This document shows, one piece after another, positions 1 to 64,000 of a stretch of 64,000 nucleotides of DNA. Under the pieces are notes generated by a model, which did no database searches, had not been told where the DNA came from, and saw only the letters and a list, made by a program, of their open reading frames with translations. The stretch comes from Ilex aquifolium (taxonomy: Eukaryota; Streptophyta; Magnoliopsida; Aquifoliales; Aquifoliaceae), in assembly GCA_951799425.1 (NCBI GenBank), contig OX637402.1, positions 30,038,492 through 30,102,491 of the forward strand, written 5' to 3'. A program made the position numbers and the translations under genes. Each line of letters begins with the position of its first letter. Position 1 is the stretch's first letter.

Positions 1-1241
1 TCAAGAGAAGAACCTCTCCAACCTGTTACGAGAGAAAAGAATAAAAGATATATAATGTTGAATAGAGTATTTACAAGGAGAAAGTATGTGGGAGAAAAGA
101 GGGATTAGGTTCTGTAATAATTTAAAAGCAAGGGCAGTTGGCAGTAGTTAGTCTGTCTTTTGAAATCACACGTCACCTGTTAACTTGGGCAGGTAAGTCT
201 TTCATCTCTTTATATGGTGTCACTCTTTGGCCTCTAGTTCTTTCTATATACTAATTTGATCTATTAAAGTCGGAATTTGATGCTTCTTCAGCTGTTTCTG
301 CAAGTACCCAGTTGGTGAATTTCGTGTTTCTTTTAGAATTTTAGCAGGCATTTGATGCTTTTGAGGGGTTCTATCAAACACCCAATTTGGAGGACTGTTT
401 TTTTTTAGTCCCTGCCCATTTCATTTATGTATAATGCAAGTCGAATTTGATGCTTTCTGGTCATTTTTGGCTAACCATAGGAGAGTATCTCCAAAAGGTC
501 TCTGAAAACTGCCCTTTCTGGGTTCTGTGGGGTTGTTGTTTGTTGATTCTATGCGTCCTCAACAATTGGTATATTTCCATATTAGGGCTTCTTTGGAAAT
601 CATTTTTTTTTCATTTTGATTGCTTCAAGCTTTGAGTGATCCTCATCGTTGGGTTTCAAGTGAAGAGACTCAAGCCTGCTTTGGATTCTATTAGTTATCT
701 GATTAGGAGCATTGTGTGAGAATTGATTCCTTCTTATACAAATAAAAGGGAGAAAAGGGAATATACTTTCTTTCTTAGTTTTGTGAGCTGTTACTTAGCT
801 AATGACATACACTTCTTCTCTGTACTTTGAGCTCTGAAAGGTTTACACTTTCTTCTCTTTGTGAAGTACTTTCCCAAAATAGAATAGGCTTGATACTAGG
901 GTTTTTTTTTTTTGAAGAAGCTGTAAGTAGCTGTATATGTGTAGATTTTAGGCCTGTTACATTGATTTCAATTTTTCCTGTTTCTATAGGATTCTGCAAT
1001 GAGAGGCTTCTTTTGCTTTAAACCCATCCCAGTAAAGCTGCCAAGGTTATTTGTTCCTTGTTGAGTCCTGCAAGATATTACCAGCTATTTTGTGTCAACC
1101 CCACTTTTTCCTTTAGCTGTATAGTTCCTTCTGTGGAGTAGATGTAGATGTCAAGTCCTGTTTGCCTTAAGTACTGAATTGGGGTTCATTTTTGAAGTTG
1201 TCTTGGTTGAGTTCCATAGATTTGGGATTTCCTTTTGTGTT
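1..1241 (+). promoter_or_regulatory. 5' flank and probable leader of the bHLH gene
   Basis: No convincing protein gene is visible. A strong donor-like sequence (GGCAG followed by gtaagt) lies at 188-198 and pyrimidine-rich acceptor-like stretches lie near 1105-1120, so a 5'-UTR intron is possible, as is common in this bHLH subfamily. The transcription start is not determinable from the sequence. Confidence 0.35.
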
Positions 1242-3586
1242 ATGACCATGGGTATTGAAGATAATGGTGATATGGGTTTTGAACACAGAGGTGGTGCTAG
1301 TATTCTGGATTGCCCTTCTTCAGGAGTGAATTCAATTCCACTCTCTGAGAAGATTGCAGGAAGAGCAATGAGCTCAGGGGCCATATTTAAATCTACAAAT
1401 GAGGCAGACCCTTTCTTTGGTTCTGATTGGGATTCACTTTCACTGAATCAGAGTGGGAATTTTGAAGGCTCTTCAATGGTACCTCATAATGAGTTTGCCA
1501 ATCCACCTTTCCCAATTGTGGTAGAAAATCAAGCAATTGGTAGCTCTTCACACTTTGTTCATTATCCCTCTGATCTGGGTCTTGTTGAGATGGTGCCAAA
1601 GCTTCCAGGTTTTGGTAGTGGAAGCTTCTCAGAAATGGTCAGTTCCTTTGGCCTACCTGAGAATGACCATATCACAAACAGCGGCTGCCCTCTGAATTAT
1701 CTCCGAAACAAGGAGGGTGGCACTGAAAAGACCTCAACCAATAATGCACATTATCAGGAGTGCAAAGATTCAGAAGAGGGAGGGCCACCGAATGGAAGAA
1801 AGAAAAGAAGAGCATCAGAGTCCCATTCTCCTTTCAATACCAATAAGGTAAATTGTCATAAGAGTTGCTGATCTCTGTTGATTATCACTTGTACTGCTTG
1901 CCCGTTCATTGTGTGTCATATATCAGTTGGTGAACTCTTTAAATTTGTCTATAGAATGCTGAAGGGGAGCAGCAGAAGGATCCTTCTGTGGACAGTTCAG
2001 AATTTCTGAAAGAACGGAAGGAAAGGGAACAGAAAATTGAACAAAACATTAATGCCAATGTGCTTGGTAAGCAAACAGGTAAACAAGCTAAAGATAATTC
2101 TAAGAGTGGAGAAGCTCCTAGAGAAAATTATATTCATCTGAGGGCCAAACGGGGCCATGCTACTAACAGTCACAGCCTCGCAGAAAGGGTAACTTCTTAA
2201 TCTTGTGTCGTTAATTTTACAGAAATTCGATGATGATATTGAAATACCCGTGGAAGTGTTTTACTCTTTCTGGCTTGCAGTTGAGGAGAGAAAAGATTAG
2301 TGAGCGAATGAGATTGCTTCAAGAACTTGTTCCAGGCTGCAATAAGGTGATTGGCTTATCTCTAGCTTTTGATTATTCCCTCGACTCAATTACGAATACT
2401 GAATATTGGTGTTGTTTCTTATCAAAGATAACTGGGAAAGCAGTAATGCTCGATGAAATCATCAACTATGTGCAATCACTGCAACAGCAGGTCGAGGTAT
2501 GCTAATTTGCATGTCTCATGGAAGCCACTGATTCTTGACTTTGTAATTGAAGATTTCGATATATGAAACACCATGGTAGGTTTGGACCTCAAGGACGGAA
2601 TAGCTCCAACTTTCCAATTGCTGCACATACTTGAGAATTTGAGTTATTGTAAAATAGACAATAGAAGTCTATTCAAAAAATGTTGCCTAGAACTCGAGAG
2701 CTTCCTCACTTCTTAAGACTGGCACGAGCTGTTCTTGATCATGTTACTATGACCAAAACAAACATAAATGAATAAGCTCATGAATAGACCTGTAGTTGCT
2801 TCATTTTTGCTGCTGGACCAATTTCTTGGCATCTTTCAACTCTTTCAACTTTTTTGGGAATCATTCTTGAGTAGCAGAACATGAAATTGGATTATCTGAA
2901 AATCCTGTGCAAATTTGAACCTCGTAATTCAATTTTTATGTTTACACTTATCCCATGATATGGTGAAGAGGTTTTAACTTTGTTGTCACAGTTTTTGTCA
3001 ATGAAACTTGCGACTGTGAATCCAGATATGAATGTGGATATAGAACAAATTCTATCCAAAGATGTAAGTGAAGATCAACTTGGTGCTAGAATAAGTACAT
3101 AAACTAATCAATTATGTTAGTGAGGATTTTTAACTTCATGCTTGTGTCACCTGTGTAGATCCCCTCGCGAGGAAGCAACGCAGGTATTTTTGGATTGGGA
3201 CAAGCCTTGAGCTCCTCCTATCCGTTCCCCCAGGGAATTCCACACGGAACCTTGCCAAGTATCCCAAGTACAGCACCCCCATTTAATCCCATGAGCCAGG
3301 TAACACCAAGATCTCATCATTATACTCTTACCCTTTCCCATATTGAAAGCATTAACTCAGGTATCTTGTCCGATAAATAGTTCATATGGGATAATGAGGT
3401 CCACAATATTCTTCAAATGGGATTTGATTTCAACTCGGCTGCTATATGCAATCGGGGACCAAATGGTAAGTGCCAGAAGTTCTGCTAACGATATTGGGAA
3501 AACAGTTTCGTCCTTTATTTTCTTTAGGTCCTAACCCTTATTATTCTCCATGTTTAACAACAGGGTGCTCAAATTCGGAATTCTAG
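1242..3586 (+). CDS. bHLH transcription factor, bHLH49/CIB-like (subfamily XII)
   Basis: Predicted nuclear DNA-binding factor of about 431 aa. Proposed exons are 1242-1847, 1955-2188, 2281-2346, 2428-2496, 2992-3063, 3159-3299, 3381-3465 and 3564-3586; all introns are GT-AG and the phases agree. The bHLH domain (about residues 265-325) is split over exons 2-5. The basic region [17 protein letters not shown] has the His-Glu-Arg triad that recognises E-box/G-box DNA, followed by [11 protein letters not shown], the loop, and [20 protein letters not shown] of helix 2. An acidic, Ser-rich N-terminus precedes a basic patch (GRKKRRAS), a likely nuclear signal. The C-terminal [14 protein letters not shown] segment matches the conserved tail of bHLH49-type proteins. 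Start choice is uncertain: in-frame ATGs lie at 1242 and 1248, and the frame is open further upstream. The last small exon is the least certain; without it, translation would stop at 3486-3488. Related Arabidopsis proteins act in growth and light-dependent flowering. Confidence 0.88.
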
Positions 3587-4383
3587 AATAGTGTAAGAGG
3601 GAAGAGTTTTTGTTTCCTTTTAAATGTCTCCCAGCTAACTGCAGATTTGACTCCATTAGCAAAGAAAAAAATGAGCTAAATTCTTTAGCATTGTATAGGT
3701 TCTCAAGTCTCCTAACTGTGTTCTTCGAATTTTAGCAGAAGAAGATGACTCGCGGGATTGAAAAAATCAATGTCTAAGAAAGAAAAAGCAAGAATTTGAT
3801 TGGTGAGGATGATTGTTTTGTTTGGTGTTTTTAGAGTAAAAATATTATTGAAGAGCTTTGTGAGGATTTTGGAGAAACAGAAGGGGTGAATGAGTGAGAT
3901 TGCTGTGAGTTTCATGTCATTCCTTCAGAGACAAGTTCCATCCTAAACCAAAAAAAAAATGGCAAATGGGTTTCTCCACTTTTCCTATGGCTGGAGCTTA
4001 TGCTTGTGTAATTTTGAGTTCAGTTACTTTTGTTTTAGTTTAACCCATCAAGAGAGGAATGATACATGGTTTAGAGGCAGGTATAATACAAGTGACTTGA
4101 TTGTCCAAAAAAGCACTAATAAGTCTGATTTGTTTTGTACCGGCAACTGGCAAGTATAAGTTTATCGTATCAAAAAAAAAAAAAATTTGTGGGTATCATA
4201 TCGAAATTAATTCATAGCCATATATTTCGGTTTGACAGATTTATAATCTTTGATTGTGAAAAAAATAATAAAGAGCACATGTCAAAATTTTATTAGATTT
4301 TTTTATTTTATTTTTTCAAACCAAACTCCAACAACTAATTAAGTACCTAAAGGGCCAGAGGCATCTTCGAATAGGGTTTAGTT
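3587..4383. other. Spacer, 3' flank of the bHLH gene
   Basis: Probable 3' UTR followed by AT-rich spacer with short A tracts. I see no gene. Confidence 0.5.
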
Positions 4384-4710
4384 TTAGAGAGAGTGCAGTG
4401 CATAATCTTGAATATTTTTAAAACCCTTCTCAGCTGCAGCTTTATATATCCTCTCCTTAGTCTTCTGTGGGTCGTGAGAATAAAATAGACCCTTGGGAGT
4501 TCCCCACATGTTGCTTCTGTAATGACCACCACAAATACGATGAATGCCCATGATCACTGAAAGATAGGGGCCGCAACAAGGCAAGACAACCACACAACCA
4601 GACGATAGGTTAGCGACGTTCAATATTTGATGGATTGATTTTGGGAGAGTTTCCGAAGATTTTGAGGGGGTGAGAGAGAAGGGTTGGGTTTCTTTAGTTT
4701 AGTTAATTAG
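4384..4710 (-). pseudogene. Unrecognised ORF without an ATG start, possible gene relic
   Basis: On the minus strand a frame of about 100 codons is open from just after a TAA near 4710 to a TAA at 4384-4386. It reads like real protein: a Cys/Pro/Gly-rich hydrophobic stretch (VVVLPCCGPYLSVIMGIHR), then CGGHYRSNMWGTPKG, then a charged helix (DPQKTKERIYKAAAEKGF). No ATG occurs before the internal Met of SVIMGI, so the frame is a relic, an exon of a gene with an upstream start, or chance. I do not recognise the family and assign no function. Confidence 0.3.
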
Positions 4711-6096
4711 GTTTGGGTAATTCTTTGGTACGTAAATTAATTTTAATTTTATTAATTTTTTAATATATATATATAATATTTCGTGTTTTTAAAAAATTAC
4801 ATGTAGTCTCTAGGTAGGCACGAATGTATAGAGGTTGATTAGTTAGTGTGTTTTCATTAATCATTTTTTAACATTTGCTATTGAAGATTTTGTGGCGTTG
4901 TCTATCAATTTTAAATTTTAAATTCATGAACTAAGCAATTTGAAATATATCAGTCGTTTATCTTAAGTGTTGATTTGGTAGGTATATAAATTAGATCGCA
5001 GCAGTTAAGTTTTACGTATTCATTGGTAAGTTTAGATATATGTTTGTTATGATTTACGTAATTTTAAATTGTGTTTGGTTTTATGTACTTGTGTACTTGT
5101 GGGGATAGATAGAGAAAATAATGGAGTAATAAATGACTTTTTAATCTTTTTTTTCAAAAAAAATACGCTTAGGGTCATATAAGTTTTTTTAATTTAGTTT
5201 AGCTCAATTATGTCTAAATTTTTGTACTGACTTCCAAATTTTATTTTATTTTTTTAATTCTATTGGGCGTAGATACCGACCTCCAAAAAAACTCATCATA
5301 AAATAGCTAGATGGGCTATTGGGAATGTTGTTTCTAGACTGTGATGGGCTGGCTACAAAGATCCCTCGTCCCCCTGGACTAAGGCCTTTGTTGCATTAGT
5401 GATTGCTTTGTAACAACTTTTTGCCGATGCTTGATTTTCTAAAAGGGAAATGGGTTACCCACCTAGCGGAATACCTGGGCCAGGAGATCAATGATATGAT
5501 TTTCTCATCGAGGAAATGGGCCGGTTTATTGATGTTCTCGAAGCCGAGCTCCTGGGCCAGAAGGACGTTCTACTCTGTATCTTTATTGTGGCCCTAATTT
5601 GTCAAGTGGTAAGCTTGCTTTGGGAGCTAAACATGTAGTCCACGGGGCAGTCTGAAAATCCAACAGCCCATTGGACCTTGTTTGGTTTGATTGAAAAAGA
5701 GAAAGATTAAACTTTAGACGGATGGAAATTTTAAAAAATAGATAAAACGTCATATTTAATAAAAAAATAACATTGTTATGTTGCTTAAATTATAATCTAA
5801 ATTTTTTATCTAAAATACATGTGCACCATACATATCATTTTTGTGGGTTCCAAAAAATCAGCTTTTTCATTCGGGGTGTGATGCATACATGCAATTGGTA
5901 TAAGAAATTTGTGTTTTGGTTTGGGCAACATAGCATTTCTCGATAAAAAAAAATGATGAAAAAGAGAGAATTAACCTTCCTTTTAACGTATTAATATATA
6001 TCCCTTCAAAATTAAGAGGTAAAGTAGAAGAAAAATTAATTATGTGTATTATTTACTTTTATATTTTTTAATATATGCATATATTATATTTATCTA
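4711..6096. other. AT-rich spacer
   Basis: No gene seen. A short segment around 5190-5250 resembles one around 34100-34160 (both contain AAATTTTTGTACTGACTTCC), suggesting a dispersed repeat. A 64-codon frame at 5403-5597 has no recognisable domain. Confidence 0.5.
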
Positions 6097-6375
6097 CTAG
6101 GAGTAACCCGTGCTTGCAATGTGAATGGTTTTGAAAAAGATGTTGACAGTCGTTGGATGAGTCTATTTGAGACCGTCGGATAAACTTATTGAAGTATGTT
6201 CTATTTTATATTATAAATTTACTAGTTATTATTTGTGCTTGAAGATACAGAATAATAAAAAAAAAAATCAACAATAAATATATTTAAATACAGTACCGAT
6301 TTGATAAAGTAGTATTACTCCAAAGTCCAAATAGATCAGAGACGACACTGACATAGAGTAGAAAAGAAGAGATTC
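6097..6375 (-). mobile_element. Helitron 3'-end fragments
   Basis: Two minus-strand Helitron-like 3' ends lie close together. At 6097 the complement reads GCACGGGTTACTCCTAG and then T. At 6222-6375 the complement ends AATAATAACTAG and then T, with a decayed hairpin just before. The second shares its terminal sequence (AATAATAAAAA, CAACAATAAATATATTT on the plus strand) with the two longer Helitrons at 42282 and 45860. No matching 5' end was found, so these are truncated. Confidence 0.5.
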
Positions 6376-6617
6376 GGAGTTAGATTTTGGATGTTGACAG
6401 GTCGTCTATTTCTCCCCCACTCCACCAGATCGTACGGTGGTCACCGTCACCCACACTTGCTGTGTTTCTTTCTCAGCGTTACCCTTTACCCACATTCCCA
6501 CACCACAAGCGCAAGAGAAGCAAAATAACTTTAGACAAATCCATAAATAAAAGTGTATATAGAATTAGCAGCTACCTCATAAGCTAATTATTTAGTATAG
6601 TCATTGAATTAATTGTA

Positions 6618-7195
6618 GGGTGGAATTATTTTCACCCCTTAAATTTTTTTTTTCACCCCATTTAATCATCTTATTTCAAAATACTAAGTTCACTCCATCT
6701 ATACTCACGCCATTAGTTACTAAGTTCACCTCATTTATACCCATTCCATTAAACTATTAAATATATATCAAAAAACTAAAACAAAAATAGTAATTGAAGC
6801 AAATTTTCAATGTTCCGATATGATCAATATTATTTCGAGATATTTTGAGATTTTTTAATATATTTTCAACAATGTCTTTTGGAATATTTTGAGATGTCTT
6901 AAAATATTTTGGTATATTTTGACTAATATTTTAAAAATAATTATTAATTTTTCTTCTGCTTCTAAAATATTTTTGTTCCAAAATAATACATCGAAACAAA
7001 ATTTTGATCATTGTCTATATAGTACGTTGAAATAAAATTTAATGAATTTAATTTTTAATTATTAAATATAGACGGGGTGTGTATTAGTAACTAATGGGGT
7101 GAGTATATATGGGATAAATTTAATAGTTTGAAATAAGATGATTATATGAAGTGGGAAATGAAATTTAAAAAGTGGGAATAGGCATAGCCCCACCC
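6618..7195. mobile_element. Long-TIR MITE, Mutator-like
   Basis: Terminal inverted repeats of roughly 110 bp (6618-6735 and 7080-7195) begin GGGTGG on each strand and share AATCATCTTATTTCAAA and CATTAGTTACTAA. The flanks are TTAATTGTA (6609-6617) and TTAATTGTG (7196-7204), a 9-bp target duplication with one mismatch, or 8 bp perfect. There is no coding capacity. Long TIRs with a 9-bp duplication point to the Mutator superfamily; an 8-bp reading would allow hAT. Confidence 0.75.
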
Positions 7196-7204
7196 TTAAT
7201 TGTG

Positions 7205-7749
7205 AGTTTAAATATTAAATAAAATGATTAATTATAATTTGTTCCCTCTAACTATGTCTTTTATTGTAATTAGTTCCCTATGATTTTAAATATTACAACT
7301 TGCCTCTTCCAAGTTTCAAGCGAACAAAATTAACTGACAACAGTGGTCGATTGGAACATGAAAGGATTATTACATCATTTATCTTGTACATTATTTTTTA
7401 TATATTTTTCTTGAGATACCAGTTATATTTCTAAAAAATAAGGAAACAGAAAAACCAAGAAAAAAAAAATATGTTCAACCCAATACCAACGCATTGCACG
7501 ACACCATATTCTCCTTCACCTACATCTTTAGAGCTGGGCACCGACTCCAATGGAGTCGGAATGCACATATTCGACCTCTGACTCAAACTTCAGTCGGAGT
7601 ACATTTTGTCCTGCAACTCCGCTTGTCAGAGGCAGAGTAAAGACGGTGCAGAATTCAGAAATGGACATAATCCAAAAATATCAAAAAATACTATCAAAAT
7701 TTTTAAGTGTTTGCCACTAATAACTTGAGAGCTTCTTTACTTGAGAGCT

Positions 7750-7791
<42 letters not shown>

Positions 7792-10707
7792 AAAAAAAAG
7801 GAAGGGAGATGTAGGGTTGCCGTTGCCAGTTCGTGTCGTCTAAGTGAGAGAGATAGAGGGGGTGGTAGATAGATGATTCGGAGTGGTGGGGTATAGTGTT
7901 TATTTATAGTTGGGCTTCTTGAGGTTAAATGTTCAAGTCTCATTCCCCCTCCCTTTCTTCCTCCAAATATATATATATATATATTTATTTATAGTTGGGC
8001 TTAGGGATTTTGGTGGGTTGGACTTAATATTTTGGATTTATAATAAAATGTTATGTAATTTATAATTTATATAAAATTATTAATTAATAAAAGTTGGAGT
8101 TTTTTGGGAATGGACTGCAGACTCCGACTCCAACAGAGGCGGAGTCGGATTTTCGAACTCTTGCGGAAGCGGAGGCGGATTCACCTCCACCTCCACCTCC
8201 ACCTAATACCAACACACACAAACACACTTTTTTTTTTCACGAGTAATTGTGTCTTTGGAATAAAATAGACATCAATTGAATATCTCATGTCTAATTTACT
8301 TCATTTTTTATGGTATAAAATTAACGGTTAGAATTAATTAAAAAATATTCAAATTTAAAAAGACTATTTGTTGAAATTAAAACTTGAAATGGTGAATGAT
8401 AAACAACTACTCAAAATTGAAAGAGATATTTTGTAATTAACCATTAATAAAATTCATTTTCAATTTAAAATAATAATATTGATTCAGATCCTCAGATTAG
8501 ATCTAGTGACATTTTCATGTGATCAATGCTCAATTTGTACAGCCTTTTTGTCTGGTGTTTCTCATAGTAGAAAGGTGAGGTCTCCGTCCCTCTAATATCT
8601 GTAGAGTCACTAAGCTCATTTAATGCCCCTTGTCCCCTTCTTTCCATGGAATAGTGTTCCGTCAATAAATTCGTACCACCTGAGTGGGACAAGGAATATG
8701 ATATAGCAGATACATACATTTTACAAGGATAATGTATTAATTAGATAAGTAAATAAGATTAATAAATTAAATTTAAATAATATTTTTTTTAATTAATTAA
8801 CTTTTTCTATAACTTCAATGGCCCAGTACGTAGAACCATCGGATGTGTTTTTGGGCTTTTTTAAGCCCAATTGACTAGCCCAATGAAGGCTCACAAAGGT
8901 TGCCCGTCAACTAAGTCCACATCAGCCAATTTCTTGATAATAAAATTTCAAAAAATAAATTCAAAAGAAAAAATCAAAATTGCTCAGATATGGAAAAAAA
9001 AAAGGTTCAGAAAAATACTCCATTATAACCTGGCCAATAGAAACTCAACTATTGCCCCATTTCACCGTGGAATATTTGGACGGCCTAGCCCGATTTCCAC
9101 ACCCTTAACCACCATGGGCCGTCGATGATAGGCCCAATAATCCCAGCCCATTACAAAGGCTCAAATATGCACGGCAATTTTGATGTGACTTAAGTGTTGA
9201 TTTAATCAATCATCGTCATTGAATTAATCTAAAAAAACTCAATATTTGTTGGTGTCAACTACCAATACAATGGTGCTGTCAAGAAGGAGTAAATATTGGA
9301 TGTAATTGTGATATAACGTCATCGATAACACGTAATGTCACCATACAATAATTAAATTTATAAATTGGCACGGTGAACCCCCACTTGGGTACATGATAGG
9401 GTGGTTACTATAATATATGAGATTCACTTGCTTATTTGTTACATTTTTATTAAATAGTGACACTACGTGAAAATAATAATGTAGTGTCACCATTATACCT
9501 AAGATTTTTTCATTGAGAAGGTAGCAATCATGTGACTGACCATCAAATAAAGCTCAAAATAATTTACCTAATCACAATACAGTCATTCTCCAGAGCAACT
9601 CAGTAAAAACGCAAAGGAGGAGGAGGAGGAGGAGAAGGAGGACCACATCCACAAAGCCCTGCAATGAGAAACAATGGGCACGGGCACAGGCACAGGCACA
9701 GAGTCACAGAGACAGGCAATTAAGGTCCCCCTGGAGGACCATCTAACGAGGAGTACAAGGCCAGTTTCATATTATGAAGCAGGCTTGCTCCACAGGGAGC
9801 AACACACCCATATAATATATTACTACTACTTAACCTAGAATCTAACAAAAAACGAAACCATAAGGTTTGCTTGCTTGCTTGCACCATCTCTTTCACTACT
9901 ATAGTTTAGCTGTCCATGTTTCCCTATGAAAGTGATACTACAATAATGCAGGTACTCTCGAATAATACCCAAATAAAGAGGACCCATGTACTAACATATC
10001 GACCAGAGATGAATATTTTAAGTTCAAGCTTTTTTATTTAGTTTGGATTCTTATTTTTGATTTCTGGTTCCTATGCTTAGAGGGTATTTTCTGTTTTCTT
10101 TACATTATGTGAGTGTTTGCTGTAAGGTTACATGTTGTGTTTGTTTATTTGTATGGAACCCAACTACTTACACATTTGTTTTTTGTTGATAAGTACTAAA
10201 GATTTTACATACTAAACAATAGTGTTTCCAACCCAAATATTTTTTTTTTTTTTGGCATCTTGGCTTCTTTCACTGAAGAAGCCTATAGGAGGATTCCTTC
10301 CATGACTCAACTATAATGAGTAGTATTTTATACTGTTTTCGATCACATATTCGAGGTGGTGACTAACACCAAATTCAATTATATAACTTACACTTACAAA
10401 AAAACTTTAAGCTAAAAGTGTCTAAAACTCGTAAATATCTCCGGTTACATAGTTACAACTTCCAAATATTTGATCCATCTTCAGTTCCAATCAAGAATCA
10501 TTTAGTGGGTGGCCCCCTTCTTACCTGCCACCATGAAATTCTCAAGCCTTCCCCGGATTCCCCGTACAAATTTCCTTTCAATTTTCCCTTCATAATCATC
10601 TACACGATCTTCTTCCTGAAATTTCCTTGACTTAGTCTTCAAATTATTGCAAATTACTGTTACACAGCTCGTGCACAACAAGGTTATAATGATATGATTT
10701 TTCTCCT
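7205..10707. other. Spacer with simple repeats
   Basis: No gene recognised. It contains a (TA)n-(GA)n-A tract (7749-7800), two copies of a TTTATTTATAGTTGGGCTT stretch near 7899 and 7982, GGAGTCGG-type inverted motifs near 7540 and 8140, a (CCACCT)n run near 8190, and a GGA-rich run near 9617. A 75-codon minus frame at 8492-8719 has no recognisable domain. Confidence 0.5.
7749..7800. repeat. Compound microsatellite (TA)n(GA)n
   Basis: An uninterrupted TA run passes directly into a GA run and then an A tract. Confidence 0.9.
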
Positions 10708-10988
10708 AGGGCTGTTAATTGAGACGAACTATTCGGACTCGGATATGACTCAATTCGAGTTTGAATAATTTTTTAGGTTCTTTTAAAAAAACAAGCTTAA
10801 AAGGTTAAGAAGTTCGCAAAACTCAGTTCATTTTATATATAAAATAATCGACCTACTTGAGTTCAGTCCGAACTCAGATTCTATACAAGTCGAGCTTAAA
10901 TAATTTTTTAAATTCGTTTCAAAAAACAAACTCAATAGACTCAAATTCAAACTCCGACTCACAAAACTAGATTTGATTAACACCTCTA
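10708..10988. mobile_element. hAT-like MITE candidate
   Basis: A 281-bp segment has ends TAGGGCTGTTAAT (left) and, on the complement of the right end, TAGAGGTGTTAAT. Its interior has near-repeats of GAGTTTGAATAATTTTTTA and CGAGCTTAAATAATTTTTTA type. A TAGGGnTGTTAA end is typical of plant hAT MITEs, but I could not find a clean 8-bp target duplication. Confidence 0.45.
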
Positions 10989-12321
10989 ACCCCTCTTCCT
11001 CTCCCCAAAAAAAAAAAAAAAAATGCTGTCTTACAACAAGTATTCACTTATCCAACCTGTCCCCAACAAATTAGTAATGATGATTGTTGACTAAACCAAA
11101 TAATGGGTCTTTTACTTTTGATCTTCTTTTTGTCATAAATGAAGAAGTATCTGTTTGCTTTTTGAATATTTTCCACAAGACTAGCGATCTTTTTTCATCT
11201 TTAAACTCTCTACTGTTGGCTTTTGAGCTGCTAAGATGATATGTTTCTTGGAGTGTTGCCTTTTATTTATATTCCCCTCTTTTTTCCCATCTCTATCTTA
11301 TCAAGGTCCATTCCCATTTTATTTTTATTCTTATCTTTGTTTGTTTTACATTTCTCTTTCCATGTATTGGGAAAAAGATGGATTCTCCATGTTCACTGAT
11401 CTGTGATGCATTCAACTAAATCCCTACAATGATATCCACTAATGAAAACAGCAAAAATACTGGCATTTACCAAAAGCCGGGAAAACCCAAAAGAAAAAGA
11501 AGCCCCGGGAAAATATATTCTTAGACTTGGTGTTTATCGAGTTTGGTACATATTTTGAGGACCTAGAATACTGTCATCCTTTGATTAGTAATAGTCCTCC
11601 GCTTGTATTAGATGAGATCTACTATCATTATTCCTATGATATCTAAGTCTTAGGTTCGTAAATTAGATAAATAAATGCAGCCTAGAAGGATGCCGAGAAA
11701 TGGACACCAATACTTCTTCAAGGGAAGATAAATGTTGACTCCATTGCCAGAGTACAATCACCGGAAGGCCAAACACCGACTATTTAACTAAACGCCGGCA
11801 TAACCTTATATTATAGTCTTGGAGTTGCCACACTCTAAAACATCTCAAACCATACTTGATAAGACTACCTTTAGGTTTTTTTTTTTTTTTTGTTGCAAAA
11901 AATAAATATGCAGCTAAGTCATTCCATATATTTATCAACGGGTATTGTTCTTCAGCACCACCAAGCCATATGCAGAAGATCCCACCACACCTACGTTTGG
12001 GTGATGAAGAGAAGATTTAGCCCCCACCGAGGTGTCGTATCTATAAAGATTCGAACTCAAGTATTGAACGAGAAAATTCAAGTTTTTACTCACTAGACCA
12101 ACTGGTCGGTGGTGAATGAGCTTTAGTTTTTAGCATGGCTTAAGGAGCTTAGTGCCTTCTTAGCTTCAAAGATTAGCACTATAGGTTATCTGCAATTATT
12201 TCACCTATATGAAACTTTTTGAAATTAATATATACGACAATAACATCAAGATTGCATAATCAGGCTGGATATAGGCTGAGGTGGTTGTTTGCCTCAAGGC
12301 TAGGGAAGGACCCCCCCCCCC

Positions 12322-12352
<31 letters not shown>

Positions 12353-14105
12353 ACACACACACAACCCCTCCCCTCTAGTTTTGGAAGACTAGTAGCTGCA
12401 TGTCAATCACTTTGCCTAATGTGAAGCATAAGAATAATGGATTGCACATTCACAAGCACCTTTTGCTGTTAATTTAGACTCCTAAGAGATAATGTGAATG
12501 CATATGGGGTTTATTCAACTCTATTTTGGTTCAACTTTTCCAGCCTTTCCGGCACCATTCCCTCATTGTCTCCCCCCCCCCCCATTATGCGAATTCCTGT
12601 AGCCCAAGGTCACCGTTTTTTAGTTTCTAGAGAGAGAAAATCATCTCAACCATATATTTTTTATATTTACTAGATGGCGATACACTGGTTACCTGTTTGT
12701 GTGATTAAAAAGGATTCAAGAGAGTGAAAAATTATAATAACTAGAGAAAATTGAGAGAGGATAAAGAGAGTTATGAGTGGTTAAATAAATAAAAATCGAA
12801 GTATTATGGATATTTTATGAGAGTGGATGTCAAACCTCCTCTCTCTCTCTCTCTCTCTCTCTATTAATAGTGATATTTACTATAGTATAAAATTTGAATG
12901 CAAGCAGTCTCTTACTACTCAAGCACATTATTTAAGCGCTAATGGTATGCAGTTATGAGTAACACTAATATCTTAATATCTCTCTCGTCTCTTATTTGAC
13001 CACTAAATCCAAAATCACCACTGGGTTCAGTTAAGCGTGTACGAGGGGCGGTCACACGTGCGATTTCTCGCAATCAAGGCTACTGATTAATTATTTGGCA
13101 CGTCCACACCAGGACATGGAATTACTTTTAGGTCCAATATTACAACAAGTGGAGTTTAAAAAGCTAAAGAGATTTTAATCAGAAAGTCTTTACATAAAAA
13201 AGCAGACAAAGTCCCTACCTAATTATGACTATTAATTCTTAGAATAAACCAACCAAAGCACTCATTTACGAATCTCTCTTCACCCTTTTTTTGAATAATG
13301 AGAGAGAATGTCTGTTGCCTTTGGGGAAAGCTGAGATGAGAAAAGAGGAATGGCAATGATGGTGTAATGCAGATTGCGGACCAGATTGAGAGATGAAAAG
13401 AGATATTGTAGTCAAACCAATACCCTTTTGCATTATTGGGAAGGCATTGAGCTGAGTTTTGTACTTTGAAGCACCTCAAAAGAAGAAAAGCAGATTCAAT
13501 TATGCCTGGGTCATATCAATATTTTGCCAAACCATAGTTCAAGATTACAATATCAACTTGGATGTAAATTGTTATCATGATTCGGATAAAATTTATTCGA
13601 TATCAACTCTAACGTTGCTAATAATAAGCATAAATAGGGTCATATCATGACGTCAATAACTATTATCAGTCAATTTCGTAACAATGCCTCTAATGACTCT
13701 TGATTTTGATTCAAAGATGTCTCGCCCATCTTGATTAAATTGAGTGAGACTAATAATTTACATTAAACGAAAAACAGGATCAAAACAAAAGGTGCTTCTT
13801 ACATCATACCACAGAAATCAATCCAGAGACCTCTTGAACATTTCCCTCCAATTTGCAAAGTCTCCATTCCAATATGAGCCAAAAGGTTTTGGTTTGAAAA
13901 AAGTTTCCATCACTTGCATACAGACAGATAACTGGCCCCCACCCCGTCTTTCATTAATCCCCAATGTCATCCACTAACACCTTAAAAAAAACAAAAAAGT
14001 AGCTAAAATCCTACATCTTCCTTTCCCACCACCACCACCACTAAGTTCTTTGTTTTTTTCTTTCTTGTTCATGCAAAACTTACATGTAACAAAACACATC
14101 AAGTC
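10989..14105. other. Spacer, 3' flank of ANT
   Basis: No gene recognised. It includes the C-tract/AC microsatellite at 12311, a (CT)n run near 12839, and a stretch near 12040-12110 (ATTCGAACTCAAG, CTCACTAGACCAACTGGT) resembling decayed retroelement debris. The ANT 3' UTR probably occupies the last few hundred bases before 14105. Confidence 0.5.
12311..12363. repeat. Poly-C tract followed by (AC)n
   Basis: About 28 consecutive C followed by about 12 AC units. Homopolymers this long are error-prone in assemblies. Confidence 0.9.
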
Positions 14106-17100
14106 TTAGGCATCACTCCAGGCAGCAAACACAGGCAAGTGAGCCATGGAGATTGGGGCAGGCCTCAGCTGAGTTGAGGAAACCCAAGAGTTCAAAGGGG
14201 TTGCTGGACTAATGAACTTAGTTGCCAAGGTAGGCTTCGAAAAGAGCATGGATGCACCAATTTTATCAGGGCTAGCTTCTCTGGAGTTGCTCAAGCTGGT
14301 AACCAGGGAGGTTGGATTTGAAAACTGAGCCCCAAGCTTGCTCGATTCATTTCCCGTCAGCTGGCTTTGGTTCGAGTTCACTGAATGAATCCCAATTAGA
14401 TCATGTACAGCAATTGAGAAAGATGGGTTTCGATAATTTCCAATAGTCATTGCTTTCTCATTAAGTGGTTCCACACAAGCATTTTGGTGTTGCAGTGGGG
14501 ACTGATATAAGCCCATTTTCCAATCCGAACCGTTCCCATTGTTCTCCGATTGAACAAGTTCCTCACAATCTATTGCTAATTGGTTTTGCTCAATCACCTC
14601 AGTGTTTGGTTCTCTCTCTTTGTTTCGCTTAGCAAGCTCTCCAGTAGGTAGAGTATTGCTAGCCATAATCCTTTCCACATCGTATCGTGTTATGTCAAAG
14701 TTGGTGACAGCATTCACCCCACGGAACTTGATCGCAGCAATATCGTAAGCTTCAGCAGCTTCCTCCTGGGTGCCTGAAATTTACACCTAGTGAGAAGTTT
14801 GTACAAGATTCCAAGAGCTTAGCATAGAAGACGTTACTAAAAACACTTCAGCCTTTAATCAAACATTTGTACCAAGGATACTATTTTGATTCTCTTTGAC
14901 ATCTGATCTGTAAGAACAGCCTTAAAAAACAGTCCACTGTTACTTTAAATCAGTAACGTATAGTCCAAAAGTTACTGATAATCAACCTTACAAAAGTATC
15001 ACTGTCGGCTCAAAAAGGATAAACAAGAGAGCAGAGAGAATAAACTTTCTCATTCCTGTCCCAGTAGTTCATCAAGAGCCTAATAGACAATCCAATCATA
15101 TTATTACTCAAATTATACAGGCAAACAAGCTCATCAACCAACTCAAGCTGTGGATTAAAACTCCTAGAACACTGAAAATTGCAAGAAAACTATAAGCCAA
15201 CAGAGCAAGGAACTTACTGAACGTCCCAAGATAGAGGTCCTTGTTTCCTGCAACCCGTCCAATTCGAGCTTGCCATCTTCCATGTTGATGATGCCTATAA
15301 AACATAAAATCCTCAGAAGGATGAACTATATACCAACAAAATGGTGATGATCAGAAAGAAAAATCTAAGAAAACCTGGTTACTCCTCTGTACATCGAAGC
15401 CCCTCTCGAAAACCCACTACTCTTCCTGAAAATTAAAGGGGAATTTGAGTTGTATGTCAGTTTATTACCCTCATATAAACTAGGAAACGTGGTAATGGTT
15501 TAACTCATCAAATTTACCTTCTCAAGTGAGCAACATATTCTTGACGGCTCATGTTCTTCATCCCCTCGAGCTCTTGCTGGTAGTTCTCCAACTGAAAAAA
15601 TAGCACAGGAATTGTCTTTCATTTTAGTCATCGGAAAGCATCAACATAACAATAGACACACCCGGAAGTGAATCAAACCATACCGGGAAGTTAATATAGG
15701 TTGCAGAACCCCAGTACTTAAGTGCAGCAAGGTCGTAGGCTCTTGCAGCTTTATCTTCCATATCATAACCCCCTGAAGTTGCAAAGTTTCGATTCGATTA
15801 TGTGAAAGATATGAACACAATCATTTATCATAATGTCAAGATTTGTTTGAAAAAAAGGCTTACCCAGATAAACTAAAATATGTATCATTTGATTCGAACA
15901 GTACATCCCCAGCAAAAAATTGAACATGAAAAACAGCAGTAGGAACAGTCAGATCATGTTCACAAAGGCCAACATTTATAGTCAAAAGCTCTACATTCAA
16001 ACCAAGTGTAAGAGAAGTTTGTTTTGTTCGCTAACCTTGCCTTCCTTTTCTCGTTTGACCTTCCTTCTTGCAACTGTTATCCCACAAATGGGCCTCATAC
16101 CTACCTGTCCATCGATGTCTGTCCGGAGAATATGGGGATGGGTTACTTTCAAATTTGAATGGAAAGCTTAAAAGAAAATTGCAGACTAGACAGGGAAAAA
16201 CAAAATCCAAAAACATTGAGATTCAAAAAGAGATTAACTCATCCAACGTAAGGGAAACAACTATAGTTCAGTGTACTGACCTTGTGACACCTCTGTACTG
16301 CGATGTTCTCTGACCAAATGTGTCAATGGACTTCCTATGAACAGGCTGTTTACTTGCAACTTTTCCGGCTCCTCTCTTCTTTGTTTCAATGGCCATACAC
16401 TCAGCAGCTCCAGTGGGTGAGATCTGTCTTGAAGCTGTCACACAGCTTGACTGAGAACCAGGGCTCATCGACAAAGTCAGAGACTGTAAATCACCAACAC
16501 CCATTGGACCAGCATCAACCATACTGGTATTTATCTGTTGGCCAAGTTCATGATGATCCGCAACCCAGTTCTTCAGGAAAGGTGGATCATCCCCAGGCAT
16601 TGGAGGCATTTGAGAACCACAATCTGGAAGCTGAGTCTCTTTAGGTTCATCTCCTGGAGGTGTCTGGTACATAGTATGGCATGGCAGTCCAGAATAATAT
16701 GGGTGGTGTTGAACTTGAATCTCTTGTTCTTGTCTGAAGGGTTCTTGAAGAAAGTCTAGGGAGTGTTGCCTGTTGTTCTCTGGCTCAGAATTTTGGTGGT
16801 AATACATGCTGTCTAAGCTGAGAGCCATTGCTTCTCTCTCTTGGCTACCATATTGATGGGCCGCCATTGTTGCACCACCCAAAAAGTCCTCCAGTTTGGG
16901 AGAGGAGTTTGGCACCATAACTTAACACAAGAACATATAAAATTTTACAAGAAATAAAAGAGTTCAAAAAAGTGTTTAATACCCCAGGGAAAATAAATAA
17001 ATAAACGAGTGGGAAACAGAAGCTAACCTTCTGGTTGCGATCTAGCGAGAGCTTCCATTATACAAAGAGAACCATCTGACTTTAGAGGCATTACAGACAA

Positions 17101-17346
17101 AGGGGAATTAAACCCACCATTTTCTTCCACCCCGTAACAGATTGTGGAGCTGTTGAGGTGGGAAGAAGAGAGATAAAAACCTGTTGGGACAGCTGTAGCA
17201 GCAGATTGATGACTATACCGTTGATGATGATGATGATGATGTTGAGCTTCTGAAGTAGCTTCCATTTTCATGTGGGGCGAGAGAGAGAAACCCAGCCAGT
17301 TATTATTATTGTTACTGCCATTGTTATCATCACTCATGGACTTCAT
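14106..17346 (-). CDS. ANT: AINTEGUMENTA, double-AP2-domain transcription factor
   Basis: Nuclear transcription factor of 669 aa controlling organ initiation and size. Proposed exons, in transcription order: 17346-17028, 16920-16281, 16118-16036, 15872-15864, 15772-15684, 15591-15518, 15425-15375, 15294-15218 and 14773-14106; all are GT-AG with matching phases. Exon 4 is a 9-nt microexon (TTTATCTGG) inside the first AP2 repeat. AP2 R1 (about residues 312-380) runs from [20 protein letters not shown] through [18 protein letters not shown] to AALKYWG. The linker contains [22 protein letters not shown]2 R2 (about 414-472) runs from [20 protein letters not shown] to NAVTNF. ANT-lineage motifs are present: [10 protein letters not shown] near the N-terminus, [40 protein letters not shown], and a C-terminus [10 protein letters not shown] closely matching Arabidopsis ANT. 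The N-terminal half has Asn and His runs. The start at 17346 is chosen because MKSMSDDN matches the ANT start. Confidence 0.96.
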
Positions 17347-17580
17347 CTTCTACCTTTCTCTCTCTTTGCTTCTTTCGGAGGTTCTTAGCAGTATTTCCTG
17401 AACGTCAAGGCAGCTCAATCATTGGGGAGCAAATAAAGTAATCATTTCAAAAATCTATTTGCTTCAAAGCTCTCACAACAGCTGAAAAACTTGGTTTTTT
17501 GTAGTCTAGCTACAGAACTCATGAAGCCAAGAAAATATCCCCACCAGCCAAACTCTCTTCTATCTATGCACACCCCCCGC

Positions 17581-17613
<33 letters not shown>

Positions 17614-18060
17614 GAGCTGGTCCCTTTAAACTAAACAAAAGGAATGAACACCAGCAAGCAACAATGCTGGGAAGCACCCCTGCATTCCATAGGGATCTGT
17701 GTATGTATATGTGAGAAAGACCACGCCTTTTGCTTTTATCTCTCACACATCGTCTTCCCTCTCTGCACCTCTTTTTTTTTTGCCCTTAACAGACCCTTAA
17801 ACCCTACTTAAAACCCAGTATACAATAAAATACGAAAACCCAAAAACCACCCATACCTTCTCTAATGACCTAGTTAGACTTGTTCATTACTCTCCCAAAA
17901 CCCAGTATTTATTATGAAGTAATAAGTGATTCTCTCTCTCCTTCTCACTCTCCTCATCGTACTCCTCTGTTCTCTCTCTCTCTCTATCTCTCTCTCATCA
18001 GTAGTCGTTTCAATCTAGTGGGTATATAAGGGCCAATGGGTGAGGACTTTAGGGTCATGA
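17347..18060 (-). promoter_or_regulatory. ANT 5' leader and putative core promoter
   Basis: Upstream of the ANT start are several CT-rich runs (17582-17612, 17930-17999), typical of plant leaders. On the minus strand a TATA-like CTTATATACCC lies at 18020-18030 with an inverted CCAAT (ATTGGC) just upstream, which would give a leader of roughly 650 nt. An acceptor-like TTGACGTTCAG just upstream of 17397 could mark a leader intron. Promoter placement is inference. Confidence 0.4.
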
Positions 18061-21000
18061 GGGGTAGTAGCCAAAACAAGTTTGCTTTATTTTTACAGTC
18101 CACAGGGCCTTGGCTTGGATAGATTTGACGCGCAGGACATCTGCCCATCCAGTCACTTCATACAGTACAGCCTCTGTACCCAGCGGGTCTGCAAAACTGC
18201 AACTCTGCAGCAAAGACTCCAATTTCAAAACTAAATGTTTGCCTTTCAACTTAAACGTAAATTCTCTCTCCTCCAGCTTGTTCCCAACTTTCACTTCAGA
18301 TCCAAATGGGAACACGTAATATCACAGCCCCAAGCTACTGTGAGTATCTTGGAGGGTGGTTCTTTATTAGATCCCATTCAAAATTTTTTTTTTTTTCAAA
18401 TAGTCTATTATATATAAGTGGTAATAAATTTATCCAAATATTATGAATTTTATTTAAATTCATAATAAATAATAATTTATCAAAAATTAGAAAAAGGTCT
18501 TGCTTCGATACTACTTAGCTCACCCACGAATATTTAGTGGAAATTAGGTTCTTATTCAGGGATTGTTGATATTTGCTAACGACTTTAAAAAAATTATTGT
18601 GTCAAAAATTATAACGCTTAAATTAGGTTCGTATTTCTGACATTTTTGTTGAAGTGAAAACAACAGAAGCCATCCTTAGAGAAAATTTATTTTATTTTTA
18701 TTTTTTTAAGGCAATGGTTGTGTGGTAGTCAACACCTGCTTTGAGACAGAAAGTAGGAGGTGGGTCTCTCACATGCTCGAAATATTCCAAGAATGATGAG
18801 CAAAGGGCCCTCAAAAACAAGCCCTTTTTTTTTTCTGAAAAATGCTATCTTGTTTACCATCTTACAGCTTTATTTTAATTTATATTTTATTCAAAGGATA
18901 TGCTGTTTTTCCATATGTTGCTTTGTTATATACTTTTCTTGTGGTAGTCACTAGAGAATGTCTTACGCCTAAAGTAGTTAGATCAAAGGTATATCGATCT
19001 CTTTATCAGTTTTGTAATAACTTTTGACAAAAAAAACAGGCATAGCTAATGTCCCACGGTGTTAACTATATATACATCAATTTCAATGTTTTTCACAATC
19101 CTTAAATACTAATTTTCACACACCCATTTTTGTTTGTGAGGCAGCTAGGATACAGTCCTTTTTTAGGCAATTCATCAACCATCGACCATTATTTGGTTAA
19201 AAAAAAATTATTGCTAGACTGAGATTACGATTTCATAACTAAAAAATATCAAATGGGTGGCAGAAAAGAAACAAATAAATGAACTTCCAAGTTCAACCAC
19301 GAGGCGATGCCCCTTATTCTGCACTCATACTATTGCAAGATCAAGTCACATCCTAAGTAAATGTTCTTACTTCTCGAACAATATCACGAGGTGTGACACC
19401 AAATTAGTGTGACATTGTTTCGCACCCAATGACATCAAATGTATGCTACAATAGATACCATATGGTTCAGTAAGCATTAATCTGATGGTCTCTGAAGTCC
19501 TTTTAATCAATCCATCATTGTTCGATTTTCTTGATAAATGTCAGTGTAGATTTTAGGTGGGTGGGTGTGTCTGTGTTGGGGTGGGGGGGGGGGGGGGGGG
19601 GGGGGGGGGGGTGAATTTAAAGTTTATGTTTGTTGAGTTCTTCACTTTCTATACTTGTAGTGGTACTTTTTTTTTCGCGAGTATAAGGGATGTTGCCATG
19701 CAGTTGTGCATGAAGCCTTGTTTTCATGGAGACAGATTTTCAAATGTTAATGATTTGGTCTCTGAACCTTTGAAACGAAGACTGAGTTTTTGGGTGGGAA
19801 AGGAAGCATTATGGAGTGTTTATGCATGTAGAGGTGGGAGTGGGATTCTTTTGATTATATGGCAATCATGAGTGAATCCACCAGCACTAGCCACAGAAAG
19901 CACTTCCCTTTTTCTGCCCATGAAATAATGAATCCTTGCCTAAGAGATCTCACTTTCATTTTCATTATATATTTTTTTTATTTCTCAATAATTCTTTAAA
20001 CTATACATACAATAATAGTATAATATTCAAAATACACACAATTAACTGCAAATTACGTGCATCTAATTGAACAGGGTATAACTCTTTATATACAAGTAAT
20101 TAATGATCGAGTCCTGAAAAGAACGATTGAAGATGAGTCAAGTCGGTCTAGAACGCAGAACTCTAGTTATGGTTATTGTTAAAAATAATAATACCATTCA
20201 AGGGAGTGCATGGACATAATCTTCTTTAATAGAGCAAGAAGGTGCTGTAGACTTGTAGTGCATAATTTATTTGGCTTTTTTACTTCAATTTTTTTAACTA
20301 AGAAGAGATGAGTAATTGTTTGAAAAAAATTCTAAAGGTCCTTTATTATAGAAACTAATTTTCCATATAAAACCCGAAACAAGAAATTAAAAATAATGTT
20401 ACCGAGACTTAAAAAATGGACCTAATTGGCAAACCTGAATTATATCTCAAGTGATAGTCACAATGAAGAAAAGTGTAACAGTTACGATTACTATTAGATC
20501 CTATAATGATCACATAATTAAATCAATAAATTAAGTTAATTTTTTAGATTGAATTAGACTCGTAAACTAAACATATCCCATGAACAGGGATCTCAGAGCA
20601 AATATTCCCCTTGAAGTCTGAGACATCAAAAAAGAGGCACCAAACCCAAAACTGAGGGAATTCTGAGCACATATTTTGAGGGTTTTTTTTTGTGGAGGGG
20701 GGTCAACATGCAAATTCAGTAGAATAAGGAAACACCAAATTACTAAAACTGCCACTTTGTGGGTGTTTAAGATGCAACCTCCGATAATCATAACCCTCCT
20801 TTGGTTTGTCTCTGAAACTAAAAATAAAGAAGAGGACGAAGCCAAAGAGACAAGATGACAATGCCATTCTCATATTAATGCTCTCTGGCTTGTTTCAAAC
20901 CCGTTAGCCTGAAACCCGTACTGTCTAGGCCAGTTCTTCAACCTGAGGCTCAGACAATAGAGAGAGAGAGTAATTGAGATTCACGTGGGAAGTGAGAGGA

Positions 21001-23519
21001 ACACAAAATCCAAAAGCAAATCTAAGAAGATCCGAGCATTAGGCCAATAAGAGGAGGCCAATAGAGAAAAAGTGGATTATGTGAACATATGGTTGCCACC
21101 TTGACTGAGAACGACAACAGCTACTAAAGAGTAAAGACTCTGCCCTGCACCCCCACCCCCACCCCCCCAACCTCTCTACTGTTGTTTTACGTTTCACCCT
21201 TCAAAAATCTCCTACCTCCTTTATGCTTTGTTACTCCCCTCTCTCTCCCCCTCTAGATTACTGGTAAATGGTCTAAAACTGGGAGAAAAAAGAAGGGTCT
21301 GTTGAACAAAGAGAGAAAGATGAAGACTTCTACTAACCCCCCTTACATTTGTCATACTAACCCCCTTACATTGAAGTACCAGTGTACCACTTAGTTAAGG
21401 CTCCCTTAATTGTACGTAAACATTATCTATTTGCACCCTTCTCTCTCTCTCTAACCTCCTTGCATTGGAGTATCACTTAGATAAGGCTCCCTTAATTGTG
21501 AATTGTAAGTATACATTATCTATTACTGTTTTACACCCTTCTCTCTTTCTCTCTGTCTACAAAATGATATGTCACAATCCAAGCCTTATAGTCTGGTCAC
21601 AATCACCTTAGATTCTCTCTCTTTCTTCCTGATGAGTAGAAAAATCCACCAGCCTCTCTATCACAAATAGAGTAAGAACCTAGAAGCAGAAAACATATAT
21701 AAAAAGAGGATCCTAACCCATTAAGACAAATCAACAAAACAACACGTTATACTAAGACACCACCACCCCATGCCCTAATAGGGCCCCAATAGAGTGAAAG
21801 ATTTTTAAGCCTTCTGGTTCAAAGAATTCAAAGAGGTGGGTGGGGCTCCCCATCCCACAGATAATTTAAGCCACTCCATTTCAAAGTTCAAACCCTACCA
21901 CGCACATGACATGCTTTAATGTTTGCTGATACATCGTCTGAATATCTTATTAAATTGCTTTCCTTTTGCCATTTTCTTCTCACTATAAATGGGTAAGAGA
22001 CTTCAAGAGCTGTTTACTACAATAAGTGTAGTGGCATTTTTAGAGCAAACATGTTTGGACTTTGCCCAGAATGTTACTGAAAAGGGAAGCCAAGACCATG
22101 CCCTTCCACAGTTGCCATAAATGGTATTAAGGCATCAGGCATCTCTTTGTTCTAAGTGTGACAATTTTCAATAATATTTATCAGCTTATTCCTTAGTTAT
22201 TCATTATTTCACCACTAAAAGCAAAAACGGGGAAGAAAAAAGAACAATTGACTAGTAACTTATAGGATATAGTAACTTACCGAAAAAAAAACTTATAGGA
22301 TATAGTAAATCATAGGATAATCCAAACATTCAAAGTTGCTACTGAGAAATATTAGAACAAAACCACTTGAAGACTCCTTCCTACAAAGGAGATTGAGGAT
22401 GGATGACCATGTCCCCCACACCTATGAGGAAACCAAACCACCACATGTGAGAACATAGAAAACTTCTGAGTCTTACAAGATCCTAGAGTTCACTTGAGTT
22501 GTAAGTACTAAACTCAGTGACACGCATATTACGTATTTAATCATGCGAAGGGTACATATATTACGAGACAAATATCTTTGGAAATTATATCACTGGGGAT
22601 AATTATAGGGTCTCTGTATAATTAATCAGGGATGGTTCTTGCTAGAACACTTGAACCTGGGGTAGGCTAGTATCATTACTAAAATGATCGGATGATGATT
22701 ATTTGATGAGATTTCGATGACCACATGATCAAGAAAAGTACCTATGATGCTCAAACAAGGATTGATGGGCAGCATTGGAGGAAAGTCATACTATACCATC
22801 TTGGCTGTGACATGATCCCTATGATGGGATTTGCCTCTCATCTATTTGGCAATTGCTTGACGGCTCAATGACACAACTTCAGCAATACAGACTGGACCAT
22901 ATAGCTACAAGCCGACCTAGGCCTACCATCTCCTTTCAAGTTGTAGTTCTTTATACTGGAGATAAACTCTGCAGTAATCAGAAAAAAAATAAAGAATACT
23001 ATATTAAAATTGATCTAAAATCGTAAATTTTGTCCGATTGTTTCTAACTATTAATTGTAAAGATAACAAAAATTAATAAATAATAAAGTAAAAAATATTG
23101 CAATTTTATTGAATAAAAAGTGGAGCGAATTTTGTTATGTTTGTTTGGTCACACACGAGAGACTTGTGGATGAACTCGAGCTCTGTTTGGCTGAAGGGAA
23201 TTCTTTTCTAGCCGAAGGCTTACAGATTTCCATGCACCCATCCCATTGAAGAAACCCTCCGCCTATGAAGTAAGAACTATGTGTTCTATCCACTCCACAA
23301 AATTAACTCAAAACAGGGGATGGATACTTCAGTGATTCTAATATCTTACATGACCCCCAGATTATCCACAGAAGGGTGTGCCTTAATGATCAATGACAGA
23401 TCAATCTCCTTGTGATATTATAACATTCAACTAGCATTAAGTCGAAAGGATTCAAGACTTGCAAGTAAATTGCTAAATACAGCCTTTGATTGCAACGCCG
23501 TGATAGTTATAATCAGCAC
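18061..23519. other. Spacer upstream of ANT
   Basis: No gene recognised on either strand. It contains a long G run (19581-19611), CT-rich stretches (21160-21620), and short frames (for example 20567-20845 minus) with no domain or splice support. Confidence 0.5.
19581..19611. repeat. Poly-G tract
   Basis: About 30 consecutive G, preceded by a GGGTGGGTGTG-rich stretch. The true length is uncertain in any assembly. Confidence 0.9.
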
Positions 23520-23830
23520 TTAGCCATCTGCAAACTCTGGGGGACATTCGTAGTGAGCATATCCATAGCAATCTCCAATCATGGCTGCAACAATTCAAAA
23601 CCTCAAAATTGCTCTATCTATTGCCATAGCATTTTTTAATGCACCTTCATACCATGTCTGCAAATCCAACAATATCCCTCCTAAACATGAATAAAACTGT
23701 CCAGAGTTAGCATCAACAGATTGTTTCAGGATTACAATATTTGCCTTGAAGGACTTAAAATTAACTTTATTCAGGTGAAAACCTTCCTCATCTTGCAACC
23801 AAAGCTCTACGCCTCTACCACCACCACCAT
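23520..23830 (-). pseudogene. Unrecognised reading frame broken by one stop
   Basis: A minus-strand frame runs from a Gly run (YGGGGRGVELWLQDEEGF) through DLQTWYEGALKNAMAIDRAI to a TGA at 23595-23597. It continues in the same frame as IVAAMIGDCYGYAHYECPPE to a TAA at 23520-23522. The composition looks protein-like on both sides of the stop, suggesting a decayed gene or element. No family is recognised and no initiating ATG is evident. A further minus frame at 24140-24448, with no recognised domain, could belong to the same relic. Confidence 0.25.
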
Positions 23831-25187
23831 AAAAAGTTTTTATTAAAAATGTATCATACCTTCAAAATGCCAATACGAGAAGAAAATGGACATATACATG
23901 ACCTTTCTAATAGACAACAAATTATCGCACACTTCAAGCCTTTCCCAACACTTTTCTCGAATTTCCATGGATGGGGTAACACCTTTTGTCCTCTAGAGTT
24001 ACAGAAATATCAAACAATGGGATTTCACATAAAATTCCCTTCAATAGACAACTGTGACACAGCTAAGACAGTTTATCTTTCATTTTGTACACTTTCTATC
24101 AACTTGCATCAGAAGATTTAAATTTGTGCACTCCAAGTCTCATAACAAGATCAGTCCTCTAAACCATATATCCATCAAACTGGTGTCACTATATGCAATG
24201 GTCATTCTAGAAAAATCGTATACTTTTTGAAAGAGGAGGATAATCTGAATATTTTCTCTGGGATGAACTCCATAACCTTTTAATACAATAACATTCAGGC
24301 AGGTAGTCATATCTCTACAGTTATTCCAGCTTAACGCAAGTCCCAAGCATGTTTTTATTGGCTCTACAATATCACCTAGACAGGAATGCTTGAACCAAAC
24401 TCGTCTAAGTTGCAACCGAACCATTGCCAGTTTCTTTGATGCACTCACTTCACGGCAAGATTCGATTCACATTATCAAGCTTGTCCAAAATTGTCTAAAG
24501 ATGTGGTTGGAAATAGTTCAGTTCTGAGCAATTCCACACTAAATCAATAGAAACACTTTATCATTCCTCAGAAGAATATATCACTTACTTATGCCATACC
24601 ACCTGTAGCTACACTGCTTCCTTTGACTATTTCTGTTCTGAGATTAGTTGTGAACTTAGCCAATCTGGACTCCTTCCCAATAGAAATTTGAATATTATCC
24701 ACCAATATCAGCTTTTCTGTCATTCCTTCAAACTTGAGTAAGTTCCAGAAAGGCCTAAAAAGCATTATAACAAGACAATCCCAAAACCACCTTTAACACA
24801 GCACGTGATGCAACAACAACGACATTGTTCTCCAATGCCCTACGACAGATAGGCATATATAAGCTCTTAAATGGACAAATGAGTCAGGAAGTTAGATGAA
24901 ATAAAGTTGGGTGTAGAACTATGTCTCTTCAGATTGGCATTTAGTTAATATCCTTTAGAATAGAGGACAGAGGAAACATAATTTTGTACAAAATCAGCTA
25001 ATCTGGCACTCAGGTTTAGTAACTTCAAATCTTATAAATTGGAAAAATAACTACCTCTTACAATTTTCACCTGCCACTTCTGCTTTTACTTCTGTTGCTG
25101 ATACATATGAGGATATCCAAAGAGGTACATTGGAAAATTAACAAAGGAGAACATCATTATACAAACACATGGTAGAGGCAATCATCA
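23831..25187. other. 3' flank of the DUF3054 gene
   Basis: No gene is established. The upper part probably includes the 3' UTR of the DUF3054 gene, whose stop lies at 25188-25190. Confidence 0.4.
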
Positions 25188-28100
25188 TCACCATCTTCGT
25201 ACCAATGACGTGAGCAACTGAAAAAAAAAATTGAGCTATATTAGGAATCAGTTCCAAAGTATTTTCTGCAGAGTAGATAATGCCAACTCCTAAGCAGCGA
25301 CCTAAAGAGACATCTGTTGCCTAGGTCTATAATGCCAATTCCTATACCAGCATAGAATTTAAAGAACTCAGGAGATTTTGACAAAGTGAGACATTTGTTG
25401 CCTATTTCTATAATGCCAATTCCTATACCAGGAACTCAGGAGATTTTGACAAAGTAACTGAGACTTGCATTTTTCAGTTATTTGATTGAAAATGCTTCAC
25501 AACTGGTAAATATGATCTAGAAAAACTCTTCGTGTAGTGCTCCATTTAGATGCTGGTAGAATAACAGAGTCAATGAAAAAATTAGATTACATAGCAAATG
25601 TCGGAAAGTTCAGTCGTAAACTACACCTTCCACAAAATTAATCAAAAATTTACTTCTTGTGCAGAAGGGATGTCTCAAAAGATTTTCTGTGCATTTTGAA
25701 GTTTTCATGCATACATAGTCCATAACCGAAGAAGACAAAAACCAGAGGCTCATAAAACAAATTGCCTGGCATGTTGGATATTTTAGAAGCATAAAAGAGA
25801 TGGCCCACAATCTCATGGAAGCTAATCTGTACATCATATCAAAGAATGTGCAGCGCAAATGTGTCATATGCATTCTTTGCTACATGATCTTCTGTAAGAA
25901 CATATAAAGTAACACCAATCTACCCAGACTTTCAGATGCTTAAAAAGATACATACCTCAAACAGTTCAAATGGGCTGCCATGCTTGTACATATCATCCTT
26001 ATTGCTCTTATCATTAGGGAAAATGCTAAACAACAGTGCTCTCCATCCGATGAGTAATATAGCAGTGCTTCCCATGGTAACTAAGATAAAGTTGGTTGGT
26101 GGAATATGGCCCAATGTTGTGGCCCTTATGAATATACCCAACTGCCAGCAAAGGGAAACAGATCAAAGGTGGAGTTCATAGATATGCAACACCTAAAACA
26201 ATTGGAGAGAACATAGAGAGACAAAGTAAAGCAAGACATGCAAACACTTGCAAACATGAGTTGAAAGAGTCAAAGTCTCATGCTTCATATCAAAATTTTC
26301 ACATTCTCAAGATGTGATAATCAAGCTCAATGAGTTCCTAGAGCTATTCGTCATTCTTAATGTGTATGCTTCTCGCTCTAACTTCACCAACTTCAACATT
26401 TCCTGGGATATCACTTCCAAGACAACACTGCTACCAAAGATTCATAATGAAACAACGACATTGGCACAAAAATTAGGTGATTGACACCAACAAATATCAT
26501 TTGACATGGCAACCAAACATAATGATCTCCCATAGGGTAGTAATTTATGACATGATCAGGATTTCGTTTTGGATATTTAGCCAAAACTTCCCCTACTAGT
26601 TTTCTTTTTTGTACGCTTGACCTTGTCAAAGTTCTTGGTGCAAAAAGGATAAAAGTTGCATGACATGGAAAAGTCAAAGCAAGATGAAAGTCAATAACAG
26701 CACAGCCTCGTAGACATGTGCCTAACAAAGGAGTTGGCTTATCTTCTAAAAATGAAAGAATAATGACATTCTCATGTCACTACATAGCCCTTCTCCTTGT
26801 TGGACCCCCATTCCCTTCTGTTAAGAGTATTAGGGTAGTATGTGTAGATTGTCTATAGTAAGAGGGTGTATGTGTAATTATTATTATTGTGAGTTAACTA
26901 TAAATACAAGTGATGTATGAGAGCTAGGTTAAGTTTTAACCTCTCTCTGTTTCCCTCTAATATTATGTTAATCTTCTACACTTAACATGGTATCAGAGGT
27001 CCAGAGGGTTCTGCAGGCCGGTTCAGTGGTCCAGTCCGAATTTTCAGACCGGTTCAGTGGTTCAGTCCGAATTTTCAGACCGGTTCAGTGGTCCAGTCCG
27101 GTTTTTCAGACCGGTTCAGTGGTTCTTTGGGCTAAACCGGTCCGGTTCAGCGGTCCTCTAGGCCGGTTCAGCCTTCCAGCAGCTTCGGAGCTCCGGTTCA
27201 GTGGTCCAGGAACTCCAGCCGGTCCGGTTCAGTGCTTCCACCCAGTTTTCCAGCCCGGTTCAGTGATCTAGTGATTTTCTTCTTTTATTTGCTGTCCTTA
27301 TGGAACTCAATCAAGACACTGGGTTGGTTACTATTACACGAGAAGAGTATGCTCAGTTCTTGTCCCAGCAACAGGCTGTTCCATCTCCCTCCACTGCTAC
27401 TTTTGCCCAGTCAGGTACTGCTTCCACTTGTTTATTGTCCTCCACTCGCAGTCCCTGGATCATAGACTCTGGTGCTTCTGACCACATGACTGGTGCGTCT
27501 GAAGTTTTTTCTACTTATCAGTCTGCTACTTCCACACGTAGTGTCACTCTTGCTAACGGTACTTGTTCTAAAGTTTCAGGTCTGGGGACTACTCACTTGA
27601 ATCCTGATATGTCCCTATCTTCTGTGTTATTTGTTCCTCAGTTTCCGTTTAGTTTACTTTCCATTAGCAAGATTACCCGTTCTCTCAATTGTTCTGTAAC
27701 ATTTTATCCCTCTTATTGTGTCTTTCAGGATCTCAAGACGAAGAGGAAGATTGGTACGGGGCATGAAGCTGGTGGTCTATATTACCTTGACTTTGATTCA
27801 CCTACCCGGGCTCTACAGACCTCGTTGTCTCCTTTTCAATGGCATTGTCGTCTTGGACATCCCTCTCTCCAGAATCTGAACTGAAGCGCCAAGTTCCCAG
27901 TCTTAGTTCTGTGTCGTCTTTGCCTTGTGAAGCTTGTCAACTCAGTAAGCATCACCGTGTGTCATTTCAGTCTAGAGTCAATAATCGGGTGTCTAGTCCA
28001 TTTGAGTTAGTACATTCTGATGTCTGGGGTCCAATAAAGAATATTTCATCTAATAAATATCCTTATTTTGTGACATTTGTGGATGACTATTCTCGTGTGA

Positions 28101-31100
28101 CTTGGTTGTTTTTGATGAAAGCTCGATCTGAATTATTCTCTATATTTGAGACCTTTCGTAAGGAGATAAAAACTCAGTATGGTTGTCGTATACGTACTTT
28201 ACGTTCTGATAATGCTCGGGAATATGAATCTGATCCTTTTTCAGCTTATCTTAGTAAAACTGGCATTATTCATCAAACTTCTTGTGCTTACACATCTCCA
28301 CAGAACGGTGTTGCTGAACGCAAAAACCGTCATTTGTTGGAAGTCACCCGTGCCTTGTTATTCCAGATGAATATTCCCCGGTATTTTTGGAGTGATGCTG
28401 TTCTTACTGCTTGTCATCTTATTAACCGTATGCCATCCTCTGTGTTAAATGGGCAAAGTCCATATTCTGTCCTTTTTCCTAGTAAGCCCTTATTTTCCTT
28501 ACCACCTAAGGTTTTTGGTTGTGTCTGTTATGTTCACAATTTGGGTCCTGGGTTTGATAAACTTGACCCTCGAGCTACCAAATGTGTATTTCTTGGTTAT
28601 TCCCGCACACAGAAGGGGTATCGTTGCTACAGTCCTTCTCTGCGACGATACTTTACTAGTGCCGATGTCACGTTTGAGGAATCTGTTCCATATTTTTCAG
28701 CACCTTCTCAGCCTTTGGATCTGGACTTTGGGTCATCTCCTGTACCACCATGTACTTCAGATATTCCGCTGCCCATTGTGTTGCCATCTACTTTACCTCT
28801 CCGTGTCTACTCTCGCCGTCCTCGCCCATCGACTGAGGTGCCCGTACCGTCTTCCTTGCCGTCTGCTGATCCTGGTCCATCAGGTAATTTAGACTCTCTA
28901 CCTATTGCTCTTCAAAAAGGTACTCGTTCGTGTGTTACTAATCATCCCATTGCTCATTTTGTTTCATATGATGCCTTATCTCCTGTCTTCTCTTGTTTTA
29001 CCTCTCAATTATCTACTATATCCATTCCTAAGCGTTTACAGGATGCATTATCTGATTCGGGTTGGAGGAAAGCTATGGAGGATGAGATGGATGCCTTACA
29101 TCATAATGGGACTTGGGATCTCGTTCCTTTACCTCCTGGTAAACGAACTGTTGGTTGTCGTTGGGTGTATACTGTTAAGTTTCATCCGGATGGTTCTGTG
29201 GAGCGTCTCAAAGCCCGGCTTGTTGCAAAGGGCTTTACTCAGACTTATGGTGTTGATTATGAGGAGACTTTCTCTCTTGTTGCTAAAATTTCCTCTGTTC
29301 GTATCTTGATTTCTTTGGCTGCTAATCTTGATTGGCCCTTGTTTCAGTTAGACGTCAAGAATGCCTTCTTACATGGTGACTTGGTTGAAGAGCTATACAT
29401 GGAGCAGCCACCTGGGTTTACTGCTCAGGGGGAGTATAGTAAGAGTGTATGTCGGTTAAAGAAATCTTTGTATGGTTTGAAGCAGTCACCGAGGGCATGG
29501 TTTGGTAAGTTTTCAGATGCAGTTTTGGAGTTTGGTCTTCTTCGATGTCAGACAGATCATTCTGTGTTTCATAGACAGACAGATGCTGAATATGTGCTAT
29601 TGGTAGTCTATGTAGATGATATTGTGATTACTGGGAATGATTCTGAGGGGATTGCCAAGTTAAAAGTATTCTTGCAGGATCGATTTCACACTAAGGATTT
29701 GGGAAAACTCAGGTATTTCTTGGGTATTGAAGTGGCTCGATCTAAACAACGTATTTGTTTATCCCAGAGGAAATATGTGCTTGACATGCTAGATGAAGCA
29801 GGTTTGCTGGGTGGCAGGCCTATTGATGTTCCTATGGATCCGAATCAGAAACTATTGATGGATGATGGTGCACTGTTTGAGAATCCTGGTCGGTATCGCA
29901 GATTGGTTGGGAAGCTCAATTATCTCACTATTACTCGACCGGATATTTCTTATGCAGTCAGTATAGTAAGTCAGTTCATGGGGTGTCCTAGAGTACCACA
30001 TTGGGAGGCAGTTACTCGTATTCTGCGATATCTCAAACGAGCTCCTGGACTTGGATTGTTATATCGAGCTAATGGACATCTTAGAGTGGAAGGTTTCTCA
30101 GATGCTGATTGGGCTGGCTCTCCTTCTGATCGGAGATCAACCACTGGTTATTGTACTTTCTTAGGAGGTAACGTTGTCTCATGGAAAAGTAAGAAACAAT
30201 CTGTGGTAGCGAGATCCAGTGCTGAAGCTGAGTATAGGGCAATGGCACATACGACGAGTGAGTTGACTTGGTTACTACACTTCCTCCAGGAAATTGGACT
30301 TCCAGTTCAACATCCTTTACAGTTATTCTGTGACAACCAGACAGCTATCCATATCGCTGCCAATCCTGTGTTTCACGAGAGAACCAAACATATTGAGGTT
30401 GATTGTCACTTTATTCGGGACAAGATAGTAGCTGGGGAGATTACAACTCCATTTGTGAAATCTGAAGATCAGCTTGCAGATATGTTTACCAAAGCATTGA
30501 GTCGTACACGTCTTACAGCGATTTGTTCCAAGCTTGAATTATATGATATATATAGTCCAGCTTGAGGGGGAGTGTTAAGAGTATTAGGGTAGTATGTGTA
30601 GATTGTCTATAGTAAGAGGGTGTATGTGTAATTATTATTATTGTGAGTTAACTATAAATACAAGTGATGTATGAGAGCTAGGTTAAGTTTTAACCTCTCT
30701 CTGTTTCCCTCTAATATTATGTTAATCTTCTACACTTAACACCTTCAACCTTTTATTTTGCCGTCACTCAAGTTCAATTTTCAATGAAGTCTCATGTCAA
30801 ATTCCACAATCAAGAGGCCTTGTGTCCATAACCTTCTAAACAACAATCCAACTATCCTCAGAATCAGAACCCCCAAGGAGTACAAAACACAATTTCAGAA
30901 AACTTGGTAACTGTTGATTCAATTTTATGATGACTTCGAAGTGTAGAATCCACCAAATCGGAATCCTTCTAGAATCATCAAAACTTATAACAAATTTTAT
31001 GTGTAGTGCTGCCTAGCCATATGAGGCTATTCGTCATGCATAGGCTCCATCATACTTACTCAAGAAAGCAGATTCAATCGAGCTAGGAAACAGTTCAAAA

Positions 31101-32389
31101 TTCAACGCACTTATGTTTGTGGAGGTTAACAAGTTAATGAGTTCAAATCTAAAGTAGCCACTTGAGCATTATAAATATAATACAATAGTAACAAATCCAC
31201 CCATCCCAATACTCTTCAGTTAATCGGAACCAACTCAGATAATGGCCTTATGACTATAGACAAATTAATTGTAACAAATTATGATTTACTTTGATATTAA
31301 ACTGTGTCAGTTACAATCACTGCAAATATAATTAATATATTTGATCAATATTTGCCAGTGTAATGTCTAATTTAATAGGTCATGCATCTCATCAATATTT
31401 CAAAATGACATTTCAAAACACATATATAATCCAAAATAAGTGAACCAAAGAGTGCATATCAAATCCTTTACTACTACTACTACTTAAAATTGATTCATCC
31501 AATAAATCAATAAAACAAAGTAAATAAGAAACCATAAAGGAATAATAATGAGAGCTTACAGGAATACCCAAAGACCATGATTTGGCAGCAGCAATAACAG
31601 CACTGGACTGACCATTCATTCCTCGGCCATCCTCCCCGTAACCACCGAGGAAGTAAGCACTCAGAAACCATCCTGCAAATTGCCAAAAACCACCCCAAAA
31701 TCGATTTTCTCAATCCATTGATCTCTAATTTATGCAAGAATAATGAAAGAGAAAGCAATAGTATCCAGTAAGGAAAATAGACATACCAGCAATAAAAGGG
31801 TCAGCGGTGCGTAAGGTTTCGGTATCCAAAACAGAGAACCCATGACTGAACCTTCCGATAGCAGAGAACAAAAGCAAAGCCAGTACATCCCCACCAGCAA
31901 GTAAAGCCACACGACTGAAACACAACCACCAAGACCACAAATTCTCATATACGCACAAATCCAAATATGCACACACAGCTAGAAGGAGAGATTGAGTGAG
32001 AGGAAATTGATAGATATACATTACCCCCATTTGTTGAGAAGATTAGAGGAATTGGGTTTTTCGAACTGAATAACACCTTCGAGAGGGACGCTCTCTTCAC
32101 CAACAACAGATACCGCATCATCGGCGTTATTAGAAGTTGTGGGGTTATTTCTGGTAGCAGCAGTAGGACCACCACTGGCTTCGGCATTAGCGACGGTGAG
32201 AGGCTTGGGGCAACGCCTCTTTGTCGCGCGAGAGGTGTTTGTGGATTGGAATTTGGGAGGTCTGCGGTTGGACAATAGGGGTTGTGGGTTTTGGTGGATG
32301 AATTGAAGGGCAGAGTTAAGGGCACATCTCTCTATAGATAAAGCTCCGCCGGGAAGAGGAAGAGGAGGAGCTTGCCTTACCATAAACAT
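25188..32389 (-). CDS. Chloroplast-targeted DUF3054 membrane protein
   Basis: Predicted 273-aa integral membrane protein, function unknown, found in plants and cyanobacteria. Exons in transcription order: 32389-32025, 31914-31787, 31672-31560, 26141-25956 and 25217-25188, all GT-AG and phase-consistent. Residues 1 to about 100 are Ser/Thr/Asn/Arg-rich and poor in acidic residues at the start, as in a chloroplast transit peptide. The core begins RVALLAGGDVLALLLFSAIG (TM1), then FSHGFSVLDTETLRTADPFI, GWFLSAYFLGGYGEDGRGMN, KSWSLGIPLGIFIRATTLGH, and FILVTMGSTAILLIGWRALL (a further TM). The tail GSPFELFELLTSLVRRW comes from a 30-nt last exon found by matching the family's conserved end. A second in-frame ATG at 32383 is an alternative start. 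Intron 3 is 5418 bp and holds a complete copia element in antisense orientation; the exons themselves are intact. Confidence 0.9.
25310..25462. repeat. Imperfect tandem duplication in DUF3054 intron 4
   Basis: The block TTGCCTA(G/T)..TCTATAATGCCAATTCCTATACCAG and the block AACTCAGGAGATTTTGACAAAGT each occur twice at spacings of roughly 70-90 bp, between the last two exons. Confidence 0.7.
26819..26987 (+). repeat. Copia 5' LTR
   Basis: 169 bp beginning TGTTAAGAG and ending CTTAACA (TG..CA ends). It contains a TATA-like ACTATAAATACAAG (about 26897-26910) that could serve as the element promoter. By eye it matches the 3' LTR at every base. Confidence 0.96.
26988..27299 (+). repeat. Copia leader with 31-bp tandem repeats (CCGGTTCAG)
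   Basis: Between the primer-binding site and the first pol frame lie about nine CCGGTTCAG motifs. The first part is a clean tandem array of period 31 bp (GAATTTTCAG or GGTTTTTCAG starting at 27038, 27069 and 27100), then degenerate units. This GC-rich block occupies the place where gag should be. One frame is open across it (26987-27271), but the encoded repeats resemble no gag domain. Confidence 0.85.
27300..27884 (+). pseudogene. Copia pol part 1: protease and pre-integrase, frameshifted end
   Basis: The frame starts at ATG 27300. It contains the aspartic protease active site in WIIDSGASDHMTG, downstream LFVPQFPFSLLSISK, and the start of the GAG-pre-integrase domain WHCRLGHPSLQNL. It then meets a TGA at 27882-27884. 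The sequence CTGAA is present twice in tandem (27876-27880, 27881-27885), and pol continues in the frame two bases on. The 5-bp duplication is therefore the likely break. The N-terminal residues correspond to sequence that lies downstream of the gag zinc knuckle in complete relatives. Confidence 0.88.
27886..30565 (+). CDS. Copia pol part 2: integrase, reverse transcriptase, RNase H
   Basis: One open frame to the TGA at 30563-30565. The pre-integrase Cys motif (CEACQLSKHHR) is followed by the integrase core with Asp in HSDVWGP, Asp in TLRSDNAREY and Glu in PQNGVAERKNR. Then comes reverse transcriptase, from the copia-type WRKAMEDEMDALHHNGTWDL through QLDVKNAFLHGDL to the catalytic YVDDIVITG. 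RNase H follows with GFSDADWAGSPSDRRSTTGY, SSAEAEYRAM and the terminal KHIEVDCHFIRDKI. The domains look intact with no further stops, unusual beside the missing gag. No start codon of its own is likely; it would be read as part of a longer polyprotein if the upstream duplication were absent. Confidence 0.93.
30573..30741 (+). repeat. Copia 3' LTR
   Basis: 169 bp that match the 5' LTR with no difference by eye, implying insertion too recently for LTR divergence. The target duplication copy CCTTC follows. Confidence 0.96.
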
Positions 32390-34612
32390 TGTTCACCAGC
32401 TTACTTACAGTTGGTGGGTAGCCCAATTTCTCTCTAGGCTTCCGAAGAACTGACACACAGTAGGCGGTTTATGGGAAGAGTAATCGCTGCACCATAGACG
32501 GAACAAGGAAACGGGAAGAGTTGGTAATCGGTTTTATGGTGTAGATCAGTTTGCTTTCGATCACGTCGCCCCCAACAGCTTTTGTGGGACCCAAAAAAAA
32601 TTTAGGAAATAGAATTTGAAGCAGAAAGTACAGTGGGCTTGTTGATGCTCTTTGGGCTGGGCTTCGGGACAGGTGGTCAAAGTCATTTAGGCATGTCCAC
32701 GAATCAATTATCCAAATTCAAATCCAATTATACAAAAAAAATTATGATTTTTTGGGTGTGGGTATATATTTTTAGTCATATTTGAGAGAGAGTATATAAA
32801 TAAATTGTTTACTCTATTAAGTTCAATTTTAATAAAATATCTTGTGATTTAATATAAAATTCAAATAAACTTTTATTTATTTTACTTACTAACTATTCCT
32901 TAAATTATGTATGATTGATAAACAGTTATGTATCTAATCAAATATGTAAAGATTTTATTAGATATTATCATTCTTTTAAATTTTGAACTATGTTTTGTAT
33001 TCAGTCTTCGCCTTCAACTGCTTCCTTCAACGACCAAATATCAATGTTCGGCATTTTGGCAATTTCCTTCAACATCCGACTTAACGATTTCACTTCTCTG
33101 ATTTGTGGCATTTTCTTAGTTTATTTTTATTTGCTTCCGAAGTTTATTTTCTTAATCAATTGAGAATTTCTCCAAAAAGGAAATTAAAAATTCTGATTAC
33201 CATCACCGACTTGAAGGTAAATTTTTACATCAAACAGTTAACTATCTACAAACAAATAGTTACACAAATAAAGTTATCAAAGAATTATAACAAATATGTA
33301 TCAAAAGAGTTATACCAAATAGTTCATATTTTATTATTTTCATTTCACAAAATATGGGTTTAAATTTTATCAAATAAAAAATTGAACTAAAAAAAAAGAC
33401 AAAGAAACTCGTACTGTCAGGCAATTCAAATGTCGATTGTAACATCAAACAGTTACTCAAAATAGATATACGAATCAAATGTCTTGAATCTCAAATAGAT
33501 TTACTCCACATTGTTACAACAAACAAAAATTTAGTTTAACTGCTTAAAATTTGTGTTTTTTAAAATTTAAATTTTTTATATATTCATTCAACATAGAAGA
33601 ATTCAACTTTGTTATTTTCATTTGAAATTGTTAACGTTTTTTAATTTTAGTTTAGGTTCTTCCGAGCAAAAATTGCAAAAAAAAAAAAAGAATTTGAAAA
33701 CTAACTATTAAAAATCGGGGCTGAAACCTTGAAGTTGAACTTCAACGTTTGGAGAATAGTTTCACCAAACCAAAATACCGAACAATTACAAGAAAATAGG
33801 ATTTTATATTCTTCATCCTTTCTTTAAAAAAAAAAAAACCTTTTGATCCTCAATAGGATTTGAAATGATTATTTATCGATATTATCTTCAGAATTTGTTC
33901 ATAAATCCATTCGAATCTCAAAAATGCCAAAGACGAAGAGACCTTCAATTTAATGCTTTTTTTTTTTTTGTCGCTTGATTCCTTATTGAAGTCGAGATTG
34001 TCATTTGACATCCAAATGAGGTTTAATCTTTTTTCCTTTTAACGAATAACCTTTTGATCAATTTCTTAAAAATTCACTTTTACCCAGATAACATTCCCTA
34101 TTTTAATTTAACTCAATGAAGTCCAAATTTTTGTACTGACTTCCGTTTTACCCAAGATTTTATTTTTATAATTCATATCTTAATTCATTAACAATTCAAA
34201 AATCCCGTGCAAAAATTCAATTTGATTTTATACAAATAACTTAATTTTACTAAAATTAAATCTAATTTTTTTCAAATAATCTCTTAATTTTTTTAATATT
34301 TTTATAAAAATATGTACATATTTTAAATTGGATCATAATATAATCAAATATAAATATATTAAAATTATTCTCAAAAAGGCCTGACCATAGAGTTAAATAT
34401 TGTTACCCTCCTGTGTGGTTATGGGTGCAGACCTGCTTTCTACTTTTAACTTGCCAAACAGGAAAAAATATTTGATTCAAACCTGGGAATCGGTTTGTCT
34501 TAGTCCTCCCCTACAACGTAGGCCTGTCTTCAAACATCTCGTACACTTCGTAGTTGTTGGGCTCAAACGTGATTTAAGGGCATTATCTCAACTATCACCT
34601 CAAAAGACACTT
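32390..34612. other. DUF3054 upstream region and AT-rich spacer
   Basis: The first 200 bases are probably leader and promoter of the DUF3054 gene. The remainder is very AT-rich with no recognisable gene. Confidence 0.5.
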
Positions 34613-34623
34613 AAAAAGAAATA

Positions 34624-35465
34624 GGGAAAATTTCAACCACAACCCCTCTAATTTACTATATCTCCAAAGACACCCCTTCTATTTCTTGAATCTTCAGTAA
34701 CACCCCTTATCAAATTAAAAATATTAACTAGAATACAATTTTACTAAATTACCCATGATATATTTGAGAACAAACTTCATCCACACCCTCTCTAGGTAAA
34801 TATATCTTTAACGAGACTCCCTCTAGATAAGCATATCTTCAATGAGACCCTCTCTGTTTTCTAATTTTTTTTACGTATTGAATTAAAATTCAATTCAAAC
34901 TAATTAAAATTTATTTTTTTACATATTAAAATTTGAACTAATTAAAAATTATATTTTTTATGTATTAAAATTTGGACTTATTAAAATTCTCTGAGACAAT
35001 TAAAAATTATTTTTAATTGACTCAAATCAAATTTTAATCAACTCGTATTGAATTGTAATCAGCCCAAATTTTAATACATAAAAAATATAAATTTTAATTG
35101 ACTCAAATTTTAATTTACACGAATTTTAATGAGTAAAAAAATATAAATTTTGATCGACTCGAAAGTGAATTTTAATCAACACAAACAACTCGAGTAGAGT
35201 TCAAATTGACTCAAATTTTAATAAAATTTTATGTAAAAAAACTATTTGAGGTTTATGTAAAGGCATTTTTGGTATTTTAGATTAATTTTTTTTGTTAGAA
35301 AAAGTAGTTTAACGATAAAGGGTGTTATTGATGTTTAAATATAAATTAGAAGAGGTGTCAGTGATGTTTAAATATAAACTAGAAGGAGTGTCAGTGATGT
35401 TTTTGATAATAGAGAGGGTGTTCTTGAAGATATAGTAAACTAAGAAGAGTGTGGCTGAAATTTTC
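34624..35465. mobile_element. 842-bp foldback MITE with 11-bp target duplication
   Basis: AAAAAGAAATA occurs perfectly at 34613-34623 and 35466-35476. Inside it, the left end (GGGAAAATTTCAACCACA, TTTACTATATCT) is mirrored by the complement of the right end (GAAAATTTCAGCCACA, TTTACTATATCT). The similarity continues inward through repeated (T)CAGTGA(T)GTT-type blocks. The interior is a low-complexity set of inverted AATTTTAAT motifs with no coding capacity. The size of the duplication fits a Mutator-like origin. Confidence 0.75.
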
Positions 35466-35476
35466 AAAAAGAAATA

Positions 35477-38299
35477 TCATTCACAATATCAAGGAATAGT
35501 GTCGGATGATACAACTTGAAATGATAGACAAAAACGATAGGTTTATGGCATCACCAACGAATTGCCGTGTAAACTACATTGAAAGTTGATGAGATGACTC
35601 CAACAACTTGGCCAAGTTGACCTAAACATCATCAAGTCAACATTGAATAGAACGACCCTCGTAGTCTAAATGAATAATAAGACGCAAAATCGTTAGTGTA
35701 AAATCCAATCCAATCCAATCCAATCCAACCTGATCAACATTTAAACCATGGGTTCAATAAAGCATGCTTTTGGTATCTTAATAATAGTGGCAAGGCTCAA
35801 TAGTATCAAGGCGTTGCACGGCAAGATCTTCTAACCACTGTTGGGCAACCTGCACTAACGACCTATTTATAAAGGAACCACCATACAGCCATTTAGCCTG
35901 ATTTGCATCCACAACCTGGTCTGATCGACTTTCCAACTACTCATAATCATCAAATTACATACAAAGTTGATAACTAGATATCAACTCAACAGTGGTGAAG
36001 AACAAAAAAATGTAGCAGCTCCACTTTGGTTTATGCCTCATGGTCGTCCCCTGTTCGAACATCGCCACAGAGCAATGTACCAAAATTTAAGGAACCAAAA
36101 ACAAATTTGCAATGCCATTCCTTTAGGACCCATTTGGTTATTCAACCTACTCAGATTATCAAAAAATTGGCATGCCATCCACACATATCATCTACTCATC
36201 CTGACAAAACAAGAAGTAGAACAAAAGGGAAAAAAACGCAATGGCAAATGTAAATTTACTTGAAGAGAGGACCGTCAATCTACCAACTTTATTAGATAAC
36301 ATATTTCTTGAGTTCCATCGTCCAATTCCCATATAAAAACTGAAAAGAGTATGCTCTATAACAGGCTTTCACTTTGCACAAATTAGAAACAGATTTCCAC
36401 ACCTGAATTAGCAGCCATTCTAGTGTTTAGTGTACACACCATTGATGTAGTTAGGCACAGCCAAACTTCAAATCCATTTTATGGCAAAACAACATGTCAT
36501 GTAATACTTGATGCCACATATGGATGCAAATAATGAATGAACTAGTTGAACTTTGGAGCATGTCAAGCGTTTCCTTGGCCAAATCTCACAAGAGCTCCAA
36601 AGGAACCATGACAGTGACCAACCCATAGACAACTTGTGAGGGTTCCAGTTTATATCCCAATACTGGAGGCCTGGGAGAGTTAGATTTGATATAAACCTAA
36701 TATTTGATATTATATGCACAAGATGGCTGCCATCAAAGTTCGAACCATAAAATCAAGGTTATTTGGCAAAATTCTAACTACAAAAGCTGAGAACCCTGGT
36801 TCTATCTCAAGAGTAAAATGTAGTAAGAAGCACAACATACACATCTACATATCTATTGACAAGACACAAAATTTCATATTTTCTCATTGCAATGTAAATT
36901 TCTTATTTATTTATTTTTATTTTTTTGTGTATGTGGGTTTTTTTTTTTGGTTTTGGTTGGGGGGAGGGGGGCACAACCAGAATAAAAAAAAAAACCAACA
37001 AGGCAATTTATCCTCTTCCTGAAAAATGTTTTGCTTCAGAGTTCTCTTTGTAGAGCTTTTTCTACTTTAAGTTTGTAGAATGAAAACAATATTTCCAAAA
37101 CAAAACATCAAATTAACTGTTTAGCACTAGAAAAACATGTGTCCATGTCCCAAGCAAACAACCTATGTTAGAACCTGGATTAAATGACTAATATGAAAAA
37201 AAGTCAAAAAGCCTAGGAGGAAAATTAACCTAATGAACCCCGTCAATAAAGCAGAAAAGGTGAAATGAAACCTAGTAAAGAAAAAAAGCACACAATGCAT
37301 CTGATATTTCTCCTCCAACAAGCAGGAAAATTATACAGCAAGCCCAACAACAAAGATTACCAAGCAAGGAGCCATGCCAGCATGAACATTATATACCTAT
37401 ACATAGATAAATAAACTTGTGTCACCAATTCATTGGACAATGAGTACTAATATTTGCAGATCTCCTGAAAAAGCAATTATTAAAGTCCAGATATATCATT
37501 TCAGAAGTAGGAAGTATTTCAGCATTGTTATGAAGGCAATAACCTAACGATACATAATTTCACTTTTCCTTGATCTATGAAATCAAGTACCCTGGCTGCA
37601 ATTTCTGTTGCTTTTGATGTAGCTTCTGAAAGTAAAAAGTCCATTTTAAGGAGGACATTATAAGATGGACATTGCAGGATGTACCTTTAAAACATTATAG
37701 TTGTTGGTGAATGTAAGTTTAAATATTACTTTTGAATTAAAAAGTGCATTTATATATGAAAGTATGTTTGGGGATAATATCTCTAAAAAATTAAAATTAT
37801 ATATACTTAACAGTATTACCCTCAACTAAGATTGTAACACTAAATTGACCTCAAGTGTATCGACGAATAATTCGAATGGTGTACATGAACACCGAGAATT
37901 TTGCTACATCATCCCATAAGTGGACATGCCAATAGATTAAATTTGAATTGATTTAAATTTGATGCGAGTTAAAACTTTCAGTTCAATATAATTCATGCAT
38001 TTGACAAATTTTATTTGCACTATCCAACTTAGTTTCATTAAAAATTGAAAATTCGATCTTGGTACTCATGAAACATGGTAAAAAATTTCAACTTCATATA
38101 TGACTAATTGGACTTTCAAATTGGATTAAATCTAAACGAAAATCGACTAGAGATGCAACCAAAAACACACAATTGGGATTGACTTGGTACATATGCACAT
38201 CCATTAATCACATTGGGGATTGTGAAGAATGAATTTCAGCCACAAGTACACAAACTGAGACAAATTTTCAAAAGTCAACTCATATTTACTCCCATCCAT

Positions 38300-38356
<57 letters not shown>

Positions 38357-39360
38357 TACATACATACATACACGATCTAAGAGCGTCCTTAATCAAACAC
38401 AGAAATCAGCTCTCTTCATCTCCCGTTCCCAAAGTCCTGATGAATTAAAGCAAACCCAATTATCTCTCTCTTTTTCTCTCCCTACATGCATGTAATTATG
38501 CTTTATCTCCATACGTGGAGAATGTTTCTGCTAACAAAAAAAAAGATGAAAATAAAGAAGAGAGGAGACTGCTTCTAGGCATCATCATCATCAGAATTTT
38601 CACTGGGTTCTTTCCTTAACACACACACACACACACAACATGAAGTCCTTTTGGTATGCTCCTTCGCTTCCATCCCATGGATCCATAAATTTTTTTTTTG
38701 ATGGATCCCTCTCACAGGTTCTCCGTACTAGATACACAACAATCTATTAGGTTTGGATAAAATGACAACCATGAAGAATAGAACACTTTTTGTTCGCCGC
38801 GGATGGTAAATCATGTATGTTGTAAGGTCAAAGTAGATATTGTCTTAATAAAAGAGGGTAATATTGGAAATTTGGAAATCACTTAACTCAATTAAATGTT
38901 CCCAACCCACTTTGCGAGAAGTGAAAAATGGGGGGTTTTGAGATGTTAGGAAACTTGCTTTTCAAAACGGACATCCTGGGATGCACTTCTCACTGGAAAG
39001 CCAAAGTCTTGGGTTTACCAAACAGCTTAGAATTCTACAAAATGGACTTCTAGGTCCAAAAAGCCCATTTGGATTGTACGCCAAACGCACCCTTCATATC
39101 CCAAAGTTATTTGCTATGTGCCCCAACTATGAATAAGAAAAAAACAAAGAGACAAATTAATCTCGAAGAATTATATTACAGAAGACAGATCCTGTACCCA
39201 CAACTTATTTGAACTAAATGACACATAACAAGCAACATCTTTGGAATAAAATAAAAGACATCTACAGAAAGGACATCTGAACTATGGTAGGGAAACAGCC
39301 CACCCCAGAAGTGTAAGAATTTACTAACCTGTCTATGACCAGACAAGGCTTGCAAAGTAG
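35477..39360. other. Spacer and 3' flank of the RRM gene
   Basis: No gene recognised. It includes an (AATCC)n run near 35702-35728, a (CT)n microsatellite at 38302-38353 followed by (CATA)n, and several T tracts. The last roughly 200 bp before 39361 are probably 3' UTR. Confidence 0.5.
38302..38353. repeat. (CT)n microsatellite
   Basis: About 25 CT units, followed by ACATACATACATACAT. Confidence 0.9.
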
Positions 39361-41024
39361 TCAGCTAGAACTACCAGCAGGGTAGGCCCTAAATCGCCCA
39401 TCAATATCTCTTTGGTTCTGTTTGCTTGAAGCAGCACCATAGCTTCCACCTGAACCCGAAGAAACTACATCTACACAGCCCCTATCAATCGGAGTAGGCA
39501 TCATATCAGCTGCCACTTGTGCCTCCCCGCCACCAATTTGACTAGGTTTTTCATTACCTCCCGCTCCCAAAATCCCACTATAACCATTGGCTATCATACC
39601 CACCCCACCATTCAAGTAGGCAGGATAAACAGTAGCAGCACTACCACAAGGCAAGAGACTTCCCCGAACACCAACCATTGCGGGACCATTCCATGGGCTT
39701 CTAGGTGCAACTGGAGCAACCCCGTAGCCAATACCGCCGTATGATCCAGTAGGGTAACCAGCCCCAAGAACTCCTGCTCCGTAATACCCTGTAACACCCC
39801 CATACCCAAAAACAGGTCCATAACCGGGAAGCATCTCGTACCTAGGACTATAAGGTGCATAATTACCTTGCTGATAACTGTTGGAGTTAGAACCTCTTCC
39901 AGTACCCGCTCTCGCATTATAACCACTGCTATTGTTGTTATTTCCCTCTTTTGGAACAGCCCTCTTGACCTCCACAAGCTTGCCACTCAACTCATAATAG
40001 TTCTTCTGCATAACATCCGCAACAGCATCCTCAGAATCGAAAGTTATAAACCCAAATCCCCTTGGCCTGTGGGTAACATTGTCATGCATCACAACTACAT
40101 CTGTTATCCTACCGAACTTCTCAAAGTAACTCTTGAACTCTTCTTCAGTTAGATTAGCTGATAATCCCCCTACAAAAATCTTCTTAGTCCTAAATTGATC
40201 ACTGCTCCTACCACTACTTCTACTGTTTCTAGTCAACCATCTACTCTGTTGTTGGTTTTGGTGTTGTTCACTTCTCGGTATGGCTTTTTTCACCTCTACC
40301 TATAAAAACATGACAGAATATACCAAATAATCTCAAATAACCCAGAATATAAAACATATACTAACGCAATTTTATTTTCTTCATTCTAAGAGTAACAGAA
40401 AGACATCCAATGCAAAAAGATGACAAACTAACAGTGAAAGTTAGTACAACCATGCATAGAAAATCTAAGCTAACAGGGAAAAAGTGATTTCCACCAAAAA
40501 AAAAACTACCTACAATAAAATTGCAGAACAAATTTAAAATACACCCGGGAAAAAAAGCTAACAAGATACAAAAGTCATTCAAGCTAGATAAGAAAAAAAA
40601 TACTTGGAGAGAGATTGAGGGGTTTCCCACCCACCCTGATCTACCCACATTGCCACACGGAAGAAAAAAATAAAGAAGGCAGAAATTAGAGGAGAAAAAG
40701 CCTATTCAAACATATAAAACCCAGGCAGGCTTAAAGCATAAAACCAAATTATATATGTCTATCTGCATTCAGGAAGGAAAAGGAGGGTTTTGAACAGACC
40801 GTTCTACCAAGAATTTCATGGGTGTCTTCAAGCGCTTTATTCAAAGCATCTGAGTCCGACAAGGAGACAAAAGCAAACCCTCTAGGGCTTCCCGAGTTTC
40901 GATCTTTGGCGACCACACAACCAACAACAGTCCCGTACTGACCGAAGTGTTCTCTTAGCGTGTCCTCAGTTGTATCCCAACAAATTCCTCCCACAAACAG
41001 CTTGCTATGGTCGGAATCATCCAT
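39361..41024 (-). CDS. Two-RRM RNA-binding protein, hnRNP A/B-like
   Basis: Predicted 387-aa nuclear RNA-binding protein resembling plant heterogeneous nuclear ribonucleoprotein 1. There are two coding exons, 41024-40800 and 40299-39361 (stop TGA 39361-39363), with a GT-AG intron in phase 0. RRM1 (about residues 7-82) has RNP2 LFVGGI and RNP1 RGFAFVSL. RRM2 (about 116-192) has RNP2 IFVGGL and RNP1 RGFGFITF. The C-terminal half is a Gly/Tyr/Asn/Ser-rich low-complexity region (YGPVFGYGGVTGYYGAGVLG), typical of hnRNPs and of proteins that condense. The start MDDSDHSKLFVGG fits the family. The leader holds a GA microsatellite (41055-41093). Confidence 0.94.
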
Positions 41025-41054
41025 GGCAACTAAGCAGAAACAAACCCTAAACTA

Positions 41055-41055
41055 C

Positions 41056-41093
<38 letters not shown>
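41055..41093. repeat. (GA)n microsatellite in the leader of the RRM gene
   Basis: A GA run about 30-60 nt upstream of the start codon; on the transcript strand it is a CT run. Confidence 0.85.
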
Positions 41094-41098
<5 letters not shown>

Positions 41099-42281
41099 CT
41101 AGAAAGAAACCCTAGAAGCTGTCATAATTTGGGTGAAAAAATACTAGGGTAAGTTTTTAATGGAGGAGTCAAACTGGGCCTGGGTTAGTTATTATTATTG
41201 AACCAACTTAATTGTACTTGCTAGTCCTGTCCCTGATCTTAGTCTAATACCGAGTAGCTCCTGCCAGTAACGCCTATGACAAAATAGGTCTGGTACTAAT
41301 TTGTCACTTTCCTCATAACATGGTGGTGATTTTTTTTTTGGTCAAGATAACATGGTGGTGATCGATGAGGAGGATGTTGGACTAAGAGGACTCAATTTCT
41401 AAATTACTCGTTTTTTTATAAAAAAAAACAGTAATATTATAGGGATTTAATTTAAAAATATAATTTAATATAATTATTAAATTAATTATAAGTTTTAATG
41501 TTAAATATAACTTATTTTTAATCCAATTATTACATTAAATTACATTTCTAAACTAAGTCTAAATAACATTTTCGTTTCTTTATTCTAAAAAAATCTTTTT
41601 TTTCGTTGTAAATTTATTGTTGTTTTATGTAAGATGAATAATGTTATTAGGACATAATTTAAAGACTTAATAATAATAGTTTAATTGTCAGTCGATCTCA
41701 ATAATAAATACACTCTATTATCAATGCAATGATCGTCGTGCAATAATAAGTCTTTAAATTATATCACTAAATTATGTCTCAATAGTGTTAGTATTATAAA
41801 TATGCCTTTAAATAAACAATTTTAAATTTAAGAATAAATTGCAAAAATTGGCAATCCATATTTAGCTCTAGAAAAACACTAACCACTCGAAAAAACTGCT
41901 ATTGTTTTCACGCTCACGCAAAAGAAAAATAAATTATTACAATACCCGAAACAATATATAGAGTGATCCAAATTAATTTGGATTGGATGTCCTAACTAAT
42001 TATAAATAGTTAATCAAATAGTTGTTCATATACCTTTATTTTTAGAGGCTCAAGCGAAAACCCGTTTACTTATGTTTTCTCACATGTATCTTGTGTCTCC
42101 AACTATTGCACATCTCATTTTTGTATCAACTCAAGATATCCTTATTTGGACTTGTATTTAAAAGTGTCAAACATTCTAGTCAATTTGAACTCTTGGAAAA
42201 TTAGTTTGTCAAACTGACTTTTCTATTAGTGTTGAAACAAAATTAGATAAATAAATAAATAAATAAATATATATATATATA
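41094..42281. other. AT-rich spacer
   Basis: RRM gene promoter region, then AT-rich spacer. No gene seen. Confidence 0.5.
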
Positions 42282-42815
42282 CTAGTTATTGTCTGTGTCT
42301 GAAGACACAAAATAATAAAAAATGGTAAACAATAAATATATTTGTATTTATATCCAAAATCAAATCACAAACATAGAGGAGAGATAAATGAATTTAAGCA
42401 TCGGCTGTAGTGGAGGTGAGAGGTGGTGGTGGTAGGAGACGGTGATGGTTGTGGTGGCAGCGATGGCGATGGTGGCGACGGTGGTGGTGGCGGCGATGAC
42501 GATGGCGACGACGATGGTAGTGGTGGTGGTGGTGATGACAACGACGGTGGTGGTGGTGGTATAGGTAGTGGTGGGGCGGTTTCAAACAATATATATTTTT
42601 TTAATATACTTATGAGAAATAATTTCTAAGAGTACTTTTAAAAAGTTACTCCAAACACACCCTTAAGGGCCTATTTTTCCTATTAAATTTAGGGTGTTAA
42701 TATTAGCCGTTAGATTAACTTTAAAGTAAAATTTAAAGCGATCTCAACTGCGAATATTAAAAGTCATTTTGTTTATCTTTTGAGATTTGAATTGTGAGCT
42801 ACTTTATTATATAGA
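42282..42815 (-). mobile_element. Non-autonomous Helitron, copy 1
   Basis: On the minus strand the element begins TCTATATAATAAAG after a host A (complement of 42816). It ends with a 6-bp-stem hairpin GTGTCTTCAGACAC, nine bases and CTAG (42285-42282), followed by host T. A|TC...CTAG|T is the canonical Helitron pattern. It shares both flanking arms with copy 2 at 45860. It encodes nothing recognisable; the interior is a GGT-rich satellite. Confidence 0.72.
42418..42580. repeat. GGT/GAC-rich satellite inside Helitron copy 1
   Basis: About 160 bp of degenerate GGTGGTGGT, GGCGGCGAT and GACGACGATGG units. Long spurious frames arise here (Pro/Ser- or His/Arg-rich on the minus strand, Gly/Asp-rich on the plus strand). 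Confidence 0.85.
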
Positions 42816-45800
42816 TATGTGTGTGTGTGTTTAATTTTTAGCTTCATTAGATAGTAGACGATTGTTTTTGTAAGATAAGATTCATATACGGGCACCTATT
42901 TAAAATTATGATATAGAGAGAGAAAAAGAAAAAAAAAGTAACGTGATCATAAAAACTCTACACTACAGCGTTTGGTGTGTATCTTTAATGTAGACCATTA
43001 GATCACGATTTAACGGTCATTAGACAAAAATACTCAAAATTAATCATCAAAACCTACCAAATTTTAACTCTGAACTAAATACGAAATGTCAATCACGTAT
43101 TAGGAAATTGGTGAATTTGTATGAATTTGATGTCTATGGCTGTCATTGCTCCTTGGTGGTATCTCTTATTGGACTGGGCGCCAGAAGCCCAGATGAGATA
43201 AGCGTCAGGCCTTATTTAAAACCTAGGCCCGCTAAGACTCATCTTGGCTTTGGGCTGCCACTCAAGTTCGAAGTTTCAAAGCGCAACGAGACTTTTTTTT
43301 CTTCAACAATGGTCATGGAATTTAACTTGGTTCCTCTTGAAGACCACAGCTATGAACTAATTTACAAAAAATAGCTTGGTGCTCCAATTTTAAGTCGATT
43401 CCAAAGATTCAAAACTCAATTCCAATTTCAAACCCCTAATTCCACTCTTTTAATCACAAACGTGAACGATTTCTAGTTCCCGTCACAAGTTTGAAGAAAC
43501 GTATAATTTTTTTTTATGATCAAACTTTTAGCATATCATGCCCAATTGTATAAGGAATGTATGACTAAGACGGTAACAAAATGTATACGATTTATGTTAT
43601 TATGGGCTTTGGTGAGGATCAAATAGACATAATTTTTTTCTCTTATGCAAACAAATTGTCTAATGGCTTCGACTTGTCACACCCAAACAACCATAGAAGA
43701 AAGATACTTAACATTGATTATATAATACCTGGAGAAAGATACATTTGATATATAAAATAATCTATATCTTCTCCGGTGGGTAAGATCTGTTCATGGAGGA
43801 AGGAAAAACTGTCGCAGAGGCGGTGCAGGCTGACTCAATCCCGAGATCTTCTCACATGGCAGTGCTAAAGCAAGAAGTAATCCTCTTATTAGTATAATCA
43901 ACCAGCCTAATGCGTGCGAATATTCGATAATCGGGTCAAAAATTATTATATTTTCATGGGTTTGTGAACATAACAAAAAAAATTCCACATTAATTATTTA
44001 AATAATCTATCATTTTAGATTGTTTAATTCCGTTGCATGTGAGATAAGAGATTTGAATAGTTCAAGTTGTTGGGTCTTCTTCACATTCATTCCTTTCTTA
44101 TTTTATTTTATTTTTTTTTAATGGTCAGGATTGTCCGAATCAACTTATGTGCACCTCGATTAATCCCCTCTTTAGTCTGCTTAAAGACAGGTCATCCATA
44201 CCGAGACTAGAGTATTCAAGAGAGATAAATCATTCATAACCTGACCCCAAGAAATTATCAAAAATTGAATTCAGGACGTTCAAATTTAGGATTTATCCCT
44301 ATTATCACTTGAACTACTGTCAGACTTGCATTTTTTTGCTTTCAATTTAATTTTAAATGACGTTTTAGCTAGAATAACTAACAGCTATCGTTAACAGACC
44401 CATAACTGTGATTTGTAAATTATCTAGACAAATTTTAGTTAAAAGATAATTGAGAATGTATTAATTTTTTGAAGCGTTAAGATGAATGATTGTAAATTAA
44501 GGGATTGAAGTAAAGACTAAAAGCAAAAGCAAAAAAAAAAAATTTGTTAGAAGCATGTTTAATAGGCTTGTCAACAAATTGAATTTAGATTAGATTTGAG
44601 TTCATCTGAATTCGAATCCGATTAAAAGATCCATTATCAAATCTGACTCATTTATCCAACAGGAAGAAAAATATTATTCCATATTCGAATCTGCTTATAA
44701 TTGGACATTTAGTCCGATTACCCGATCTGATCCATAATGATATTTCATTAAAATTTCAACAAATAATTTTTTTTAAGATCAAATACAAATAATCAATATA
44801 TATATATTAGTGATGAAAATATTGATTCATATCCAATTAAATTCGGTGGGACTACTCTTTTAAATCTTAGGAGTTAAGAAATGCTATGGGGTTTCCCAAT
44901 CTCAGTTGCATGACCAAAGTTTGTCTTCTCTTCTCTTGGTTGTCATAAAGAATACTCAAAAGTTTCTTTTTTAATTTATCTCCGACTTGCATTTTGTATT
45001 GGTTAGGGTGCCAAATTATAAAGGGATTGTTTGGAGTGAGATTGTTGATGTCATGAGTGGAGCCCAAAACACGAATAATTAAACTATAATTAACTTTGCA
45101 TTACCCTTTGTTGGAATTTGATCCAAATGGTACCCTACATCCCCCCCCCCCCCCCCCCCCCCCCAAGGGCTTAATTAATCCAGGTTACTCTTGAAAACTT
45201 CGTCATATGCTTTGGTGGTCACGTGCCATGCATGTGGCAATTGCCACCTTGCACTTTCAAAGTTGTTATTTTTATCGAATGCAAAATCTCGATCACACAT
45301 GCATTAATTCATTTTTATTCAACTAATCATACTTTTTTATTTCCTGCTCGAAAAAAAGGTAGAGAAGCAAAGAATATCGCTCAAAGACCATCTTAATAAG
45401 CACTCTCACTAGTGAGATCATGAAACCAACTAATCATACTTGTTATTATAATAGTAACCCCTCAAAAGATGGACCAATGGTTTTGAATGGTCGAGGAGAG
45501 AAAGAACTACATTCGACTACCCTATGTTTAGAAGTGAGATTCATCCGATGTATATATTTTTTAAATTTTTTTAGTGGATTGTCTATTATGTATTAAATAC
45601 AAATGAATCTTTTACTCATTAATAGTAGATTATTTGCTAAGAAAAAATATATTAAAAAGAATCTAAATCCCTATGTTTATGCTACGTTAAATATATTTTG
45701 ATTCTAAAAGTGGTAAAGAATTTATCTAAATTCCTCTAATACATTTTCCTTTTGTCTTTTTTTTCATATATCATCTGTATTTAGTGATTAAAGAAGCCAC

Positions 45801-45859
45801 TTATACATAATGAGTCGTGCTTAAATTTATGATATGTATTTTATCAAAATATATATATA
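42816..45859. other. Spacer
   Basis: No gene recognised. It contains an 88-codon frame at 43108-43374 without a recognisable domain, and a C tract at 45141-45164. Confidence 0.5.
45141..45164. repeat. Poly-C tract
   Basis: 24 consecutive C. Confidence 0.9.
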
Positions 45860-46989
45860 CTAGTTATTGCTCATAGCTTGAAGGCACGGAGTAATAAAAA
45901 AATAGTCAACAATAAATATATTTGTATTCACTGCAAAATCAAATCACAAACATAAAGAAGAGAGAAAAGAATTTAAGCGTCCGTTGTAGTGGGGGTGAAC
46001 AGTGGTGGTGGTGGTGGGAGACGGTGATGGTTGTGGTGGGTGACAACAGTGATGGTAGTAGCAGCCATGGGTGACGATGGTGGTGATGGTGGGTGACAAT
46101 GGTGGTGATGGTGGGTGACAATGATGGTGGTTGGCAGTCGTGGTGGTGGGGCGACGACGGTAGTGGTGGGCGGTGACAATGGTGGTGATGGGCGTCGATG
46201 GGTGCTTTTGGAGGACAGTGTGATGGGTGGTGGTGGCATGTGCGGTGGGGATGAGTGAAAATAAGTGGCGGCAGTGATGGGCAATGACGAATAGTGGTAG
46301 GTATGGTGGGGGTGGGTGACAATGGCTGACGGCGATGGTGGGCGACAATGGCTGACGGTGGGTTGTGTTAGTGGGTGTAGACGGTGGGCGACGATGATGG
46401 TGGTAGTGGTAATGGTGGTAGCGGGTGGTGACGGTAAACGACGGTAGTAGCAATCGGTGGTGGGTGGTGATAGTTGTAGTGGGGGTGGTTGTGCGGCGAT
46501 GGAGGTGGTGGTGGGGCGATGGGGTAGTGGGGGTGGTAGTGGGGCAGTGGCAATGGTGGGGATGATGGTGGGGCAGTGGCAATGGTGGGGGTGGTGGGGT
46601 GACGGCGACGACGATGGTGATAGTGGTGGTGACGATGGGGGTGGGAGTAGTTGTGGTGTGGGGGTGGTGGTGTTACGACGATGGGTGTGGTGGTGGTGGT
46701 GATAGTAGTGGTGGGGCGGTGGGAGTGGTAGTGGTGGTGGTGGTAGGGCGGTTCTAAACACTAATTTTTTTTTCAAAGTACTTATCAGAAGTTATAAATT
46801 CTAGAAACACTTTTAAAAAGTCATTCTAAACATACTCTTAAGGGCTTATTTTTCCTATTAAATTTGGGGTGTTAATATTAGCCGTCAGATTAACTTTAAA
46901 GTAAAGTTTAAAGAGATCTCAATTGCGAAAAACAAAAGTCATTTTATATATTTTTGAAATTTGAATTGTATTGTATTTTATTATATAGA
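45860..46989 (-). mobile_element. Non-autonomous Helitron, copy 2 with expanded satellite
   Basis: The ends are the same as in copy 1. On the minus strand it starts TCTATATAATAAAA after host A (complement of 46990) and ends AGCAATAACTAG (45860-45863 on plus) followed by host T; the hairpin is decayed. The right arm (plus strand CTTAAGGGCTTATTTTTCC, GGGTGTTAATATTAGCCGTC) is clearly homologous to copy 1. At 1130 bp it is about twice the length of copy 1, almost entirely because of the satellite. Confidence 0.72.
45990..46752. repeat. Expanded GGT-rich satellite in Helitron copy 2
   Basis: About 760 bp of GGTGGTGAC, GGTGGGTGACAATG and GGTAGTGGGG-type units on the plus strand. Higher-order repetition is visible, for example GGTGATGGTGGGTGACAATG repeated near 46085-46120. 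Overlapping open frames in several registers encode only Pro/His/Thr- or Gly-rich repeats and are not genes. Confidence 0.88.
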
Positions 46990-49900
46990 TATTGAATGAT
47001 ATATTACTCTGTAAAAAAATAATCTTTTAGGCTGTAACAAAGAGAAGCCCAGCTGATTACATTGACAAAAAGAATGATTGGTCTAACTTATACTAAAATA
47101 AGGAATGAGAAATGGATTTGATAAAAAAGAGTTTGGGAGTTCGACCTTAGAGACCATTTGTGTTAGCGGGATAATGGTAGAAAATATAAGAAATAGAAAT
47201 TTTTAAAATTTTAATTTGTTTTGTTAGTATGAAATAAAAAATGATGGAAAAAATTAATTTTCTTTCGTGCTCAATTTTTCTCACAATTAATCAACTTTTT
47301 TTTTCTTGTAAAAAACATAAGAGAATGCAAGAAAGTTGTGATATATAACTAACTTTTTATTTTATCTTTATTTTTCTTAAAATATTTTATTCATTATTAA
47401 TTTTAAAAAATCTTGGTATGAATTTGGTTAGCCATATAATTTAGCTCAGAGACCTTAGTGCTAATTCTTATCCCAGAATTAGATTAGGAGCCATTATTTT
47501 AAAAAAAAAAAATTAACTTTTAATTATAATACATATTTTTTTCTTCTTTAAACCGATATAATATAATTAAAGGTAATTTAGACAATTAGCAAAATTTTCT
47601 TGTAACTTTCCTTTCTTTCAAACAATTGATTGAATTTTTTTTAAAACTTTCTCCCAACAAATACATCATCTTCTTGGTGATAAAAATATTTATAGTTGGA
47701 ATGATCGTGTCAATTTTAGTTATAGCAATGTCGATCATTGATTATTCAGTATCAAGGACATTTATTTGAAATTTGATAACACTTTTTTGCTAGGATATAT
47801 AATGGGGGACTAATGTTATTTGGATCAAAAAAATCTGACTTAATCTATTAACCTAATGATGTAACAGTAACATGGTCCAACACAATTATCATAGCTCTAA
47901 TTGTTGAATTTTTTTCATTGGGACACATCATTAGATCAAATTTTTAAGTTCAAATAACATTACTTATATAGTGAGAACAACTTTTTCATATATTTTCATA
48001 CTGAAAAATAGATTATGTTATCAAAAAATTACTATTTTTAACATCATAACTCCTATTTTTGTTCAATGGAAATGCATCATGTGAAATGTTTTATATTTAT
48101 TATTTTCATGATTATTAAAAATTATAAAGAGTAATATTATTTAAATATAATTTCTTGATATAGTAATTCATAATCATTGAATTGACAGTAGATCCCAATA
48201 TATTTTAAGATCCATAACCAATCCAAGAGTATTAATAGATTATGTCAATAAATTAGATCAAAATAATACCATTAAATTTTAAAAATAAAAAATCAAGATT
48301 CACCCCTAAGAATTATTGTAGACAAGGTAGACAAGGAATAGGGGGAGGCAGCCTTAAGGAAACCTTGGGACCTAGGCTCTCGCAAGAAGACACCCACGTA
48401 AAGAGGATGACAAAAGGATGGACAAGGCATGGTGCCTCCTCGAAGATTTTTATTCTTCTTTATCTTGACCAACAAAGCAAGTTGACAAGACATGCCTTTG
48501 GGATTACGCATTCTTACAAGACTCTTGCAAGTCCCAGATAAAATAAAAAACAATTTTTCAACGCATAGGTTCTTGGTTTGTTTTTTTGCCAACGCATTGA
48601 TATTCGATACCCGTAGGCTTATTTTTTATTTTTTTTACAGGATATTTAGTTATATATCGATTACTCTTTCAAATTCGAACCGATAAATGTACTGTTTGTC
48701 TATATTATTTGCTGCTAGCTAGACAAGCATCCTCCCTCCTGCATAAACATAGACTACAGTCTATATAACATCACAGCTGTAGCCAATTGATGAACAACCA
48801 GCTATGGCTATTAGGAGGGCTAACAAGTTCAGGGACATAAGTCAATGAAAGCCACAAGTACTCAAACATTGATCTCAACAAAAAGGAAAAAAAAACAAAA
48901 AACAAAAAACAAATAAGCAACATTTTTTTAAAAAAAAAATTGAATTTAAATTGGTAGAGTGGGGTGTAACATTAGTTTTTCGTTTATTAAAAGGTTCGAC
49001 ATTCTAATTTACGAAGAATTCTCAATTTACTCAAATTTTTAAGAATCACAACTAATTTCAGTGTCAGAGAGCGTTAAATTTATACTACACCAGTGTTCCT
49101 AACCTTTGCATTATTCCATAGACGATCAAATCAAAGCCATATCTCTATTTTTTTTCTTAGGGATCACGTGTTACAAATTCAAGTGACACTCATTGTATAC
49201 AAATAGATCGTTAACTCTTTAAAAATAAACGATTTGCTAAGAAGGAAAATGAAAGAAAAAAAAAAATTAGAATCCAGTGCTAGTTGCTACTGACTGTTCA
49301 TTAATGCCTCCATGGTAGGAGGACAACACACCCTTCTGCTTAAGGTTTGTGATTTCACAATGGAAGTCCAATAAAAATGGTGGTTACAACTTACAAGACA
49401 GAAATTGAAAAAGATGGGGTTAGGTCTCAGTGACCCCAGGTTCCTTAATTTTCATGTCCCTCCAGTAGTTGAACCATCTCAGTGAAACACCACTATCAGT
49501 GGCTAATGTATGAAAAAAGTGCATAGCACACACATGCAGTGGTTGATACTTGGCAATAAATATCACTACAGCCCCCTTATGTCCTTCGCAATATCATTAC
49601 TTGTGTACCTAATTTCATCTCAGTTTTTGCCCATAAAAAGTAAACCAGGTTGCTAATTGAGGGACTCCCTGGTATGCTTAAATGCCTTGTTCTTGACTTT
49701 GGCTACAAATAGTACTACAGTTTTTAATCCTTATACCTAACAGAACTAATGAAAAACCCTCATGATAGTAACAGTGTAATACACATTAAAGTTTAAACAC
49801 ATTCCAGTCAAGACTACCAATATGAGCCACATAGTTATAGTCCTGTAAGACACTACATGGTAGCTTCTGTAAGACTATCAATATGAGCCACATAGTTATA

Positions 49901-50531
49901 GTCCTTTAAGACACTACAAGGTAGCTTCTTCAATCTAAGTCATAAATGTTGTCATTCTTGTCTTTGGTAACAAGTGAATAGAGTCTCCTGTTCTGTTAGC
50001 CCCGTAACAACATCTCCAACAAAATGATTAAAACTCCAAAATATTTAAAATTTAATTATTCAAAGATAAAAACAATGTTCTAACAGAAGATGTCTAGGCT
50101 AAGTAAAATACAATTTTGTTATAGTGATGCTCTATATTTAGAAAATTATTGTAAGATTACGTATAAATAGTTTATAATATATTTTCTCTCATCTTGTCAT
50201 TTCTCATCTCTCTTGTCCATTCTTTGTCTTTCTCTCTCCCCCTCCAACATTTCCAACAAAGGTACAAAATATGAAAAATAATTTATATTACTTATAAATG
50301 TCAATTATATCTACTTATATACTTTCATCTAATTTTTATTTTTTTACTCCTATTTAACTTTCAACTTATTAGAAGGACTTTTAAATTATTTTGAACTCAT
50401 TTATTAGTAGTACAGTTACAGACAATTTTTTGTAGGTGTGTTTTGTGGACAACTTAAGAGTCTATCCAGTAGATGCACTTACTTTTGAAAGAGATGAGAT
50501 TGTTATATTTATATAAAGAAGTAAAGTCTTA
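46990..50531. other. Spacer
   Basis: AT-rich; no gene recognised. It includes a tandem duplication at 49810-49932. Frames at 48293-48686 have no recognisable domain. Confidence 0.5.
49810..49932. repeat. 61-bp tandem duplication
   Basis: A block containing AATATGAGCCACATAGTTAT and AAGACACTACA(T/A)GGTAGCTTCT is present twice with a period of about 61 bp and a few substitutions. Confidence 0.85.
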
Positions 50532-50868
50532 TCTATATTAAATTATTATATATATATATAATTATTAGATTGAATTTCATCGTCAAATATATGTTATATT
50601 TTATTTTTTGGTATAAAATAATATAATAATATTACAAATGATCTAATTTATCCATTTAACAAAATAAAAAAGAGATTCCTCAATAAATTACATACTAAGT
50701 ACTCTAAAACTTATAGAATAAAGTAACAATTAAATTTAGCAATAATTAAAATACGGTTTAATTATTCGACACCTAATTTATTATTTAATTTAATTACACA
50801 TATAATTCACGTTTATAAAAAAAATTATTTAAATTTATTTACGTGTAACGCATATCGTGCATTGCTAG
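50532..50868 (+). mobile_element. Mini-Helitron candidate, 337 bp
   Basis: It starts TCTATATTAAATTA after a host A (50531) and ends ATCGTGCATTGCTAG before a host T (50869), fitting A|TC...CTAG|T. A GC-richer terminal block (ACGTGTAACGCATATCGTGC) precedes the end, as in many plant Helitrons. It has no coding capacity and is distinct in sequence from the 42282/45860 pair. Confidence 0.5.
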
Positions 50869-51315
50869 TATTTAAAATATAAAAAATTTGTTGTAGTGTA
50901 TATTAAAAAAGTGAGTAGTTAAAATATAAAAAAAAATTATACTTTTAAATAACTAAAATATAAAACCTTATTGGAAATGCTTTAAGTAGGGTTAAGGCTT
51001 GTGGGTGGGTTGCCCAATAGCTCCTCATCCTATTATACCATGGCCAAGGTAAGAAGGATATGCATGGCTAGATAAAACAACCCCCAATGTATTTTTGTTG
51101 TATTCGACAAATTGTGGTAGAGAATATCTTAGCGGTGAAATAGATCCCAATAAATGTTAGATATTTTTACATTTTAGTGAGCCGTGAATTAGTTTTATTG
51201 GATGAAATACCTTATCTCGTTGTAATTTTTTTCCTTACATTAATGTTTTTCATGTCTATATATAATAACACAACGTACTCCATAAATACAACGGTATTGG
51301 AATTCAAAAAATAAA

Positions 51316-51528
51316 GGGTTAATTGCACTAATGGTCCCTTAAGTTTACAGCTTATTAAACTTTCGTCCCTAAAGTATCAATTTAGTCCTCAAAATTTGGG
51401 TATTGAACCAAAGCTGTCCTTCTCCCTAACTGTCGTCCAAATGTCTAACGGAAAACAATACGTGCGCAACACGTGTAGAAGACAGAAGGGCATCACTGTC
51501 TTTTCCCATTCTTTCCCGCCCATCCAAC
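51316..51528. repeat. MULE left TIR
   Basis: 213 bp running from GGGTTAATTGCAC to CCGCCCATCCAAC, inverted at 56267-56488. Confidence 0.93.
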
Positions 51529-51701
51529 TGTCTTCAGGTCACGTACGATGCATGATTTGGAACATCAAATCGTCACTTCAGAGAATGGAAGAGAGACCAT
51601 CCTATTTTGTCTAGGGTTCTAAGCAAAATTGGGGAAACTGGGGAAATTGAATTTTGCAGTGCTGAAGTGCATTGTATTCAGAGAATTGAAGGTTGACAAC
51701 G

Positions 51702-54700
51702 ATGGCTGGAAGGTTCAATGAGTATCAATTGGAGGACGACAGTTACGGTAAACATTTAGTGTTTTCAATTTGGGTTGAACATGACGTGTTGCAAATTTTT
51801 TTTCTTCAAAAAATCATATTATGGCAACTGGTTGCTTGCAAAGAACTATGGATTTGAGTGTGTTTCAAAAAAGTTGTTGCATGCATAGTCCTAAAAAGGA
51901 ACTGTGTTATGTTAGTGTAGTGGGTCCTTTATGCACTTATATAAAATTCAGTGGTCCCTCATTTTTTTGTTTTGTTTTGTGTTGCAGAGAAAGATTCCAA
52001 ATATTTTACTTTAATATTGCACCATAATTGTGAATTCCGAAAGAACCCAAAGATGGTTTATGAGGGTGGTCAGGTTGAATACTTCCACCACAAGCACCCA
52101 GATTACATGTCATTGTTGGAGCTTGACGAAATGGCTAAGCAGTTAGGATACGAATGGGAGATTCTGAGGTATCATTACTGTATACCAGAAAAGGACTTGG
52201 ATTCTGTTTTGATTTGTTTGTTTTACGACTCACAAGTTTTCACTGTATTCAACACATTGTACCCCAACACTGTTGCTGACGTTTACATAAAACATTGAAC
52301 AATCGAGGATGTTATTGATGGCCAAGACTTCGCAGAAGATTATGTTGAAAACAGACATTCAGTTGTAATTGAGGAGATTAATGAAAATGATGTAGAATAT
52401 AGTCAGGTTTCTGAAGTCCTCAACATAGATTACTGTAATAGAAAAAATTTGCTAGAGTATTATGAAGTCAATGCAAGTGGTGATGCTGGAGGAGAACAGA
52501 TGGTGAATGCAGGAGAAGAACAGAGAGTGAATGGAGAAGATCAGAGAGTGAATGGAGGAGAAGAACAGAGAGTCAATAGAGGAGAACAAAGACTCAATGG
52601 AGGAGAAAAACAGAGAGTCAATGGAGGAGATGACCAGAGAGTAAATGGAAGAGAGAATGGAGGAGATGACATGCCTCATGAGAGAACCAGTGAGTCAATG
52701 GAAAGTGACATGCCTCAGGAGAGCAACAGGGAGTCAATGGAAAATGACATGCCTCATGAGAGAAACAGGGAGTCAATCAGGGATAGTGACAGTTCTGATT
52801 ATTCTGAGTTATATGATAGTGAATATGAGCTTGATGAGGATGACAGATTGTATGAGACAAACGTGGATAAAGATGTTGAATGGGCTGGTGTAGGTGATAA
52901 GGGTAAGGGTGTGAAGGATGGTACTTCAGCTTTTCAAGGTACAGATGAAGATGATGTGCATTCCGACTATGCAGATTTAGATGAATTATGTAGTTTTGAT
53001 GATTTATCTTCAGAGGATGATGGTGTCAATGTGAGGAAGCCAAAGTTCCCTGAGTTTAGAGCTGCCACTGACATGAAAAACCCATCTTTCAAGCTAGGAA
53101 TGTTGTTTGGAACAGCTACTGAGTTCAAGACAGCAATAAGGGAATATGCAATTAAGGAGGGAAAACAAATAATATTCAAGAAAAATGACCATGGTAGGGT
53201 TAGGGCAGTGTGTAAAGGGAAATGTAAGTGGTTGTTATTTGCATCTGTCATGGAAGATGGGAAAACATTCCAGGTTAAAACATTCAATGACAAGCACACA
53301 TGTGGAAGATCATTTCACAACAAGAATGCAAACTCAACTTGAATTGCTAATACATATGTGGATGAGATTAGGGGGAATCCTGCATGCCCAGTGGATGCCT
53401 TCATAGAGAGCATAATGAAGGATCATCAAGTTCCTGTAACACCTCATCAAATTTATAGGGCAAAAAGAAAGGCAAAGATAATGATTGAAGGTAGCCATGC
53501 AGAGCAGTACTCCAAATTATTTGAGTATGTTGAGGAGTTGCGGATGACTAATCCAAACAGTGCAATAGCTATAAAATTGGATGAGTTGTCAGAGTTGGAA
53601 GGTGAGCCTAGGTTTGAAAGAATGTATATTTGTTTAGATGCACTGAAGAAGGGTTTCAAAAAGGCATGCAGACCAATATTGTGTTTGGATGGTTGCCATT
53701 TAAAAGGTCCTCATGGTGGCCAGCTTCTCTCAGCAGTGGGACTAGATGCCAACAACAATATGTTCCCAGTAGCATGGTGTGTGGTAGAGAATGAATGAAC
53801 AAACACATGGTCATGGTTTCTAAACCTTCTGGTGCAAGACTTTCAAGTAAGTAACACAATTGGATGGACTATAATGTCTGATAAGCAAAAGGTACATTTA
53901 CTGTTTGGATGGACTATAATGTCTGATAAGCAAAATGTACATTTATTGTTATCTTTTTTTTTTTTTAATCTAGTCTACATCAAATACTATCATTGAACTG
54001 AATAGTATATGATATTGTGTATATAGGGGCTAGAACGTGCAATTTATGAACTGCTTCCAAATGTTGAACATAGGCATTGTGTTAGACATTTATACAACAA
54101 TTTCAACCAGAAACACAAGGGTAATGCACTTAAGGATTTAGTTTGGGTTGCTGCAAGATCAAGTTATGTAAACTTATTTAAAGTGAATATGGAAAAAATG
54201 AAAGTTGGAGATGCAGAGGCATGTGCATGGTTTGATGATAAACACCCAAGGAATTGGTCTAGGTCCCATTTTAGCACACATCCTAAATGTGACATATTAC
54301 TTAACAATATGTGTGAGTGCTTTAATGCTTACATACTTGGGGCTAGAAACAAACCAATCATATCAATGTTGGAGACAATTAGAGGTCTCCTTATGAAGAG
54401 ATTATATATGAAGAGAAATGCAATGGCAAAGTGGGAAGGTGAAATATGTCCCAAAATTTAAGAAATTCTAGAGAAAAACAAGAAAGAGGCTTCTTTTTGC
54501 ATAGCATATTATTCTGGGGGTTCTAAATTTGAAGTTAGACATTGTTATGGTGATCAGTTTGTTGTGGACTTGGACTCCCAAACATGTGCATGCATAAAAT
54601 GGGATTTGAGTGGCATTCCTTGTTCTCATGCCATTCAGGCTATTGTATACAAGGGAGATGAACCTGAGAAGTATGTTTATAAGTGGTATCACAAAGAGAC

Positions 54701-55316
54701 GTATATGAAGGCTTATGGGAACAATATTAATCCCATTAATGGGCAGAAGTTATGGCCTACATGCACTGAGACTCCCCTTTTACCTCCATTTTACCATAAA
54801 CAACCTGGGAGGCCAAAGACAGTAAGAAGAAAAGAACTGGAGGAAATAACCAATTCAAATCCAAATAAGCTGAGAAAGTTCCAGAATTCTTTAAGGTGTG
54901 GAAAATGTGGTGTGAGGGGACATAATAAGAGAAGTTGTAGAGTTGTTGTGATAAATCCAGCTACAGGTTCTGGGACAGGTGTAGGGGCAAGTGTTGAGTC
55001 TGGTACAGGGGCTGCTGCTGCAACTGTTGGAACAAGTACAGGGGCTGCTCCTGCAACTGTTGGAACAAGTGTATGGGCTGTTGCTGCAACTGTTAATGTA
55101 AGAAGAAAGAGAGCCAACCAAGAAGGTGCAGGAACAGTGTCAAGTGGAGTGACTTCTGCAGGAGCAAACACAGATGGAGTGGTTTGTCCAGGAGCTGGTG
55201 CAACCAATGTTTCAAGTAGGAGAGGTAAGTTGGCTGTGAGGAAAAACAAAATGAATGCACCAGCCACAACACCAACCACAACACAAGACTCATATTCTGC
55301 AGGAGGAGCTCAGTGA
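51702..55316 (+). pseudogene. MuDR-type MULE transposase, four in-frame stops
   Basis: Exons 51702-51747, 51988-53891 and 54027-55316, all GT-AG and in one frame. Domains in order: a PB1-like N-terminus (FTLILHHNCEF, VYEGGQVEYF); a hydrophilic tandem-repeat region (VNGGEEQR and related units, about 52480-52790) followed by an acidic stretch; the MuDR DNA-binding region (FRAATDMKNPSFKLGMLFGT); and the MULE catalytic core. In the core, Asp lies in LCLDGCHLKGPHGG, Asp in TIMSDKQKG, the Cys-His motif in HRHCVRHLYNNF, and Glu in NMCECFNAY. Then come the SWIM zinc finger (CACIKWDLSGIPCSH), a CCHC-like knuckle (CGKCGVRGHNKRSC) and a Gly/Thr/Ala-rich tail. Stops interrupt the frame at 52296-52298 (TGA), 53340-53342 (TGA), 53796-53798 (TGA) and 54459-54461 (TAA). 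I see no frameshift. It is therefore probably inactive here. Confidence 0.93.
53861..53950. repeat. 45-bp tandem duplication over the transposase splice donor
   Basis: The block starting TGGATGGACTATAATGTCTG at 53861 recurs at 53906. It duplicates the end of exon 2 and its donor; the first copy keeps AAG followed by gtacat, while the second reads AAT at the same place. Confidence 0.9.
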
Positions 55317-55746
55317 CTACTGGTGGAATCCAAGAAACTTTTTGTTTAGGGTTTAATGTTCCCTATTTTGATAGTACCATCCTTCTGATATTGAACTTGT
55401 TGAATGTAATAGGTTCTTAATGTCCCCCTTATTTTATGTACTGGCTACTGATTGTAGCATCCTTTTGGAAGTGAACATGTTGGATGTAATATGTTCTTTT
55501 TTGTCACTGTAATATGTTGGATGTAATATGTTCTTGATAAATATTATGGTGTTTGTTGGATCACTTGATAACAGAACAAAGTTAGGGGACAAAATCGATA
55601 CCAATTGCACTGACATACAAAATATATATTAATTTACAACTTGCCAATAAGATACACTTTATACATTAACAAAGTACAAAACTGGCATCTTAGCAACTAC
55701 AACACCCATAACCAGCAGCCTCATTTTACAATGGAGTACAGCAGCT

Positions 55747-56211
55747 TCATTTTGTTAACAACCATAACCAAGTAAGTACAAGCAACAACCACACAACTTT
55801 CTCTCTCCGTTGAGATCTGGTAAGCTTCCCTTCTATCAGTGTGATTTTCCTGAGTAATCCCGGTATGATTTTCTTCGATCGCATACACATAGGAGGATCA
55901 TGCCACACAAAATACCCACATCCGCCATTTCGCTGCATATTCCAACAAAAACAGGTTAAACAAAATACCCACATCCGTCATTTCACTGCATATTTCATAA
56001 AATTTACCTCATTTCTCTCACATCCAAGGAATCTTCTTCTTGGATTTAAATTTGTCCAAGACGTTACCATTCGAGTCTTTCTCCCACACTTGCAGTACGT
56101 CTGATCCATATGGACCTTGGGATAAAACTTGGCTTCGTTCTGTGATGATTCTTGGCTTCGATTGCAACTTGTCTTCGTTCTGTGATGAAGCTTGCCTTGG
56201 TTCGCCCCCAC
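55747..56211 (-). CDS. GRF-type zinc-finger protein carried by the MULE
   Basis: Small protein with a zf-GRF domain, similar to plant proteins of the At4g04775-like group. Exon 1 is 56211 or further upstream to 56008; exon 2 is 55932-55747 (stop TGA 55747-55749); GT-AG, phase 0. The zinc finger reads YCKCGRKTRMVTSWTNLNPR, RRFLGCER, then NGGCGYFVWHDPPMC, with Cys at the expected positions. SKKIIPGLLRKITLIEGKL matches the helix following the finger in relatives. No ATG precedes the finger at the 5' side; either the first ATG (just before DQTYCKCG) is used, or an upstream exon joins at the acceptor-like TATTTCAG near 56213-56220. The family is a presumed nucleic-acid binder; its role in transposition is unknown. 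It converges with the transposase, as second genes do in MuDR-type elements. Confidence 0.82.
55925..56000. repeat. 53-bp duplication of a splice acceptor and exon start in the zinc-finger gene
   Basis: On the minus strand ATATGCAG(T/C)GAAATG(A/G)CGGATGTGGGTATTTTGT occurs twice, 53 bp apart. The upstream copy lies in the intron and has TGA where the used exon has CGA. Confidence 0.85.
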
Positions 56212-56266
56212 TGAAATATATTAGGGTTCCTCAAATCAGATCAGATATATAATGGGAGAGAAGGAG

Positions 56267-56488
56267 GTTGGATGGGCGGGAAAGAATGGGAAAAGACAGT
56301 GATGCCTTTCTGTCTTCTACACGTGCTGCGCACGTGTTGTTTTCCGTCAGACATTTGGACGACAGTTAGGGAGAAGGACAGCTTTGGTTCAATACCCAAA
56401 TTTTGAGGACTAAATTGACTAAATTGGTACTTTAGGGACGAAAGTTTAATAAGCTGTAAACTTAAGGGACCATTAGTGCAATTAACCC
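56267..56488. repeat. MULE right TIR
   Basis: 222 bp, inverted copy of the left TIR. The 9-bp excess is a tandem GACTAAATT near 56409-56426. Confidence 0.93.
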
Positions 56489-57614
56489 AAAAATAAATCA
56501 TCTGTTACATTAAATAAAAGAGTAGCATATATATATATATATATTATATCATAAGAATAACTATACAGTAAGTAGAAAAGAAGATAGATTCAAAATGAAT
56601 TCACTCATGAAAATATGAGTGCAATGGTAGGGTAGGGCCCTGAGAATGGTGGCATGATATATTCAATGAATAGAACCAGACAAAGGGGTCGTGTAGGCCC
56701 CACACAACCCCTGTCGGCGAAGAGGAAGCCAGCCCCCTCTATCTCCATCTCGCTCTCCCCAACCCGGCAACTCTCTCTCTCTCTCTCTCTCTCTCTATAC
56801 ATATATGTCCAAGTATATATGACGCTGTATAATGTGCATGTACCACCACCACCACCAGCCCCTTTGTCCTAGGACCATGTCGTGATGGGCCACCACGTGC
56901 CACCATAGGCCACCACGCCCTACCGTTGACACGTCAACATCACACTATACACCCCTCCTCCCTCCTCTCTCTCACTCTCTCTCTCTCTAGCTGGCACACA
57001 GTGTTGGGACTTGGGATTCCGAGATGATATGATAGAGATAGAGATAGAGATATGGGGTAATATGTAAAAGAGTGTATGTACTGTATTGTATAGGTGTGTG
57101 TTATGGATGGGTGGCGTGGCGTGGTTGCTTTTTCTTTTTCTATTTCCACTTTTATTGCAAGGATCCAACTATAACAAACATATTCACTTTTTCATCTACT
57201 TAAAATTTGTCACTTATAATGTTTTTAAATATTCTTGCTTTCAGTTAATTTATTATTTTTAAATAATTATTACAAATTATTTCAAACAAAATCAACACCT
57301 CTAAATTAATTTTAATACAATATCTCTAAATTATCATAGTTTTATCCAAATTGAAATTTTCGAATTTTCTTCTCCACCTAATGCCCACCCACGTAGCCAA
57401 TGGTAAAAGGGTGAGAGCTAAATAGATACCCTACTTGGACTGTAATTCGTGGCCATTACAATGCACAAGCTTCATATCAATCGATGGATAGAGAGATATC
57501 ATAAGCAGCAGGAGGAGCTTCTTCTGTCTACTGTGATGATCAAGACTTAATGTTGAAACATGAATCAGTAAAACGAAACTCTATACAACAATTAACGAAC
57601 CATTTGAATTGTCT

Positions 57615-57645
<31 letters not shown>

Positions 57646-57823
57646 TTGGTTCTACTTTTGGTAAGTAAGAGAGTAGGAAGAGGGAGATGGGAGGAGGAGT
57701 GAGAGTATGACATAGCTTGGTAGAATATTTGTGATGCACTCACGTGGCTATGCATCTTTCTTCATGCAGCCCACCACTGCTTTGGCCTCTTAGATTAAAG
57801 ATGAGAGAGAAAGAGAGAGAGAG

Positions 57824-57858
<35 letters not shown>

Positions 57859-58813
57859 CAAGTGGAAACCACTAGCGGACTTCGCAAGGCAACCCCCACA
57901 CCCAACCACAATTTACATAAAACAATGAGAGCAAAGTTAATTAGACTTAATTTGTTAATTTAATTTATTAACTTAATTATTTATGATTATTGGATCGACA
58001 GTGGACTCATATATATTGAGACCCACAACTAATTCGATTCTTACAATAAATTATGTTAACAAATTAAGTTCAAATAATATAATATAATAATTTTTATTTG
58101 GACTTGGTGAGATAATTTATTAATTCAATTTATCACAAATATTGGATTGATAACGGGTGTCAAAGAATATTGAAACCTATTATCAATCAAATGATAGTGA
58201 GTAATTATGTTAATAAATTAAGTTATAAAGTAAGACATGCATTTCTTACGAAATGAAAGTCTAATGGAATCGTGATATGTATAAAAAAATGTTTAATTAT
58301 GGTATTAAATAATTATTTTAAAAAATTATATCAATTTTCATCTAATATAAACCTGACATTTATAAAACTATATTTACTTGAAAGATTATCATTAAAAATA
58401 AAATTATTTATATAGTACCAAAGAAATTTTATACTATAATTTTACCCTCAAGTCTAATCACAAAATGCATTAAAAACATTTTAATAAGTGTCTTGGGGAA
58501 CAGATTTTTTGTTAGTATGTCCGAAGCACATATATGAATATGATATCTAGTACTAACTTTGTGAAGTGTCACAGGCGGTTTCTCTCTCTCTCTCTCTCTC
58601 TCAATTATTTTCCTTTGAAGAACATCAAACCTCCTAAACAGAAACCAGTCTGGTTTTCTGTTTTCAGCTCTGCTTAACCATACGTAGCCCCCTACACATC
58701 CACCCTTTAAGATGGTCCTCCCTTCAAGGTACCAACCCTCTTTCTGTCTATGTAATGACCCCATGCTCCATTTCCTCTCTCCAGTGAACTTGTAGGTTGG
58801 TGGGTGTCTCTGG
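56489..58813. other. Upstream region of the GRF gene
   Basis: No gene recognised. It is rich in microsatellites: (CT)n 56769-56796, (TA)n 57615-57641, GA then (GT)n 57803-57857, (CT)n 58578-58602. The last few hundred bases probably include the GRF promoter and leader. A 196-codon minus frame at 58429-59019 overlaps the real GRF first exon and is a shadow. Confidence 0.5.
57803..57857. repeat. Compound (GA)n/(GT)n microsatellite
   Basis: A GA-rich run followed by about 15 GT units. Confidence 0.9.
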
Positions 58814-61800
58814 ATGGATTTTGGGACGGTGGGTTTGGATGGGTTTGTGTGTTTGGACAGCGGCTTTGCTTCTTCTACAATTGCTTCAGATCCTGAGGCC
58901 AAGCAAAAGTGGTACGGATCTGGGGGTTTTCTCAAGCAGGGAAGGTCTGGGACTAGTACTGAAGATGACTGGAGGGACTTGAAAGTGACCAAAACTAGTG
59001 ATGATTTCTCAGCCTCCAAGGCAATGTTGCTCCAGCATAGAAGTCCTTTACTGAGATCTAATAGCTCTCTACTATCTGATGGTCAGCAGATGCTAAGCTT
59101 CTCTTCACCCAACTCACAAACTGTGGCATTCCCTTACTATCTCAACTCATCAAGTGCTTGTAGTAGAAATACAGGTATATAATCATTTTTAAGACTCGAG
59201 ACTGCCTGATCTTATTGCACCATAGGTGAGGAATAGAAAGTGATGTGTCACAGACTTTCAAGTTTGTCATTTGGGGAAGTAAATGGGTATGTGTTCAGTT
59301 GGTGTTTCTTTAAACTTTTAGTACTATTTTATGAAAAGAGTTTTGGTATTTAGAAGTTAGTTTTTCGTTTTGGGGTTTCAGAGATTAGTTGTTGGCTATT
59401 TGGGCATTGATTGCAATTAAATATGGGATGGTTTTTCATGTAAATGAACTTATTTGTATTGAGTCTTGTCAAAAAAGAAGTGATTTTTTCTTCTTCTAAG
59501 GTCTTCCTGTTTGAAAGGAGAAAGCTTGTGGTGATATTTCAGCACAGTGGACTATAGAGTACAAAAGAAGAAAATAAGAAGCATGGATAGAAAGAAAAAT
59601 AGGAGCAACAAAAAACCCATCTTTCCATTGATTGGTTCTGATTTTTGTTTTTGTTTTTTTTTCCCTTTCTGTGCTTTCGATATAAAGAGGAGAAATTCAT
59701 GATAGTTGTAACCTCTTTAAATGTTGCAGAAAACTTATAATTTGGGGTTTCCTGTCACGCCCCTTTCTCTGATTTTGCCTTTAGACTTTGTAGTCAGATA
59801 GGAATTTCGTTTTCAGTTTACAGGGAAATAGTTTTTGGATTTTACTTTTCTCTCTGTCACAAATACCTGATTCTTTAGATCTTTCTGTTTCAGGCTATGG
59901 CTCTGGAGGCTTAAATGCTGCAAGCATTCATGGGGTACTAACAGGGGTTAGAGGGCCATTTACTACTTCCCAGTTGATGGAGCTTGAACACCAGGCCTTG
60001 ATCTACAAATACATGACTGCAAATGTGCCAATCCCATCTAATCTTCTCATCCCCATCAAAAAAGCCCTTGATTCTGCTGGCTTATCTACCTTTTCAGGCC
60101 TAAGATCCAATTCTTGTAAGGATTTTTTTTTCTCTTTATTATGTAGCAGTATGCCCTCTCTAGCAAGATTTGTATGGTTGTCTTTCATTTATGAATCTTA
60201 ATGTGTACCTGAAACAATGTAATATATTGGGTGATCGACCTCTCCCTGCCTTAGGGGTTGGGTTTGGAGGTGGGAGGGTGTTCTTTGTAACTTTGTGAAA
60301 ATAAAGAGCAAATAACTTTTTAGTCCTTTGTGTCTTTGTTCCTTCTTTCTCCTCTGTTCCTCCCTCCAAACCCCACACCGGTAGCCCTGAAAAAGAACCC
60401 TTCTGAGGTCCCCCTTCCAACTTCTCAAATCACACCTCCCTCCTGAACTCATCTCAAAGCTGAATCCACCAGCCCCTAAAATGACATGGGCGTGCCCAGT
60501 GCACGGAGGCTCCCCTAAAATGACATCCACCTGGAAAACCTCACAACCACCACAACTTTTAAAGGAGACTGGGATTCCATCCCCTGAAAACCACCACAAT
60601 AATTGCAACCACAACCAAAGACAGGAAAAGGGTGGAGCACAAATAGAGCCAACCAAAGAAAATAATTTTCACCCATCTTGTAATAGATATGTGGTCATTT
60701 AGCTGTTATACCTCACTTTCATATATATTTACTTTTCTTTGTGCAATGTAGGATTTGGTATAAGGAATTTCTTGATTTAAGTTCAATGTTTAAAATAAAG
60801 AAATGTTGTAATAAACATAGACATCTCAACATTTGGAATACTAATGTGGACAATGTTTTCTTTTGCAAACATATTTTTTTTCTGTTCTTCTTTCATGATT
60901 TAAAATGTTCCTTGTATTTTTTTTTTTTTACCAGGGGGGTGGGGCTCTTTCCATTTCGGATTCTCCACCAACAATGATCCTGAGCCTGGAAGGTGTCGTC
61001 GGACTGATGGGAAGAAATGGCGGTGCTCAAGAGATGCCGTTGTTGACCAGAAGTATTGTGAGCGGCACTTGAACCGGGGCCGCCATCGTTCAAGAAAGCC
61101 TGTGGAAGGCCAAACTGGCCATTCCGTCTCCGGACCCACCACCACCACCACCACGACTACCACCACTGCTAAGTTGATGCCAATGGCTTCCTCCACTTCG
61201 GCATCCATGGTGCCCGGCAGTGGCACATCCAACAGCCTCAGCCTGTCACACAACCACCAGTTCAATAACTTGCAGTTGCAGGCTGGTGCACCTAATTCTT
61301 CTCCATCCCCCAACCTTTGCAGGTGAATACCATGATAATAATTTATGACGTTTCTTAGTTTTTTGCATCTATCCAAGTCCACTAATATTCATAAATTTAC
61401 CATGCTGTTGGATTGTATGCATGGGTTTCAATTTGCCTTATGTCACTGTGAAGTGGTGCTTACATTATCCTTGTTATATTGATGAGAATGACTGATATTT
61501 CTCTCAAGGAGTATTGTTTACATTAGTTGTGCTTAACTGGTAATTAGCTATTATACTTATCTGATTGATTATTTTCATGGCATAAGGTGGTTTTACAAGT
61601 TCCCATCTGTAGAATTCTGGAATCACGCTGACTTTTCTCAATGGTTTGTATGATATAAATAGGAGTTTTCTGAACAAGGAGAACATGGGTGATAGAAATC
61701 AAGATCACACTGGCCTCTCCATGCTAACTCCAACCATTGGCCTGAAAAAAAACCCATATTCCATGCCTGAACAGCAGAACCTGTATGAAGAACCCGCGAG

Positions 61801-62503
61801 GGCAGAATTTGGGTTTGTCTCCACCGACTCCTTGCTCAACCCTCTGAATAAAAACTCTTCGTTCATTAACTACCGAAGCTATGGTTCATCGGAAGATCTC
61901 CGTGACCAAGAAACCAAATCACATCATTCACTTCGCCAGTTTATGGATGACTGCCCTAAAAGCCAATCTGAACGCTCAGCCATTTTATGGCCCGAGATTG
62001 GTCTGCAATCAGACAGAACCCAGCTCTCTATTTCAATCCCGATGGCTTCCTCAGACTTCATGTCAGCTACTTCATCTCCCACCAAAGAGAAGCTTGCACT
62101 CTCACCGCTGAGATTATCGCGGGAGCTGGATCCATCTCAAAGGGGCTTGGGAGTTGGTACAGTCCTCCATGATCCAAGTCAAAGGCAAGCAAATTGGGTT
62201 CCTATCTCCAGGGAGACTTCCATGTGTGGACCTCTTGGAGAGGTTTTGCATAGCACTAACAACAATGTGAACGATTGTATGAACACATCAGTTCTTAATC
62301 TCATGACTGAGGGTTGGGACAGTAGTCCCAGCATGGCATCGTCTCCAACTGGAGTCTTACAAAAGGCGACATTTGGATCTCTTTCTAACAGCAGTGCCGG
62401 AAGCAGCCCAAGAGCAGAGAACAACAAGGCACTTGAAGGGGCCAGCCACTGCAATGGCATCCTTGGCTCAACTCTCATGAATCCTTCCTTGCCTGCTTTG
62501 TAA
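58814..62503 (+). CDS. Growth-regulating factor, GRF1/GRF2-like
   Basis: Nuclear transcription factor of 603 aa that works with GIF coactivators to promote cell proliferation in leaves and meristems. Exons 58814-59174, 59894-60115, 60935-61322 and 61663-62503, all GT-AG and phase-consistent. The QLQ domain (about residues 141-176) reads [20 protein letters not shown] and onward to [15 protein letters not shown]; it binds GIF proteins in this family. The WRC domain (about 209-253) reads [18 protein letters not shown], then [19 protein letters not shown], giving the C3H zinc-binding set and the nuclear signal. A poly-Thr run follows. The long C-terminus has the [15 protein letters not shown]-like [32 protein letters not shown] and [20 protein letters not shown] blocks of the GRF1/2 group. 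The start [10 protein letters not shown] fits relatives. The transcript carries a miR396 site in exon 3. Confidence 0.95.
61087..61107 (+). promoter_or_regulatory. miR396 target site in the GRF WRC exon
   Basis: The 21 nt begin CGTTCAAGAAAG and end CCTGTGGAA, the canonical plant GRF site, and encode RSRKPVE at the end of the WRC domain. Pairing with miR396 leaves the characteristic single-base bulge. The family-wide role is post-transcriptional repression of GRF genes by miR396. Confidence 0.95.
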
Positions 62504-63369
62504 CCATCTAATCCCAGCCTGAGAAGACATTAGGTAATCTTAAATGAAGTGAGTTTTTACCTCTGCTGACAAACATTTTCAGCAAGTAGCTTTGAGTGTT
62601 TAAATTTGTTAATTTTTATGGTTTTTGAGTATGGCTAGCTCATTGCAAAACTTGACTATATGTCTCATTCTGTATCAGTTAGTGTGACTTGTAATTTTTC
62701 TTTTAACTGCATGTGTTCATGTTTTTAGTATTGTGTGTCAATTACCTTTTGCCTTAATGAAAAGGTGGTCGGCTATGATTTTTAACCACCTGCATACAAA
62801 AAAGTTGTAGTCGGAGAGTTCTTAAACTTGTTCCACATGAAAATTAAAAGGTTCGTTACAATTTTAGCTCGACATTCTACATCATCGAGAGAATCAACTA
62901 CAGCTTCTGAAGATTATCTTCAGGTTAATCTTCCCATGCCTTTCATAGCTCATGCACCACTGGAACTGGATTGATCTTCATCTCTTGAATCACAAACATT
63001 TCAAGCCTTCCAAATAAAACCAGTCCTGACTCAAAGCTCCTTAGCTTCATTAGTAGCATTAAACTCCTCCATCACTTCCTTGTGATACCCTTGCAACAGG
63101 GCTTGTGGCTGGCTGTCCATGTCTTTTACTTGATTCATGTAAGAATTTATTGTATTTCAAAACAAAATAAGATTTTTATGGTTTTGAAATCTGTTAATCT
63201 TTTGAGCATAGCTAGCTCAGTGCAAATCTTGACTGATCTCATGAGTCTTGACACCAGGTATTCTGGTACTGAGTTAAAATTATGCTTTTAAATGCATGTG
63301 GTCATGTTTGGTAGTGTATCAATCCCATTTTCTCTCAGGTTGGTAGGAAGCATTTTGGTTGGTGGCTTG
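62504..63369. other. 3' flank of the GRF gene
   Basis: 3' UTR and spacer. The segments near 62575-62710 and 63178-63310 are diverged copies of each other (shared TTTATGGTTTT, TATGGCTAGCTCA/CATAGCTAGCTCA, GTGTGTCAATTACC/GTGTATCAATCCC). Confidence 0.55.
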
Positions 63370-63937
63370 TAGGGTGTTCAAATTTCTGATTAGCCGCAAT
63401 TTCCTACCTGACCTTATTGAACGGCTAGTTGAAAAAATCGGGTAGGAATGTAGAAGAGTTTTTTGTCTTTCAATTAAATCAGGTAGGAATGCGGAATAGT
63501 CATTAATTTTCGTATTTATATCCTACTTTACTCGCATTAATTAATTAATTTATTTATATAAATTAAAAACCCTAATTTCCTGATTATATGGTTTAAACTG
63601 AAAATAATTGTTATTGTATTTGTGCAACAATTATGATGGATTGATGTTTATATTTTCTTGTGTTTTATTATAATTGTTGTTGTAATTATTTTAGGTTTTA
63701 GGGTTATTGGTTTATTGTGTTATTAAATTGGTGCATGTTATTTAATTGAATTGTTAAAATGATTCAAAAATTAATAACTACAAAAGTGTTCACCCGATTT
63801 CCTACCCGACTTCATACCCGATTAATTTGGATGGAAATCGGGTAGGAATACCACACTTGATCGAGTCTTTCGCAAAGTATCGGGTAGGAAGACGGAATAT
63901 TATATTTCCTACCCGTAGGGTAAGTTGAACACCCCTA
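63370..63937. mobile_element. hAT-like MITE candidate at the window edge
   Basis: Ends are TAGGGTGTTCAAATT (left) and, on the complement of the right end, TAGGGGTGTTCAACTT. Four internal copies of a GGGTAGGAA-type unit (near 63438, 63481, 63838, 63882) are arranged near the two ends. The ends fit plant hAT MITEs, but no exact 8-bp target duplication is visible. Confidence 0.5.
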
Positions 63938-64000
63938 GGGGTTGTTTGGTATGGGGGTTTGGGGGGGTTTTGGAACATGGGTTGGGGTATAAACCCCCTA
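63938..64000. other. G-rich window edge
   Basis: A G/T-rich stretch (GGTATGGGGGTTTGGGGGGG) that may begin another repeat; it is truncated by the end of the window. Confidence 0.4.

Follow-up and report, generated by a model that had tools for sequence, protein, structure and literature searches.

Convergent second genes are already known in Mutator-like elements (MULEs), as in MuDR and Abermu; a GRF-type second gene is unusual. Maize MuDR, with its genes mudrA and mudrB, combines long terminal repeats and a 9-bp target site duplication with a transposase gene and, close to the opposite repeat, a second gene convergent to it (PMC6446971, PMC9168764), and the product of this second gene, MURB, is described in the available parts of the literature as a protein of unknown function that is needed for integration. 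The Abermu type II MULEs of barley and other plants likewise have long repeats and mostly 9-bp duplications, and they carry, next to the transposase open reading frame, an opposite-strand frame (ORFR) located between the transposase and the 3′ repeat (PMC9168764). ORFRs vary by lineage, and the accessible sections of the same paper report Abermu without the opposite-strand gene in 17 of 38 plants, and its authors state that the gene may be unimportant for transposition; the term GRF is absent from that paper (PMC9168764). VANDAL, KAONASHI and ULP1-carrying MULEs also contain additional protein genes, among them the one for the anti-silencing factor VANC, but they are largely without terminal repeats and their extra domains are different ones, with no GRF finger described in the portions of these sources at hand (PMC6446971, PMC2528002, PMC13317346). 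GRF fingers themselves have four zinc ligands, the first two separated by one residue, and the signature GRxF (PMC9369019), and they have been reported to bind single-stranded DNA (ssDNA) (PMC9900424, PMC9266487).

Here, we analyzed a window of 64 kb (the whole stretch of DNA under study), in which positions 51316-56488 hold a MULE of 5.2 kb that is complete, with both end positions exact. Its boundaries and the putative promoter motifs near them, which come from a pattern scan, are the following.

51307..51315, no strand: left target site duplication AAAAATAAA, the same 9 bp as 56489-56497
51316..51528, + strand: left terminal inverted repeat, 213 bp, aligned to the right repeat
51470..51475, no strand: G-box core CACGTG in the left repeat, putative promoter motif
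56245..56251, - strand: TATA-like stretch between the right repeat and the start codon of the zf-GRF gene, putative promoter motif
56267..56488, - strand: right terminal inverted repeat of 222 bp; CACGTG cores occur in it twice, at 56320 and 56331
56489..56497, no strand: right target site duplication AAAAATAAA, the same 9 bp as 51307-51315

The two repeats agree at 209 of 213 aligned bases, the four differences being all transitions, and are further distinguished by one 9-bp indel (94.1% identity over 222 gapped columns, E=2.8e-96 by BLAST). The 9-bp duplication is an exact match on both sides and lies within the 8 to 11 bp given as a MULE trait in the available text of a review of these elements (PMC6446971); it is rich in A and turns up 11 times across the window. 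When 9-mers from the two flanks (∼0.5 kb each) were compared, about 2 of some 255,000 pairs agreed (a share of 7.8e-6), one of these being the duplication itself. Terminal inverted repeats this long (213 and 222 bp), together with the duplication, mark the element as a TIR-type MULE. No second copy of it was found in the 64-kb window, and searches for structured RNAs (at gathering threshold) and for tRNAs gave no hits. We also considered an insertion nested around the small gene and rejected it, as no additional long inverted repeat was detected within 51000-56800.

The larger of the two genes within the element encodes a MuDR-type transposase on the + strand, in three exons with 1,079 codons, four premature stops and no frameshifts. 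For both genes of the element, the splice sites are predictions from the genomic sequence.

51702..51747, + strand: transposase exon 1 of the exon model
51988..53891, + strand: transposase exon 2, coding for an acidic N-terminal region rich in repeats, the MuDR DNA-binding domain and the start of the MULE catalytic domain; interrupted by premature stop codons at 52296-52298, 53340-53342 and 53796-53798
54027..55316, + strand: transposase exon 3, coding for the remainder of the MULE domain, the SWIM finger and a CCHC-like knuckle; one premature stop codon, at 54459-54461

With stop codons translated as X, the product scored above the Pfam cut-off for PF10551 MULE (65.7 bits), PF03108 DBD_Tnp_Mut (42.4 bits) and PF04434 SWIM (25.5 bits), so that catalytic domain, MuDR DNA-binding domain and SWIM finger are all present; the CCHC-like knuckle is weak (E=0.73). 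Given four premature stops in 1,079 codons, a whole transposase can no longer be made from the present copy, which is thus not autonomous, a property that has no bearing on its family membership. Nor is the element a Pack-MULE, a type that lacks a transposase and holds host gene fragments, since a broken transposase gene is present.

The second gene lies on the - strand at 56109-55747, convergent to the transposase, and is open from ATG to stop over two exons and 95 codons.

56109-56008, - strand: zf-GRF exon 1, with the ATG, zinc ligands Cys6, Cys8 and Cys30, and the RRRF signature
55933..56007, - strand: zf-GRF intron of 75 nt, GT..AG, phase 0, containing an in-frame TGA
55932-55747, - strand: zf-GRF exon 2, with the fourth zinc ligand Cys39, GCGYFVWHD, a linker and the hydrophobic C terminus; the stop codon ends at 55747
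55756..55797, - strand: hydrophobic segment VVWLLLVLTWLWLL, residues 80-93, ending two residues short of the C terminus

The gene is a whole frame with an intron and not a gene fragment. The preliminary description had placed a MULE with long terminal repeats, a perfect 9-bp duplication, a transposase and a convergent zf-GRF-like gene at this position, and this anatomy proved correct to the base.

In order to assign the spliced product of 95 amino acids, we compared it with Pfam, where PF06839 was the only family found (25.6 bits, E=1.3e-5, residues 5-46); the match is borderline, missing the gathering score of 25.9 bits by 0.3 bits. It hinges on the predicted splice, because the unspliced exon 1 frame reaches only 10.3 bits (E=0.8). 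Splicing unites the three zinc ligands of exon 1 with the one of exon 2 and raises the score to its full value, which speaks for a genuine split gene rather than a frame open by chance. All four ligands of a GRF finger are in place (Cys6, Cys8, Cys30 and Cys39), with the first pair spaced by one residue, but the signature reads RRRF instead of GRxF, so that Arg and Phe are retained and Gly is replaced. Owing to this exchange of Gly for Arg, the protein encoded by the present copy may be impaired. A search of the PDB with the product returned two NEIL3 entries only, neither of them significant (E=0.053 and E=0.024). The GRF assignment is real, if borderline.

It is very improbable, in our view, that the small gene makes no product, being either a frame open by chance or the remnant of a gene long dead. 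Such an origin would fit the borderline Pfam score, the altered signature, splice sites known from prediction only and a decoy acceptor located 22 nt upstream, inside the intron; it is opposed by the strength of the PF06839 match over residues 5-46, by the presence of all four zinc ligands, by splice sites of the canonical type, and by the regular expression [GRK]RxFxxC, whose sole match in six frames of the 64 kb is this gene. The intron additionally houses a 38-bp copy of a stretch that spans its acceptor and the first bases of exon 2, identical at 35 of 38 positions. Compared with the repeats, where 4 of 213 positions differ, the 3 of 38 differences in this copy could be taken to date the split of the gene to before the last insertion, a dating that we dropped because the contrast (Fisher p=0.07) is too weak alone.

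The finger shares with those of APE2, NEIL3 and TOP3A the C-x-C first ligand pair, two later cysteines and the R.F ahead of the third ligand, the alignment to NEIL3 being weak. In these three proteins, however, it is one domain of a repair enzyme, whereas here it makes up nearly the whole protein, is followed by a hydrophobic C terminus and has RRRF in place of GRxF. The small plant zf-GRF proteins of the At4g04775-like type are of similar size and have, behind the finger, a short coil and a hydrophobic end. In the present product, segment VVWLLLVLTWLWLL has a mean Kyte-Doolittle hydropathy of 2.56 over its 14 residues, and we infer that it may anchor the protein to a membrane.

The small gene had also been described as more intact than the transposase. 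As a count this holds (0 of 95 versus 4 of 1,079 codons with premature stops), but it fails statistically: a 95-codon gene decaying at the rate of the transposase would stay open with a chance of 0.70, or of 0.48 if the count is confined to codons that a single C>T or G>A change would turn into a stop. The comparison therefore carries no weight, and we abandoned the intactness of the gene as a sign of selection. An open frame that is explicable without selection is also what a transduplicated passenger would show, that is, a small plant zf-GRF gene acquired by the MULE as DNA, with its intron, and carried unused. We consider this a possible, if somewhat doubtful, origin. Host gene capture by MULEs is frequent, with Pack-MULEs carrying gene parts and some MULE families carrying ULP1, and the altered GRF signature fits an unused gene as well; in grapevine, MULE families took up ULP1 repeatedly and in both orientations, according to the accessible parts of the original report (PMC2528002) and a review (PMC13317346). 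A passenger is harder to reconcile with a frame that is whole, begins just inside the repeat and occupies the position of a second gene, and no recognizable host flank was noted around it in the element sequence considered by itself.

The arrangement of the two genes points instead to a two-gene element. The transposase starts 173 bp inside the left repeat on the + strand and the zf-GRF gene 157 bp inside the right repeat on the - strand, their ends are ∼430 bp apart, and the near-identical repeats face inwards, placing an opposite-strand second gene between the transposase and the other repeat. This is the layout of maize MuDR and of Abermu. By description, the element is set apart from the former by its second product, a 95-amino-acid GRF-type zinc-finger protein in place of MURB, and from the latter by size, Hvu_Abermu being 8.2 kb long (PMC9168764, in the sections available). 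We give about an even chance to the reading that the locus is a single, dead copy of a MuDR-like two-gene MULE of the autonomous type from a flowering plant, whose small gene is the element's own second gene and most likely encodes an ssDNA-binding helper. The convergent layout mirrored at both ends, the G-box cores (one in the left repeat and two in the right) and the TATA-like stretch before the small gene support it; against it count the single copy in the window, the PF06839 score under the cut-off, the RRRF signature, the nonsignificant NEIL3 matches, the chance expectation that a gene of this size stays free of stops, the hydrophobic C terminus and the Abermu elements that lack the opposite-strand gene. 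The gene would then have been kept through earlier rounds of transposition and not picked up by the present copy.

In such a two-gene element, both repeats would act as promoters, one per gene, as in maize MuDR. The GRF finger would bind ssDNA, as in APE2 and NEIL3, at cut element ends or at the gapped target, and the bound protein would assist the transposase during integration or the repair of ends, in a role comparable to MURB's; its hydrophobic C terminus would hold it at a membrane. A soluble nuclear helper fits poorly with this C terminus. The same feature would suit a VANC-like small protein that relieves its own family of silencing by the host, by analogy with the element-encoded anti-silencing of VANDAL MULEs documented in the available text of two sources (PMC6446971, PMC13317346). 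Such a factor might be tethered to a membrane and act on siRNA production there, or might compete with the GRF finger of APE2-type repair enzymes at demethylation intermediates; one study of the intermediates of 5-methylcytosine excision assayed APE2 of Arabidopsis, which is depicted with a GRF-type finger (PMC4191409). Yet no sequence feature indicates silencing in particular, and VANC targets motifs in noncoding parts of its own family, so that we regard an anti-silencing role as improbable.

Searches outside plants, which say nothing on plants, confirmed no relatives: for the zf-GRF protein, 15 pattern stretches in viral contigs and 59 in prokaryotic genome contigs, and for a piece of the transposase, 10 stretches in viral contigs, yielded none, and a 24-base repeat end had no match in viral contigs. 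We found no description of a GRF finger paired with a MULE in the open-access literature, although other wording or other sources may hold one.

Beyond this locus, a large share of the small zf-GRF genes that stand alone in plants could be, or descend from, accessory genes of two-gene MULEs, that is, membrane-anchored ssDNA-binding helpers or anti-silencing factors annotated as ordinary zinc-finger genes, a generalization that we advance as rather unlikely. If it were true, the GRF product would join MURB and VANC as a third type of MULE helper, and comparative work could test what second genes do in MULEs. Asteraceae-enriched entries name GRF-type fingers beside transposon domains in the accessible portion of one study (PMC10359422), which is compatible with zf-GRF genes inside elements without demonstrating their location. 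If zf-GRF genes are regular partners of MULEs, the family would need re-annotation as mobile in plant lists from genome-wide association, methylation and expression studies. It occurs, for instance, in the available text on peanut, with twelve GRF zinc finger genes among 2,207 differentially methylated ones (PMC6293580), and in that on switchgrass, where one of the differential genes is a GRF zinc finger gene (PMC5206262).

The Mutator-like element (MULE) at 51316-56488 is a dead copy from a MuDR-like MULE family with two genes, the second of the GRF zinc finger type. The element is complete, with a transposase gene and a small convergent gene (the zf-GRF gene) between its terminal inverted repeats:

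51316-51528, left terminal inverted repeat
51702-51747, + strand, transposase exon 1 (exon model)
51988-53891, + strand, transposase exon 2 (exon model)
54027-55316, + strand, transposase exon 3 (exon model)
56109 (ATG) up to the GT donor at 56007, - strand, zf-GRF exon 1
56007 down to 55933, - strand, zf-GRF intron (75 nt)
Below 55933 to the stop at 55747, - strand, zf-GRF exon 2
55907-55997, 38-bp duplication of the acceptor and exon 2 start in the zf-GRF gene, copies 53 bases apart
56267-56488, right terminal inverted repeat

The anatomy in the preliminary description, a MULE with a perfect target duplication and long inverted repeats, was borne out: the flanks share the exact 9-bp duplication AAAAATAAA (9/9), and an alignment of the repeats over 213 bases has 209 identities and 4 differences, transitions only; a 9-bp block in the right repeat is absent from the left. 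The window contains 11 occurrences of the duplicated, A-rich 9-mer. Between the two flanks of ∼0.5 kb, 7.8e-6 of all 9-mer pairs agreed, or about two pairs, one of them the duplication itself. No second copy or other likeness of the MULE was found within the 64-kb window.

The three-exon transposase model reads through 1,079 codons in a single frame, with 4 premature stops and no frameshifts. With X in place of these stops, it scored above the Pfam cut-offs for PF10551 (65.7 bits), PF03108 (42.4), and PF04434 (25.5); a CCHC-like knuckle near its end matched weakly (E = 0.73). The acidic region N terminal of the DNA-binding domain is built of tandem repeats of 21 to 24 and 39 bases. A 45-bp tandem duplication (53860-53949, 96% identical) covers the last part of exon 2 together with the splice donor. 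No relatives of the transposase piece or of the repeat end were found in viral contigs.

The opposite-strand zf-GRF gene reported beside the transposase was recovered as a frame at 56109-55747 (PF06839, E = 1.3e-5). Its inferred splice yields 95 residues, of which residues 5 to 46 match PF06839 at 25.6 bits, short of the curated cut-off of 25.9; the unspliced frame scored 10.3. Splicing at the upstream copy of the acceptor would shorten the intron to just 22 nt and lead into a stop. That the gene gives no product at all appears very improbable. Cys6, Cys8, Cys30, and Cys39 occupy the four zinc-ligand places, with the one-residue spacing of the first pair known for the family (PMC9369019), and RRRF stands where the family signature has GRxF. 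Residues 80 to 93 are strongly hydrophobic (mean hydropathy, 2.56), ending two residues short of the C terminus, and form a possible tail anchor. Similar hydrophobic ends are frequent in small plant zf-GRF proteins.

The transposase and zf-GRF start codons lie 173 bp and 157 bp inward of the left and right repeats, respectively. Of the 10 CACGTG sites that a pattern scan located in the window, the left repeat holds one, at 51470, and the right repeat two, at 56320 and 56331, and a TATA-like stretch lies at 56245, between the zf-GRF gene and the right repeat. In MuDR, the repeats drive both genes; together with this layout, this suggests that the repeats are putative promoters for both genes here.

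The zf-GRF intron contains a copy (35/38 identical) of its own acceptor and first exon 2 codons; without this duplication, the intron would be only 22 nt. The intron copy differs from exon 2 by 8%, versus 1.9% between the repeats; if the intron copy drifted freely, this would make the split gene older than the present insertion, but the Fisher P value is 0.07.

The zf-GRF gene had seemed more intact than the transposase. The counts agree (0 stops in 95 codons versus 4 in 1,079), but at the transposase rate the Poisson chance of an open frame is 0.70, or 0.48 when the count is restricted to codons that a single C>T or G>A transition converts to a stop (10 in the zf-GRF gene; 53 plus the 4 existing stops in the transposase). 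The impression is therefore what is expected by chance, and the open frame is no evidence of selection.

Additional MULE genes on record include mudrB, mutB, and vanB/vanC (PMC6446971). The nearest case is Abermu, with a transposase and an opposite-strand ORFR ahead of the 3′ repeat in 13 plants and without ORFR in 17 plants; according to its authors, ORFR may not matter for transposition, and their paper does not use the word GRF (PMC9168764). The two-gene plan was already known, and the GRF-type second gene is new as far as could be seen. A literature search joining zf-GRF or GRF zinc finger with MULEs found no paper. An Asteraceae study lists GRF-type among enriched zinc fingers, alongside 18 transposon entries (PMC10359422). 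Relatives of the zf-GRF protein were not found in viral contigs or prokaryotic genome contigs, and its PDB matches were to NEIL3 only and not significant (E = 0.05 and 0.02). The GRF fingers of APE2 and NEIL3 bind single-stranded DNA (PMC9900424 and PMC9266487). We give about an even chance to the zf-GRF gene being an element-owned accessory gene with a putative single-strand-binding role in integration. An anti-silencing role, like that of VANC in VANDAL elements, seems improbable. That the gene is a passenger is a real but less favored possibility: grapevine MULE families carry ULP1 in both orientations (PMC2528002).

About 3.5 kb past the MULE lies a host gene (59959-62503) with a QLQ motif at 59959 and a WRC motif at 60994, which we take to be a growth-regulating factor gene. 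It shares the abbreviation GRF with the unrelated zinc finger; the two are apparently confused in PMC10469895. At 14106-16921 (- strand), YRGVTR motifs at 16297 and 15391 suggest a candidate two-AP2-domain (AINTEGUMENTA-like) host gene; a Pfam search of two long ORFs there gave no AP2 match. A short Ty1/copia element (26819-30741) has 169-bp LTRs that are 100% identical, a 5-bp target duplication (CCTTC), and domains for integrase and reverse transcriptase as well as an SH3-like one. Its coding region is broken by a frame change around 27800-27884, and it seems to lack a full gag, since only ∼200 codons precede the integrase part. A host RNA-binding protein is encoded at 39361-40299 (- strand; RRM, PF00076, 62 bits). 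Direct repeats of ∼320 bp (42508-42818 and 46675-46992; 81% identical) adjoin long GGT/CCA-rich tandem repeats.
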